Notes under the pieces: generated by a model
Told to the model about the DNA's origin: nothing
What the model saw: only the letters and a program-made list of their open reading frames with translations
The model's database searches: none
Program-made: the position numbers and the translations under genes
Assembly: GCA_033816765.1 (NCBI GenBank)
Contig: CM066294.1
Span: 3,256,599-3,320,598, forward strand
Length of the DNA: 64,000 bases
Source of the DNA: Nothopassalora personata
Taxonomy: Eukaryota > Ascomycota > Dothideomycetes > Mycosphaerellales > Mycosphaerellaceae
Reading direction: 5' to 3'
Shown here: in pieces, positions 1 to 64,000 of the stretch
Layout: every line of letters starts with the position of its first letter
Position numbering within the stretch: the stretch's first letter is position 1

Positions 1-3000
1 CTTCCTTAGCTATGTTAAGTAGCTTCACGAAGTGCTTATACTTTTATAGTAGTAGTAGCTTAGTAAGCCTATCTATAGGCATGTCGTTAGTATTAAGATA
101 CCGAATCTCGATATCTCCTCGTTAGTCTCTCTAGCGGAGCTAATAGTAATAGATATTAACATAGCGTAGCTTAGTATTAAGCTTTTGCCCTTACTAGTTA
201 ATAAGTCGAATAGTCTAGGTGTTGTTACAGTATAGGTGTGTGCACTAGTTGAACTCGAGATAGATCTCGGCGAAGATACGTTCCTACTAGATTAGCTCTA
301 ATGCCGCTTATAATAGGCTAAGGAGTTCGGCTTCGGTTAAGGACTTAGTGATAGTAATCTACTTAGAGGCTTTATAATTGACTAGTCCGCCGAATAGTAT
401 AAAGATCTATCCGCTAGAGCTAGTCCTATCGACGTTTATGCCGTAGGAGGCATCTAATGCGCTAAAGAATTTATAGTTCTTACCGAGATGTTTAGGCTAA
501 CTATGTAGGCTAGTAATGTGCTTACTAGCGCCATATATAAGGTAGAGGTTCTTAGTCTCTAGGAGGTAGCGTAAGTACTAATCCGTAAGCTTTAGATATG
601 TGTCCGTTAGCTTAGTTAGGTACTGCGAGAGCATAGACAGGGAAAAGGCGATGTCTAGGCGTATATACGTTACTACGAAGTTTAGAGACCTAATGCGTTA
701 TTAGTACGTAAGGATCTTTATAGCGTCTACGACGTAACCCTCGGGCACCGTCTAGTCGAGGTGTTAATCCACTAGCACATTAGTCTTACGTGCGCTAGTA
801 GATATACTAAACTTAGCGGCGAGCTTCTCTATACAGTCCTCTTATAAGAGCTACAGTAGTCTCTTTTGCCGGTCTCGTGTTACCTTAATTCCTAAGAACT
901 AGGTTAGATCTCCGAGCTCGTGCATCTCGTATACGTTAAGAAGCTATTACTTAATGTATGCCGCATAGGCCTTATTCTTACGATAGTAGAGCATAACTAG
1001 GTCGTCCACGTAGAAGAAGAACATAACCTTATCGTTATAATAGATGCACTTAGAGTCTAATAGGGGAACTAGGCCTAAAGAGGAGAGCGTTGCAGTAAGG
1101 GAGTTGTACTAAAGGAGAGGGGATTCCTTAAGTCCGTAGAGAGCCTTAACTAGTTTAAGAGTATAGCTAGATCTATCCGATAGTCGGTCGATTCTAGGAG
1201 GTAGTTGTAGGTACATAGTGTACGGTAGGTCCGAATTTAGAAAGGCATTTATAACATTAAACTGTTTAGCTTCTAGGTCGAAGCTCGCGGCTATAGTATA
1301 GTAGAGGCGGAATATACTTACTAGTAGTATAGCGGCGTATGTATCTAAGTGTATGCCCTATAGATCGCCTCTTACGCATAGCCGGGCCTTAAAGCTCTTT
1401 AGTATACTATGCTTATCTAGCTTATACTTATACACCCACTTTAGCGGTAGTGGTAGCTAAAGTCCCTCCTCTTCTTACTAAGCATTATAATCCTTCTCTT
1501 ACTAAGTTGCCCATTTAAATGTGCTAGTAGAGATTGCCTTAGTAAACTCCTTAGCTATAGCTTCACGCTATTGTTAGGCGAAGCGGTGCTTTATAGCGGC
1601 ACGGTAGTTTAGAGGTTCGGGCGGAAGGTCATCGCGGTGCATCGACGTAATAGTGTTAATACGGCGTAGAGGAGAGAAGTCGCGTGTGCGTTCGGATCGA
1701 AGGACATCGTAGTACTTACGGCCTAGATAACGAGGTCTCTAGCGGATACCCGCTATCTAGCTAATAATAACGTTAGTAACTATAATATTGTATAGAGCAT
1801 AGTGGAAGTAGGCCGTTCTAAGTCTCTTACCGGATCCGGTGAGGGCGTAATTAGTATTAGCGGAAAAGTCATCCATTTAGCTAAGTTCTTCGAAGGGGAT
1901 TGTAGGCGGAGCGGTAGCGACATTTAAAGTCGTCGAAGCATCTACTATAAGCTCCTTACGATCTTCCTCTATAAGGGCATCTATTAACTGCTGTTACAGT
2001 ATGTTAATGTACTGTTATTTAGACGCGTCACTATTGTTTACCGCGTTATTATTATAGTCAGAGTTCTCTATGCTCTCATTAGTCGCTAGTTTGACCCCGG
2101 ATTTAACCTAGTCTCGTGAAAGTGTAGGGGTTATAGCGTCATTTGTTAATAGCTAATTAAGTGGCTAGAAACTGCTATTACCTTTAGGTTAGTTAAATGT
2201 TACTAGCGCTCGGTGTTATAGCTAGTGTAGTTTATGCCTAAGTAGTAATTGTTAATAGGCGTGTTAACGAGGGTTTTAATAGAGCGGCTACTATTAAGCC
2301 TATTCTTCCACCCCCTCGGCCTATGCTATGTCCTACTTATAGTAAGCTATATATAGGTCGTAGTACTATTTAGGCTCTTTAGCCGGTTCTACTGTTACGA
2401 TGTTCTTAATAGGGGTTAAGTAACTAGTAGTAAGAATTGATAGGTCGTAGAACGTAGTCTTATTAAAGAGGACGTCCTTTAATCGTATAACCCTATCTTT
2501 CGATAGGTCCTACACCCTATAGATGTTAGTAGAGTCGTAGCCCACAAGGTATCCGATAAGTGCTCGTTCTTTAAGCTTCTTAGTCTTACCTAGTTAAGTA
2601 GTGCTATAAATGTACACGTAGGCTAGGCAGCCGTATACTACTATATAGCCTATATTTAGTACCCTGCCTGTTGCTAATTCGAAGGGAGTCTTCTAGCCTT
2701 TTAATTGGATTAGTAACCGCTAGAGAATGTAGACGGCAGCTACTATGCATTTATTCTAGAGCTTTTTAGGTAGGCGAGCATAAATGCGGATTGTGCGAGA
2801 CATCGTAATAATAACGCCGCCCGCTTGTTCTACTAGGTCCTGGTTAGACGCGTAGTTAGTAGTATTGTACTACTCAATTTAATTGTTATTAATAGTTAAG
2901 CGGAAGGTTATACTAATGGCTGCTTTATTATCGCTATAGAAGTAAACAAACCTACGCCTAATAAAATTAATAAAGCTAAGTAGGCTATTAAAGTAAGCTA

Positions 3001-5615
3001 ATACTAATAGTTAGTCCCTATTCTTAATGGTGAATTGAAAGTGTCTATAGGTATCTAAATCGTAGAAATGAACTAGGTAACGATTACTATTGTATGCTAG
3101 TGTAAACTTAGCTAAATCTATGGCTACGTGCCTATAGGGAGTTATTACCCTAATTAGCTTAGTCCTATTAAACACTTTATGTACCTTAGCTAGGCTATAT
3201 ACTCTACAATGTGTAGTAAGGGGTGCCTTAGGTGTATTAGGGCTAATGACTACCCCCTTAACTCTAAACGGAAGCTAGTTAATGCGTTTAGCGCTAATAT
3301 AGCCGAAGATTTAGTACTACTAGCGGCCTAAGAGCTTACGGTGTTTAATAGGGGTCCTACTAGACGTTACTACACCTTTAGTGCCCCCTATGCTATTCAT
3401 TACTACTATAACGGTACGGTTGCCGTTAGAGTCCTCAATAGGTGGTGTTTAGATAGTATCACCCTTACCAATTGTGCTAATAAAGTGCGCTATACGCTAC
3501 TTCTTAGTAATCTTTAGTAGGATGCTCCCATTATTACTCGATAGCTATTTATAGACCATCTCTAACTAAGGCGGTGTAACTACCTTAAAGAAGGGGATTG
3601 TGCTAGTAGGGCGGTGCAGGTCCATTAATTTCTTATTATTATAATAGACTAAATTAGTGCGTCCGTACTACTAAAGTCTAGCGGTCTCTATGCGTAAGTA
3701 GGAGATAACGTTCACATAAAAGCCTAGGCAATAGGCTACATCTAATAGGGTAAATGGTATTCCCTCTATCTTTATGCGAACCTTGCCTAATGCGGCAATA
3801 GGGAATGTCGTGGTTCCGGCTTAGATTAATAATGTGGTTAGGCGCTCTACAATAAATTCTACGCCCTACTAGTTATAGTGATTAATAACATAGGTGTCCG
3901 AGCAGTTGTCGTATACCTAGCAATCCCTAAAGTTAAAGCTTAATTAGCTTATCGAGCTCGAAAGGACAGGAAGACTAGTGAAGCCGTGCGGTGCGGCCTT
4001 ACCCTTAGCAATTGCCTTATCTCGTTCCTTATCCGTGCGCCTATTACGGTTTAATACGCCTAGTAAGCGTTCACCATTATCGCCTAAGCAGTAATTAATA
4101 AAGTGCTTCTAGTACTTCTTCTACTGCTTAGAGCGCTAATCCTTTAATAGACGCTTCTTAGGGTTAACTACATCGCATAAATAGAGGTTCTTATAACAAC
4201 TCTCCTTAGGCTCGCCGGTAATGTTCTAGTAGCCGCTTAGCTTATTACTACTCTTATTATTCTTATTACCACGGTTACGGCTCTTGTCGCCGCGGCTACG
4301 GCTACGCGTGTTGTTATTGTTCCTACCCCCTATGCCTACTATAGGTACTAGGGTCGGTAGGACTTCTAGAGGATCGTGTTCGGCTAATAGCTCGCCTACG
4401 AAGGTTATAAAGACTAATCGACCGCTATTAGTAACTAGGGTAGTATCGCGTATCTATTCGAGGTATCGCTTAGTAAGTTTGCTAAGAGAGAGCTTATTAC
4501 GCTTCTACTCGTTATATAGTAATGCTCTATAGGTAGGAGCTTACTTCTACTATATTACGAGTAAGAAGTGTCGTGCTAGGTCTCCGTACTTAGCGTAGTT
4601 GTAATCTAGCATCTTAGTCTATAACACTAGCTAGTCTAAGCACTAGTCGTTAATCCTTCGGGCTTAGCTCTTCTAAAGCCTATTTAGCTCTAGTGTAAGT
4701 TGTCGCTTACGTAGTATGTCGTCTAGTCTATACTGTGTCTTTAGAGCCTAGTACTTGCCTCTAAGAGTGCGTTTCCTATGCATAAGCTCTTAGCCTAGCT
4801 CCGTAGTAGTACGGATTAGATAGGTAACTAGTTTAGACCTTGCTGCGGTAAAGATGTTATATATCCGCTACATACGCTTAGCGTCCGACTAACGGAGCTT
4901 AATAAGCTCTTTATCTACCGCCGTAGCGTCTTTAGTAGTGTATGCTAATTGGATCTATTCGAACGTTAAGAACACCGGCTCTACTAGCTCGGCGATAGTG
5001 TCGTTCGGATCTATATACTTCTAGATGTTTAGAGACTTAGCGTAGAGCTCTAACTAACGGTTAAACTTGTCCTATTAGTTATAACTCTTAAGAACGATAG
5101 TAGCGTGCGGTAAAGCACCGGTACCACCGGGTGTCTCGGTAGTCGCTATAACGGTGTTGATGGGCCTAATGAAAGTTCCTATAGGTCTACTAGGGTTACT
5201 GCACTGCTGTGCAATAGTTATTAATAGGATAATAATGGATCCTACTAGTTTTTGATAACGATGCAAAATCTGCTCTAGGGCTTCGTTTTGTGCAGCGAAC
5301 GTTAGTAAGCGCCTGTCGGGCTTATAACTATTACGTTACAAGTGGTTGGAAGTTATGAAATAGGCTCATAAAGGTGTTTTAAAAGCAGATAGTAGATTGC
5401 ATGTGTCTAAGCTAGAATTGAAGGGGCTGCTTGTGAAAAGGCTGCAGGTGACTAATTAATGTCACCTGATTCTTGGCGGCTGCTGCCTCAGGTTTGATTG
5501 GGCTGCAGCGCCGGTGCACGCTTGGATCGTGACACCTATTAGTATATAAGAGTAATACTATTCGACAGAGCGTAATTATAATACTTAGTATTCTTAGTAT
5601 TAGCTTAATCTAACA
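1..5615 (-). mobile_element. RIP-degraded Ty1/Copia retrotransposon, truncated by the window edge
   Basis: On the minus strand the old frame reads gag, protease, integrase and reverse transcriptase in Copia order, so the 5' end is on the right. The RT active site reads YVDDLV near 984-1019. An integrase-like stretch with Asp residues in VAIDL and YSDNKAAI lies around 2900-3150, and a protease-like DNCSDT segment near 3890-3910. The gag start (63 open codons) is at 5266-5075. The frame is broken by many TAG/TAA codons where Gln or Trp is expected, and CpA/TpG is scarce: the RIP pattern. The 3' end (RNase H tail and 3' LTR) lies beyond base 1. The right boundary near 5615 is a guess from a TGTTAG start. 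Confidence 0.85.
5280..5615 (-). repeat. Probable 5' LTR of the degraded Copia element
   Basis: Non-coding stretch between the start of the old gag frame (5266) and the gene island. On the minus strand it would begin TGTTAGATTAAGC at 5615. Bases 5340-5540 are less RIP-mutated than the coding part. The partner LTR is outside the window, so neither end can be proved. Confidence 0.35.
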
Positions 5616-6001
5616 ACTCGTTATTAAATAACACGGTCGCAATATATTAGCTAGAAACACCTCTAGCTATGCGTAAGGTAGGACCGTGCGGCAGGTGGGG
5701 AAGACTTCTACAGGCAGCGCGGTCATCACCATCGCCAGCGCCCGCCGATGCACCGCGCCACCAAAATCTGTCTTTCAAGCAGATGCAGTGTCACTGGTGC
5801 CAACTGCAGTGCCACTATAATCTATCCCGAGGACTTACTTCTAAGAGCTCGTCTGGCAAGCATCGTATGGCGTTCGTGCCGGAGGTTGTCGCTTGACTCG
5901 GCGCTTGGCTTGCTCTCCTGACATGTCTCCACATCGGCAGTCGCTCCCGCCGCACTCAACATCACTCTTTGCTCGAGCACGTACTCTATTCGTGAGATCA
6001 G

Positions 6002-7443
6002 ATGGCGCAACATAATGTGGATGCGCAGGCCGACGTCGCGGCCAAGAATGTGGTCACCGACGAGGACACAATAGTTCCAGCCGCGGCTCCCCCAGCCTCT
6101 GGTAGTAATCTTACAGAAGGAGAGGAGGAAGTGGCTGCTCAGATGGGTGCACATGACGGCAATCATGCCAACACGGTACCTCCAGAGCATGGTCCAGCGC
6201 CTGCGCAAACAGCCGAATCAAACGCGGAAAGTGCTGCCAAGGCCGGCGTCCATGAAGCCGCGCGCGAGAACATGTCCACTGCACATCAACTCGCTGGAGC
6301 TCCCTTGAGAGGAAACGACACACCGACGCATGGGGGTGGTGTCGGGGGCCGTGCAAGTCTGGTAGGCAGTGGCACCAGAGATGTGACGGAGGTCGATACT
6401 GCCATGGCACAGAGCACACCCGCCACTGGCCGTGGTCGAGGTCGCGGCAGAGGCGGTGGTCGACCGAGAGGTAGAGGCAGAGGAGGAGGGCGAGGTGGTA
6501 AGCGGAAGCGGAATGAAGGTGATGAAGATGATGATGATGGCGCATCAGACTCTAGCGATGAAATCGCACCCATTGCCACAATAACAAAGTCTGGCCGTTC
6601 GATCCAGAAGCCGACGAGCTTTGTACCGCCTCCGCCGTCTCCCCCCACGAACAAGAGAAGGCGGCACTACACGAACCGAAAGCATCCAGAATCTGCGGTC
6701 TGCAAAGTCTGCTTGCGTGGTACTAGTCCTGCCAGCAACCAGGTTGTCTTCTGCGATGGATGCAATGCACCGTATCACCAGTGGTGCCACAAGCCGCCCA
6801 TACCGAATTTCGTTACTGAGGAGGTCGACAAAGAGTGGTTTTGTGCTGAATGTGAGAGTGAGAGAGTCGTTCCCGTACCTGAAGCAGATGTCGCCAGCTT
6901 CGTGAGCGGAGAAGGCATCTCAGCAGAGGAGGTATGTATCCTCGAAGTCTTCAACCACTCGGATCTCTGACTTCTCTCCAGCGTCAACAGTACTTCTCGC
7001 GGCTACCTCCAGGAATGCTCGTAACTCTGCTTACCAAAGCTACGACACTGAAGCCCGATTTGCCCTTATTCGCGCCCGCGTTCAAGATGGAGCAGCAAGC
7101 CAACGCGGTGGGAAGCGCTCTCACGAATGGGCACGCGTCTTCGTCGAATACGCATACGCCGCTGGCGCGACCATCACAACCACATCCCAGGCCTGTCCAT
7201 CCCTCGCAGACCACAAGGCATCCCGATGACGACAACTACGGCCCTGACACACATCCATCAAACTACCCGCGACCAGGTCAAGGCTTGATGAGCACACTTC
7301 CACCAGAAACAGAGGACTTGCAGTACCTTGTGGAAGACGAGGACAAACATGGTGTGTTTACGCATGTTTATAGGACCGACATGGCCGCTACAGTTGTCCA
7401 GACCAATGGTCCCGGCACTGGGTCTTCACGACGAGACGAATGA
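6002..7443 (+). CDS. PHD-finger nuclear protein
   Basis: Two exons, 6002-6931 and 6982-7443, joined across a 50-bp GT...AG intron; the phase is exact and gives 463 aa. Residues 1-135 are low-complexity. About 140-170 is an Arg/Gly-rich tract followed by KRKR and an acidic run. A C4HC3 PHD finger lies around 233-288 (CKVC, CDGC, CHKPP, WFCAEC). Just after it the spliced product continues into an RQQYFSRLPPGMLVTLL segment; I recall a similar segment after the finger in other fungal PHD proteins. PHD fingers usually read histone H3 tails, so a chromatin role is inferred. The ATG at 6002 follows an in-frame stop at 5894. Reading straight through the intron would stop at 6970 and lose the conserved C-terminus. 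Confidence 0.85.
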
Positions 7444-7793
7444 ATCCTGCGGCAGTTCAACCATACTGCTTCGGCATGTAATAACACAGTGTATTATGTG
7501 CCTCGAGCGCAGGCTTAACATGACCACAGAAGGCCTAGAACCAATGATTTCACCATACTGAAACACACGCACAGCAGCTGACAGCACAAGAGCAGGTACA
7601 TTCGTGCGCCTCCCACACAGTACTAAAGATCAAGTCTAGGTCACCCGCGGATGCTTTCCGCTCAACCGCTCCATGACGTTTCGAGGATCCCGCAATCCAG
7701 CACTCTCTACTCCAATACACTACGCTCTGTGTTAACTTCGGCAGCACTGCCTCAGCGACAACATAGACGCCCAAAAGCCTACCGATTCGAAAT

Positions 7794-8536
7794 ATGCGCT
7801 ACCCTCTCACCCCAGCAGACGTCAACGATGTCATCCTCTGGCTCTCGCGTGCCTCCCACTACAAGCTCCCCCCGAGCTCTGCAAAGTGATCCTTCCACTG
7901 ACAGACTACGACATCATCCACTTCCACGCCTCAACCCACCACTCCTACATCGCGACCACCGATGGCCCGGAAACGCAGCCACTCCCACACCTCGAAACGA
8001 CCCCTCTCCGCTACATCGACAAAACGAACCCAGAAAACCCACCTCGTATTAGACGTCCCCGCGTCGAAATCTGTGGGCGCTATCAAGGCTGGGTTACTGC
8101 GCAGGATGGGTAAGAGCTGGAGTTGGGGAAGAGGAGGGGTGCGAGTGATTCCGAGGTGACTGGAGGAGAGTGCGAAAGCCGTGAGGATTGCGGTGTTGAG
8201 AGGGGGCTTGTGTGGTGTCGTAATCCGGTTGCGAGTTTACAGTTCAGAGAGCAGAGGTTGACGTATGATGGGGATGATGCGGGGAAGACGGGAGAGGCAT
8301 TGCGAGAGTGGGTTGAGGGTTTGGGGGATGGCTATAGAGTTTGTGTTGTGCCTATGGCGAAGTTGGCGGGTGGGAGTGGAATGTTAGGACGGAGAGGGTT
8401 GAGGTGGAGGTTCCGAGGTGAAGACTTGCATCGAGAGATACAATATCATTGCAAGTCTGGAGAGGTCCGATGCTTGGGTCGGCATACCTTCACACCGGCC
8501 CAGCAGTGTATCTCTCACGACGACTCCTCCGTCTGA
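7794..8536 (+). pseudogene. Unknown fungal protein with frame breaks
   Basis: An ATG at 7794 opens a frame (MRYPLTPADVNDVILWLSRA) that stops at 7886. The natural continuation (VILPLTDYDIIHFHASTHHS) is in another frame. The switch falls at a run of six C at 7868-7873, where one more C would restore the frame. A TAA at 8111-8113 then interrupts a second stretch that continues in the same frame to 8536; a GTAAGA at 8110 could be a splice donor, but I could not settle an acceptor. The middle (QGW, then CRNPVASLQFREQ and LGDGYRVCVVPMAKLAGG) resembles a domain I recall from uncharacterised fungal proteins. Either a decayed gene or an intact one with a homopolymer sequencing error. Function unknown. 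Confidence 0.4.
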
Positions 8537-9672
8537 GCCGTTGAAGGGGCGGGATTATGCTATGGTCCCTTGAGAGGCCTCGGACTTTTGCGTGATCTTT
8601 CTGCGCTACAGAAACGTCAGATCGCAGGTCTCAGATCGAATGTCGGAGATGAACTGAAACACCATGCGAGCTCTCCGTGGGCGGCCCAGACTCTTTGGCC
8701 AAGACAGCAACGCCAAGCTCTCTTGCTCGTGAGGAGCTCTCGCAAAGATAGCATTAGCGCAGGAGTCTCCAACATTACTGCATAAGGCTCTGTGGACTTG
8801 CTTGTGGAGCTCGCTGTTCAGGGCAAGTGGAGTCCGAGATTGGTGCGAATTCCCCTTTCGACTTCGAGGGGAACTCCAAGGCTATTTCAAGGTGCAGTAT
8901 CGCATCTCGCCTGGAGATACGACCATCAGAGATCACTGCTGCTGCAAGTTTTTGACTTTGTTGATCTCGTGAGCGGTGTTCCACAGCATAACATCGCCAA
9001 CAGGCTTCGGCGCTAGAAGTCATCGATCTCCACCTGGACCGCCCCGAGCTCGTGCGCGCCACGTGGATGAGACGACGGCCTTTTCGCTTGCAAGTCATGC
9101 CCAGCACCGGCTTGCTCCTCTTTTGCAACTCCTTCTTTCGTCCGAAAGAGCACCGGGATATCTTCTTGAAGCAGTACTTCGCCGTGCCAGCTCGGTGGAT
9201 GCAACTGCGCGTGCTGCGCTTCTTAGCATCGATGCTGAGTCTGCATGCAGGTACCAAATCGCCGATTCCAGGTCATTATCAGTGCTTCGGCTTCTATGCC
9301 GGCATAGTGCCTATAGAGGACCCGCCCAGGCATTACGCCTCTGTGGAGAGCTTAGAAGGTGGGTGTCGAAAGACTCTGCGAGGACGATGGAGTCCTGTAT
9401 GCCCCCGGGATCCTGGCTGCGAATGCACAGTGTTTCAACCTTCTGTTTGCACTGCTCCATTCTGTACTTTGGGGCAGAGGGCACCCATCAGCATGACCCA
9501 AGATCTCGAAAGCATGCTATAAACAGAGATTGCACTGCATCGACGACCCACTTTCTGGACGACATCGATTACATACTCACACCCGCGGTCGCCGAATCAC
9601 GCTCTTGACCAGCTTTGAGGAGGTTTCAGGTCTCTTGGGAACAAGAGGTTGCTTACATTCGATGAGTGCGAC
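8537..9672. other. No recognisable gene
   Basis: Normal-composition sequence (not RIP-mutated) with overlapping open stretches on both strands, the longest at 8976-9608 (+). None shows a family motif I recognise, and no set of frames joins convincingly through introns. It may hold a decayed gene; the 3' part probably includes the promoter of the membrane-protein gene that follows. Confidence 0.4.
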
Positions 9673-10942
9673 ATGTACAGCCAGGAGCGCAAGGCGACAC
9701 TCGCCGTCAACATCACCTTCCTGGTCTTGTCATGGATCGCAGTCGGCTTGAGTATCGTTGTCCGTGCAGGCATGCTACACGCCTTTGGCTGGGATGACTG
9801 GACGATGTTCGTCACGCAGCTCTTCTTCACTGCATATCTTGCCTCTCAGCTCGGTGGCATCGTCTATGGCACTGGCGAACACTTGGCGGATCTAATTCCA
9901 TGGCGCGCTGAGAAAGCGCTATCGGTCAGTCGATAGCTCATCTTTTGGTGGAACTCGACTGACATTCGATGGTAGTACTGGTTCTTCTGCGAGATCTTCT
10001 TCACCGTTGCAACCTCCCTCCTCAAAGTCTCAGTCGGCCTCTTTCTCCTCCGCGTAGCAGCTCAACCCATGCACATCTGGATCATTCGCTTCATCACTGT
10101 GTCCTCAGCAGCTTTCGGTGGTGGCTATTTCTTCGTTGTGGTCTTTCAATGCTGGCCGATTAGCGACTGGTGGGGTCTCGACCCGTCCCACAAGAACTGT
10201 ATCAACCCAGACATCGTCATTGGCCTGACCTATGGCGTGAGTGCACTGAACATCGTTGCGGACTGGACGTTGGGGTTGCTGCCAATCTTCATCGTGAAAG
10301 GACTGCAGATGTCGACACGGCAAAAGGGACTGGTTGCCGTCATTTTGAGTTTTGCCGCTATCGGGAGTACGGCGACCATTGTGAGGTTGCCGTATATTGG
10401 ATCCTTGAAGGGGAGTTTCGCCGGAAGAAACGGCGACTTTCTCTGTAAGTCATACAGCCTGTACTGCCGGAGGGCGAAGCTGACAGACCATCACAGTCAA
10501 CACCGTCGGCGTCGCAATCTGGACCACAATCGAAATCGGCGTGGGCATCACCGCAGGCTGCGCAGCCACCCTCCGCCCCTTATTACGCATGGCCTTCGAT
10601 CATTTCGGCATCGGCAGCAGCAACAACAGAAAGTATCGACCTTCAGGACAGGCAAAATCGAGGAGTCGGGTCACGCCGGGCGCGCAGCCACTTGATGAGT
10701 TTGCGCCGGGACATGATGTTACCACTACGACCATCACGGGGAATCAACGGAAGGCGGAGAAGAATTTCCGATCGAGGATTAGTAGTCAAGAGCAGTTGGC
10801 GAGTCCGGTGGATAAGGTTACAAAGCACTTTGTGATTGAGTATGATCATGATCGGTCGAGTGACGAGGCGAGGCAGGAAAGTCCAGATCAGAGGGATAGG
10901 GCGCGAGGAGCGAGTTGGAGCATAGCGCCGAGGAGGACGTAA
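9673..10942 (+). CDS. Rhodopsin-like (Pth11-type) fungal integral membrane protein
   Basis: Three exons: 9673-9924, 9976-10444 and 10497-10942. The introns are 51 and 52 bp with GT...AG ends, and the phases fit exactly, giving 388 aa. The N-terminus is a hydrophobic helix (TFLVLSWIAVGLSIVVRAG) followed by GWDDWTMF, a hallmark of the fungal rhodopsin domain. After splicing comes YWFFCEIFFTVATSLLKVSV, then CWPISDWW, then NIVADWTLGLLPIFIV, then WTTIEIGVGITAGCAATLRP. This is the usual seven-helix layout, with a polar C-terminal tail of about 90 residues in the cytoplasm. Members include the Pth11 surface receptors and many orphans; the ligand here is unknown. An upstream in-frame TTG at 9649 is a less likely start than the ATG at 9673. 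Confidence 0.85.
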
Positions 10943-11755
10943 AGAGACCACTTGGAGGAGCCTACAGCATGAGCGAGAGAATGAACTTAAGCGATGGCTT
11001 CTTCCCAGCTTTGGAATCAGCGGAAATCATATGAAGTGACGATCACGGACCATGGGCATTCCCATGAAATCACATCACTTCCAACGATCGGAAGAGTCTT
11101 CGCCGGTACGAACCCTGGACCGCTGTATCGACCGAGCACATTCCTTGTGTCACGTAGCCTGTCGAAGGCCATGCCGAACACTGGGATGTCGCTTTACTCA
11201 ATGAAGGAGGTCTTGATCGAGCGTGGCGCTGACTGAAAATGCATCGACTAGACATCCTCCTCGCTGAGGAGCAGCTGAACGCTTTCGCTTTGCACGGCAT
11301 TCCGAGCTCTCATGTGTCCGCGCCTAGCCGCTTCGTGGCGGGCTGGACACTGGTGAAGCTGCCAGCTCGTTCGACTCAGCTGCCAGATGGAAACCGGGCA
11401 TCTTCAGAATCTCGATGTATCGCAGTATATGGCTGATCGTAAGCACAGAAGCGTGCAGATTGCGGTTGACATGGAGGTGTTGCCGCTCGTTGAATTGGGT
11501 CGGATGGCGCTATGGATGTCGTTCCAGTACTGTGGGAATATCGGCCACTCTCGGTAAGTTGTTTGGCTCAGTCCATGCTGCTGCCTGGTTAAGCAGGATG
11601 GGTGTTCTGATACTTGACAGTGATGTTCAGAGAGAGAGAGAGGTTATCTCAGATACTTCTGCAAGTGTCTCACAGCTCAGACCCTATAAGCTCGTCTCTC
11701 GAAATCGTCGCTTCGTGCATCCATGCATCGTCAATCTTATGGCCATCTAGGACAT
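10943..11755. other. Intergenic, no recognisable gene
   Basis: Only short unrelated open frames on either strand, none with a motif or a believable splice structure. It is not RIP-mutated. It lies between the 3' ends of the membrane-protein gene and the UCH gene, so it is probably downstream sequence of both. Confidence 0.4.
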
Positions 11756-12717
11756 CTACAGCTCCGGACGCGTTGCCAGAGCCACCATCGAGAACTCTGT
11801 ATTGCCCTGTGCCTCACACAAGTACTTCCGCACACCAAGCTCAACAGCGCGATCACTTAGGCAATCCTCCGACTCATCGAGCGCACCTCTGGCGATGGGC
11901 CCGTTCCATCCACCTTCCATCTCGTAGAGCTGCCCATCCTTGCCCTTGACAAAAGTGATGAAGTGGTAGGCACAGCGCTCCAAGGCGTCTGGCGCACGAG
12001 AGTCGCCCCTCTCGGCGGAGGCCATATGAGCCTTCTCGAGCTCTTCGCAGTTGTACAGAACATCTGCGCGAGGCAGAGGCTTCAGTGGTTGGGCTTCCGT
12101 CAAGAGCTTGGAGATGAGAGAACCCGGTTGGACGAATTGTTGAGCACTACCGTTGCCGACTGCGTGAATGAGGGAATACAGGCCGCAGGCGTTGCCGATG
12201 GTCTGCTTGAACCAGACGACTGGCTCATCTCCGCCTGTAAGACGTGTCAGCTACACTCATCGGCCGGGTCTATGGAAGATGTCGTAGCGTTGGAGCTAGG
12301 CGCGTGGTGTAGTGCATTCCTCGAACAAGAGACCAACGACTCTGCCAGCTGTGAAAGGCTTTGTTCAATTCAACCGCATACCTGACCCATTATAGGTGAG
12401 CTCCGTCGACCCTGTGTCGTGCTTGTCACGTACGCGGTGCCAGACATCGGCGGGAGAAATGAATATGATCTACTTTTGAGATCAGCAGGCGAGTCGAAGG
12501 TGTGAGCCAAGAAGCTTACTGCGTGGCACGGCCGAGGCACCATCGCGAGGAGATCGGGCTCGTCTATGCTGTAGATGTCATAGAAGCCTAGATTCGGTGA
12601 AATTCCCAGACGATGTATGAGGTCGGTGAACACCTCTGGGTTGTTCTCGAGTGGTACGAGGACCTTTTTGCCATCTTCTCGAATGTGCACCCCTGGGGTA
12701 GTCGATGTGGTCGCCAT
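11756..12717 (-). CDS. yuh1: Ubiquitin C-terminal hydrolase, UCH family (peptidase C12)
   Basis: Three exons on the minus strand: 12717-12520, 12469-12382 and 12234-11756, with introns of 50 and 147 bp, giving 254 aa. The start MATTSTTPG is followed by VPLENNPEVF and LLAMVPRPCHA, the typical UCH N-terminus. Exon 3 has the oxyanion Gln106 and nucleophile Cys112 in QTIGNACGLYSLIHAV and His186 in AYHFITFV. The third triad position lies in LYEMEG, where family members normally have LYELDG: Glu202 replaces the expected Asp. The protein ends soon after FSMVALA, as in short UCH-L3/Yuh1 enzymes, which cleave small adducts from ubiquitin or Rub1/Nedd8. It is divergent from Rpt5, 758 bp away. Confidence 0.9.
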
Positions 12718-13475
12718 CGTTATCTGCCGATGTGGTGGTATGGCAGTCAAAGTCGGTGGCGCCGCGGTGGTTGTGTCGCAGGGAGCTGGTTGTTTGTTTG
12801 TTTGTTGCTCTGCATCCAACAACCAACACTGATGACGCCACACGGGAAGAACATTCCTCCGACGTTGTCGTCTAGTACCTATGCTGATGTGGTATTTAGT
12901 CTCCTCGCTACATCGAGCGACATTTTTGCGGCGGCGAACGTGTATCATACACAGTTATCACAAATGAATACTTAATCGCGTCTTCTGGAAGAGTCTCACC
13001 AGTCCTGTTCCGTCGTCATCGCATTTTCGGGTTGTGCACAAGTAAAGCTATACGAGTCCAACGTGTGGAAATAGTTCTGTCCAGCCTGGGTATGGATCAG
13101 GTGCAGGACATGATATCCTGTCCGTTTTCCTGCACCTCCCGCGTGACTGTGAGGATTGATTCTGCTCGACGACGGAAGTGCGGAGGCCAGCGTTGTTCGA
13201 GGCACCGTTACTTTTACCGTTTGCATACGTTGGGAGAGCGCAGATGGTGTGAGCTGATTTGGTAAACAACCCAACATGTGACCGGCAGATCCTCGGGACA
13301 GTTGATCGAGCTTCGTCAGTGGAAGCTGCCTTCAACTCGGACCTCCAAACACCAATACACCACCACATCAACATCATCGCCGACACTACCCCATCACACT
13401 CCACCCCTCACCAACGCCACTGAATCTCCGCGCAAACGACAGCAACCCCCCTGATCACCTCACCGCACCGTCACC
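12718..13475. promoter_or_regulatory. Shared promoter region of the UCH and Rpt5 genes
   Basis: 758 bp between two divergent start codons, one for a ubiquitin hydrolase and one for a proteasome ATPase. Bases just before the Rpt5 start (about 13330-13475) are C/A-rich and pyrimidine-rich on the coding strand, as is usual for fungal 5' leaders. I found no exact yeast proteasome control element (GGTGGCAAA) by eye. Short open frames inside it have no recognisable motifs. Confidence 0.5.
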
Positions 13476-14991
13476 ATGTCGACGCTCGAGGACCTGGATG
13501 ATATGGAACGCGACGGCAAGAAGGAGGAGAACAACGACGGCGACAAGGACAAGAAGTCGGAGCAGAACGGCAGCGATGCGGACATGAAGGATGCTGACGG
13601 CGGTGAGAAGAAGGAGGATGAGAAGAAGAAGGAAGAGGAAGACGTCATCGACTACGAGATCCTCAACTCATCGACACGCGACATTGTGGCCCGGCGGCGA
13701 CTGCTCGAGAACGACACACGGATCATGAAGAGCGAGTTTCAGCGGCTGTCACACGAGAAGCAGAGCATGATGGACAAGATCAAGGACAACGTTGAGAAGA
13801 TCGACAACAACCGCCAGCTACCGTATCTCGTCGGCAACGTGGTGGAGATATTAGATCTGGACGTCGAGAAGGAAGCGGCAGAAGAGGGCGCCAACATCGA
13901 CCTCGATGCCACTCGGGTTGGCAAGTCGGCCGTCATCAAGACTTCGACACGACAGACCATCTTCCTGCCGCTCATCGGACTGGTCGATCACGAGAAGCTG
14001 AAGCCCGGTGACCTGATCGGTGTGAACAAGGACTCCTACCTCATCCTGGACACGTTACCGGCAGAGTATGATAGCAGAGTGAAGGCCATGGAGGTCGATG
14101 AGAAGCCGACGGAGAAGTACACAGATGTTGGTGGTCTGGACAAGCAGATTGAGGAGCTGGTCGAGGCTGTCGTCTGGCCGATGAAGGAGGCCGAGCGCTT
14201 CAAGAAGATTGGCATCAAGGCGCCTAAGGGTATGTATGCGGATCATACGCGGGCGATGGCACGGACTAACGCTGTCGGATAGGCGCGCTGATGTACGGTC
14301 CTCCCGGTACTGGTAAGACTCTACTCGCCCGAGCCTGCGCCGCCCAAACCGAAGCCACTTTCCTCAAGCTCGCCGGTCCGCAGCTCGTGCAAATGTTCAT
14401 CGGAGATGGCGCGAAGCTCGTCCGCGATTGCTTCGCGCTTGCAAAAGAGAAGGCACCTTCCATCATCTTCATCGACGAGCTCGACGCCGTGGGTACGAAG
14501 CGTTTCGACAGCGACAAGTCTGGAGATCGTGAAGTCCAGCGCACTATGCTGGAGCTCCTCAACCAGCTGGACGGCTTCGCATCAGATGAGCGGATCAAGG
14601 TGTTGGCTGCAACAAATCGTGTCGATGTTCTCGACCCTGCACTGCTGAGATCTGGTCGTCTGGACAGGAAGATCGAGTTCCCACTGCCGAACGAGGAAGC
14701 AAGAGCACAGATCCTGAGGATTCACAGCAGAAAGATGACGGTCGATGAGGGCGTCAACTGGCCTGAGCTGGCAAGGAGTACGGACGAGTTTGGTGGAGCG
14801 CAGCTAAAGGCTGTGTGTGTGGAGGCAGGCATGATCGCGCTGCGAAGTGGGCAGAGCAAGATCAGCCACGAGCATTATGTTGATGCGATTGCTGAGGTGC
14901 AAGCGAAGAAGAAGGTGAGTGATGCATGTCGAGAGCACGTGCATCAAATACTGACGATCTTTCACAGGATACTGTCAACTTCTACGCATAA
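13476..14991 (+). CDS. rpt5: 26S proteasome regulatory ATPase subunit Rpt5
   Basis: Three exons: 13476-14229, 14283-14914 and 14968-14991, with introns of 53 and 53 bp, giving 469 aa. A charged Lys/Glu/Asp-rich N-terminus (residues 1-60) leads into the coiled coil and OB region ([12 protein letters not shown]). The AAA+ core follows: Walker A GPPGTGKT (257-264), Walker [10 protein letters not shown] (about 312-320), sensor AATNRVD and arginine fingers in [13 protein letters not shown]. The tiny last exon encodes DTVNFYA, supplying the HbYX-type tail (FYA) that docks into the 20S alpha ring and opens its gate. Without that exon the protein would lose this tail, which supports the splice choice. 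It is one of six ATPases of the 19S base, a single-copy essential gene in yeast. Confidence 0.97.
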
Positions 14992-15992
14992 GCGTGAAGT
15001 TGTTGCAACTGGATCATGGTACGATAGCATAGCTCGGCGCTCGACGGAGCGCATCAATAGACGACCTGTAAACCACCACCATCACAACGAGGCGGCTGCT
15101 GCAAACGTGGCAGCTTCACTTCGCAGGCACGTCTTGCGCTAATTCAGGACATCGAGAACCACTTCCAATATGTAGCGAGTCGTGGCCGCCTTCCGAGACC
15201 TGGCTGCGACCATCGTGACGTGCACACTGACTTCTGCAGGTCCACGATCGACAGGTACTGACTCGCCGACATGCGACGTGCTAGGTCACGACACGACGAC
15301 CACCAAGTATGCCATCGGGAAAGTTGATCTTGGATGCATCGATCATATATCAAGATTCTTGGTAGTCGTGTCGGAATCCGAGGTTGTCACATATGTCTAT
15401 GCGACCGCATTCCGGCCTCTTCAGGATTGCTTGCGTAGCCTTTCGTCGCTCATAACGACCTGGCGACACATCTTCCCGGTGGATCATAATGCTAAACATG
15501 CCCTTCCACTCCATGAAGAAGCCGAAAACGAAGTCGCAGCCGAAGCTGCGGGACGAAGCGGCAGCTCCGCCGAAGCGCAAGCAGGTTAGCATACGGATGT
15601 TGTTGCCGGCGCTCCTTGCGGTGTTTGGGTGGGTAAGCGACAATGGTGGGAGTGCATGGCGGAAGCTGAATGTGGGTATAGACCGGTCGTCTCCCCGCCG
15701 AAGTGATGATGGTCCGGGATGGCGACGATTGGGTGGTCATGTGGTATGTGTTGAAACAGCTGCGTGATGGTAGCGTATGTTTACTTACTGATAACAGCCA
15801 TTTTAGACACCGCTCCTGAGGACGCGGATGTCGGTATAAGGACACCGTGCATCACCGGCGGCCTACAAATAGCATCTTCACTTTATCCAGGATCCTCTTT
15901 GATTTTTGCGTAACCGTAGCTTCATCTTCCAAGGGCATCACACAACAATCTTCCCGGACAGAAGCCTGAATAATACACAAGAGATTACGTTC
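14992..15992. other. Intergenic; one doubtful small frame
   Basis: Follows the Rpt5 stop. An ATG at 15489 opens 92 codons with a Lys-rich start (MKKPKTKSQPK) and a short hydrophobic stretch (IRMLLPALLAVFGW). A GTAAGC directly after GW could be a splice donor. This might be a small membrane protein, but nothing else supports it. No other motif seen. Confidence 0.3.
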
Positions 15993-16860
15993 ATGCACTC
16001 TACAACGTCCATCATGGAGAATGTCACTTCCTCACCCCAGAAGGACGATCTCCAGGCCCTGCGATGCGCTGGTCACCGCAAAGTCCCAGCGGACCACAAA
16101 GACCACTTCTCTCTCTTTGCCCGCGAGCTCCGCAACAGAATATACGGACTCTATTTCGACGACATCGGTGACCGCGTCCACGGTTCCTGGATCCGCAGCG
16201 ATGATGACTGCTTCTGCTTCAGCTCACGCGACCTGGAATTACTCTTAGTCAGTCAACAGGTGAATTCTGAGTCCGCTTCGTGATTCTGGAACCAGTATCA
16301 GGGCCTCCTGCGATGCGCGACGTTGATGAGAAGTATTTCTATCAGATCCATCCCTGCGGCTTTCAAGAGACACCGAGGTGCTTTTGACGAGGGAGAGCCG
16401 GAGGTTACGTATCATCTCGACGCCGGCTCGTGGTATGGATACCGTGGTATTTGGGCATGTGATGAAGGTGGATGCCCTTATCGATGTGCTGGAGAAGAAT
16501 CGCGTGACCTATGATGAGGGCGGAGAGAAGCTTGCGGCTTTTCATGGGGAGCATGAGGTTAATCGGAGTATGCGACTTCCTGTTGAGGTGCCGGAGGTTC
16601 CTTGCTTGAAGCATGATCAGGATCGGGTTGTGGAGGTTTGGGTACAGAATGACGGGAAGGCGTGGAAGTTTAAGGTGAGGTTTCATCTAGAGTATGAATG
16701 TTTGCGGTTGAGTGGGCCGATGTCGAGGTTGGATTGGGCGTTGATAAGCGAGAATTTTGTGGAAGGGGGAGACGAGGAGGTCGCGGCGTCGAGGAGGATG
16801 ATTGTTTGGCAGTGCTTCAGGCTCGGTGGCTGTGAGTCTAAGTCGCTTGGTGCTCGATAG
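15993..16860 (+). CDS. ELRNRIY-motif protein (F-box-like family), structure uncertain
   Basis: The first part, from the ATG at 15993, contains FSLFARELRNRIYGLYF, the start of a large family of uncharacterised Pezizomycotina proteins often labelled F-box-like. It runs through LLLVSQQ to a stop near 16281. The second coding-like part (16378-16860) is in another frame and contains KVDALIDVLEKN and RLDWALISENFVEGG. A 118-bp intron (16260-16377, GTGAAT...AG) would join them into about 250 aa. That would discard YFYQIHPCGFQETPRCF, coded in a third frame at about 16334-16384, which resembles the usual continuation of this family. So the gene may carry a frameshift instead. Confidence 0.45.
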
Positions 16861-17258
16861 GGATGGGGATGGTGAAGGGACGAGTCTGCCGTATGTATTT
16901 CTTTAAGAAGATGTCTGCGGGTGGGAAGCCGCTCACGTACCATCTGATTCTGGTGACGCTGCCAACACTCTCGCGTGGTTATTAGCACGGTCTTTAGTGT
17001 GGGCTGTGATCGACTCATGTCGTGCATGCGGCATTTCGTGCTATAGCACAATATCTTGTTATATACCAGGATGGCTTCACTTGCCGACTGCAGTGACATC
17101 ATTCATGCCTTTCCGTTCAAGACGAACACATCACATTCCCCCAGCTGCTTCAACAAGGCGAAATCTCCTCCAACCACTCTGGTCCATTCAAACAGGACTG
17201 ACTCCTCGACTATTCAGAACAGTCTTCGACCCACCAACCAACCTCGCTGACGACCGAT
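16861..17258. other. Intergenic spacer
   Basis: 398 bp with nothing recognisable; presumably the 3' end of the preceding gene and the promoter of the 201-aa gene. Confidence 0.4.
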
Positions 17259-17864
17259 ATGGCTGCTGAAACCTCACTGTTCGATCCACCATTGAAGGGG
17301 CTCCACAAACGAGCAGCAAGCAGTATCCGCTCGATCCGGTCACACAAGTCAACTTCCTCAAAAGCATCCGATGCATCAGATAAGTCCTACTATTGCGATC
17401 TACTGGGCGTGAGGACGCAGGACAAAGAACTCGCCGGCGATGCCTCATCATCTTCAAGACCGTGCTCGGATGCATCCCTCGCTTCTGGGACGACTAAATC
17501 CCCAGCGAGCCCGAACGCCTCCTCGACCGTGACGGATGCTTCTCCCCAGTCTTCGATATCTATGACTGAGCACGACCTCTTCGGGACGAAACTTGCCCCC
17601 ACAGAGGAGGAATTGGCACCCAGCGTGCCAGATGCTGTTGAGCTGGAGAGTGGGAAGTACAAGGTGCCGGAGCCGATTGACAAGCAGTTCTTCAAGGACC
17701 TCACGTGTCTGGAGGACGGGGAGTTGGTGCGGAAGTATGGCTTGACTCAAGTGCGAGACGAGACAGTCGAGGAGGAAGATCATGATATTTGGAAAGGGAA
17801 GAAGGAAGGGAAGTTGAAGAGGATTCTGGACCATTATAAGCCGGGTGTGAAGGAGATTATATGA
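17259..17864 (+). CDS. Unrecognised 201-aa protein
   Basis: Single-exon frame from an ATG with a C/A-rich leader. The first 100 residues are rich in Ser, Ala and Thr (disordered-looking, with RSIRSHKSTSS), the middle is acidic, and the C-terminus (QFFKDLTCLEDGELVRKYGL, then KGKKEGKLKRILDHYKPG) looks folded and charged. There is no signal peptide or membrane segment. The long open frame in normal codon use, without RIP signs, suggests a real gene. I do not recognise a family. Confidence 0.6.
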   Translation: MAAETSLFDPPLKGLHKRAASSIRSIRSHKSTSSKASDASDKSYYCDLLGVRTQDKELAGDASSSSRPCSDASLASGTTKSPASPNASSTVTDASPQSSISMTEHDLFGTKLAPTEEELAPSVPDAVELESGKYKVPEPIDKQFFKDLTCLEDGELVRKYGLTQVRDETVEEEDHDIWKGKKEGKLKRILDHYKPGVKEII

Positions 17865-18248
17865 TGAGTCAGTCCCGCTGCTTACAATACAATGCTACGA
17901 TCATCGTCTGTCGAGGTGAAGTATGGACGCCAGTCTGAGCCTGCATCATCTTCGCCGTAGGATTAGAACACAATTCGGAAGCCTCCTGTGACAGCGAGAG
18001 GGTCCGAAGCTCGACCAAGACCATGATTTGTGCTCGAGTAGGACGTTTCACAGCTAGAGGTGTCCTAGAGAACCCGGAAGCGCTAAAATTCTGTCACAAG
18101 TCCACCTTTCTGGCGCTTCGAGATCATACAGTGCAAGGCTACTTCACTGTTGGCTGGGACGAGTGCATTCCTGCCTTCAGCCGACTATAGTTGATTCGCA
18201 ACGGGCGTTTGGATCGAGCCCAAGGCCCTTAACCAATGCGCTTGCGCT
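17865..18248. other. Intergenic spacer
   Basis: No gene or motif seen. Composition is normal. Confidence 0.4.
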
Positions 18249-18842
18249 ATGCTGCACAATGGCCTAGGCCTCTTGGAACATCTGGAGAGGCATTCAAAGA
18301 AGGCAGAAAACTCTGACATCGTGAAAGAGCACCTCCAGTTCCCCGTGACTAGTATATATACTTTCGGAGACGTCGAGATCAACTGGTCCCAACCGCTCAT
18401 GATCGATGTTGGGCGCCGGAAAGGCAGGCGTGCCGGGAGATTCTGAAAGAACACATTTCGCTCGAGGGAAGGATTGTGCTCCAGGATCAGACCGAAGTCT
18501 TGCAAGAGACATCTCCAATGAAATCGCATGGAGACTGTCCAGATATATGGAGAGTGATAATATTTTCATCGGCACTTTCAATGCCCGCGAATCATTGTAC
18601 TTTGCCGCAAAACTCGTACTAGGCGCCGCAGTATCGAAAACACGGTGTGGCGAGCTGGTTGAAGAAATTTGGCATGTCTTCGTGCAGCATCGTCGGCACG
18701 TTTGTACCAGAGGCATATGCCGGCATACCCATCCGGCAGAAGCGCCGGCTGAGCGTTGAGCACAATTGATTGCCGCACCGCGCATTTTGTTCCTCGATGA
18801 GCCCATGTCTGGAGTAGATTCTGCTGCGAGCTTTAAAAGTTA
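18249..18842 (+). pseudogene. Fragment of an ABCG-type ABC transporter
   Basis: Pieces of one nucleotide-binding domain lie in different frames. IYTFGDVEINW is near 18350-18385, GTFNARESLYFAAKL near 18570-18615, GELVEEIW near 18650, PIRQKRRLS near 18730-18755, and an intact Walker B and D-loop LIAAPRILFLDEPMSGVDS at about 18768-18825. The Walker A loop and the ABC signature (normally before the KRRLS segment) are missing, and frameshifts separate the parts. It stops at a TAA near 18840 with no transmembrane domain. Intact relatives (White/Pdr type) export lipids or drugs; this copy cannot. The decay is by indels, with no RIP pattern. Confidence 0.75.
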
Positions 18843-19299
18843 AGTGGTACTTGAAGAGCATAATGTAAGCGCACAATCTACTGGTGGTCTGTTCAATTCA
18901 TCGACCTTCCGCCTCCATTCGAGAACTGTGTCAATGTCACATGGACAGAGCATGTTTGCATACGCTGGTGATGAATCCGGTAAGCAACAAGCATTATGGA
19001 CATTGTAATCAGGTCTATTCGTGGACTTGGATCGGTCTCGAGATACAAAATGTCACCTTGATCAACTCCGTCTGCCACGCAAAATGTCACTATTCAGCCA
19101 CTTTGTCGCGCAGCTGATCTCGCCTCTGCTTGGTCCACCTGATGCCGCCAGAAAAAACATGCAGTACATCAACTTAGTTGCTCGAGACGACGCTCAAGCT
19201 TGCTTGACATGCCCCTTGACCTGCACCACAGCTTCCATCTGCTCTTCAGCCTCCGTTTTGAAATTTGTCCTCTAGAGCATCGCCATTAACGAACGTTAC
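18843..19299. other. No recognisable gene
   Basis: Possibly more of the decayed ABC transporter or downstream sequence of the transporter pseudogene on the other strand. No motif seen. Confidence 0.35.
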
Positions 19300-20080
19300 A
19301 CTCCAATTTAAGCTTGAAACCGTGCGGAATACTTACCCCTTGGTCTCGGGAACATAAAGCCACAAGAGAACACAAATAGGCACAGAGAAAGCCCCGTATA
19401 CGAAGGCGGCTTTGAGGCTCATGTGCAGGAGCATAGGAGGAGTCGCGTAGCTTTGAATGGTCAGTCGAGGACAGATCTTATCAAACATATGCTGTCCTCC
19501 GGATCGTACCATGTAGCGATGCCAAGAAGTGAATTTCCAAGGAAAGTGAAAGGCCCCGTCTTCACACGCAGAAGCGCTGAGGGAAGTTCCGCGGAAAAAA
19601 GGTAGTACGACTAAAGAGGTGAGCGAGCATTTCTCCTGGGTTCAATGATTCGCCTCGCTTACCAAAGCAATCATCTGAAAGTCATAACCTTCTACCCCAC
19701 CATAAAGCCTCCTCAAGCATTTCATCGCCTTTTCTTTCTCCCCGCGTCTGACATGATGCCAAGGAGACTCTGGGATGAAGATCCAGAACAATATGAGAAG
19801 ACCGATCGGGATCCAAAGGAGGCGCATGGCGATCAGGTAGTTGTTCGGATGACGCTGATTGAGTTGCTGCATCATTACAGAGACGATTATACCACCAATG
19901 CCGCTCCTAGGGCAGGACAAGTGCGTTAGTAGAGTAAAGAGTCTATCACGAGAACTGAAAGGGGCCAGTAGAGCTCACCAGACTTGTAGGATGTGGCTCT
20001 AAATCTAGGGACACGAGGAGAAATCTCGAACTCTCTCCGCACAAAGCATCCTCGCACAGCCGTAGCAACAGGCCACATCC
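19300..20080 (-). pseudogene. Decayed MFS sugar transporter
   Basis: On the minus strand a fragment reads EISPR...RATSYKSG (about 20030-19970), then GIGGIIVSVMMQQLNQRHP, LLILFWIFIPESPWHHVRRG and KAMKCLRRLYGGVEGYDF (19920-19690). Much further on comes LKAAFVYGAFSVPICVLLWL ending VPETKG (about 19415-19338). This matches the maltose-permease-like branch of fungal sugar porters: loop after helix 6, then helices 10-12. The frames do not join, even allowing the intron with a TACTAAC branch site near 19935, and the first helices are missing. It lies just downstream of the rhamnosidase on the same strand, so it may once have been its partner transporter. Confidence 0.75.
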
Positions 20081-20086
20081 ATGTGC

Positions 20087-22843
20087 TCACGCGCTCCCAG
20101 TATCTAATCTGAACGTGGATCGCCTGAGTCTCGCCCGAGGAGGCCATTCATCCTGCTGAAAATAGCATGAGAAGTCATGAGAGCCAGATCCGACTTCAAA
20201 GCTCTCCTCCATTGTGTCTTTGACACCCCTCTTCCATGCTGACGGCAGAATCACAACTGCCGTTGAGTTCGGGGGTACCATTAGTGATAGGTGAAACTTG
20301 CCATCTACTTGATCGATGTGCCATGAGCATTCGATGCGGCCGTATGGGCTGTTATATCTTCCTTTGGCATGGGTGATAGTTCCTCCAGGGACTGGCCGCA
20401 CTTTAAACTTGCGCCATCCTGCTTCGAGAGGACTAATGCCCGCTACGTTCTTGTGCAGCCAGTTGGCAACAGACCCAAGAGCGTAGTGATTGAAGCTGGT
20501 CATAGTGCCAGGATTAATGCTTCCGTCCGGTAGCATACTGTCCCATCTCTCCCAGATCGTGGTGGCGTCCATCGTGATCGGATACAGCCATGATGGGCAT
20601 TCCTTCTCAAGAAGCATGCGGTAGGCCAGTTGATGACTTCCTGTGTCTGAAAGAGCGTGGGCAATGAGTGGCGTTCCTACGAAGCCTGTGAAGATGCGAT
20701 ATCCCCCCAGATGAACCAGGTGGGCGAGACGGTCAGCCGATTTCGACATTTGATCATCGCGATCATATAAACCAAATTCGAGCGCAAGCGCGTGCCCAGT
20801 CTGAGTGTCACCGACCAACAGGCCAGCAGGAGTAATATATTCATGCTGAAATGTCGCTTTGACCTTTGCGGCCTCGTTGGAGTACCGTGTTGCAGCCTCC
20901 TGCATCCCAAGCACCATGCTGACCTGCGACAGTGTTTTGAGGACTCGATAGAGGTAGGCATCTGCAACCATCACGCAGTCGGTGGCCGCCCTTCCTGGCT
21001 CGTCAGGTGGCGCAGAGGGGTCAAGCCAATCTCCATACTGCCATACGTTCGGATCCCATAAGCCATTCGGCGCCCTCGGTATCCCTAGGTCGACCCACGT
21101 CTTCATGCTCGCATACTGACTACGGAGGAGTTCGACGTCGCCATTAGCGAGGAATACGTCCCACGGCGTCAGCACGGCAGCATCGTGCCATGCGCATTGT
21201 GGATCCGGTGGATCCGGTGGAAGACCGATGATATCTGGGACGACTACTCCTGGCGCCCCCTTCCTCCCGTCTTCATGTTGCTCTGCCGCGAAGTCGGCAA
21301 GCCAGCTGGCCAGGAAACAGGAAACGTCATAAAGGAAGCTTGCGGTGGGAGGGAAGACTTGAATGTCACCGGTCCAACCAAGGCGTTCGTCTCGTTGAGG
21401 GCAGTCTGTCGGAATCGAGAGAGTGTTACCCCTCATGCTCCAGACCACGTTTTCGTGGAGCTGATTTACGAGAGTATCCGAGCCAGAGAACCACCCCGTA
21501 CGTACCATATCACTGTGCAAAACGACCGCTGTGATATCGTCCCCAGCTGGTAAACCAAGTTGGGCAGGCCATCCATCGATTTGGACAAACCGAAAGCCAT
21601 GGAAGGTGAACTTTGGAGACCATATCGTAGGCTGAGCTTTTGATAGTATCACGCTGTCGACTGGCTTTGCTGTTCTCAAAGTTCTGGTGCAGGGCTCGCC
21701 GTGCTCAAGAACCTCTACGTGACCAAAGGTAATTCGGCGGCCTTCCATGCTGTTGTATATTGGAAGACGTACTGAAAGCTTCCCGGTAAGGTTTTGACCA
21801 AAGTCAATGAGAAGGCGTCCACCTGAGGAGGTCCATATCTTGATGGGTCGCAGCGTTTGCGTCGCTCGCACGGGCGGGGATTCTGACACTTGCAGTTTCG
21901 CCGATGGAAATGGCATCTCTTCTGAACCCAGCCATGAAGTCTGATCGAAGGCTGGGTCGCTATGCCATCCAATCTGCTCGAGGCGAGAGTCAAAGTCCTC
22001 TCCATCGTATATCTCAGAGCGAGTAATTGCGCCGTGCGAAGATTTCCAGTCTGCGTTCGATTGAACCTTGAAGACATCGCCGCTCTCAGAGCTTATCTCC
22101 AACTGCGCGAGGAAGCCCAGCCTATCACCATAGAGACACCGTCTATCTGCCCAGCCGAGTCGACCTGCGAACCAGCCCTCAGCGACCTCTACTCCGAGAA
22201 CGTTTGCAGAATCCGGCTTGAGGACAGCCGTGATGTCAAATACTTGATAGTTTAACCGGTGATGATAGCTGGTCCAGCCGGGAGCCATTTCATGATCGCC
22301 GATCCGATGACCATTTATATAGGCACTATACAGGCCATGAGCTGTAATATAAAGACGGGCCTTTGAGATATTGGTGAAGCTCTCGGGCAGTGAGAACACC
22401 CGCCGGAAGAGGACAGGGCGGATCGGTGAATCTGGCTTAGAGGCGAGAGATGAAGTTATCAATCGCGCCGTCCAGTCAGCCTGGTCTAGGCGGGCATTCT
22501 CCACGGTGACTGTTTTGGACCATGCAGTACTCACGTTGATCTCCTTGCCCACCGAATCCTTCGCCCGTCCATGGGATCGGACTCTAATCCAAGCAGATTC
22601 TCGCGAGCGCAACGCAGCACCAGGCCACGGGACCAGGATTGATTCGGAGCTCTCTACGTGGTGAGTGGACAAGTCCTTGTCTGTGCTTCGGCCGACCTGG
22701 ATGTCATAAGATGTCTGGAACCAGTCTGTGAAGTTTTGATCGTGGGACGAAAACGACCACGACAACCGTGGCGTTGGAGAATCCACGCCAAAACCATCTG
22801 GGTGATGCTCAAAGGAGATGCGATCGATTTCGAGAGACGGCAT
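20087..22843 (-). CDS. Alpha-L-rhamnosidase, glycoside hydrolase family 78
   Basis: Intronless 918-aa frame. The N-terminal beta domains start SFEHHPDGFGVDSPTPRLSW, the standard GH78 opening, and include GLYSAYINGHRIGDHEMAPG and FDFG-type LLIDFGQNLTG. The (alpha/alpha)6 catalytic domain holds DCPQRDERLGWTGD near residue 478, whose Glu is the general acid in characterised GH78 enzymes, and TTIWERWDS near residue 766, whose Glu is the likely base. The C-terminal beta domain ends the protein. It removes terminal L-rhamnose from plant glycosides such as flavonoids or from pectin fragments. No signal peptide is visible, so it probably acts inside the cell after uptake. The neighbouring sugar-porter remnant fits that. 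Length and motif order match the family, and the frame is intact. Confidence 0.95.
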   Translation of the reverse strand: MPSLEIDRISFEHHPDGFGVDSPTPRLSWSFSSHDQNFTDWFQTSYDIQVGRSTDKDLSTHHVESSESILVPWPGAALRSRESAWIRVRSHGRAKDSVGKEINVSTAWSKTVTVENARLDQADWTARLITSSLASKPDSPIRPVLFRRVFSLPESFTNISKARLYITAHGLYSAYINGHRIGDHEMAPGWTSYHHRLNYQVFDITAVLKPDSANVLGVEVAEGWFAGRLGWADRRCLYGDRLGFLAQLEISSESGDVFKVQSNADWKSSHGAITRSEIYDGEDFDSRLEQIGWHSDPAFDQTSWLGSEEMPFPSAKLQVSESPPVRATQTLRPIKIWTSSGGRLLIDFGQNLTGKLSVRLPIYNSMEGRRITFGHVEVLEHGEPCTRTLRTAKPVDSVILSKAQPTIWSPKFTFHGFRFVQIDGWPAQLGLPAGDDITAVVLHSDMVRTGWFSGSDTLVNQLHENVVWSMRGNTLSIPTDCPQRDERLGWTGDIQVFPPTASFLYDVSCFLASWLADFAAEQHEDGRKGAPGVVVPDIIGLPPDPPDPQCAWHDAAVLTPWDVFLANGDVELLRSQYASMKTWVDLGIPRAPNGLWDPNVWQYGDWLDPSAPPDEPGRAATDCVMVADAYLYRVLKTLSQVSMVLGMQEAATRYSNEAAKVKATFQHEYITPAGLLVGDTQTGHALALEFGLYDRDDQMSKSADRLAHLVHLGGYRIFTGFVGTPLIAHALSDTGSHQLAYRMLLEKECPSWLYPITMDATTIWERWDSMLPDGSINPGTMTSFNHYALGSVANWLHKNVAGISPLEAGWRKFKVRPVPGGTITHAKGRYNSPYGRIECSWHIDQVDGKFHLSLMVPPNSTAVVILPSAWKRGVKDTMEESFEVGSGSHDFSCYFQQDEWPPRARLRRSTFRLDTGSA

Positions 22844-23164
22844 ATTCTCTTACTGGAGCAATGCGACCGTCGAGGATAGGAACGTCAGTAGCCAAATGGC
22901 TACATTATTATTATCAATTCTTATCGATGCGACAGCTGGAAGCGGTCAATGCTGCTAATTCGAAGATCCCTCGGTGTATTACGCACCGAGCAAGCATTCA
23001 TCGTGCTAGGTACCGATGTCTTTCAAGCCGTGATGTAAACTGACAATATGCTTTCTCGGTCGTTCTTTCACGCCGACGTGAAGATAAGGTTCCCCGTTGC
23101 GGCGTCTAACTCGAGATGCGGAGAATCCCTGCCGACCGCAGTGGGATCCCGCTGCGCTGCTGCA
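22844..23164. promoter_or_regulatory. Upstream region of the rhamnosidase gene
   Basis: Normal-composition non-coding DNA before the start codon at 22843. No certain regulatory site. It runs into the first, unmutated part of a repeat unit. Confidence 0.35.
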
Positions 23165-24045
23165 GGTACCTGTTACGATTCAGTGCAATCAGGCTCAAAG
23201 CTTGAGATCCAATCACGTGACCAGATTAGTCGTTCACTTACACCTATTTTCTTGAAGCACATATAGTCGAAGATAGAAACATACAATACACTATCTACTA
23301 CTAAACCGGTTCTTAAAGTAATTAATATATAAGCCTAAGTAAGTAAATAATTTAACTAAATAATACGCCTACTAACTAATACCTATAATACGTTAGTTAT
23401 AAGCCTAAGTACTTACTTATTTACTGTATATACTTAGTCTTTAGAGTAGACCTTATATAATTACTATAGGGATATATACCTATTATAATCTAGTATAATT
23501 AGGCTTAAAGCTTAAGATCTAATTATATAACTAAGATTAGTTATTTACTAAAATCTATTCTTTTTAAGTATATAGAGTCTTAGATATATATATATATATA
23601 GTATAATATCTACTTCTAAATTAGTCCTCTATCTAATAAATATATAAGTCTAAGTAAGTAAATTATCTAAACTAGTAATTTGCCTACTAATTAATACCTA
23701 TAATGCTTTAGCTATACGCCTAAGTACTTTATATTTACTACGTATATTTAGTCTCTTTAGAGTATATATTATATTATTACTATAGGGGTATATATTATAT
23801 TATAGATACTAGGTAGTAAGCTAATTATTTAGTTAAGTTATTTACTTACTTAGACTTATATATTAACTAGTTAAAGAACTAGTTTAAAGTAGACTATATA
23901 TTATATATATCTAGTTAAGACTATATATACTTAAAAAGAATAGGTATAAGTAAATAACTAATCTAATTATATAACTACTTAGTAGATAATAGATCTTAAG
24001 CTTTAAGCCTAATTATAAGTCTAATTGTACTACATTGTACTATAC
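23165..24045. repeat. Three copies of a repeat unit of about 320 bp: two direct, one inverted
   Basis: Copy 1 (around 23165-23484) contains AGGCTCAAAGCTTGAGATCC at 23191. Copy 2 has the RIP-mutated form AGGCTTAAAGCTTAAGATCT at 23511, 320 bases later, and both are followed by a shared CCTAAGTAAGTAAAT segment. Copy 3 is inverted, with AGATCTTAAGCTTTAAGCCT near 23993-24012. C-to-T and G-to-A changes dominate. The left part of copy 1 is almost unmutated while everything after about 23285 is heavily RIP-mutated. A solo-LTR or MITE-like origin is possible; no terminal motif was certain. Confidence 0.65.
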
Positions 24046-25188
24046 CTCCTAAGCTCTTATAGCATATAGTTAAATAAGCTAATATCTATATAATCGTATA
24101 ATTCTCTATAGGCTCTACTAGTTACTAGACTACTAAATAAGTAAAGGAAGATACTTTAGTACTAGTAGCTAGTAGTACCTTAGTAGACGTCTATATTAGT
24201 TTAGATTACTACGTTAACATTAATATAACCTACTACTATTATAGTAGTTCTTAGGTGTCTATTACGCTATTACTATAGGTAGTATAGATAGTACTAATAT
24301 ATATCTTATTAGAAGATAGTAAGGTATATAGATCTACTCCTTCTTTAACTATATTTAGAGCTAACGGTAATTAAGGATTTACCTCCCTTAAACTACGAAT
24401 ACGGACCGCCCTATCGTAAAATATACTATATTTAAAAGCCCTTATCGAGAGTATTCTAATAATCTATAAAGTAGGCTACTACCCCTAAAACTAAGAGAGT
24501 TCTACCTTATTTAATTTAGAGTACTAAATATCTCTTCTCCTAACTTTATAGCCCCGGCTACGGCTAGCTTCCCCTTCCGGTTTAGCGCTCCTGAGCGCTA
24601 AAAGCCGAGCCTAAAACTTAAATTCTAACCTAGGGAAGGGAGAGATATAAGAGGAGGATTTAGTTATAATATAACTTTATCTTAAATTACCTATATTAGG
24701 GTAGCCTATAGTCCTAAATAGACGTAGCGTAAGGAGAACTAAAGGGTTAAAAGGGTCTATAGGCTTATACTATACCTAGTAGAAGAAGTAGGGTACTAGT
24801 TATAGAACTAGGGACTAAGGCTTAAGTCTACTTTATTCTACTAGAATAGTACCCCCTAGAATACTCTACGGTACCTAAGAGAAGCTCCCTACCCTACGAG
24901 AAAGGCGTACGTTACCTTAGGCCTACGTACTTTAGAGTTAAGAGCTACTCTCCTATATAGTATACCTTCTTCTACTTAGTAGTAAGAAGAGTACCCTAGT
25001 ATCTAGGCTAGGACCTAAACGTAATTAGAAATAGGGTAATTAGGTAGCCCTCTCGGCGTAAGGCTACTACGAGTCCCTTATCTATACTAAATTGCTACTA
25101 AAAATAGATAGAATAGACGAAGAGTCTATCTTTAATCCCTTAGGAAATAAAGACTAACTTTCCGGCCCTTCTACGCTAACTTAGGAAC
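24046..25188 (+). mobile_element. RIP-mutated repeat, probably 5' part of a Tad-like LINE
   Basis: Strongly RIP-mutated DNA that is continuous with 32882-34796 across the Gypsy insertion, shown by the 5-bp target duplication GGAAC on both sides. The right half contains the LINE endonuclease, so this side should hold the 5' UTR and start of ORF1. I could not identify a protein motif here. A GC-rich hairpin lies at 24581-24602. Confidence 0.45.
24581..24602. repeat. Perfect 10-bp inverted repeat (hairpin)
   Basis: TTTAGCGCTC and GAGCGCTAAA are exact reverse complements separated by CT. It sits in a short GC-richer island within AT-rich RIP-mutated DNA. Function unknown. Confidence 0.7.
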
Positions 25189-25380
25189 TGTCACGAAGCG
25201 ACCTTGATTTGGATGTTCGGTCACGTGATCAGGGTCACGTGATCTCCCGGCGCTAGCGCGACGCCTCGGCGCTTTGCTTTATCTTTCGTACTTCGCGCGT
25301 TACCTCTAGATACTTCGTCTAACTACGTCTCTATTCCCTACACCCTACGTTTCCCTCTTACACTCGTAGGCCTCGTGTCA
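25189..25380 (+). repeat. 5' LTR of the intact Gypsy element
   Basis: 192 bp. Contains two copies of GGTCACGTGATC (25219-25230 and 25233-25244), each with a CACGTG E-box-type palindrome. It ends CGTGTCA at 25380. Confidence 0.95.
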
Positions 25381-25535
25381 GTTAGTTAGACCACCCTTCT
25401 TTCCGATTATCTACATGCACTGCGCTGCAGAAACATCAGGAAAGTACCGCCGCTGCCGACTGCGACAGCGACTACTATAACTACCGACACACCTACCTAC
25501 CCTTTCGCGACCCGATCTGCCAATCGCCCGCGATC

Positions 25536-28196
25536 ATGACTACAGACGACAACGAGCCCGGCGACGCCATCGCCGCAGCACTGAAGAGACATCAAGAACA
25601 ACACCCCGAATCAACCAAGACTCGAGACGCCGAAATCGAGGAAGTTAGGCTCCGAGGGCGGCAAGCCCTGCGGCAGCACAAGAGCGAGGAAGCACTGAGG
25701 CGGCATGGCCTGAACGGCGAGGAAGAGCAGACGCAGGATGCACCTGTCGTCGAGTCGCCGAAGTCACCACCTCAGTCTGGAGGACAGCCGCATGTGACAG
25801 TGCAGGCCGAAGAAGATGAGATCGACGATGAGCCCGAGGAGGACGAGATCGAGGATGAAGATGAGGATGATCTCGATACCAATTCGTCATACCAACTACC
25901 TCAAGGCATGTTCGACCTGCGCGAGCTAGACGCGACAGGTGAAACCCAATTCAACGACGAAGAAGATGTAGCTACACGCATCTTCAAGCTCCAGGACATG
26001 CAGAAGTTGTTTGAGGAGTCCAAGTCAGGAGTCCCAGACTATGACAACACCGCAACTCAGTGGGCTACTCGAGTAGCCGCTGTCAGAAGCGCAGCAGCAG
26101 CTCTTCCAGCCTCCCGCGAGTCCAGAAGCCTGCAGCGACAAGCAGCGGCGTTGCCTTCGACTGTGCCAGGCCGTCGCCCATCACCCATCAACCGTGACCG
26201 TGACCGCCACGGTTTCACGACACGAACAGAGCAAGAGCTCGACAGCTCGCTCATGTCCGCTACATCGAGGATTGCATCCCAAGTCCCGGGTGCATACTCC
26301 CAAGATACTATCGGTCGTTCTCAGTCTCAACCTCAAGAACGCCAAAGCCGTCGAGCGAGTCCAAAGCCATCGGTGTCCTACCCGGTTCTACCACCACGCG
26401 CCCCGACACCACCACTGCCAGCACCGAAGCCTGTGAAGGCTAAGGTGGGACCGAGTCCGCTACAACAGATGGAGTCCGCGGCAGAGCGAGAAGAACCGGA
26501 AGAGGACTACATCGACATGAATAACTTCGTCAACCACAACACCGACTACTACGAAGCGGAGGATTATCGGGCAGTCACCGCGAACGACTTCATCTCCAAA
26601 GTGCGGAAGCACCCAAACACCTGGCTGCAGGCCCTTAAGGATATGGGCGCCACGCTCATGGAAATTCAGGACAACTACGAACAGCTCGAGAACGTCTACA
26701 ACCAGGACCAGGCTACCCACAGGAAGATCGTCAAGAATCTAAATAGCAAGATCTCTGATCTTCGCCAAGAAAACGACACTGCGGTCGGCAAGCTCGACAC
26801 CGCAGCAGATCAGATCGAGGACCTGAATGAGAAGCTGAAGCAGGCACAGGAAGAAGCCAGAATCCACCTTGCCAACCTCAAGTCCGCGGAGACCGACTGT
26901 GACGGTTTCATGGACGACATCGACGAACGTGACAACACCATTAAGCAGATGGCAGATCGCATCACGCAGCTGGAAGCACAGGTCGGCGCTACCGGTGCAG
27001 CACCTAAGCCTGCTAAGGGTACAGGCCTTCGTGAGAGCCGTCGCACCACCCCACAAGTCGAAAACGCATACAGCACCAACGGTGGACTGTTCGGCAACGG
27101 AGACGGAGGTCGCACTATTCGTGAGACCGGCATTCGCACTCCTGCCCCGGGCATTAACCGGAGTGTTCGCCCAACACCTGCGCTGTCAACGTCCTCTTCG
27201 TACTTCTACCAGTCCAAAACAAAGCGCGATCACCCCGAGAAGTTCGACAACAACGGCAAGCCACCGTACAAGAACTGGAAGATCGCTATGGATGGTAAGA
27301 TTCGCGCGTCTTATGATGAGAGCACGCCCATGTTCGAGATCCTCGATTACGTCCGCGACCGCACTTCCGGCTTCCCTTTCGACTTCACGGACGCCAACAT
27401 CAACAGCGAAGCTTGGGAGTCATTGGAACAGATGTGGGCAGATCTCGACAAGCAGTTCGGTGACAAGGACACAGTAGAGAAGGCGCAAGCAGAGCTCGCC
27501 AACCTGAAGATGGTGAACACCGAGACCTTCACCGCATTTGTCACTAAGTACAAGACTCTATGTTTGAAGGCAGGAGAAGAGATGTCATCCCGCAAGCTGT
27601 GGACACGTCTCACACCTAAGTGGCAGAACGAGCTCAAGAAGGAGCGTGGTGACTCTTTCGCCGAGTTCCAACAAGCTGGCTACGATCTCGAGGAGAGTGA
27701 TCAGCTCATCAAGATGTACAAGCCCGAAGCACCGGCTCCCCCTACAGGCAATGGCAATGGCAACCGCAACACCCGTGGCCGCGGTGGCAGCGCACTAGGC
27801 AACACTACCATCATCGGTAATGCCGCCATGACCACATCCAACACCGAGACCGGCAACGAGCGAAAGAACAAGAAGCGCAGCGAGCCAGTTACCCGCATCC
27901 TGCCTGCCTCTTGGAAAGTGGTCGGTCAATTGACCAAGGAACAGAAGGAAGCAATGGCAGCTAATGGCCAATGCTGGCGCTGTCGTCGTACCGACCGTAC
28001 GCACGTCTTGCCACAGGATCCAGCTTGCCCCTTCCACTACAACAAGGGCAATTGGGACTTCAGCAACCTCATTACTAGAGAGATGAGCGTCGACGAGTTC
28101 CGCCGTCAGCATGGTGTGGGCGACACTACTCGCCTCGCCGCCCTTGCCACCGAAGCACCAACAGCAGCCCCCGACCAGGGAAATGCTCAGGCTTAG
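25536..28196 (+). CDS. gag: Gag protein of the intact Gypsy element
   Basis: Single frame of 886 aa, long for a Gypsy Gag. Residues 1-130 are charged with an acidic run (EDEIDDEPEEDEIEDEDEDD), and 170-310 are Arg/Ser/Pro-rich. About 385-485 is a predicted coiled coil (heptad-like Leu/Ile with many Glu and Lys). About 555-720 is the retrotransposon capsid-like region (KFDNNGKPPYKNWKIAMDGK, then WESLEQMWADLD). The C-terminus carries CWRCRRTDRTH followed by CPFHYNKGNW, an atypical Cys/His knuckle rather than classic CCHC. Gag forms the virus-like particle and binds RNA. The stop at 28194-28196 is followed 50 bases later by the Pol start in another frame. Confidence 0.9.
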   Translation: MTTDDNEPGDAIAAALKRHQEQHPESTKTRDAEIEEVRLRGRQALRQHKSEEALRRHGLNGEEEQTQDAPVVESPKSPPQSGGQPHVTVQAEEDEIDDEPEEDEIEDEDEDDLDTNSSYQLPQGMFDLRELDATGETQFNDEEDVATRIFKLQDMQKLFEESKSGVPDYDNTATQWATRVAAVRSAAAALPASRESRSLQRQAAALPSTVPGRRPSPINRDRDRHGFTTRTEQELDSSLMSATSRIASQVPGAYSQDTIGRSQSQPQERQSRRASPKPSVSYPVLPPRAPTPPLPAPKPVKAKVGPSPLQQMESAAEREEPEEDYIDMNNFVNHNTDYYEAEDYRAVTANDFISKVRKHPNTWLQALKDMGATLMEIQDNYEQLENVYNQDQATHRKIVKNLNSKISDLRQENDTAVGKLDTAADQIEDLNEKLKQAQEEARIHLANLKSAETDCDGFMDDIDERDNTIKQMADRITQLEAQVGATGAAPKPAKGTGLRESRRTTPQVENAYSTNGGLFGNGDGGRTIRETGIRTPAPGINRSVRPTPALSTSSSYFYQSKTKRDHPEKFDNNGKPPYKNWKIAMDGKIRASYDESTPMFEILDYVRDRTSGFPFDFTDANINSEAWESLEQMWADLDKQFGDKDTVEKAQAELANLKMVNTETFTAFVTKYKTLCLKAGEEMSSRKLWTRLTPKWQNELKKERGDSFAEFQQAGYDLEESDQLIKMYKPEAPAPPTGNGNGNRNTRGRGGSALGNTTIIGNAAMTTSNTETGNERKNKKRSEPVTRILPASWKVVGQLTKEQKEAMAANGQCWRCRRTDRTHVLPQDPACPFHYNKGNWDFSNLITREMSVDEFRRQHGVGDTTRLAALATEAPTAAPDQGNAQA

Positions 28197-28246
28197 AGTC
28201 AAGTCGCGACCCTAAGCCTTGCTCAAACGAAGAACATGAAGAAGAG

Positions 28247-31200
28247 ATGAACCTTTGCACCCTAAGAGATGACGATTATGACAACAACGAACTTGCACTG
28301 TCTTGTGCCGAGACAGCAGGAGGCATCCAGAACGTCACTGTCCAGCCTAGACAGGGCAAACACCTTGTATGCTCTGCAAAGGTACACAGTAGACTAGGAC
28401 CTCATAATGCAAAAAGTTTGATCGACACAGGCGCAACAGACCTCTTCATCCATAACAACTTCGTGCGCACACATCACCTTGACCTTATCCCTCTTGCGAA
28501 ACCTAAGCGTTTGCGACTTGCGGACGGGCACCGCTCTATGATAACACATGCAGTCCTCGTCACCCTGGACGTCGGAGCACATCGCGACCAGGATCTGTAC
28601 TACGTTACAGACCTTGACACATATGACATCGTCATCGGAATGTCATGGCTAGAACAACATGACCCCGAGATCAGCTTCAAGAACAGGACAATGACCTTCA
28701 ACAGCACGAACTGCTGCTTGAACCATAACTTCAGAAGTCTGGTCTGCGTCGTAACAATAGATCGTCGCGGCAAGACCCACAACGTCGACCCTGACTTTCA
28801 CAGCTCTGATGATATCGACATCGTCAGTGCGCAAGCGTTCATGAAGATGTCAAAGGATAAGGACAATCAGCTCTTTGCCCTTTGGCCTGAAGACCTAACA
28901 CCACCACCTGACGACGTCCCACCCGAACCACCCGATAAGCCGCCACCGCAAGATCCGTTTAGGGGGGAGGGAGAACAACTTTCATGCTTCGCGATGGCGC
29001 CAGAGGACTGGGAACGCTTCATGACAGCGTGCAAGAAGTCGAACCCAGAAGAAAAGCTGCCAGCAGTGCTTAAGGATCTAGCTCTGTACTTCAAGCACAA
29101 GTCGGAGTTTGTACTGCCTGAGCATGGTCCTAGTGACCATGAGATTAAGCTCAAACCAGGTACTACACCGCCTTATCGCAAGATGATCCCAATGAATGCT
29201 GAGCAGTTGGCCGTGGTACGGAAGTTTCTCGACGATGGCCTTGCAAACGGTTCATTGCAAGAAAGCAAGTCGCCCTGCGCATCACCACTGCTCATTGTCA
29301 AGAAGCCTGGTGGTGGACTGCGCGTATGCGTCGATTACAGAGCATTGAACGCCCTCACGATTAAGGACCGATATCCTATTCCTTTGATCCGAGAAACCCT
29401 GGATCGTCTGGCTAAGGCCAAGATGTTCTCGAAACTCGACATCGTAGCAGCATTCAACAACCTTCGCATTGCGCATGGACAGGAATGGCTGACAGCCTTC
29501 ATCACAAGATATGGCCTCTACGAGTTCAAGGTTATGCCGTTCGGGCTCTGCAACGGGCCAAGCAGTTGGCAGAGACGAATCAATGAAGTACTGCGAGAGT
29601 ACCTCGATCGGTTCTGCACAGTCTATCTTGACGATGTTCTCATCTACAGCGACAGCGAAGAAGAACATGTCCAGCACGTACGAGCAGTCATTAAGAAAGT
29701 AGGCGAAGCCGGTATGCCTATCGACATTGACAAGAGCGAATTCTTCGTCAAGAAGATCAAGTACCTTGGCCTTATTGTCACTACCGAAGGTATCGAGATG
29801 GATCCAGTTAAGGTTGAAGCAATCCAGAACTGGGAGACACCCCGGAACGTCAAGGACGTCCTTGCGTTCCTCGGGTTCAGTGGTTTCTACAGACGCTTCA
29901 TCTATGAGTATTCAAGAGTCGTGCGCAAGCTCACAGCACTGACAAAGAAAGATACACCCTGGCAGTGGGACGAGGGATGCCAGCAAGCATTCGATAAGCT
30001 GAAGAAGCGATTCGTCTCAGCACCAATCCTGGCACACTTCCAACCAGGACTGGAAGTTTGGATTGAGACGGATGCGTCAGACTACGTAACTGCAGGCGTT
30101 CTGTCCCAGAAGCACCCAGATCCGGAGAAGGAAGGCGAGTTTCTGCTCAAGCCGATAGCCTACTTCTCCAAGAAGATGAGTCCGCAAGAATGCAACTACG
30201 ACATCTACGACAAGGAGCTGCTCGCTATTGTCAAGACGTTCGAAGAATGGCAGTACGAACTAGTGCCAGAGGCGGATGACCAGAAACCCATCCGAGTGCT
30301 GTCAGATCACAAGAACCTGGAGTGGTTTATGTCCACGAAGCAACTCAACCAGCGCCAGGCTAGGTGGGCCGAGTTCCTGTCACAATTCAACTTCAAGATC
30401 ACGTATCGACCGGGCGTCCAGGGCACCAAACCGGACAGCCTGACGAGACGCTCCCAAGACCTGCCTGAAGGGATTGATGCACGGACACAGTACCGCGAAC
30501 AAACCATCTTGAAGCCGGATAACCTGGATATAGTCTCCGCATTCGCAATCACCACGGACCCGCCTACAGAACCTCGACGAAGCGCTAGGCTGGCCAACAA
30601 AGCGAACGACGAGAATGCGGACGACGAGAATGCGAACATCCCCGAAGTCCCAAAAGATGACGAGCATAAGGCACCTGAACAAGCGCTAGAAGACGGGTCA
30701 GATCTGGCGACAGTCCCTGACCAGCCAACGCCCAACGAGCCAGACACTCCCAAGGAAGACTGGCCGGAGTTGCAGCAACCAGCAGACTCGGACGACAACG
30801 TGCTCTCAATGCTCAATACAGCTTACAAGGACCCACGCTTCAGCATGCGTATGAAGCGCCTTCAGAAAGATCTCCGCGACCGCAAGACGTCTGAGTTTCT
30901 GCAACAGCGCAAGATTACAGCTTCAGAGTGCCGCATGCAAGACGGGAGGCTGTACGTGAACAACAGGCTGTTTGTGCCGGAATACCGCAACCTACGCACA
31001 AAGATAGTGCAGAGCTACCATGACGCGCCTCTTGCTGGGCATCAAGGCATGGCACGCACACACGAACTGATTCTACGCCATGACCTATGGTGGCCTTTCA
31101 TGCAGAAAGACATCACCCAATACGTGCGCAACTGCTACATCTGTAGGAGATCAACACCGTCTCGTTCACGGTACCAAGGGACGCTCTCCGCCCATCGTAC

Positions 31201-32752
31201 ACCACCGGACGTCTGGAAACACGTCGCCATGGACTTCATAGTCGACCTGCCGCCTAGCAAATCTCGCAGAGATGGCAAGACATACACCAATATCCTGACA
31301 GTAACAGACATGCTCTCCAAGCAGGTGCACTTCATCCCTACGGACCGTATGGATGCAGAACACACAGCTGACCTGTACTACCATTACATTATGCCCCATC
31401 ACGGCGTCGCAGAAATATTTGTGTCAGACCGCGGGACGCAGTTTGTAAGCGCCTTCTGGGAACGACTCTGCCAGCGGCTCGGCATCAAACAAAACCTGTC
31501 AACTTCCTTCCACCCAGAGACCGACGGTCAATCGGAGCGAACTAACCAAGCGTTAGAGCAATACTTGCGAGCTTTCAGTAACTATCTCCAGGACGACTGG
31601 GTTAACTGGCTGCCGACCGCGGAATTCGCGATGAACAACCATGTAGCTGCCAGCACAGGCGTTACACCATTCTTTGCGAACACAGGAAGGCACCCGAGCT
31701 TAGGGATGAATGTGAAGCCATCTGAAGCCCGTCCACAAGTCACGGCAGACAAGGTGAAACAGCTTGATGCAGCCGACACCTTTGCAGACAACCTCAGAGA
31801 CTTTGAGCAATTCACACAGGCCGTGCTCGAGCAAATGCGAGCGGAGCACGCTTGGACCCAAGCCAAGAACACGGATCAAGCTAATGTGGCACGTGCACCC
31901 GCACCAAATTTCCAAAAGGGCGACAAAGTCTTCCTCGACGCACGCAACATCCGCACTACACGACCATCCAAGAAACTCGACAGTAAAGCATTCGGTCCCT
32001 TCGAAGTCGTCGAGCCTATTGGGCGCCGTTCCTACCGCCTGCGATTCCCACCTAACTCTGATCTCGCCCACCTCCACGATGTTTTCCACTCGAGTCTCCT
32101 ACGCCGCGCACCCGAAGACCCGCTGCCTGGACAGCACCTGCCGCCGCCGCCGCCGCTCGAAATAGTAAGAGATGGTAAAGAATCGACTGAATGGGAAGTT
32201 CAAGAGGTGGTTGACTCAAGGATAAAATACCGCAAAGTCTGGTACAAGGTTTTGTGGAAGGACGGCACAATGAGCGAACGCCCATACACCTCACTGCTGC
32301 CAGGTGCTGAGGAGCTGGTGCAAGAATTTCACCGCGCATACCCAGACAAGCCACGACCTACGGAGGTTGACGATGAGTTCATGGCGCACGTATTTAGCGT
32401 CTCAGTTTATGGTCTCGCAGTGATCTCCGGAGACGCCACACCGCCTACGAAGTCCACGCCTCCTTTCTACTCACTCGCAGAAGGCATTCGGCTGGATGGA
32501 AGTTCTTCAAAGCGGCCTACCTCTTCAATGGGTGAGACCATGCAACAACACTCGCACACCAGCAGTCAGCCGTCATATGATGAGCAGCGAACAAGCAATA
32601 CCAGCAAGCACGCAAGTGCAACTGGCACGCAACGCAATAGCCTGAACGACGTCGCAGGAGCTCGTCTCGTGGAGGGGGGGGTACTGTCACGAAGCGACCT
32701 TGATTTGGATGTTCGGTCACGTGATCAGGGTCACGTGATCTCCCGGCGCTAG
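28247..32752 (+). CDS. pol: Pol polyprotein of the intact Gypsy element
   Basis: Single frame of 1501 aa. Aspartic protease DTGA is at 60-63. Reverse transcriptase runs from about 300, with YLDDVLIYS near 460. RNase H begins near ETDASDY at about 606. The integrase zinc motif (His-His-Cys-Cys) lies around 920-968, and its catalytic residues are in MDFIVDLP, SDRGTQF and QSERTNQ (about 995, 1060 and 1095). The GPF module (FGPFEVVEPIG) comes next, then a chromodomain-like WEVQEVVDSRIKYRKVWYKV near 1315-1360. The frame runs 68 bases into the 3' LTR, so the last 22 residues are LTR-encoded. All catalytic residues are present, so the element is probably competent. Expression without a shared frame with Gag would need re-initiation or another mechanism. 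Confidence 0.95.
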   Translation: MNLCTLRDDDYDNNELALSCAETAGGIQNVTVQPRQGKHLVCSAKVHSRLGPHNAKSLIDTGATDLFIHNNFVRTHHLDLIPLAKPKRLRLADGHRSMITHAVLVTLDVGAHRDQDLYYVTDLDTYDIVIGMSWLEQHDPEISFKNRTMTFNSTNCCLNHNFRSLVCVVTIDRRGKTHNVDPDFHSSDDIDIVSAQAFMKMSKDKDNQLFALWPEDLTPPPDDVPPEPPDKPPPQDPFRGEGEQLSCFAMAPEDWERFMTACKKSNPEEKLPAVLKDLALYFKHKSEFVLPEHGPSDHEIKLKPGTTPPYRKMIPMNAEQLAVVRKFLDDGLANGSLQESKSPCASPLLIVKKPGGGLRVCVDYRALNALTIKDRYPIPLIRETLDRLAKAKMFSKLDIVAAFNNLRIAHGQEWLTAFITRYGLYEFKVMPFGLCNGPSSWQRRINEVLREYLDRFCTVYLDDVLIYSDSEEEHVQHVRAVIKKVGEAGMPIDIDKSEFFVKKIKYLGLIVTTEGIEMDPVKVEAIQNWETPRNVKDVLAFLGFSGFYRRFIYEYSRVVRKLTALTKKDTPWQWDEGCQQAFDKLKKRFVSAPILAHFQPGLEVWIETDASDYVTAGVLSQKHPDPEKEGEFLLKPIAYFSKKMSPQECNYDIYDKELLAIVKTFEEWQYELVPEADDQKPIRVLSDHKNLEWFMSTKQLNQRQARWAEFLSQFNFKITYRPGVQGTKPDSLTRRSQDLPEGIDARTQYREQTILKPDNLDIVSAFAITTDPPTEPRRSARLANKANDENADDENANIPEVPKDDEHKAPEQALEDGSDLATVPDQPTPNEPDTPKEDWPELQQPADSDDNVLSMLNTAYKDPRFSMRMKRLQKDLRDRKTSEFLQQRKITASECRMQDGRLYVNNRLFVPEYRNLRTKIVQSYHDAPLAGHQGMARTHELILRHDLWWPFMQKDITQYVRNCYICRRSTPSRSRYQGTLSAHRTPPDVWKHVAMDFIVDLPPSKSRRDGKTYTNILTVTDMLSKQVHFIPTDRMDAEHTADLYYHYIMPHHGVAEIFVSDRGTQFVSAFWERLCQRLGIKQNLSTSFHPETDGQSERTNQALEQYLRAFSNYLQDDWVNWLPTAEFAMNNHVAASTGVTPFFANTGRHPSLGMNVKPSEARPQVTADKVKQLDAADTFADNLRDFEQFTQAVLEQMRAEHAWTQAKNTDQANVARAPAPNFQKGDKVFLDARNIRTTRPSKKLDSKAFGPFEVVEPIGRRSYRLRFPPNSDLAHLHDVFHSSLLRRAPEDPLPGQHLPPPPPLEIVRDGKESTEWEVQEVVDSRIKYRKVWYKVLWKDGTMSERPYTSLLPGAEELVQEFHRAYPDKPRPTEVDDEFMAHVFSVSVYGLAVISGDATPPTKSTPPFYSLAEGIRLDGSSSKRPTSSMGETMQQHSHTSSQPSYDEQRTSNTSKHASATGTQRNSLNDVAGARLVEGGVLSRSDLDLDVRSRDQGHVISRR

Positions 32753-32876
32753 CGCGACGCCTCGGCGCTTTGCTTTATCTTTCGTACTTCGCGCGTTACC
32801 TCTAGATACTTCGTCTAACTACGTCTCTATTCCCTACACCCTACGTTTCCCTCTTACACTCGTAGGCCTCGTGTCA
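32685..32876 (+). repeat. 3' LTR of the intact Gypsy element
   Basis: 192 bp, identical by eye to the 5' LTR, preceded by the purine tract at about 32671-32681. It contains the end of the pol frame. Confidence 0.95.
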
Positions 32877-32881
32877 GGAAC

Positions 32882-34796
32882 CTTCGAGTATCTTTCTTAA
32901 TATATACGAAGCGAATAAGATTATATAAAGGAAATCTATCCTATTTATTAGCGTAAAAAGACCTAACTCCTTCGTTAAGACCGTATCGGATATATTACCG
33001 CTAAAGCGCTATAAAGTAGTACGAACGTCCTAATCCGACGCCCTAGAGGCTAAATCTAAGCTTAATAAAGCCTACTAACTAGTTATTAATATAGCTCCTC
33101 TAGTAAGAGGAGACTAAAAGAGGTAGGATAAGATCCTCGAACTTCTAAATCTATTTAGGGCCTTCCGCGAAGATAGGACACTCCTAATAGCGATAGTAAA
33201 GATCGAAAAGTAGGTTTATACCCTAGAGGAGTCCGTTACTAAGCTTACTAAGCTAGTTAATAGTAGGGACGATCCTATAGTTATAAGCACTTAAAAGGGG
33301 TAAAAACTAACTTTCGTAAGTATCCTCTCCGGGTTAACCCTACTATCCGGACCTAAACTACGGTACCTTACTAAACTTTCCCCCGATTAACGCTAACCCC
33401 CTCCTAGCCTAAGAAGGGCTAGAACACTACCGAAGGAACTAAATCTAAGAATCGTAAAGCCTCTACTAAAGGTAGGAGTAGATAAATTGTCCTTAGGATA
33501 GAAAATAATAGTAGTACTACTTTCGACATAATCGCTACTAAGAAGCTAACCTATACTCCGAATACCTAATCCTTCTTATAACTCGCCTCTCGGAAAAGGG
33601 GAATCTTATCCTTATACTACGGGACAAGAAAGCGAAGGAAATACTTAAGAAGAACTTTACCCTCCTTAAGATAATAATCCCCGTCCTCTAAGTGCTCGAG
33701 GACGAATCTTAGTATAAAGTAGTTATATATGGTATTAACTCTATTACCTTTAAGGAGGACGGTCTATAAAAGGTCGCCGTTAAACTTATAGCCTTTAATA
33801 AACGCTTTAGACTTATAAATACTCCTCTTTAGATTACTAGCGAAGAGTACTAACTCTCCTAAACGTAGGAATCGATACTACTTACTATTAAAATAAGCGA
33901 AGAAGCTACTACAGTAGGGACATATAGCCTTTAGATTAGCGTAAAGTACCTAAGGGTATAAAGAGTACTATTAAGAGAAGAGAGAGAAGAAAAACTAAAG
34001 GAGAAACTAGACTATTCCGGATACTAGTTATACCTTTACGTATCTTCTAAGTAAACCTAAACCGGAGCGTAGTAGCTACCGAGTCTATACTCGAATTAAT
34101 AATCCGTAAAAAGACCGATATACTAGTAATCTAAGAGCTATAGCTTTTAATAGATAAAGAAATTAATCTATAAAGATCTATAGCTTACCCGGCCTTTACG
34201 ACTATACTACCGACTAGTATAGTAAGGAATTGTACTCTCTTCTATATTAGTAGATAAATCTAAGTTAAAATAACTCTAGTTTAAAATAGGGACTCGGATT
34301 TTTAAGTAATATCCGCGAAAGATAAGAAGGGTAATTCGATCTAAATAATTAATATCTATAATAAAAAAGATAGCGACAATACCTAGATAAATAAAAGAGC
34401 CCTATACTATTTTATACTAGTAATAAATACAGTACTACTTAGCGACTTTAATATAAGATACCCGTCTTAGGATCCTTATAGGAAGGATAATAGCTCTAGA
34501 GCTAAAGTCTTTAGTAACTAGATTAAAGTAAATAACTTCTCTCTACGGAATACCCTAAATATAGGAACCTTTTACTAAGTATACCTAAATAACCTAAGCG
34601 TATTAGACCTTACCTTTATAAAAGAAAGGTCTTTAAGCTCGGAAATAGACTAACTTACGCTAGAGACCGGATCCGACTACTTAGTAATCTCTCTAGATAT
34701 TAGAGGGAGTAATACCTCATTTCTACTCCTACCCTCTCCTAGTAATAGACTACGTTTTAATACGTCTAAAGTAGATTAGAAAAGTTTCTTACTATA
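32882..34796 (+). mobile_element. RIP-mutated Tad-like LINE: ORF1 and endonuclease part
   Basis: Resumes directly after the Gypsy target duplication. About 32900-34000 is an unrecognised ORF1-like stretch. From 34090 the old frame reads an APE-type endonuclease: TDILVI, then FNIRYPSWDPY at 34441-34475 (normally GDFN..HP.WD), then GSDYLVISL near 34668-34695 (normally SDH), then a RFNTSKVD linker. Many in-frame TAG/TAA codons sit at expected Gln or Trp positions. The reverse transcriptase that should follow is absent, so the 3' part is lost, which is unusual because LINEs are normally truncated at the 5' end. Confidence 0.75.
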
Positions 34797-36035
34797 AGGG
34801 GCGGGCTCCTATTTCTTAGTATAGGCTACGCCTATACGTCCGTACGTTTAGATTAATGTCCGGTACCTTTACTTTAGATAGCGTTTAACTTCCCCTTTCT
34901 TTTGTATCGAACTTATTATATACCTTATATAACTTTAGTATATACGTCGTTTACCCGTAGTATTAAGTTTAATCTATTTAAATTAGCTAGGTACCTACTA
35001 TTAAAGAGACGGGATACGTAATAGCGTTACTAAGTAGTAAGAAACCCGGGACTAGTACGGTAAATAAAAACTTCTAGCTTATACTCTAGTAACTATACTA
35101 GCGATAGGAAGAGATATAAGCCGAGTTAATTATAACGCGTACCGCTTTAAAAGAGTCGAAAGACGCGCGACGTTAGTTAACCCCTATAGTCTTACTACTA
35201 GTTTATAATAAGACGACTACTAGTAACCTAACTATAGAATCTAATAACCCGACCTAAGGTTATTAGAACCCTATATAAATTCTAGCCGTACGTAACCCTC
35301 GATATACGCTAGAGGGTCTAGTTATTAGCTCGAATTGTTAGCTTTTAATTAGAGCGGGGTTACCTCCGCGAACTTTATTCTCCGTCGTATTTACTATTAG
35401 CTATCGTAAGTAGTCGGGCTACCGTCGTCCTACGGAGAGCGCCTTTACGCGGCGGACGACGTAAGTACCTTCGTTACGACAAATAGAAACTAGGACTCTC
35501 CTTCTCGAAAACTCCTACTTAAAATACGGATAACTCTCGAAAAGCGACGACTTTTTAAAAGCCTATAACGCGACGATTACGACCTTAGAAACACGATACG
35601 AAGAAGGAGAGAATAGAAGGAAGGAGAAGATAGGACGCGCCCGGATATCTATTAACGAAGACCTCGAAACCGCTCGAAAGAAGAGGGAACGCGGCGGACT
35701 CTCTCTTCGGATAATAACGACCGTTCGAAGCGGGTACTCTCGCTACAAGCCTACGAGGAACCGATATCCTCGTACCTACGTACGAAGAAGGCGGTCGTAG
35801 ACTCTCTACGGAGGGGACGGGCTATTCGAGATACTACCTCTCTCTCCCTTAAATTCTACGTTCGTACGACGGGTTATACGGCGTAGTAAGGTAAGAAATA
35901 GCTCTTGGTCGCGCGGGCGCGCGTATATATTACTATATAACTTAGAATAGTCTAACTATATACGTTCTTAGAGTTATCTAAGTTAGAGCACGTTTTTAGA
36001 GTAGTGTCCCTATAGTAGATATATACTATACTCGT
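34797..36035. other. RIP-mutated DNA of unknown origin
   Basis: No family recognised. A stretch open for roughly 200 bases (about 35545-35780, + strand) is rich in Arg, Glu and Lys, with a YEEGENRRKEKIGRAR segment. A palindromic pair of the CTTAGA...TCTAAG type lies at 35941-35982, as in the introns of the SNF2 remnant. Confidence 0.4.
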
Positions 36036-36527
36036 CGAGTACTACCTAGGTAAAACTACGTCGCGGTCTTCTTATTTTAAGTAAAAAAACACGTCGCGGT
36101 CGCTTTTTCTTAAGCGAAAAACACGTCGCCGTCGCTTTAGGTTAAGCGAAAACGCGACCGGGACCCTAGCGCTTATTTACTCGACGCGTACTCTAATAGA
36201 TTGTCTAATATAGAAACTTAGTTTATATATATAGGTACGGCCCTATACCGTAACTACTACAATAGACTTACTTACGAAAGTCGAGTACTACCTAGGGAAA
36301 AAACACGTCGCGGTCTCCTTATTTTAAGCGAAAAACACGTCACGGTTACTTTTTCTTAAGCGAAAAACACGTCGCCGTCGCTTTAGGTTAAGCGAAAACG
36401 CGACCGGGACCCTAGCGCTTATTTACTCGACGCGTACTCTAATAGATTGTCTAATGTAGAAACTTAGTTTATATATATAGGTACGGCTCTATAAGTACTA
36501 CGATAGACTCGCTTACGACGTTCGAGT
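36036..36527. repeat. 246-bp tandem duplication with internal short repeats
   Basis: Two adjacent copies offset by 246 bases (ACACGTCGCC at 36121 and at 36367). Each begins CGAGTACTACCTAGG and contains three variants of a roughly 33-base motif built on ACGTCGCGGTCGCTTTTTCT followed by TTAAGCGAAAA. Each then runs through GACCGGGACCCTAGCGC and a TTTATATATATAGGTACGG segment. It lies just before the RecQ-like coding remnant, perhaps in its 5' region. Confidence 0.85.
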
Positions 36528-37603
36528 ATTACCCCGCGTAGCGTATCGTTCGATATAAGCGCTATATGTTTACCGTACCGCCGTATCTTATACGGCTATA
36601 CCTTAATTCTTAGTATTCCGACCTCGACATTAAATCTAGGGTAGCTATTACTACTAATATATACTCGATTATAAACCTCGATTAGACCCTAGATAATATC
36701 TAATAGCCTTAGCCGAAGGACTATCGACTAATCGGGTTTAAGGCATTCCCTACGTTAAAATGTACAAGCACGCTCCGTAGTAGTAAGTAATGCGGTACTA
36801 TATTATAGACCCGTATTAAGATATAAGAGTACTATAAGCGTACGTATATATAGAAGAACCCCTAGGGTCGGGGTAGCGATAAGAGGCGTTAAACGAAGGA
36901 TATACCGAACGCTCTATAGAAGTATATCCCTATAGTATAGTAGCTCTTCCGATACGCCTAGTAGAAACGATATACTAAAGTAGAGCGTAGTACGACCGAG
37001 GTCGTTTACGAAACCTCGACGCCTAGCTAGGACGACTCGTTCTTTTCGTAGTAGAGTACTACTACGTACTAGCTATTTATAGCTATTCCGCGGATAGAGT
37101 CCCTCGTACCCGACTTCTTAGAGTATTAATCGACTACCGTGCTATAGCTCTAGTAGCTCGGGATCGACTAGTACCTTAAGGGTATACCTAAAGAGGATAT
37201 CTACGCCGCCGTACCGACGCCGAACGAGTAGAACGAGCCTATTCTCTAGACTATTACTAAAGCCCTCGACGTAGCCCTTCGAGCTATATAGTAGTAGTGT
37301 ATTAATCCAAAGGAGATAGTACTTATATTAGTACGGTAGTAGAGCCTCTATTTATTTCGTTCGAATCGGTTTTAAGGTCCGACTAGCGCCTACGCCCGCT
37401 TATTTATAGGCCGAGTTACGCTAGCGACGTTAACGGGCTATATCGAGTACGCCTTAAGGGCAATCTATTACTTCGCTCGTATCCTTATACTCCCTAACTA
37501 GTATAGCTTCGGGAGTATAGCCGATAGCTAGGGACCTCTTTCTATTGTCCGCGCTACTAATAAGTAGGTTACTATATAGTATACCCTAGTTAAGGCGGCC
37601 GAG
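36528..37603 (+). pseudogene. RecQ-like subtelomeric helicase remnant, N-terminal segment
   Basis: RIP-mutated frame with Gln/Trp-type stops, interrupted at 37603 by a Gypsy insertion (target duplication CCGAG) and continuing at 44491. A GFKAFPTLKCTSTLRSSK segment near 36735-36790 could be the Cys-containing N-terminal domain found ahead of RecQ-type telomere-linked helicases, but this is a weak match. It is assigned by continuity with the helicase motifs in the third segment. Confidence 0.5.
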
Positions 37604-38028
37604 TGTTATTGTCTCGTTCTAGGGCTAGTCTTAAAAGAGAGATAAGTCAAGTCACGTAGCGGTATTATTCTTTAGAGAGGCTAAAGCAAGCTAAGCGAAG
37701 ATAAATGATAGGAATAAGAGTTGTATTCCAATTAGTGAGATAGTAACATAAGTTGAACGCATCGGAACTATAAGGGTTTCTTAGCGTTCCTAAATATGAA
37801 AGGAAATCATTATTAATCTACTCCGATCTATTGATCTGTTTTATAGATTATACAGAGCAATAGATCAATTACTGTCGTACTCTATTCTAATCTGTTAATC
37901 TACTTTATAGATTATATAGAGCAATAGATTACTCTACAGTAGCTGTGCCTTTCTAGCTATAGTAGCGCCCACTTAACTGTAGAGGCTCTAATTAGTCGCT
38001 AAGCATTAGCTTAATCTAACCCGTAACA
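37604..38028 (-). repeat. 3' LTR of the RIP-mutated Gypsy element
   Basis: 425 bp. In the element's own orientation it begins TGTTACGGGTTAG. It is downstream of the chromodomain and purine tract. Confidence 0.92.
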
Positions 38029-38122
38029 CTATCCCCCTCTTAGTTTAGCTCGCCTCGAGCTTAGGTTATAGTCCTACCGCCTTATCCCTTCGTTTAGTGT
38101 TCTTGTTTATGTCTTCCTTAAT

Positions 38123-38608
38123 ATACTAAAGGCTCCTTCTTCCTCGAGTACTTCTCGTCGTCTTAAGTTAGCCGAAACTATCGACAACTTCGGAGAGATA
38201 ATAGTGCGGTCCTATTCTAACTATCGGGCGCATTCGCGGGTATGCAAGGTGCACGTGTTATCGGGGCGGTGCAATAAGTGTATTCGTCGAAACATCCGTT
38301 ATAATGTAAAGGTGTCGCGTTCCGAGTTCGATCGCCTTATCAGTAAAAAGAAGAAACTGCAGCGGTAGATAAAGGAAGCCCGCGAGGCTTAAGAGCGTGC
38401 CCGCGAGGCCCTAAATACTACGTATACGAAGGAAGAACGGTTACGTAGGTAGATGGAGCTCGTAGATTAGAGAGCTAACGAGGCTATTGCCGTAGAGTCG
38501 GCGGACCTGTTAGAGCTAGAGCAGGAGGAGTTAGCGGACTTCTACCTAGCTCCTAACACTTAGAATCTCCTTATCGACTAAGGTTATAATGTCTCCTCCG
38601 ATTTCTAG
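38123..38608 (+). pseudogene. Antisense accessory gene of the Gypsy element (Cys finger plus coiled coil), RIP-mutated
   Basis: Runs opposite to pol, just inside the 3' LTR. The old frame reads SSSSTSRRLKLAETI, then a cysteine cluster (SYSNY where the intact homologue has CSFC, then VCKVHVLSGRCNKC), then KVSRSEFDRLISKKKKLQ and a charged stretch ending YTKEERLRR and ANEAIAVESADLLELEQEEL. It aligns along its whole length with the intact antisense protein at 54933-55493 (VCRVHIKSGRCSEC, KEARLRR, EAIAVEEASIQVLEQGEL). Stops are TAG/TAA at positions consistent with Gln or Trp, and Tyr replaces two Cys (TGC to TAC), all as expected from RIP. The start is probably an ATG mutated to ATA at 38123. Function unknown. 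Confidence 0.8.
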
Positions 38609-41600
38609 TTATATAGTCCTCCTTCTCTTCGAGGTTCTTCCGGCGCTAGAAATACTTTATTAGAAGTAGCCGGCAGTTCTTAAGGTTTCTTTCTAGTTCC
38701 TAGGTATTTTCTAATTCGTCGTATCCTTTCTATTTAACAAGGTATTGCTAACCTTTCTTATCTAGGATTCTTTCGACTTCGAATTCGTTTTCTACTTCCG
38801 GCTCGAAATGGAAGCTCTCCTAGTAGGGTGTTTCGGCGTCTACGGGTTCTAACTTAGAGATATAGAAGACTAGGTAGATTCTTACGTCTAGTAGTAGTCG
38901 TAGGCGGTAGTTAACCGGTCCTATGACTTTATCGATAAAAAATGGTCCGACCTTAACGTAATCTAGTTTCTTAGTCTATCTTCTTGTTCTTAAGTTTTTT
39001 GTAAGGAGATAGACCTTATCCCACTCTTTTAGTAGAGGTGCTATTTTTCTCGTGTCCTACCGTTATTAAGACAGTTTGTGTTATATATCTTCGATCGCCT
39101 TACGTGTTTCTTTATGCACTTCCTTAAGAGTATCCGTCGTTACGATTACTCTTTCGGCTTGTAGGTAGGATCTAGGTGTTCTAAATAGGTTAGGATCTTT
39201 ACTAAAGTTCGCATAAAATGGTGTCGTTAAAGTTGTCTCTAATTTGTAGTCATTTAGTGCAATCTGCGCTATTGGCAGTAATGAGACCTAGTTATCTTAT
39301 GCATAATTGATATAGTGTCGTAGGTATTGTTCTAGCGTTTAATTTATCCTTTCGGTTTGTCCGTCTATTTCCGGATAATATGCTATTAACAGCTTATGTT
39401 TAATTCCGATCGTTCCTATAAGCGTCTTCTAGTAATTTGATGTGAATAGCTTATCTCTATCCGTTATAAACGCTTAAGGGAATCCGTAATATCGGATAAG
39501 TCTATCTAGTACGAGGTATCCGAGCTGCTCTACATTATACGTTTCCGATGTAGGAATGAAGTGTGCGTATTTCGTAAGTCTATTAACTATAACTAGTATT
39601 ATGTCGTATAGTTGTTTCGTAACTTAATCTCTTAACGGTAGGAGTTTCGTAATAAAGTCCATTATAACTTCGTCCTGTAGTTTCGTCGGTAGTGTCCTAA
39701 ACTGTAGGTGACCGTATTTTGCATGTCTCGTAGCCTTGTTTCGTTAGTAGTGTACGCATTGTTTAATGTAGCGTAATACCTTAAGTCTCATTTATGGGAA
39801 TAAGAAGCTACGCTATATTAGGTCTATTGTTTTTAAAGTTCTAGGGTGTCTATAAGTTAGTCCGTCGTAATATTATCGTATACATTCTTCTTCTCGATCC
39901 TTAGGTACTTAGTATTTTCCTTGCGATATAGGGAATTGTTCGTCCCTGTCGCCTAATATCCGTACGATATTATTAAATTTTCTTATGTTAGTACTAAGAC
40001 TTCCGTCGGGGTTCGTCTTTAATATCTTATGTTACACTAGTTCTTTTTCTTCTATGTAGTCGCTTCTTCGGCTTAGCGCGTCGGCGCGGCTATTCTCTCG
40101 TCCTAGAGTATATTTAATTTCGAACTTATACTATCCTAGTAGCTCCGACTAGCGGGCTTGCCTTCGGGTAAGTTCTTTCGTCGTCGTGAAGTACGTAAGA
40201 TTCTTATAGTTAGAAAGAATCGTTAACTTCGGTAAGCCCTCGATATATACTCTCTAATGTTGCATGGTAGTAACAATAGCTAGAAGCTCTTTATTATAGA
40301 TGTCGTAGTTCTATTCCGCTATAGTCATTTTCCGGGAGTAATAGGCTACTAGGTGTCTTTACCTATCGTGTGTCTATGTTAGACATACGCCTATTGCTAT
40401 ATTAGACGCATCGGTCTCGATGTAGACTTCCTTGCTACTATCGAATAGTCGAAGCGTAGGGGCTAAAGCGCATTATTCCTTAAGTTTCTTAAACGCTTTA
40501 GTCTATTCCTTTCCCTATTTCTAAGTAACGTCTTTTCTCGTAAGCATCGTTATTAGTGCTGCTATTTTCGCGTAGTCCTTAATGAATTTCCGGTTGTAGT
40601 TCGCTAGTCTAAGGAATAATTGTACGTCCTTAACTGTTTTCGGTTCTAGCTATTCTCTAATTAACTACGTCTTCGTAGGGTCGATCGTTATCCCTATAGT
40701 GCTAATAATGAAGCCTAAGAATTTAACTTCTTTCTTATAGAATTCGCATTTCTCGGGTGCCGTCTTGAATCCTAATTGCGTAAGTCGTTCGAAGACGTCC
40801 TAGACTTGTTTTATGTGCTTCTATAGGGATCCTTTCGTGTAGACTAGTATGTCGTCTATGTAAGCGATAACGCATACGTCGAGTAGGTCTCTAAGTGTTT
40901 CGTTAATAAGGCCCTAGTAGGATGCGGGTGCGTTAGTTAATCCCATTAGCATAACTAAGAATTCGTAGAGTCCGTATCTTGTCCTAAAGGCGGTTTTCTA
41001 TTCTTCTCCTTCTACTATTCGTATAGCATAAAAGGCATCTCGTAGGTCAATCTTCGTGTACTAGTCTAATCCGGTTAATCTGTCTTATGCTTCTTCGATG
41101 TTAGGTAGCGGGTATCGGTTCTTAATCGTAATCTCGTTTAACTTCCTATAGTCCTATACGAGTCGTAACTTCCCGTTTGCTTTTAGAACGAACATGTATA
41201 GAGTTCCTACACTTAAGGTGGATCTTCTTATCCATCCTTTAGCTAGCTTCTCCTTTAGCTATTCTCGTAGGGTCTGTAGCTCTTTCTTAGACATTTAATA
41301 TAGGGGTCCCTATAGAGGCTCTTTCCTAGCTAAATGTTAATCTTATAATCCTATAGGCGGTGCTTAGGTAAGGCGGTTTTGCCTCTCTCCTCTTTAAAGA
41401 GTCGCGACCACTTACGATACTCCTTAGGAATACTTAACTCTAAGATGTTAGTATTCTTCGATAGTACGTTACTTCTATTACTTCTAGTAACTTCGTAACC
41501 CGGCGGCCCTACGCTAGTGTCTATCCCGGTCGAAGGTGGTTCTTCTATCCTTCTAGTTGGCGTAAGCTATATCTCGTTTAGCTATTTCCTTGTCTTATCT

Positions 41601-44060
41601 ACTAGTGAACGCTACTACTACGTAGGCTAAATGTCGACAACGCAATCGCATTCCCTAAATGTAAGTACTCCTCTTCTCTAGTCGATTACTAGATTGTGCT
41701 TTCTCAACTAAGGCATACCTAATACTATATTATAACTAGCTATATTAGTAACATCTAAGGTAATATTCTCGTAGTGCTATTAGATAGCTAGTAGTAATGG
41801 TATCGTCTCCTATTCTACGCTAGGTAACGATAATCCGTTTACCGCGATTAACTCGTAACCCTATTTCTTCTTTAGGGTAGCTAACCCGTTTCTTCTTACG
41901 AAAGACTCGGAGATGAAATTCCCCGCTACTCCTAAGTCGATCATAACACTAGTCTTGTGTCCGTTAACGATTGCTTATGTCTAGAAAACTGTGTTTAATA
42001 TCGATGCGTAAGCCTAAGTATTACATAACTCCCTCCGGTCGCTTATTCCTAGGGAGCTAATCCTTTTCCCGAATAGTATGTAGTTCGCTATGCTTCGTGC
42101 CTAGAAGCTTCGGCTAGAACCTATAGCCCGTTACCCTATGTCTACACTTGTAGTCTATTACGTTCCTAGATCTTCTACGATTCTAAGTAGAGTGCGCGTA
42201 CGTGCTATACTGCTGTTCGTAGTTCGTTCGAGACGAAAGTTCCTACCGGTGTTAGATATCCGGTATCCGTTATTCGGCTTCCTATAGGTGGTCGTTCGAT
42301 AACCGCTTTAGCTAAGTTCTTAGTATTGTTCATGGTTAGGTAGCCCTATACTATGCCCCTTATTATATCGAGTGTCTTGTCGAATTTGTTAGGGTTTAGG
42401 TATCGTTTCCCTAAGAACTTTAGTAGGAATTCTTCGTGCCTTCGTTAGAGGTAGATAATTAACTTATAGAGTTTCTTTAGCGCATCTACCGTGAATGTAT
42501 ATACTTCGTTTTCGTCGTCGGTGTCGCTCTCTTCTTCTTCGGATGAGTCCTCGCTTAACTTCTCCGGTACGTAATCTTCTTCGACAGTATCTAGCTCGTT
42601 CGTTTATTGTTCTAGTACTAGTAACTAGCGTCCGTCCTATTCTAGATCCTAGTTTTCTTTATTGTCGTTATCGAAGTAAGATTCGTCTATGTCTACTTCT
42701 TAAAGCTTGTTTTATCTATACTAAGCTCCTAGGGTTCCTACCGGTTATCGTAGCTAGTACCCTACGCCTGACTTAGCGTCGTAGTAGGTTTAACACGAGT
42801 CCTAGTAATAGAATCGCTAGTAAAGGCTTCCGTAACCGTATCGAGATTCCTTCTCAATTTTATAGTTGACTCCTCGTGCTATTATACTAAACAATCTAAT
42901 AGTCTTTAATTATTAGTTATTCGGTAGTAGTGTATGTTGTTGAACATAGTATCCTCCTCGTCCTTATAAGGGGTCTAGGAGAGGCGTCGCAACCCGGTTG
43001 CTATCCTTCTCCTCTACTCTCTAGGTATAGTTAAATTGTCGGGGTCTAACACTGCTCCTAGATTTGCCTACCTTTAGTTACATTATATTAAACTGCTCGC
43101 GGCGCACTATATTTTTACCGCGGCAATCCCGCGTTATGTGGCCTTCCTTACTACAGGTATAATATGTGAGTTTTCCTTTTCCTTTAAAGGGCTTTCCGTA
43201 GCCCCTACTCTTATCGATCTTCCGTCCTCGTTAGGTAACGTCTAGTTCCATTAGCTGTAGTCTATAGTAGGGCTAGCTTTGTCGTAAGAATTCTCCCTTC
43301 GTAACGTATCCTCCTAAGGGTCTACGGTCCAGAGCATATCCTACTATTCCTCCTACTTTAGAGTCGTATCTCTTCTCCTAGTATCGTTCCTAGAGCTAGT
43401 TATCGATGTTAATCGACGCCTTTATTAGCTCTTCGAGGTTAGTAATCCGTCCCCCGTGTCTTATTAACTCGTCCTTAACGGAGTCTTTAAGTCCACGTCG
43501 GAACATAGTTATTAACGCCGTCTAGTCCCATCCGGTAATTTGTCCGTATTCTTCGAATTTGGCTGTATACTCTAAAGTAGACGTCTTCTGCTTTAGGTGT
43601 TGAATAATTTGTATAGCCTATTAGACTTCGTTCGAGGTTCTAAAGATTGATTTCATCTTATCTTTAAAGAGAGTGTAGCTCCTAAACATTCTAGTAGGGT
43701 CTAATCGTCCTATACCTTTAAGGTATTCCTTAAGGTAAGGTTTAATCTAGTTCTACGCACTTCCGCGAAGGTACGTAATGGCGAAGATAGTTCTTTTATC
43801 GGCATCGACTAGGTTAAACATGAGATACATATCCATCTAATTAATCTAGTCGTCGAACTTAGCCCTGTCTCTATAGAAGAGGTCTAGCTTAGCAGCCTTA
43901 ACGTCGTTCCTCCTTAGAGTAGGCTCATTATCGTTATTAGACTTATCGTCCTTCGTAGTGGTCTATTGTAGTAGCGCACGGCGGATGCTTCCTACTTCGC
44001 TAGGGGCGGGTGTTCCCCTACTAGCTACTTAAGGAGCGCTTATCCTAAGAGCGTTTAAAG

Positions 44061-44485
44061 TGTTATTGTCTCGTTCTAGGGCTAGTCTTAAAAGAGAGAT
44101 AAGTTAAGTTACGTAGCGGTATTATTCTTTAGAGAGGCTAAAGTAAGCTAAGCGAAGATAAATAATAGGAATAAGAGTTATATTCCAATTAGTAAGATAG
44201 TAACATAAGTTAAACGCATCGGAACTATAAGGGTTTCTTAGCGTTCCTAAATACAAAAGGAAATCATTATTAATCTGCTCCGATCTATTGATCTGTTTTA
44301 TAGATTATATAGAGCAACAGATCAATTACTGTCGTGCTCTGTTCTAATCTATTAATCTGCTTTATAGATTATATAGAGTAACAGATCACTCTACAGTAGC
44401 TATGCCTTTCTAGCTGTAGTAGCGCCCACTCAACTGTAGAGGCTCTAATTAGTCGCTGAGCATTAGCTTAATCTAACCCGTAACA
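44061..44485 (-). repeat. 5' LTR of the RIP-mutated Gypsy element
   Basis: 425 bp, the same length as the partner at 37604-38028. It differs by transitions only where I compared them, some mutated in one copy and some in the other. Confidence 0.92.
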
Positions 44486-44490
44486 CCGAG

Positions 44491-44861
44491 TATACTACTA
44501 TCGACGACCTCAGGGAGAATAGTATATTACGTCTACCGCTCCTACGGCTCGTATTATAGTTCTATATACTTCTCGTTACCGACGACTTTAGAATACGCCC
44601 GTTTACCTCTCCGCTCGTTAGCTTCTTATCTATGTTCGCTCTCCGTTATAGTACGGGTTCGTAGATAGAGCCCGGCGCCTTTAGCTACTACCTATCCTCT
44701 ATAGTATTTACTACCTAGCTTAGGTTCCTCTAATAGTTACTAGACCGTAAGCTAGAGACTAGGACCGACGCGTTAGTATATATTAAGTCGATATTTAAAG
44801 AGCACGTATAGGAAGTATAGACCGCGATTACTAAGATACTCCGCTAGCGCCTATACCTAAA
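44491..44861 (+). pseudogene. RecQ-like helicase remnant, second segment
   Basis: The 371 bp between the Gypsy element and the Copia element. One frame reads on with few stops (TTIDDL, then LETRTDALVYIKSIFKEHV), consistent with coding DNA under RIP. It links the segment ending at 37603 to the one starting at 50396. Confidence 0.5.
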
Positions 44862-45005
44862 GATAATGTGAGTAGATTGATGTATTGAAGAAGATCTACG
44901 AAAGCGAGAGAGAGAGATAAGCTCGAAAAAAAGGGGTCCTGCCTAATGCGGACTAGTGCATCGGCAAAACCGGTGGGACCAGTGAATGGGCCCCAGCATC
45001 AAGTC
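44862..45005 (-). repeat. 3' LTR of the intact Copia element
   Basis: 144 bp, with a GAGAGAGAGA run and an A7 tract. An internal TG...CA pair (TGATGC...CTCACA) exists, but the shared sequence extends beyond it on both sides. Confidence 0.9.
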
Positions 45006-45266
45006 ACCCCCATGACGAGGCTCTAGATGCAAAACAGGTGCTATCAGCACCAAACAGGACATACGCTCGCTCATCAGCACTATGACATCCTCCTCGTCCA
45101 ACCCCGGTGTCGTCATAGCCGTTAGCACAGGGCTGCGTCTGTCGGAGGTGTTTCTCGTGCGCTCATTGGCTGCCGAGAACACCACGGTTTGCTTGTGCAG
45201 TGACCGTTGAATTGAGTCGATTGGCGCAGTGTTGCTGTCGTCCAATCAGAGGCCTGAGAACTGCTG

Positions 45267-48200
45267 TTAATCAGGCTTAGTGTTGTTGATTGCCGCCTCG
45301 CAGTCAGCCATATTGAGCTGCTGCACGAAGTCGGCGTGCTTGTATCGATCCAGTGCCTTGGTGAATCCATCAGCTACTTGGTCGTTGGTGCCTATCCACT
45401 CAACGCTGATCTGGCCCTTGGCAATGCAGTCGCGGATGTAGTGGTAGCGGGTGTCGATGTGCTTAGTGCGGCCATCTACACCGTTGGTTCGCTTCGTGAT
45501 GTCGATCGCTGGCATGTTGTCTTCATGCAAGGTGATGGGGAATAGCGGTCCCTTGTAATCCACCTCCTTGAGCAAGTTGCCAATGCTGATGGCTTCCTTA
45601 GCTCCAAGCGTCAGTTGAACATACTCAGCCTCTGTTGAGGACAGAGTCACTATTGACTGGCGGCCTGACTTCCAGGAGACAGGTGCGCCCAGCATAGTGA
45701 AGACGAAGGCTCCTGTGGATCGCCTATCGTCAAGGTCGTCACCCCATGAGGTGTCGACATACCCCTTCAGCTGGAGGTCGTGAGAGCCCATGTCTGCACC
45801 CTTGAAGCACAGTCCACGGTACTTGTGGCCCACTAGATACGCCATAAGCTGCATCAACGCAGTCATGTGTTCTGTGGTTGGGTTTGCCAAGAAGCGACAC
45901 AGGAAGCATATCTGATAGCTGCAATCCGGTCGTGTCATCATAACAACCCATAGACACTCACCTGTGCCCTTCTGGTAACGGGCCTTCAGGTCAGAGTCCA
46001 CCTTGTGATCAGCTGGCGCCTTGCGGTACTGGTGCTTGGCATACATCGGTACTGCCGGCGGCTTGCCAGTGATGTTGTATTCGTCTGCTAGCTTCTGAAG
46101 ATAGCCGTCTTGGACGATGGAGAGGGTACGGTTCTTGCGGTCTCGAATGATGCGCATCCCCAAGTAGTGGTGGACGTCGCCAAGCTCACGCATCTTGAAC
46201 TTCTCTTGCAGCAGTGCCGCGACTGCTTCAACACCGGTCTTCGCGATGATGAGCAGGTCATCAACATAGATGACAATGATAGCGCCTGACACCTCGTGCT
46301 TGAACACGCAGATGTCGCTCATGATGGGGATGAATTGCAGGGTCCTCAAGAACTTGCTGAGCTCTTGATACCATAACAATGGGGATTGCTTCAATCCATA
46401 TAGAGCACGGCGGAGCTCGCAAACGTTGTTGCTCTGCTCGAAGCCGTGTGGCATCTCAACATAGACCTTTCGGCCTGTAATGATGGCGTTGAGGAAAGCA
46501 GTCATGATGTCGTACTGCTGACACTCAAGGTCGTAATGTGCGATGATCGCGTACAGCATGCGCAGTGTGGATGGCTTCACCACTGCTGCGTACGTGTCGT
46601 CGTAATCACCTTCACGCTGTGTATCGCCACGGACAACCCAGCGCGCCTTGAAGCGGCTGATCTTGCCGTTGGCATCCAGCTTGATGGCATACACCCATCT
46701 GCCCTTCAGCACTCGTGCGTCATGTGGCAGTGAGGCCTTGTCCTTGTAGGACCAAGTCTGGTATTGCTCGAGACTAGCGAATTCAGCTTCTTCAGCTGCG
46801 CGCCACTCGGCGTGTTGAGGAGTCTTCATTGCTGACTTGTGACTCTTCGGTATCACCACTGTGGCGGGATCTGGCCAGTCAGTGGATGCCATGAATGCCG
46901 AGACTGTGGCATGTGGCATGTCAGCCAGCTGCTTGCGAGCGGTCTTGCTGAGCGAGTGATACAGTGCCCTACGCTGGCGCCGATTGGCTTCGAATTGATA
47001 GCCGTTCTGAGGGTCGCGGACGTTGACTGGCGCACGACGAGTGCGCTGCGGGCGTGTTGAGGGTGGTGGTGCCTCCTCAACAGGATCTGGTGTATCAGGA
47101 GGTGTGATAAAGTCGTCTTCATCATCATCCTCGACAGATGGCTTGGGAGGTGTTGTTGGCTGCACCTCCGGAAAGTCGTCCGGAGCGGTGTCTTGATAGC
47201 TGTCAACTACCTCCTGGGCCAAGTCCTCATTCACCTGCTGGACTGGTGTCTCAGCAGGGCGGTTGATAATAGTGATGTTCTTAGGTGTAGCTACACCCCC
47301 AGAATCACCACCCCCAGGAGCCACACCACGCTCGGCTCCAGCGCGCTTTGGCTGAGTCGATGCCTTGTGGTTGCGCTCTACAGGGAAGATGTCGTCCAGA
47401 GAGATGTATTCATCATCAGCTTCAGGCTCCTCGGCCAAAGCAGTGATAGGCTCCTTGCCTTCAATGAACTGAACATCCTTGGTACGGAACACTCTATGCG
47501 CCTTAGCAACATAGACACGGTAGATGGTGCGGCTCTCGTATCCAACAAGCTTGCCCTCCAATGAGCGGGAGTCAAACTTCTCACCTCGGCCGACACTGTG
47601 GTCGTACACGAAGGCGCGGCATCCATATGCCTTGAGGTGTGACAGGCTGGGCTTCACTTCGCCCTTGCCTTGCCACGTGTTGATGACTTCCTGAGGTGAC
47701 AGTCCCTTGAGGGCTGCACTCGGAGTCAGGTTGAGTAGATAGACCGAAGCCTGCACAGCTTCTGGCCAGAGTGCCACTGGCAGGCCAGCATCAATCAGTA
47801 GCTTGCGTGACTGGACGCACACGATATGATTGCTGACCTCCGCACCGCCATTCTGTTCTGATGAATGAGGTGCTGTGATCTGAAGTGTGAAGCCCTCATC
47901 TTGTGAGAGCTGGGTGAGTGCGGTGCCTCCATACTCGCCGCCTCCATCTATGCGTAAGATCACAATGCTGGCATTGTATTCTGTCTTCACATGACGGACA
48001 ACGGTGCGGATATGCTGGGCAGCGCCATTCTTCTGCGCTGAACAGAACACTGTTCGCTGCAGGCTGGCGAGGCAAGTGAATAGCGTGAAGTATCTCTCCT
48101 TGCCAAGCCCAAGGTTGCGGACTGTCACTACATCGGCTGCGATGATGTAGTATGGTGTTGACGGTCGCACCATAGGTATGCGGTTATAGACTTTGTGCCC

Positions 48201-50051
48201 CAGTCCCATGCGACATGGTACGCATTCGCGTGGGTGCTTGCTGAGGTCACCGTTGCCGACAATGATGATGCGCTGATCGTTGTGAAGCTGCACTAGCTTG
48301 CGGCTGTGAATGTGTCCAAGGCGTCTGTGCCACAGGTCGCCAGTCGCGGCGATAGATGGCTCAACCTTAGATGATGCCAAAGCAGTCGGTGAATGCTTTA
48401 GCTTGAGGAATGGCAGTCCATTGTGACTGTAGCAGTGTGCCACCGTACGCGCACCATTCCCCTTTGTGAAGAGGATCTGGTCGTCGTTACGATAATAGAC
48501 ACCCTTGCGGCGGAGAGCCTCTGTCGAGATCAGATTGGCTGCAAGGCCTGGCACGTACAGCACCTGCGAGAAGTAGGTGATGCCGCATCCATACAGGTCC
48601 AATTGGATAATGCCACAGGCTGTCGCAGTGATGGTGCCCTTGCCTGTCCTAATAGGGACATTGCAGGGCCGATAATCCATCATATTGCTCAGCTCGTTAG
48701 TCATATGAGAAGTGCAGCCAGAGTCCACAACCCAGTCGGTTGGGCTCTTCGCTGCCAGCAGTGCGGAGGTGTCTTGAATGTCATCCTCGGCAGCCATATA
48801 CATGCTGTGGTTGCCGTTGTATGGAGTCATCAGATCCTCGAGGTTGTTCATGCCGTGAGCCGCAAATTGAGCGGTCTCTCCGGCGCGCTGCTGCTGAGGG
48901 TGGTCAGTGGTGTTGTTCACCTGCTGACGCTGTTGCTGGTTGCCATTCTGGTTGCCGTTCTGCTGTGGTGGGTTCTTTGGTTTCCATCCAGCAGGTGCAA
49001 GTTCCGGATGTAGGTTCCAGCAAGTTACAGGTTGGTGAGTGGTACTGCCACAACCATGGCATGGGTCATACTGTTGACGCTGCTGGTTGTTGCCACCGTT
49101 GCCGTTACCGCGGCCTCCTTTGCCACGGCCACGACCACCTCGGCCTCCACGTGGATTGCCGCCGCCACCACGGTTGCCATTGCCGCCATTGCCCTGTGGG
49201 TTGGCGGGTGGGGTGGGAGTAGTCTGCTTTGCTGCAAGGTTTGCGGTCTCGCTCTGCTGAGCAGCCGCCTCATCAAGCAGATCACCAATCACCTTCTCGA
49301 GTGTGATGGTGGTGCTGTCCTCGATCCTGCCAGTCATCTGCCTCAGCTGTTCGCGCTTTGATGAGGCGAATGCTGGGAAGTAGGGCGCGATCTGGTACAG
49401 GAAGCGGAACATAGCCTGGGCCTTGGATATGGCCAGTTCTGTGTTCTTGAGATTGGCAAGCTTTGCCTGATACTGCTGGCAATACTTGTCAAGGTTGGAG
49501 CCACTGTAAGCATGTGACTCGAAGTCCAGATACAACGAGTATTCCTCGGACTTGCCGGTCTGGCCATATGTTGATTTGAGATGATCCCATAGTCCATCCG
49601 GAGCCTGATAGGCTTTGCAGTTGTCGGCGATAGACTGACTGCAGTTGGCGATGATGAGGGCGCGAGCTTGATACTTCTTCGCCTCCCATGCCTCAATCCG
49701 GTCGTCAAGCTCGTATTGCTGTTCACTCGGACGGATTGTAGGTCTTGGCTTGAGTGCTGTTGAATCGACAAATCCATACAGCTGCTCGCCACGCAGGACT
49801 GACTCGAGCATGTCGCTCCATCTCGGATAGTCGTCCTTGCCCTGGAGCTTGCTGACACCAGGGGTGCTATTGGTACTACGACCAACCATGTTGCTGAAGA
49901 TGCGACTCGTAGTCGCTATTGCTGGAAGCTTCTTCTTGGTTACAGCAGCCGACTCGGCTTGCTGTTGTTGCTGACTCTGGTCCCCGGTCACAGACTGCTG
50001 TGCCAGTGGTACCTCGAGTCCTGTGATGTTACCGTTATCGTCAGTATCCAT
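45267..50051 (-). CDS. Gag-Pol polyprotein of the intact Copia element
   Basis: One frame of 1594 aa. Gag occupies about 1-320, with GKDDYPRWSDMLESVL near 70 and a Gly/Arg/Asn-rich stretch. A zinc knuckle PCHGCGSTTHQPVTCW lies near 330. Protease is VVDSGCTSHMT near 440. The integrase zinc region has HRRLGHIHS near 580 and CVPCRMG near 612, followed by the DDE core. Reverse transcriptase has YVDDLLIIAK near 1262, and RNase H has STEAEYVQL near 1474 and DTRYHYIRD near the end. Integrase precedes RT, the Copia order. No frameshift or stop between gag and pol, as in many Copia elements. All expected catalytic motifs are present, so it may be active. Confidence 0.95.
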   Translation of the reverse strand: MDTDDNGNITGLEVPLAQQSVTGDQSQQQQQAESAAVTKKKLPAIATTSRIFSNMVGRSTNSTPGVSKLQGKDDYPRWSDMLESVLRGEQLYGFVDSTALKPRPTIRPSEQQYELDDRIEAWEAKKYQARALIIANCSQSIADNCKAYQAPDGLWDHLKSTYGQTGKSEEYSLYLDFESHAYSGSNLDKYCQQYQAKLANLKNTELAISKAQAMFRFLYQIAPYFPAFASSKREQLRQMTGRIEDSTTITLEKVIGDLLDEAAAQQSETANLAAKQTTPTPPANPQGNGGNGNRGGGGNPRGGRGGRGRGKGGRGNGNGGNNQQRQQYDPCHGCGSTTHQPVTCWNLHPELAPAGWKPKNPPQQNGNQNGNQQQRQQVNNTTDHPQQQRAGETAQFAAHGMNNLEDLMTPYNGNHSMYMAAEDDIQDTSALLAAKSPTDWVVDSGCTSHMTNELSNMMDYRPCNVPIRTGKGTITATACGIIQLDLYGCGITYFSQVLYVPGLAANLISTEALRRKGVYYRNDDQILFTKGNGARTVAHCYSHNGLPFLKLKHSPTALASSKVEPSIAATGDLWHRRLGHIHSRKLVQLHNDQRIIIVGNGDLSKHPRECVPCRMGLGHKVYNRIPMVRPSTPYYIIAADVVTVRNLGLGKERYFTLFTCLASLQRTVFCSAQKNGAAQHIRTVVRHVKTEYNASIVILRIDGGGEYGGTALTQLSQDEGFTLQITAPHSSEQNGGAEVSNHIVCVQSRKLLIDAGLPVALWPEAVQASVYLLNLTPSAALKGLSPQEVINTWQGKGEVKPSLSHLKAYGCRAFVYDHSVGRGEKFDSRSLEGKLVGYESRTIYRVYVAKAHRVFRTKDVQFIEGKEPITALAEEPEADDEYISLDDIFPVERNHKASTQPKRAGAERGVAPGGGDSGGVATPKNITIINRPAETPVQQVNEDLAQEVVDSYQDTAPDDFPEVQPTTPPKPSVEDDDEDDFITPPDTPDPVEEAPPPSTRPQRTRRAPVNVRDPQNGYQFEANRRQRRALYHSLSKTARKQLADMPHATVSAFMASTDWPDPATVVIPKSHKSAMKTPQHAEWRAAEEAEFASLEQYQTWSYKDKASLPHDARVLKGRWVYAIKLDANGKISRFKARWVVRGDTQREGDYDDTYAAVVKPSTLRMLYAIIAHYDLECQQYDIMTAFLNAIITGRKVYVEMPHGFEQSNNVCELRRALYGLKQSPLLWYQELSKFLRTLQFIPIMSDICVFKHEVSGAIIVIYVDDLLIIAKTGVEAVAALLQEKFKMRELGDVHHYLGMRIIRDRKNRTLSIVQDGYLQKLADEYNITGKPPAVPMYAKHQYRKAPADHKVDSDLKARYQKGTGECLWVVMMTRPDCSYQICFLCRFLANPTTEHMTALMQLMAYLVGHKYRGLCFKGADMGSHDLQLKGYVDTSWGDDLDDRRSTGAFVFTMLGAPVSWKSGRQSIVTLSSTEAEYVQLTLGAKEAISIGNLLKEVDYKGPLFPITLHEDNMPAIDITKRTNGVDGRTKHIDTRYHYIRDCIAKGQISVEWIGTNDQVADGFTKALDRYKHADFVQQLNMADCEAAINNTKPD

Positions 50052-50244
50052 CCACCACTGCAGAGCACCAACTAGGTGTCACTGCGATACTCGCCAAGTT
50101 GCCCACTGGGTCTTGGCTGAAGATGTTTGCTGCTGTCGCGTTTGGTCGCATGAAGTCGCGGACACGCGCAATCAGCAGGATACAATCAACAATGTCGTTC
50201 GAAGGTATGCGCGCAGTCGTAAGCGCTGAGGGTGCTCATAACCA

Positions 50245-50390
50245 GATAATGTGAGTAGATTGATGTATTGAAGAAGATCTACGAAAGCGAGAGAGAGAGA
50301 TAAGCTCGAAAAAAAAAGGGGTCCTGCCTAATGCGGACTAGTGCATCGGCAAAACCGGTGGGACCAGTGAATGGGCCCCAGCATCAAGTC
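50245..50390 (-). repeat. 5' LTR of the intact Copia element
   Basis: 146 bp, two A longer than the 3' copy. It is directly followed (minus strand, from 50244) by the initiator-tRNA-Met-type primer site. Confidence 0.9.
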
Positions 50391-50395
50391 CTAAA

Positions 50396-53300
50396 GAAGG
50401 TAGCGCTAACTACGGTATCCTCTAACGAGGTTACCTAGAATACTACCTAGGATACCTTACTCTACCGTAATACGCTCCTTAAGCTTAGTTATATATTCTC
50501 CCTTATTACTTCTCTATTTACTCGCTATTAGTATCTCCTTACCTACGAGCTCCTCCTCGGCCTACCGTATATATCTCTCCGCCCGTAGGATATCGTCGAC
50601 GACCCGAGTAATGTCCTAGACGGTTAGTCTTTTATAAGCGCTCCCGCGAACGCGCCGACTCTCGATCCTACGCGCGTTTACCTCGTTTAGATTACTCGTA
50701 GGAACCTAGAGGTCCGAAGGACCTTCTTTAATTTACGAGAGTAGTAGTAGCGACCGAACGTAGTAGCCGCCTACTAGTATTCTATATAGGCCTTCCTTCG
50801 CCTACTAGCCGTCCTTATCTATATAACTACCGGGTAGCCGCTCCGCGAACCCGAGTTCTTAGCGACTACGTAGTAGAACTCGGAATAGTATCGATACCTC
50901 GTCGTCCGCGACGGTTAGGTAGTATCCTATAGCACGTACCGGAAATAGTAGAATATATAAGGTCGAGGGACTAATACTATCTACGGCTATAGGCCCGCCT
51001 ATAGCGTAATACTATTAAATTACATCGCGTACGTAGTGCCGTTTACGAGCGTCCTCTATAGAGAGCCGCCCTCTCGCTTCCTATAGTAGAATCGGGGTAA
51101 AGTATAGCCTCTAAGTACGCTTAGCTAGCGGATAGAGGAGGCGTATACCCTAGCTTACGTACCGCGGCTCTACGTATAGAATTAGCGATAGCTTACTATC
51201 GCTATTATAAAGACGAAATTCGCCTAGTATTACTAATATCTCTTCCTATAGTACGACGAGGTAGACGATAATAATAGTAATAGCGCCGACGAAGCTATTA
51301 CCGTTATAACGAAGTAGCGTAACTATTCCCTCTACGTCTCGAACATCGCGTATACGAACGTATACCGTAGCCCGGTAGGCCGGGCCTAGGACGCTCTTCT
51401 TTATAATAGCCTAGAGGCATCCTAGCTCTAGTAACGGTTCTAGTAGGTCGACAGTATCGCGCGTTATTACGTAGGAGCTACCCCTACCGTATAGGATACT
51501 ATTATCGACCGTCTAGAGCGTACGGGTCCTTAGTAGTAGATAGTCTACTCCCCCTAGACAATTATAACGTATACTCGTTAGCTCGTTAAGTCCGATTACT
51601 TCGAGTAGAAGTCGATTAAGTAGTAGAACGCCTTATCCTATATCGTCGAGGGTATACCCGAAGTAATCGCGGTCCTCCCTATAGGTAGCGGTAAGAGCCT
51701 ACTCTTTATACTCCTAGCTACCTTCCCTAGGCACCGGTCTACTATCGTCGTACTACCTCTCGTCGCCCTCCGAGGCGATATAGTACGTCGCCTCTAAGAG
51801 GCGTCTATTCCCTTTATAGTCTAGGTACCTAGCGTTACCTAATACGCTTCGGTTGTACTCGTTAGTATAGAAGCGGCGGGTAGTACGGACTTCCTTTTAT
51901 ACGCCTATAGGCTTAATAATCGCCTCCTCCTTAATCGTATCGTTATCGACGAGTATTACCTTACTATTACCGCCCTTAACTACCGCCGCTAGGCCTTTAC
52001 GAAACTACGGGAGCTCCGTACGATTAATACGTAGTTCGTGTATCTAAGCGCTACCCTACCTCCGTCTATAAGCGCCGTCTTTATATAGTAGAACTATATC
52101 CGCTATCCCGTCGTCGTTTAGGTACGGACGCGGCGACCTAACATTACGTACGCCTAGAAGTATTAGGAGGAGTGGTAGCTAGACCGGGATGTCGCCTATC
52201 TCCTCTATATATTCGAGGAGGCCGGCTTCTTCTAGCTATACTACCGGGTCGTTGTATATAGCTATACGCGCGCCGCCGCCTACGACGTCGCCGTCGCCCT
52301 CGGTTACGGGCTCTATATAGCTAAGAGCGGTACGATAGAAGATAAGGAAGCCGTAGTCGCTACGTAGATCGCCGAGATAGGTTCGCGGTATCTCTCCTAT
52401 ACCTCCGCGTTCGCCGAGGGGTTCGACTACCCCTACGTACGTCTTACTATCTATTATAGCTAACCTAGGTCGATAATCTTATTCGCCTAGTAGAGCGGTC
52501 GCGCCGGGCGGGACGGGTCGGAGGCTATATTAGTTATAATCCTACTACCGGTAGATACGTCCTAGCCTACTTCTAACGCCGTTCGGGCGTATAGAGATAA
52601 ACTAGATACCCTACCCCCCCTTTACCGACGTAACCCTAGTCAAGCGGGCCGATCGCGAGTAGGCTACGCGGTTAGTATCGTCTCGCGAATATCTCCGACT
52701 TACTATTAGTACTATATACGATAGTAAGACTAGCGCTAAGTAGTATAGACCTAGCGAAGCGTAGTATATAATATATTAACGGGGTCTAGACGTACCCGAC
52801 GCCCCGGTCGTAGACCCGGCCCTCGACGAACCCGTCCCTCGGCCCTATCTATATAATACTACTACCGAACTATATACTAGTCGCGCGACCGAGTAAGGTA
52901 ACCTAGACCGGTATACCGCCTACCTAGCCCGTCTTACCGGTATCTACGCGTACTACTAGCTACGCGCCGCCTCCGACTACGACTACCTATTTAATACGTA
53001 TCCCTATAAGGGCACGGTAATCTAGATAGGCCGTATCGCGCGGTAGGCCGCGTCGCCGAAGCCGTAGATCGCGCTATATACCGCGTACTATAAATGTCTA
53101 AATCTATAGGCTATTTACGGTATTAGCGTTCCCGGCTCGGCTATATATAGGAGGTTGTATACTAGGAAAGATATCGTCCTTCCCCTATATATTAGCGTAT
53201 TCGAGCGCGTAACCGGACCGCGGTAGATTTAGCGCCGTTTTAGTAGGCGATTCCCGCGGCTAGAGGATTACCTAGTATAGCTCGGGACCGAGGCTATATT

Positions 53301-53484
53301 CGGTAGTACGAGGAGTATCTAGGCTATAGTTATAGCGGTACGGGCGTTAGATAAGTTTAGGAATGTTAATAGTACTAGTACGTAACCGGTAGCTAGTAAT
53401 AGGTAACCGATCTATCGAATAGAATATAACCCGACTTAGATAGATCTACCGTAATATCCCGATTAGTAGATTATCGTATATATT
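50396..53484 (+). pseudogene. RecQ-like subtelomeric helicase remnant, helicase core and C-terminus
   Basis: RIP-mutated, reading toward the telomere. Motif I reads LPIGSGKSLLF (51675-51710), motif II RIVIDEYYL (51934-51962, normally DEC/DEH), motif III YLSATLPP (52041-52064) and motif VI SGRAGRDG (52489-52517), preceded by two TAG codons where QQ is usual. This motif set is RecQ-type, as in the telomere-linked helicases of other fungi. Stops are mostly TAG/TAA. Together with 36528-37603 and 44491-44861 it amounts to about 4.5 kb of former coding DNA. The 3' end is uncertain; the last part (53400-53484) may be downstream sequence, where the gag-only element has inserted. Confidence 0.82.
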
Positions 53485-53803
53485 TGTTACGGATCGGTCT
53501 GGGGAAGCCCGTAGCCAACCAATCGATGCCAGCAGACCAGCGGATGCACCCGATATGCAGAGTGCTCTCAGTGCTCTCGGGTGCTCTCTCGAGAGAGCAG
53601 AGAGAGCAGAGAGAGCAGGAAAGATCACGCCAAGACACGGCACTATATAGACGACGCTCTTTTGCAAGTAGATAGGAGCCTCGTGCTCAACTCATTTTAA
53701 GTATACACCATATACTGTTTGGGACCACTACCTTCTCAACGAGTCAGAGACATCACTACAAAGATCCAAGCCCAGTTGGGATAACGTACAGCGGTTCCTA
53801 ACA
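53485..53803 (+). repeat. 5' LTR of the gag-only element
   Basis: 319 bp. It contains a run of GAGAGAGCA repeats (about 53587-53620) and a TATATAG segment near 53644 that could be a TATA box. Confidence 0.93.
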
Positions 53804-53835
53804 ACTTTGAGCACCACCACCAGGGCCCTTTGCAT

Positions 53836-54828
53836 ATGTCTGGGAGAGACGCTACCCGGAGTCCGTTACGACAACAGCCACAGTCAACTGGCATCACGGA
53901 ACGAATGAGCGAAATGTCGATTACAGGAAGCAGCAAGAACAACAACACTCCTATGGGTATGCTGAACCCATTGGACCACCACCGTGCACCTAAGGTGTCT
54001 ACGCCGGAGACGTTCGACGGGACCAAGGACAAACTGGAGGCTTTTCAACTGCAGGTTCAGTTGTACCTTCACTTCAACGCACACCAGTTTCAAGGCGAGG
54101 CTTCTAAAGTCTTGTACGCCGCATCCTTCCTACGAGGAAAAGCAGCTAGAGGATTCCGACCATACCTCAAGGACTGGCTACACAACCAGGGCGAGGGAGA
54201 AACACCGAAAACGGAAACTCGAAAAATTTTCCACGACTACGACGAGTTTGAGACGAAACTCGATGATCTATACGGGATACCAAATGAGGAGGTATACGCC
54301 GACCGACATATCCGACAACTTCGACAGACTACTTCTGTAGCGCTGTACGCCTCAGAATTCCAAGGATATGCCGCCGACCTGGAATGGAACGACGCAGCTT
54401 TGCGATCGCAGTTCTACCTCGGGCTGAAAGACAACGTCAAAGCCGAACTATCCCGAAACGCCAGCGTCGTTACGCTAGGGGCGATGATTAGGGCAGCAAA
54501 GGAGATCGACGAAAGGCTCCAGGAGTTGAGGTACGACTGACACGTACAGCCTGGATACCAGAGACCCGCCGCGGGCGGAAGAGGGGGCTTCAAGGCCAGA
54601 AGTCAGGACCCTAATGGTTACGGAGACCCAATGGAATTGGACGTAACGGAACGTAGGACAGGAAGGGGGCTAAAGAGCAAAGGTTCCACCTGCTACGTAT
54701 GTGGCGAGCAAGGCCATTTTGCAAGGAACTGCAAGAAAAAGAACATGGTTAGCCGCGAGTTCAACGCAATGATTCGCGAAGAGAATGCATACCAGGAATG
54801 CGAGAGCTTTCTCTCGAAATCTGCCTAG
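53836..54828 (+). CDS. gag: Gag with zinc knuckle, interrupted by one in-frame UGA
   Basis: The first part runs from the ATG at 53836 to UGA at 54538-54540 (234 aa). It is a Ty3/Gypsy-type capsid domain: ETFDGTKDKLEAFQLQVQLY, YAASFLRGKAARGF, YDEFETKLDDLYG and LRQTTSVALYASEFQGYA. The same frame continues for 95 codons after the UGA and includes the CCHC knuckle CYVCGEQGHFARNC, ending at 54828. So capsid and nucleocapsid are separated by a single stop. UGA could come from a CGA codon by one C-to-T change, or it could be read through; the next bases are CAC, not the well-known leaky CUA context. There is no trace of protease or RT after it. Confidence 0.88.
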
Positions 54829-54932
54829 CAGAAACGACCTGACGATAAAGGCATTAAACAGCGGCTTCTTGATTTAATGACCTAGGACACAGAAGTCAAC
54901 ACTACGACACGGAAAACAGATAAAGGACGAAC

Positions 54933-55493
54933 TTACGACGAGACCAACTCCGAGAAGGATTCAGGAAGGAGGAGATTCCCATCCAAGGACAAGCTAGGGT
55001 CGAAGACCGAAGGATCGGAGGCAGGAAACCACCAGTCTTCCGGGATAGAAGGCGGAGCGGCCTCGAGCTCCCCTTGTTCTAACACTTGGATGCTCGCCTC
55101 CTCGACAGCGATCGCCTCGCCCTCGCGCTTTTCGTGCAGCTCAAGCTGACGACGAAGACGCGCCTCCTTCGCATAGGCTGCCGCGATCTCTTCACTCTTG
55201 CGAACGAGATCATGACGGACCGCTTCAAGCTTACGGGTGAGCTTGTCCCGTACGGACTGAAGGGACTTCCACTCAGCAGGAGTGACTCGCACGTCACAAC
55301 CCTTGATGTTGTGTTCGTTGCACTCCGAACAGCGGCCCGATTTAATGTGGACACGGCACACCTTTTTCTCACGAGTGCAGAAAGAGCACGACTTGACCAT
55401 AGTAATCCCGTTCTCTCGAATGAACTTGGCAAGCTTCTTGCGACGATGCGTACTGGTTTTGGTGACGGGAAGGGAAAGGGAAGAAGAAGACAT
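54933..55493 (-). CDS. Antisense retroelement-encoded protein: Cys-rich finger and coiled coil
   Basis: Intact 186-aa frame on the strand opposite to gag, ending just inside the gag side and starting 74 bases from the 3' LTR. A basic N-terminus (THRRKKLAKFI) is followed by a six-cysteine cluster, CSFC...VCRVHIKSGRCSEC...GC (about residues 36-67). Its C-x2-C-x6-C-x8-C-x2-C-x6-C spacing is close to a Zn2Cys6 finger. Residues 75-140 are a charged coiled coil (LTRKLEAVRHDLVRKSEEIA), and the tail is acidic with EDWWFP and DPSLSLD. It could bind DNA or RNA and dimerise; that is inference. A RIP-mutated homologue lies in the same relative place in the Gypsy at 37604-44485. I recall similar hypothetical proteins in other fungi, but know of no assigned function. 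Confidence 0.85.
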   Translation of the reverse strand: MSSSSLSLPVTKTSTHRRKKLAKFIRENGITMVKSCSFCTREKKVCRVHIKSGRCSECNEHNIKGCDVRVTPAEWKSLQSVRDKLTRKLEAVRHDLVRKSEEIAAAYAKEARLRRQLELHEKREGEAIAVEEASIQVLEQGELEAAPPSIPEDWWFPASDPSVFDPSLSLDGNLLLPESFSELVSS

Positions 55494-55566
55494 CGTTGGA
55501 TGACAAAGTTGGAAAGGAATGACATCTTGTAAGCTTCGGGACGAAGCTAGGCTAGAAGGGGGATGG

Positions 55567-55885
55567 TGTTACGGATTGGTCTAGGGAAGCCCGTAGCCAA
55601 CCAATCGATGCCAGCAGACCAGCGGATGCACCCGATATGCAGAGTGCTCTCAGTGCTCTCGGGTGCTCTCTCGAGAGAGCAGAGAGAGCAGAGAGAGCAG
55701 GAAAGATCACGCCAAGACACGGCACTATATAGACGACGCTCTTTTGCAAGTAGATAGGAGCCTCGTGCTCAACTCATTTTAAGTATACACCATATACTGT
55801 TTGGGACCACTACCTTCTCAACGAGTCAGAGACATCACTGCAAAGATCCAAGCCCAGTTGGGATAACGTACAGCGGTTCCTAACA
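55567..55885 (+). repeat. 3' LTR of the gag-only element
   Basis: 319 bp. Compared with the 5' LTR it has T for C and A for G near the start (GGATTGGTCTAGGG) and G for A near 55840. It is preceded by the purine tract at 55553-55566. Confidence 0.93.
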
Positions 55886-55890
55886 ATATT

Positions 55891-57060
55891 GTTAGTATCT
55901 CTATACTATCTAACCCTAGTAACCCGTCTTAGATAGGTCTAATAGACCCGCCCGATTTATAGATTACTATATCTTCCCTTTAGTAATTTTCTTCCCTCGA
56001 GATATCGGAACTCTCCCCTAGAATTCTTCGACGGCTTCCTAGCTTAATTATACTACTCCTTAAGAATAGTATACTCTATAAGTAGTTACCTTCGCTATAG
56101 AAGAGTAAGCCGGTCCTTAAGCTCGGCGTGCCTACCTAGACGTTTAACGTCGGCCTCTTAAGACCTCTACCGGCGTTCTATAGACTTAAGCGGGTCTATA
56201 ACACTTTCCTAGTTAACCCGTTACTACCTATACTCCTTACCTATAACCTTAAGCTAATCGTATCCCACCGACATTTTATTATACGTAGTAGCTCGTTCCG
56301 TTTAACCTAAAAGCTCGATAGGCGTAAGAGCGGCGAACTCGACTACGCGGTTATACGGTACGAACTAGTATAGGTTCTCGACTTATATATATAAGCTATC
56401 GAAAACAATAAAGTAACATAACTACTACCCGCTCGAGAATAAGATAACTTAGATTATCTAGGTCGGATATATACGTATAGTAGTAACTAAGCGCTATAGC
56501 TACCCCTAACTCGTATTAATATAGCTTATACTACTACCTACTCGAGAGTAATATAACTTAGATTGTCTAAGCCAAGTATATACGTAGCGTACGTACTCGC
56601 CGGTAAGCGCCGCCAAGTTTAGTATATATTAATTAGCAATTAATAGAGTTACGCGGTAGCGGCGTTATACGTGTACGCGCCGGGCCCGTACCGACGCTAG
56701 CGCGACGCTAGAGCCGAGCTTATTTTTATTTACATTATAGCTTTAGATAAGTATCCTATTCTACTATACTAGATTACTAGTAAACTCGGGAACGTCGTCT
56801 AGCTTTATAATATAGTCCGTTCTTACTAGACGGCCGGTATATACGCGTAAACGTAAACGCGGCCCGCGGGTCTATACGTATACCGGTAAAGCTTATCCTC
56901 TTTTTTCTCGATACTTAAACCTATCTATCTATATTATACTACCGCGCCGACTACTCTTTTCCGCTTACCTAGACCTCTCTAAGCTAGAGCACATTTCTAC
57001 TATCTATTAGCCCGTACCCTATACCTACTCGATATATAACTATACTAACTATACTAGAGC
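55891..57060. other. RIP-mutated spacer between the two helicase remnants, with a local repeat
   Basis: No gene recognised. Two similar segments about 115 bases apart (near 56420-56480 and 56535-56590) share CTCGAGARTAAKATAACTTA and a CTTAGATT.TCTA palindrome. A palindromic CTTAGATAGGTCTAA is at about 55928. It probably combines the 3' region of the RecQ remnant and the 5' region of the SNF2 remnant. Confidence 0.4.
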
Positions 57061-57728
57061 TTACTATATTAGAGCGTAAACGCCGCCGCGACGAGGACCT
57101 ACTCGACCCCGGACGCCCTACTAAGTAATCCGTCTTCTAGCGGCTACTAGTAAAGTCGAAGGCTATCGTTAATAGTAATATAACGCTATTAGACCTCGAT
57201 AGCGTATCGGATAATAGTACTTCCCCTTTTACGACGAAGGACTCCCTCCTAAAGCAGCGCGCTAACTAGAACTCGAGCCCTAGACGCCCCGCGAAGAGAC
57301 CTACCTCTAAGCGGCCGGATATTAAGTCTAAGGAGTTCGTTAATAGCGAGGACTCGACGTTAGACCGCGATAGCGCTATTTCTCCCGTACGAAAGCCTCG
57401 CACTAAGAATCGTCGCGCCTATAAAGGCGAGGGAAATAGCCGGAGTCGGGTCGCGACTACGAAAGACGTTCGCCCTAAGCGTAAAGCTTAATAGAAATAG
57501 TACCTCTAGGAGTGCGCCGACTACCTCGAGGAGCTAGTCGCTAACGGACGGCCCGTTAGTCCCTTTAACCTAGCCTAGGGTATCTACGTCTCCGGCCTCG
57601 AACTCCGGTAGATTAAGTTATCGAATAATTACCTCCGTAGCTACCTCGGCGTAACCGATATAGAGGACTTTAAGCCGCTCTACGCACTACTCGCGCCTAC
57701 CCTCTAATAGTAGGGTAAGGGCTATTAG

Positions 57729-57835
57729 GTGTGTATTTATCCCCGTAAATTGCTTAAAAGTACCTAACTTAGAGAGGTCTAAGTTCTTCGCGTAGTTAGA
57801 CCCGTCTAAGTTAGGGGCTTTTATCGGTTATTTAG
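57729..57835 (+). repeat. Intron of the SNF2 remnant with two palindromes
   Basis: GTGTGT...TTTAG. Palindromes: AACTTAGAGAGGTCTAAGTT (57766-57785) and TTAGACCCGTCTAA (57796-57809). Confidence 0.6.
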
Positions 57836-59213
57836 ATACGGACTTAGTGTCTTCTAAGTTCGGTACCGATTAGCCGTAATCGTTACTCGGCCGCGTACTA
57901 ACCCGTCGACTAGGACTCCTTCGGTATCGTATACGAAGACGGCGACGAGGAAGACCGCCCTAGTACTATCCCGAAGCTCTTTATACGCTAACTCCTCGAA
58001 CTAGACGCTAAGTCCCTCGCGGTATCTACCCTTACCGCCGACCCCGACGACGACACTACCTTTAATACGGCTTTAAATAGCGGCGCCTTCCCTACTACTA
58101 GGCCGTAGAAAGGCCGTCGGGCATTGCTCTACGCCCTCCAAACCGCTTATAAGATGTATTACGCCGTAAATAGGCACTAGGCGAAGATAGATCTCGAGTA
58201 TTCTAATGTCCGCTATCTACCGGACATCTTCTTCGGTACTCCCCTCGACCCTACCCTACCGGTCGTATACCCGGTCGAGGGCTTCCCTATACGCGGCGAG
58301 GACCTCTTCCGCGCGCTTAATATTATCTATTAGTACTACTACTATCGCTAGGTTAAGGGTAATAGTACTAGTAAGGTCCGTAGTAAGGACGACCTCGCTA
58401 AGCCGTAGAATGTCTAGAAACCTACGGGTAAATTGTCGCCCGTCGTCTACGTCCCGGTCGCACCCGCCCGTACTAATAACGAGTAGTAGGATCGCCGCTA
58501 CCGAGTAGCTATAGCGACATTAGCCGATGCTAGTAGCGGCATTCGAGGCATCTCCTCGTTCGAGCTAGCCGAAGAATACTAGGCCGCTCGTAACAACCGC
58601 AAAGACGCTACCCTAGCCGCGTTAGATAGTATTATTTACGGTTTATTTAGCATTACGCCTACTATAGAGTTTTTTTAGCGCCTCGATACTATAATACCGG
58701 ACGTCCGTAACCAATTAATAGTCTACCTTACCGAAGGCGTAGAGATTCTATTCGAATCGCCGAGCCGTATTAATAATATAGGGTTTAAGGAGGTTATAGG
58801 CCCGGAGGCGATTAGCTACTAGAAACCCTTCGCGCTATAAGAGCTTAAGGACGATATCCCGGTAACGACGATAACCGGTAAGGCCTTTACTAAGCTAAGT
58901 AGCGACATAAACGGCTAGAGCGCCTACTTACCCTCCTTCGAAGACGCCGTAAAGTATCTCGACCTAGACATTAAACACCGTTCGGACGGTACGAACGACC
59001 CGATTAGCGAACTCCCCTTCGCTATCCGCGCTAGTAGCCTATGCCTAAAGCCCTAGTAGGCTACCGCCGCTACCTAGGCGGCCCGTATACTTCGCTCCCC
59101 TATACGCTCGTATATCCTAGGCGACGACGTCGGACTCGGTAAGACCCTAGAGGTCTACCTAACGTTAATGCGACTAGCCGAGTAGACTTACTCGACGCTC
59201 CGGGACTACCGAG

Positions 59214-59337
59214 GTACGTCTCCCTTACGTTCAATTATCGCCTTACTTAGATAGGTCTAAGTCTCGCGGTAGCTTAGACCCGTCTAAGTTAGGTGTCGCG
59301 TTTATTTGCGTTTTACTCTATACTAATTCCTATGTAG
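59214..59337 (+). repeat. Intron of the SNF2 remnant with two palindromes
   Basis: GTACGT donor, a TACTAAT branch-like site and a TATGTAG acceptor. Palindromes: ACTTAGATAGGTCTAAGT (59245-59262) and CTTAGACCCGTCTAAG (59273-59288). Confidence 0.7.
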
Positions 59338-59365
59338 CTACCTACTATACCTATCTCGAGGAGCT

Positions 59366-59432
59366 CGACTACGACGACTACGACGACTACGACGACTACG
59401 ACGACTACGACGACTACGACGACTACGACGAC
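59366..59432 (+). repeat. Microsatellite with a GACTACGAC unit
   Basis: About seven tandem copies of the 9-base unit inside the SNF2 remnant, encoding an Asp/Tyr-rich run in frame. Confidence 0.85.
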
Positions 59433-60793
59433 ACGCCGGCGCGCCGCGCCGCGTTTACCGAGATTACTAGCCCTCGCCTACTCTATCGTCCGGTCCTTAC
59501 TATCTACCCCCCTAACGGCCTATCCGCCTAGATTACCGACGGTACTAGATATATATATATACCTAGTTAGCGTAACTACTTCCGCGTAGTTACCTTCTAC
59601 TCCCTCGGTAAGTCTAATATAACGACTCGGTTGGGCAACTACGAATGTATCGTACCGAACACCTTAGCGGGTCTCGAGGCCTTCGTAGCTACCCTCGATC
59701 CCGACGATATTATAACCTCTAAGACTATTATTATTACTACGAATTAGTTATAGCACGGGAAAGTCCTTAAGCCCGGCGTATTCTACTAGACCCGCCTTAA
59801 GAAGCGTAAAGCCCGTAAGGCCCGTAAGGATAGTAAGAACGGTAGACTATAGGCTAACGATAATAGCGACCTCGACGCCCGCGTAGAGACTACTACCGAC
59901 AGCGACCCCGATAGTAATACCGACCGTAACGGCGTAAAGCCGCGGCGGCTATCGCTAGGTCCGTCCTAGAAGTACGCGAGGCGACGTCCGCTACTACCGG
60001 ATATTACCGATAACCGCCTATTACTTACTAACCCTACGATGTTTAGTTACGTAGTTAAAGACGAGGCTTATAATCTCGTTAACCCCTATACCCTCTAGAG
60101 CGATACGATCTACTAACTTTAGCCCCTTATCGGCTTTATCCTAGTTACGGCTACCGTGTTCCGTAATACGATCGTAGACGCCGGCGCTCTACTCCGATTT
60201 CTATTTTAGTATATTAGGAAGCTCCTAGTACCGGAATTAGTAGAAGACGGCCTTAACCTAGCCTCCTACCGCTCGCTAGGCGCGGAGTTTACCCGGGACT
60301 ACTATCGCAATTAGTTCGCTATCCCCGATACGCCGTCTCCCCTCTACTAAGGCTATACTCTCGCCTAGGTCTACCTTACCGCCCTCTATCCCGGCCGCTT
60401 TATCTAGAGCGTTACGGCCGAAGACGGCTCCGCTATTTTCTCCGCTCTGCTAGCGCTAGGCATTATCTAGCTACGCCGCGTTAAGGGCTAGAAGATCCGA
60501 GTCTTTAACTACGAAATAGTTATCTACGATAGTATCCCTCCCCTAACCTTCGTCTACCTCGAGGCCCGGGCCGATCCTATCTCCGCCGCCCTATACGACC
60601 TAGCCTACGACACATACCTAGGCTCTAGTAAGGCGCCGAAGCTATTTACTATCGACGAGGACGACGACGCGATAGATACTAGCGGCTACGCTACCTCCCT
60701 CCGCCGGTTACTTGTCCTTACCGCTAACTACCCGCTTACTACTCGACTACTAGCCCGCCGCGTCGATACTAAGTCTAAGACCGTCTCTAAATT

Positions 60794-60892
60794 ATAAGTT
60801 ACTCCCCGACTTAGATTAGTCTAAGTCGTTAATTTACTTAGACCTTTCTAAGTCATATATATCTCCGCGCTATGTTCTATAGACTAGGCTAA
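60794..60892 (+). repeat. Intron of the SNF2 remnant with two palindromes, donor mutated
   Basis: It begins ATAAGT where GTAAGT is expected (G-to-A, RIP-type) and ends TTCTATAG. Palindromes: GACTTAGATTAGTCTAAGTC (60808-60827) and ACTTAGACCTTTCTAAGT (60836-60853). Confidence 0.6.
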
Positions 60893-62020
60893 CCGCGTTA
60901 TATAGGGCCTATAGCGAGACCGATCCGTTCTCCTTCTACTACGCCTCTACGAAGAACGATCTCTAGTCTTATAAGCCTAATACCCGGGCCGAGTGTCTTA
61001 ATTGGATTATTCGGTCGTCCCTTAAGTATTAGATCTTAGTCTTCCTACTCTACCGACACCTAGTCTAGGAGAATAAAAAGGTTATTATCTACTACTACGA
61101 ACCTATCTCGATTATGCTAGCGGAAATCGTCTATGTTCTCCTCGGATTCGAGTACCGCATTATCCGGGCCGGTATTAAGAACCGCACCCGCGTACTCGCC
61201 GAACGAGCCTTTAATACTGACCCTCGTATATAGGTTCTTATCTATTCCTTGCGCTCGGCTACCGAGTCTACGAATCTTTAGGAAGGTAGCTACGTTATAA
61301 TCGTTATAGACTACCTAAGTCTACGCGCTATCTTATAGATAGGCGGCCGGATAAACCGAATCGGTTAGCTCTACGCTATAATATACTACATCCTATATAC
61401 CAACGAGAGCGTCGACTAGGCGCTATAGGCTAAGTACTAAAGCCGGTTCGTCGAGTAGGTTAAGGTTACCGCTAAGATAGATCCCGTACGTATAGACACT
61501 ATTCGCCGCGACGACCCCTTCGGACGCCCGTAGGATAAGGAGTTTGTATTACGGCTCGCTAATAATAACGAAGAGGTCCTCGCCCGCCGTAACTCCGATA
61601 TCGAGGGTCGTATATTAAACGTCCTCGCCGATACCCTTATACGATCTATGTTCGGTATCTGTACTACCCGTACATACCCCGCCTAGCTCGACCTTAAGGA
61701 TACGCGGAAGAAGAATATACTCCCGGACGAATAACTGTTCCGCTTCGCCCTCGGTAGCCTTCCCGCGCGAGAGCTCCTTACTAAGCTTAAGGCCGAGAAG
61801 AAACCTACGACCTCCGCTCCTACTAAACTATATCCCGACGCGCGTCTAGAAGTTAGCTTAACCCCTAAGACCGAGACGCCCGGTTTAGGCGTATATAAGT
61901 TCCGCGACGTCCCGGCCGCGAACTTTAACATAAAGAAGGTTACTACGTACATCCTCGATACCGCCGATAAGGTTATATCGTCTTCTAACGCTACCCGAAT
62001 CGCCTATCTTACCCGGACCG

Positions 62021-62131
62021 GTAAGTTAAGTATGTTCCGACTTAGAAAGATCTAAGTCTCTATAGTAGTTAGATCTTTCTAAGCCGGGTCGTTTAGTTAT
62101 CCGCTTTTATCCGGGCTTAGTTACTAACTAG
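62021..62131 (+). repeat. Intron of the SNF2 remnant with two palindromes
   Basis: GTAAGTT donor, TTACTAAC branch site and CTAG acceptor. Palindromes: GACTTAGAAAGATCTAAGTC (62039-62058) and TTAGATCTTTCTAA (62069-62082). Confidence 0.7.
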
Positions 62132-62545
62132 CTTATAGACATCCTCGAGGCCGTAGTAAAATCCGTCAACTACCCCTCCGATTATATTAAGGCCGCGTTA
62201 TCGGCCTCTTGTACTACGGATACCGCTAATAGGCGGGACACCCCGTAGCGCTCCCCTTCTCCCGATAGCGAGTCCGCTAACGACGAAGGCGAGTCTACCG
62301 ACGACGAAGGCGAGGGCACCGACGACGAAGGTGAGGGTAATAACGACGATAGCGAGGGTAATAACGACGATACTCTTTCGTAAGGTACTAGACACCTAGA
62401 CTAGTCGCTTTAGACACGAATAACTCCTCGCTACGTCCTAGGCAACCTACGGTATACATCGAGGCGGCTAGCGCTACTAGATACCCGCGGCTCTAAGGGT
62501 CGCGCGTAAGGGTTAGGTTAGTTCCGAATTAGCTAGACGTGTTAG

Positions 62546-62650
62546 GTAGTAGCTACTAGGCCTAGATAGATCTAAGTCTATAAATGTTTTTAGCCTCTAT
62601 CTTTCGGCTTAGACCTTTCTAAGTAATGTGTTATTTCTATTACCTATAAT
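62546..62650 (+). repeat. Probable intron of the SNF2 remnant with two palindromes
   Basis: GTAGTA donor-like start. Palindromes: CCTAGATAGATCTAAG (62561-62576) and CTTAGACCTTTCTAAG (62608-62623). The acceptor is not clear and may be mutated. Coding-like sequence resumes with DVVYATRVITSD. Confidence 0.5.
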
Positions 62651-62789
62651 CCCGACGTCGTTTACGCTACCCGCGTTATTACGTCCGACCCCGTTTATAC
62701 CCTATTAAACGTAGCGCGTATAATACTACTTGTAATAAGCCGATATATATCGCTATACTTCGCCTCTAGTTTGGCGTAGCCTAATCTTA

Positions 62790-63560
62790 TATTGTTAGTA
62801 GAATCCCCGTAGGTTAGGGTACTATTAGCCGCTATCTAGTATCGTTGTATATAGTATCCTTTAGTATACCGAGCTCGGTACCCTATTGCGTTTATTCTTA
62901 GAGCTATCCTCGTTAGGGTATATTATAGAAGATTATATCCCTACTATTCCTACGTACTATGTCTATAGTATATCTAACGCTCTAGTCTTTCCTATTATCC
63001 GTCCCTTAGTAGCGATAATAACGCCTTAATACTATTACACCCGTCCTCGTATAATACCTCCTCGCATTCCGCTCGATCGGCTAGGGTAGCGTCTAAGATT
63101 ATCTGTATAGCCTCCTTTAGTTTCCGCCCCTAATATATAACATCGCGAGGCCCCTACGTAGAGGGCGGTAGCGTCTCCTAAACTCTCTTATTATTAGCAT
63201 CCTTACTATTTGTCGCCTCTACGTCGGGTCCCTTCCGAATACGACCTTTCCTCGATCTCTTTGCGCTAATCGAGCCCCCGCCCCTACTCGATACTTTCCT
63301 CTTCGCGCTATAAACTAGCCCTAATAGAAGTCTATAGATCTCGATCTTATCCTCTTTTAGCTCTAGAAAGAAAGCGTCGGCGCGACGACGCCCTATTTAG
63401 TCCCCGGTACCGATAGCTTATACTATATAATCGATGTCGGCACCGATTACCGACGTCTTCCTCGATAATCGCCTCGCGGACGCTCCCCTTATGTCGCTAG
63501 CTAGACGGTACTATCGAGCGCGGAGCTATTCTCTCTTTATATTGGCGATTAATAATCCGC
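62790..63560 (-). pseudogene. Third subtelomeric gene remnant, opposite strand, unknown family
   Basis: On the minus strand from about 63560 the frame reads ADAFFLELKEDKIEIYRLLL, then a basic stretch (SISAKRSRKGRIRKGPDVEA), then KLKEAIQIILDATLADRAEC and NSIKALLSLL. Interruptions are mainly TAG at Gln-like positions, so this is probably a real gene destroyed by RIP. It converges with the SNF2 remnant. No family recognised; the ends are approximate. Confidence 0.45.
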
Positions 63561-63784
63561 CTTTACAATAGATAGCGATACTAAATAGGATACGTTTAGG
63601 CGCGCTTAATAGGTTGAGGAAGCTAAGGTCGTAACCGTCTCGTACTTCGTTAAACTAATCTAGGCCCTATTTGTCTTTGATAATACGTAGGCTACTACGT
63701 CAAGTAGCGTCTATCGAAGTGCCTAGTATAATACCTACCTTTACGAAGTTATCGTATTTAAGATGCTATAGGAATGCTATTAGC

Positions 63785-64000
63785 TTAGGGTTAGGGTTAG
63801 GGTTAGGGTTAGGGTTAGGGTTAGGGTTAGGGTTAGGGTTAGGGTTAGGGTTAGGGTTAGGGTTAGGGTTAGGGTTAGGGTTAGGGTTAGGGTTAGGGTT
63901 AGGGTTAGGGTTAGGGTTAGGGTTAGGGTTAGGGTTAGGGTTAGGGTTAGGGTTAGGGTTAGGGTTAGGGTTAGGGTTAGGGTTAGGGTTAGGGTTAGGG
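63785..64000 (+). repeat. Telomere, 36 TTAGGG repeats
   Basis: 216 bases of perfect TTAGGG directed 5' to 3' toward the right end, as expected for a right chromosome end. It starts abruptly after TAGC with no degenerate repeats. The length probably reflects where the assembly stops. Confidence 0.99.

Follow-up and report, generated by a model that had tools for sequence, protein, structure and literature searches.

An intact open reading frame of 186 aa lies opposite to gag in a gag-only LTR retrotransposon of Nothopassalora personata, within the stretch of 64,000 nucleotides analysed here (hereafter the window; G000:C8:3256599-3320598). What may such a gene do for such an element? Two questions meet at this locus, that of antisense-gene function and that of LTR families diversifying only in the U3 (available parts of PMC7264820 and PMC10787394), the former being called an open question in the accessible text of PMC7264820. 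In this work, we have found near-identical retrotransposons that carry one of many small, regulator-like antisense genes, which is swapped together with the promoter region that it probably controls. All the results come from one genome of 54.5 Mb.

Placement of the antisense gene in the window and the genome

The initial annotation had described the frame as intact and lying just inside the 3' LTR of a gag-only element, and we have recovered the frame (family F1), the LTRs and the ATATT target duplication of 5 bp (Table 1). The element spans 53485-55885 (~2.4 kb), its LTRs are 99.06% identical over 320 aligned bases, its RIP indices are 0.95 and 0.99, and the start codon of F1 is 73 bp from the 3' LTR. 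A full-length, RIP-mutated homologue had also been reported in a complete Gypsy element of the window. This element is indeed complete (gag 44043-42052, pol 42127-38601) and RIP-mutated (indices 1.71 and 0.42), and its antisense ORF, which has internal stops, occupies the equivalent place. However, this ORF matches family F2 at 72% and F1 at 42%; since it belongs to another family, it is a homologue and not the same gene. Elsewhere in the window, other LTR elements have long open gag/pol frames that are apparently intact (886 and 1501 aa at 25536-32752, 1594 aa at 45267-50051), so several kinds of retroelement look recent here.

Table 1 Features of the two antisense-gene elements in the window
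Feature	Position in the window	Strand or location
Target-site duplication ATATT, 5' copy	53480..53484	
5' LTR, 319 bp, TGTTA...TAACA	53485..53803	+
gag, 330-codon frame, one TGA in the window copy	53836..54828	+
Antisense ORF F1, 186 aa	54933..55493	-
Zn2Cys6-like cluster, F1 residues 36-66 (N62, proposed specificity residue)	55296..55388	-
Predicted coiled coil, F1 residues 72-144	55062..55280	-
Covarying hairpin/palindrome immediately before the polypurine tract	55532..55548	+
Polypurine tract (PPT)	55555..55566	+
3' LTR	55567..55885	+
U3 of the 3' LTR, hypervariable half	55567..55722	+
GAGAGCA repeat array, both orientations, within U3	~55641-55702	3' LTR
Target-site duplication ATATT, 3' copy	55886..55890	
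RIP-mutated complete Gypsy element, gag, pol and two LTRs	37602..44486	-
RIP-mutated antisense ORF, F2-like	38129..38680	+

Five genome searches were carried out, each scoring the best ~150 matches, and the counts are therefore lower bounds. With 150 of 747 candidates scored, the window protein has at least 31 full-length copies at 98-100% identity, 26 of them without a stop, and many further relatives. The relatives fall into three types, I and II being told apart by a loop in the cysteine cluster described below. We have read 14 families with open frames in type I (short loop: F1-F5, F14) and type II (long loop: F6-F10, F12, F13, F17), counting F9 and F11 as one and F15 as F3, and keeping F10 (86% to F9) apart. 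Type III was found from five gag copies without a known neighbour, all five of which turned out to adjoin an antisense ORF of 159-205 aa; a genome search with this type gave 114 matches, and tblastn indicates open frames in six families, of which we have read four as sequence. In total, ~20 antisense-gene families, with proteins of 141-240 aa, sit on very few backbones.

The placement of the gene is highly regular. In 64 of 65 sampled loci (L001-L065), the ORF is antisense and a PPT/LTR signature lies 34-146 bp from its start, L060 being the only locus without this signature. Of these loci, L001-L030 are F1 copies (L001 is the window copy), and L031-L065 were picked from the match lists so as to cover the families, irrespective of their LTR context. 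This rules out an ordinary host gene near LTRs, and homologues mostly at ordinary gene loci, the finding by which the initial annotation could have fallen, are not what the sample contains. A retroviral-type Env is ruled out on orientation by the same count.

The view from gag is similar. With the 330-aa Gag as query, 121 of 1050 candidates were scored as copies at 98-100% identity, and 117 of these adjoin an antisense ORF of a listed family, in a few cases with a stop. The neighbours belong to 12 families (F1 30, IIIa 23, F6 13, IIIf 13, F14 11, IIIc 7, F7 6, IIIb 5, F4 3, F10 2, F13 2, IIIe 2). The other four are three copies of the F4 element (L072, L073, L075), where the ORF is cut to 141 aa with the cluster kept and the tail lost, and L074, where no antisense ORF of at least 60 aa lies beside gag. 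Thus, the gene has two marks of the antisense class known as aORF-3R, namely a position between gag-pol and the 3' LTR (64/65 sampled loci) and presence in most copies (117/121 scored gag-only copies, plus the three truncated).

In many families, LTR pairs and copies are identical or nearly so, which we read as recent bursts. Some gag-only elements form head-to-tail arrays, apparently with common LTRs (G000:C12:1355698-1366475, L004/L005, L041), and six type IIIa copies are spaced 2056 bp apart. RIP-mutated relatives of F6 (80%) recur at L056 (G000:C9:5367) and on contigs C20, C21, C30, C31, C33, C34, C39 and C40; lying near contig ends and on small contigs, they are perhaps subtelomeric.

The encoded protein and selection on its frame

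The protein consists of a cysteine cluster, a predicted coiled coil (73 residues in the F1 model) and a short, conserved acidic/aromatic tail. Fungal Zn(II)2Cys6 clusters follow the rule C-x2-C-x6-C-x5-12-C-x2-C-x6-8-C. The cysteine spacing of types I and III fits this rule, while type II, also with six cysteines, departs from it by a longer Cys2-Cys3 loop. In Pfam, Zn_clus is matched by the window protein at E 0.72 and by 11 of 71 relatives at E ≤1 (best 0.012). Since even the best score, 20.4 bits for the type III protein L068, does not reach the cut-off of 21, we call the domain Zn2Cys6-like and do not file it as a member. DUF3716 is matched by 5 of the 71 relatives at E ≤1 (best 0.011; below the cut-off in the two shown), and the other rows, such as APG6_N, TPD52 and similar, were judged to be coiled-coil noise.

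A closer link comes from the host factor L071, a Zn2Cys6 factor (Zn_clus 1.5e-9). Type III matches it at a genome-wide E of 1.8e-4 with all six cysteines aligned, and at 1.5e-8 to 3.2e-4 in pairwise comparison against this one chosen protein, where F1 gives 0.99. At the level of sequence, homology to an accepted Zn2Cys6 member is thus confined to type III. The structure model of F1 has weak matches, to Zn2Cys6 DNA-binding domains. The long-loop (type II) model matched no Zn2Cys6 structure, a result that excludes no known fold. Profile searches of PDB sequences returned mostly coiled coils, also for the type III profile A7, and the Zn2Cys6 protein LAC9 came up with A1 (E 0.6) and A3 (E 2.5) but not with A2. 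Of the roles listed in the initial annotation, that of a DNA-binding regulator is the best supported. We found no evidence for an antagonist of RIP or silencing, and many family copies are themselves RIP-mutated.

The antisense frame is under purifying selection. YN00 estimates give dN 0.084 and dS 0.519 for F9/F10, and dN 0.296 and dS 1.737 for F6/F7, i.e., dN/dS of 0.16-0.17, far from the value near 1 that would have spoken against the initial annotation. The F9/F10 differences number 13, 16 and 72 at the three codon positions, and an excess at the third position is likewise seen in three type III pairs. Within F1, the 30 copies read represent 10 haplotypes, and four have a stop, each from a C-to-T change. 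Together with the copies and relatives found genome-wide and the placement in 64/65 loci, the codon-position bias and dN/dS exclude chance. The suggestion of the initial annotation that the element profits from the protein is supported by the purifying selection, the 117/121 gag neighbours and the 64/65 loci.

Exchange of the gene and U3 between backbones

Ten gag-only elements are 95-100% identical in gag DNA, but their antisense ORFs are only 28-48% identical, except for F6/F7 (65%) and the F9-F11 group (86-99%). Likewise, identity among the full elements F3, F5 and F8 is 96-99% over ~5.2 kb, and that of their antisense ORFs is 31-40% between types. F3b and F5, for example, are 97.1% identical along the 5644 bp that begin inside the LTR and end with pol, and 99% identical in R-U5; BLASTN finds no match in the antisense ORF or most of U3, and a single 48-bp match at the PPT. 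Between F6 and F7, dS is 0.005 in gag (NG86) and 1.96 (NG86) or 1.74 (YN00) in the antisense ORF. With 0.005 against a saturated 1.7-2.0, mutation alone is ruled out as the source of the ORF diversity; an exchange of the adjoining ORF and U3 can account for near-identical backbones with divergent ORF and U3.

An alignment of LTRs from eight of the ten gag-only elements (without F9 and F11) and five full elements places the changeover near a TATA-like core, with R-U5 almost constant and U3 variable. The U3 half mostly moves along with the antisense gene, a point beyond the initial annotation; the breakpoints vary. F1 and F4 have the distal U3 in common, with ORFs 39% identical. The U3 of F12 is letter for letter, as printed, that of family IIIb (L066), while its ORF is of type II and N-terminally shortened; with one copy among the scored matches, we read F12 as a mismatched recombinant. 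A relic ORF at L052 (G000:C6:4935347) combines an F17-like N-terminus with a coiled coil like that of F8, lacks part of the cluster and has an F17-like U3. In addition, the palindrome before the PPT, which recurs at the same place in other elements, covaries between families: in ten chosen pieces, changes on both sides are seen at 5 of 7 pairs, with a covariation score of 0.403 against 0.243 after shuffling and at most 0.159 after sliding.

The U3s contain repeats, in arrays that differ between families. Repeated 7-mers exceed dinucleotide shuffles (P ≤0.01) in 16 of 21 U3 rows (10 of 13 usable rows plus 6 of 8, the eight including L074, which lacks the antisense ORF), and in 0 of 14 R-U5 controls. 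The U3s of F6, F12, F13, L066 and L067 miss P 0.01, those of F12 and L066 being the same U3. In 11 of 14 elements, a core, GAKCA, reaches 3.9-8.1 per 100 bp in U3, compared with 0-0.6 in R-U5 and 0.3-0.6 inside the element; F12, F13 and F14 do not fit this pattern.

There are signs that the U3 motif type follows the clade of the antisense gene across backbones. By eye and by word counts, F13/F17 share CGACC, F14/R4 AGATCC and F8/F9 CTGATCA, each pair joining a gag-only element and one with a full-type LTR core (only the 3' end was fetched for F17 and R4). By word similarity, however, the F14 U3 is closer to that of F2 (0.33) than to that of R4 (0.21). Across backbones (9 by 6), ORF identity correlates with U3 similarity (r 0.28, p 0.028; p 0.021 at k=5 and 0.036 at k=7). 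For gag-only elements alone, r is 0.47 (p 0.013) and falls to 0.21 (p 0.20) without F10; for 13 families, it is 0.31 (p 0.012) and 0.13 (p 0.15), respectively. This co-variation of motif and protein is suggestive only.

One residue may be involved in it. The base before the GAKCA core was classed in 11 families: A in F1, F2, F3 and F7, mixed but predominantly A in F4 and F6, and A by the AGATCC repeats in F14; T in F5, F8, F9 and F10. Position 62 of the protein, the fourth residue after Cys5, has N in the A class and G in the T class, and it is the only column that is monomorphic in both classes and different between them. In a test that took no account of relatedness, such a column exists in 3 of 330 labellings, and 96 of the 330 equal the real labelling in their number of merely disjoint columns. 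The pattern was noticed post hoc. The N/G switch occurs in both the short-loop and long-loop clades. Among relics fetched later and judged by eye, L054 and L058 (N, A, RIP-altered) agree with the rule, as does, weakly, L059 (G, T). L062 and L064 also agree but are members of the F2 and F9 clades, L057 disagrees and L055 is unreadable. In F13/F17 (G at 62), a different core is preceded by C, and type III L067 (G, A) runs against the rule. We propose residue 62 as a candidate specificity residue.

Possible roles and comparison with known systems

On balance, we consider it reasonably probable that the antisense ORF encodes a small, element-borne regulator of the Zn(II)2Cys6 kind that acts on its own U3 and moves with it as a regulator-operator cassette. 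Such a protein would combine a binuclear cluster, a coiled-coil dimeriser and the acidic/aromatic tail, and would bind the repeated motifs of its own element's U3. The 3' LTR U3 lies directly upstream of the antisense gene, which is probably expressed from there, and the U3 of the 5' LTR, the same sequence, drives gag; a factor binding U3 would control both promoters, that of gag in the 5' LTR and its own in the 3' LTR. During reverse transcription, both LTRs receive their U3 from the 3' copy. Because gene and U3 are neighbours at the 3' end, a single template switch after pol can therefore exchange the gene and, in both LTRs, the operator, so that near-identical backbones come to carry one of ~20 cassettes.

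As to the sign, activation seems somewhat likelier, because the acidic/aromatic tail is conserved. The same tail tells against a repressor, with which resident copies would silence elements of the same U3, controlling copy number and giving immunity, until a new cassette escapes. This variant of the regulator reading, though fitting ~20 families on very few backbones, the apparent recent bursts and the three F4-form copies that keep the cluster without the tail, seems to us rather doubtful. The protein could also bind DNA of host genes or chromatin, the U3 repeats serving other host factors: its domain is common to a host factor (L071), and in many elements the U3 relies on host factors. However, gene and U3 are exchanged together, and the motif type appears to follow the ORF clade across backbones, so we regard a host target as unlikely. 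The long coiled coil and the covarying hairpin beside the PPT would suit, on the other hand, an accessory protein for RNA packaging, nuclear entry or targeted integration, with the Cys domain binding RNA or protein, and the proteins of plant antisense ORFs have been suggested to act in nuclear import (available part of PMC7264820); as this leaves the co-exchange with U3 and the repeat arrays unexplained, it is equally improbable in our judgement. Roles of antisense RNA are discussed for LTR elements in the same source (PMC7264820, accessible text), but the idea that the RNA alone matters and the frame is incidental is largely refuted by the third-position excess and dN/dS of 0.16-0.17 in the protein frame, and we give it hardly any weight.

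If the antisense gene is a regulator of its own U3, a further, tentative proposal is that of heteroimmune retrotransposons: each gene/U3 pair may be a private regulatory identity, and elements on a virtually identical gag or gag-pol backbone may escape the control or the free-riding of residents by acquiring a foreign cassette through template switching, each new cassette founding a new burst. In lambdoid phages, repressor and operator are exchanged as one block, and heteroimmune phages escape by swapping both. HTLV-1 HBZ is an antisense regulator started from the 3' LTR. Both are analogies to the cassette, and no homology is claimed. If true, the proposal could also explain families that diversify only in U3. 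One such family is crapaud of Podospora, with one internal region and many U3 variants differing before the TATA box, where recombination in reverse transcription was suggested and the cause of the diversity left open (PMC10787394, available part); in that part, GAG and POL ORFs alone are drawn and an antisense gene is unmentioned. Since the gene looks like a sequence-specific regulator exchanged with U3, the system forms a directly testable regulator/operator pair, of which nature supplies ~20 variants and, in F12, a mismatch, with residue 62 as the proposed determinant of specificity. It would be the counterpart in eukaryotes of the modular immunity regions of phages, and hosts might draw new regulators and binding sites from it.

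Zhao (2011) is said to have treated the antisense gene brtn of Boty-like elements. Going by the accessible descriptions, brtn is an antisense extra gene of the fungal Gypsy element Boty in Botrytis cinerea (PMC7264820; PMC8365987), and by description only it is like the present gene. Plant Gypsy elements have antisense ORFs (aORF-3R) between pol and the 3' LTR, such as Grande gene23, RIRE2 and Retand (TRP28), for which a DNA-binding or regulatory role has been proposed (available parts of PMC7264820 and PMC11963269). Compared with these, the antisense placement is alike, while here a Zn2Cys6-like domain stands instead of TRP28 (TRP28/PF04195 is not among the Pfam matches listed for the antisense proteins), the elements can be very small, and gene and U3 are exchanged between near-identical backbones. 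The six-cysteine cluster and coiled coil resemble fungal Zn(II)2Cys6 factors of the Gal4, Hap1 and Pho7 kind; in contrast, the present proteins have 141-240 aa without the large regulatory domain, are retrotransposon-encoded and, in type II, have the longer Cys2-Cys3 loop. Antisense genes of LTR elements on the one hand and hypervariable U3s on the other have been described before; among the best matches in the open-access literature, no work joins antisense LTR genes with Zn2Cys6 or U3 exchange.

Homologues are also recorded in other species, 83 and 10 proteins in separate searches, among them proteins from Cladosporium, Cryoendolithus, Elasticomyces and Sporormia. Pattern scans of viral contigs gave 42 and 34 matches, none of which was confirmed. 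One homologue, P0081 (E 7.2e-27), in which some of the cluster cysteines are altered, carries the name Env in the record of Cercospora beticola metavirus 1. It is likely the contig described in PMC8537984, in the available part of which that Env is named by similarity, and the name is probably wrong.
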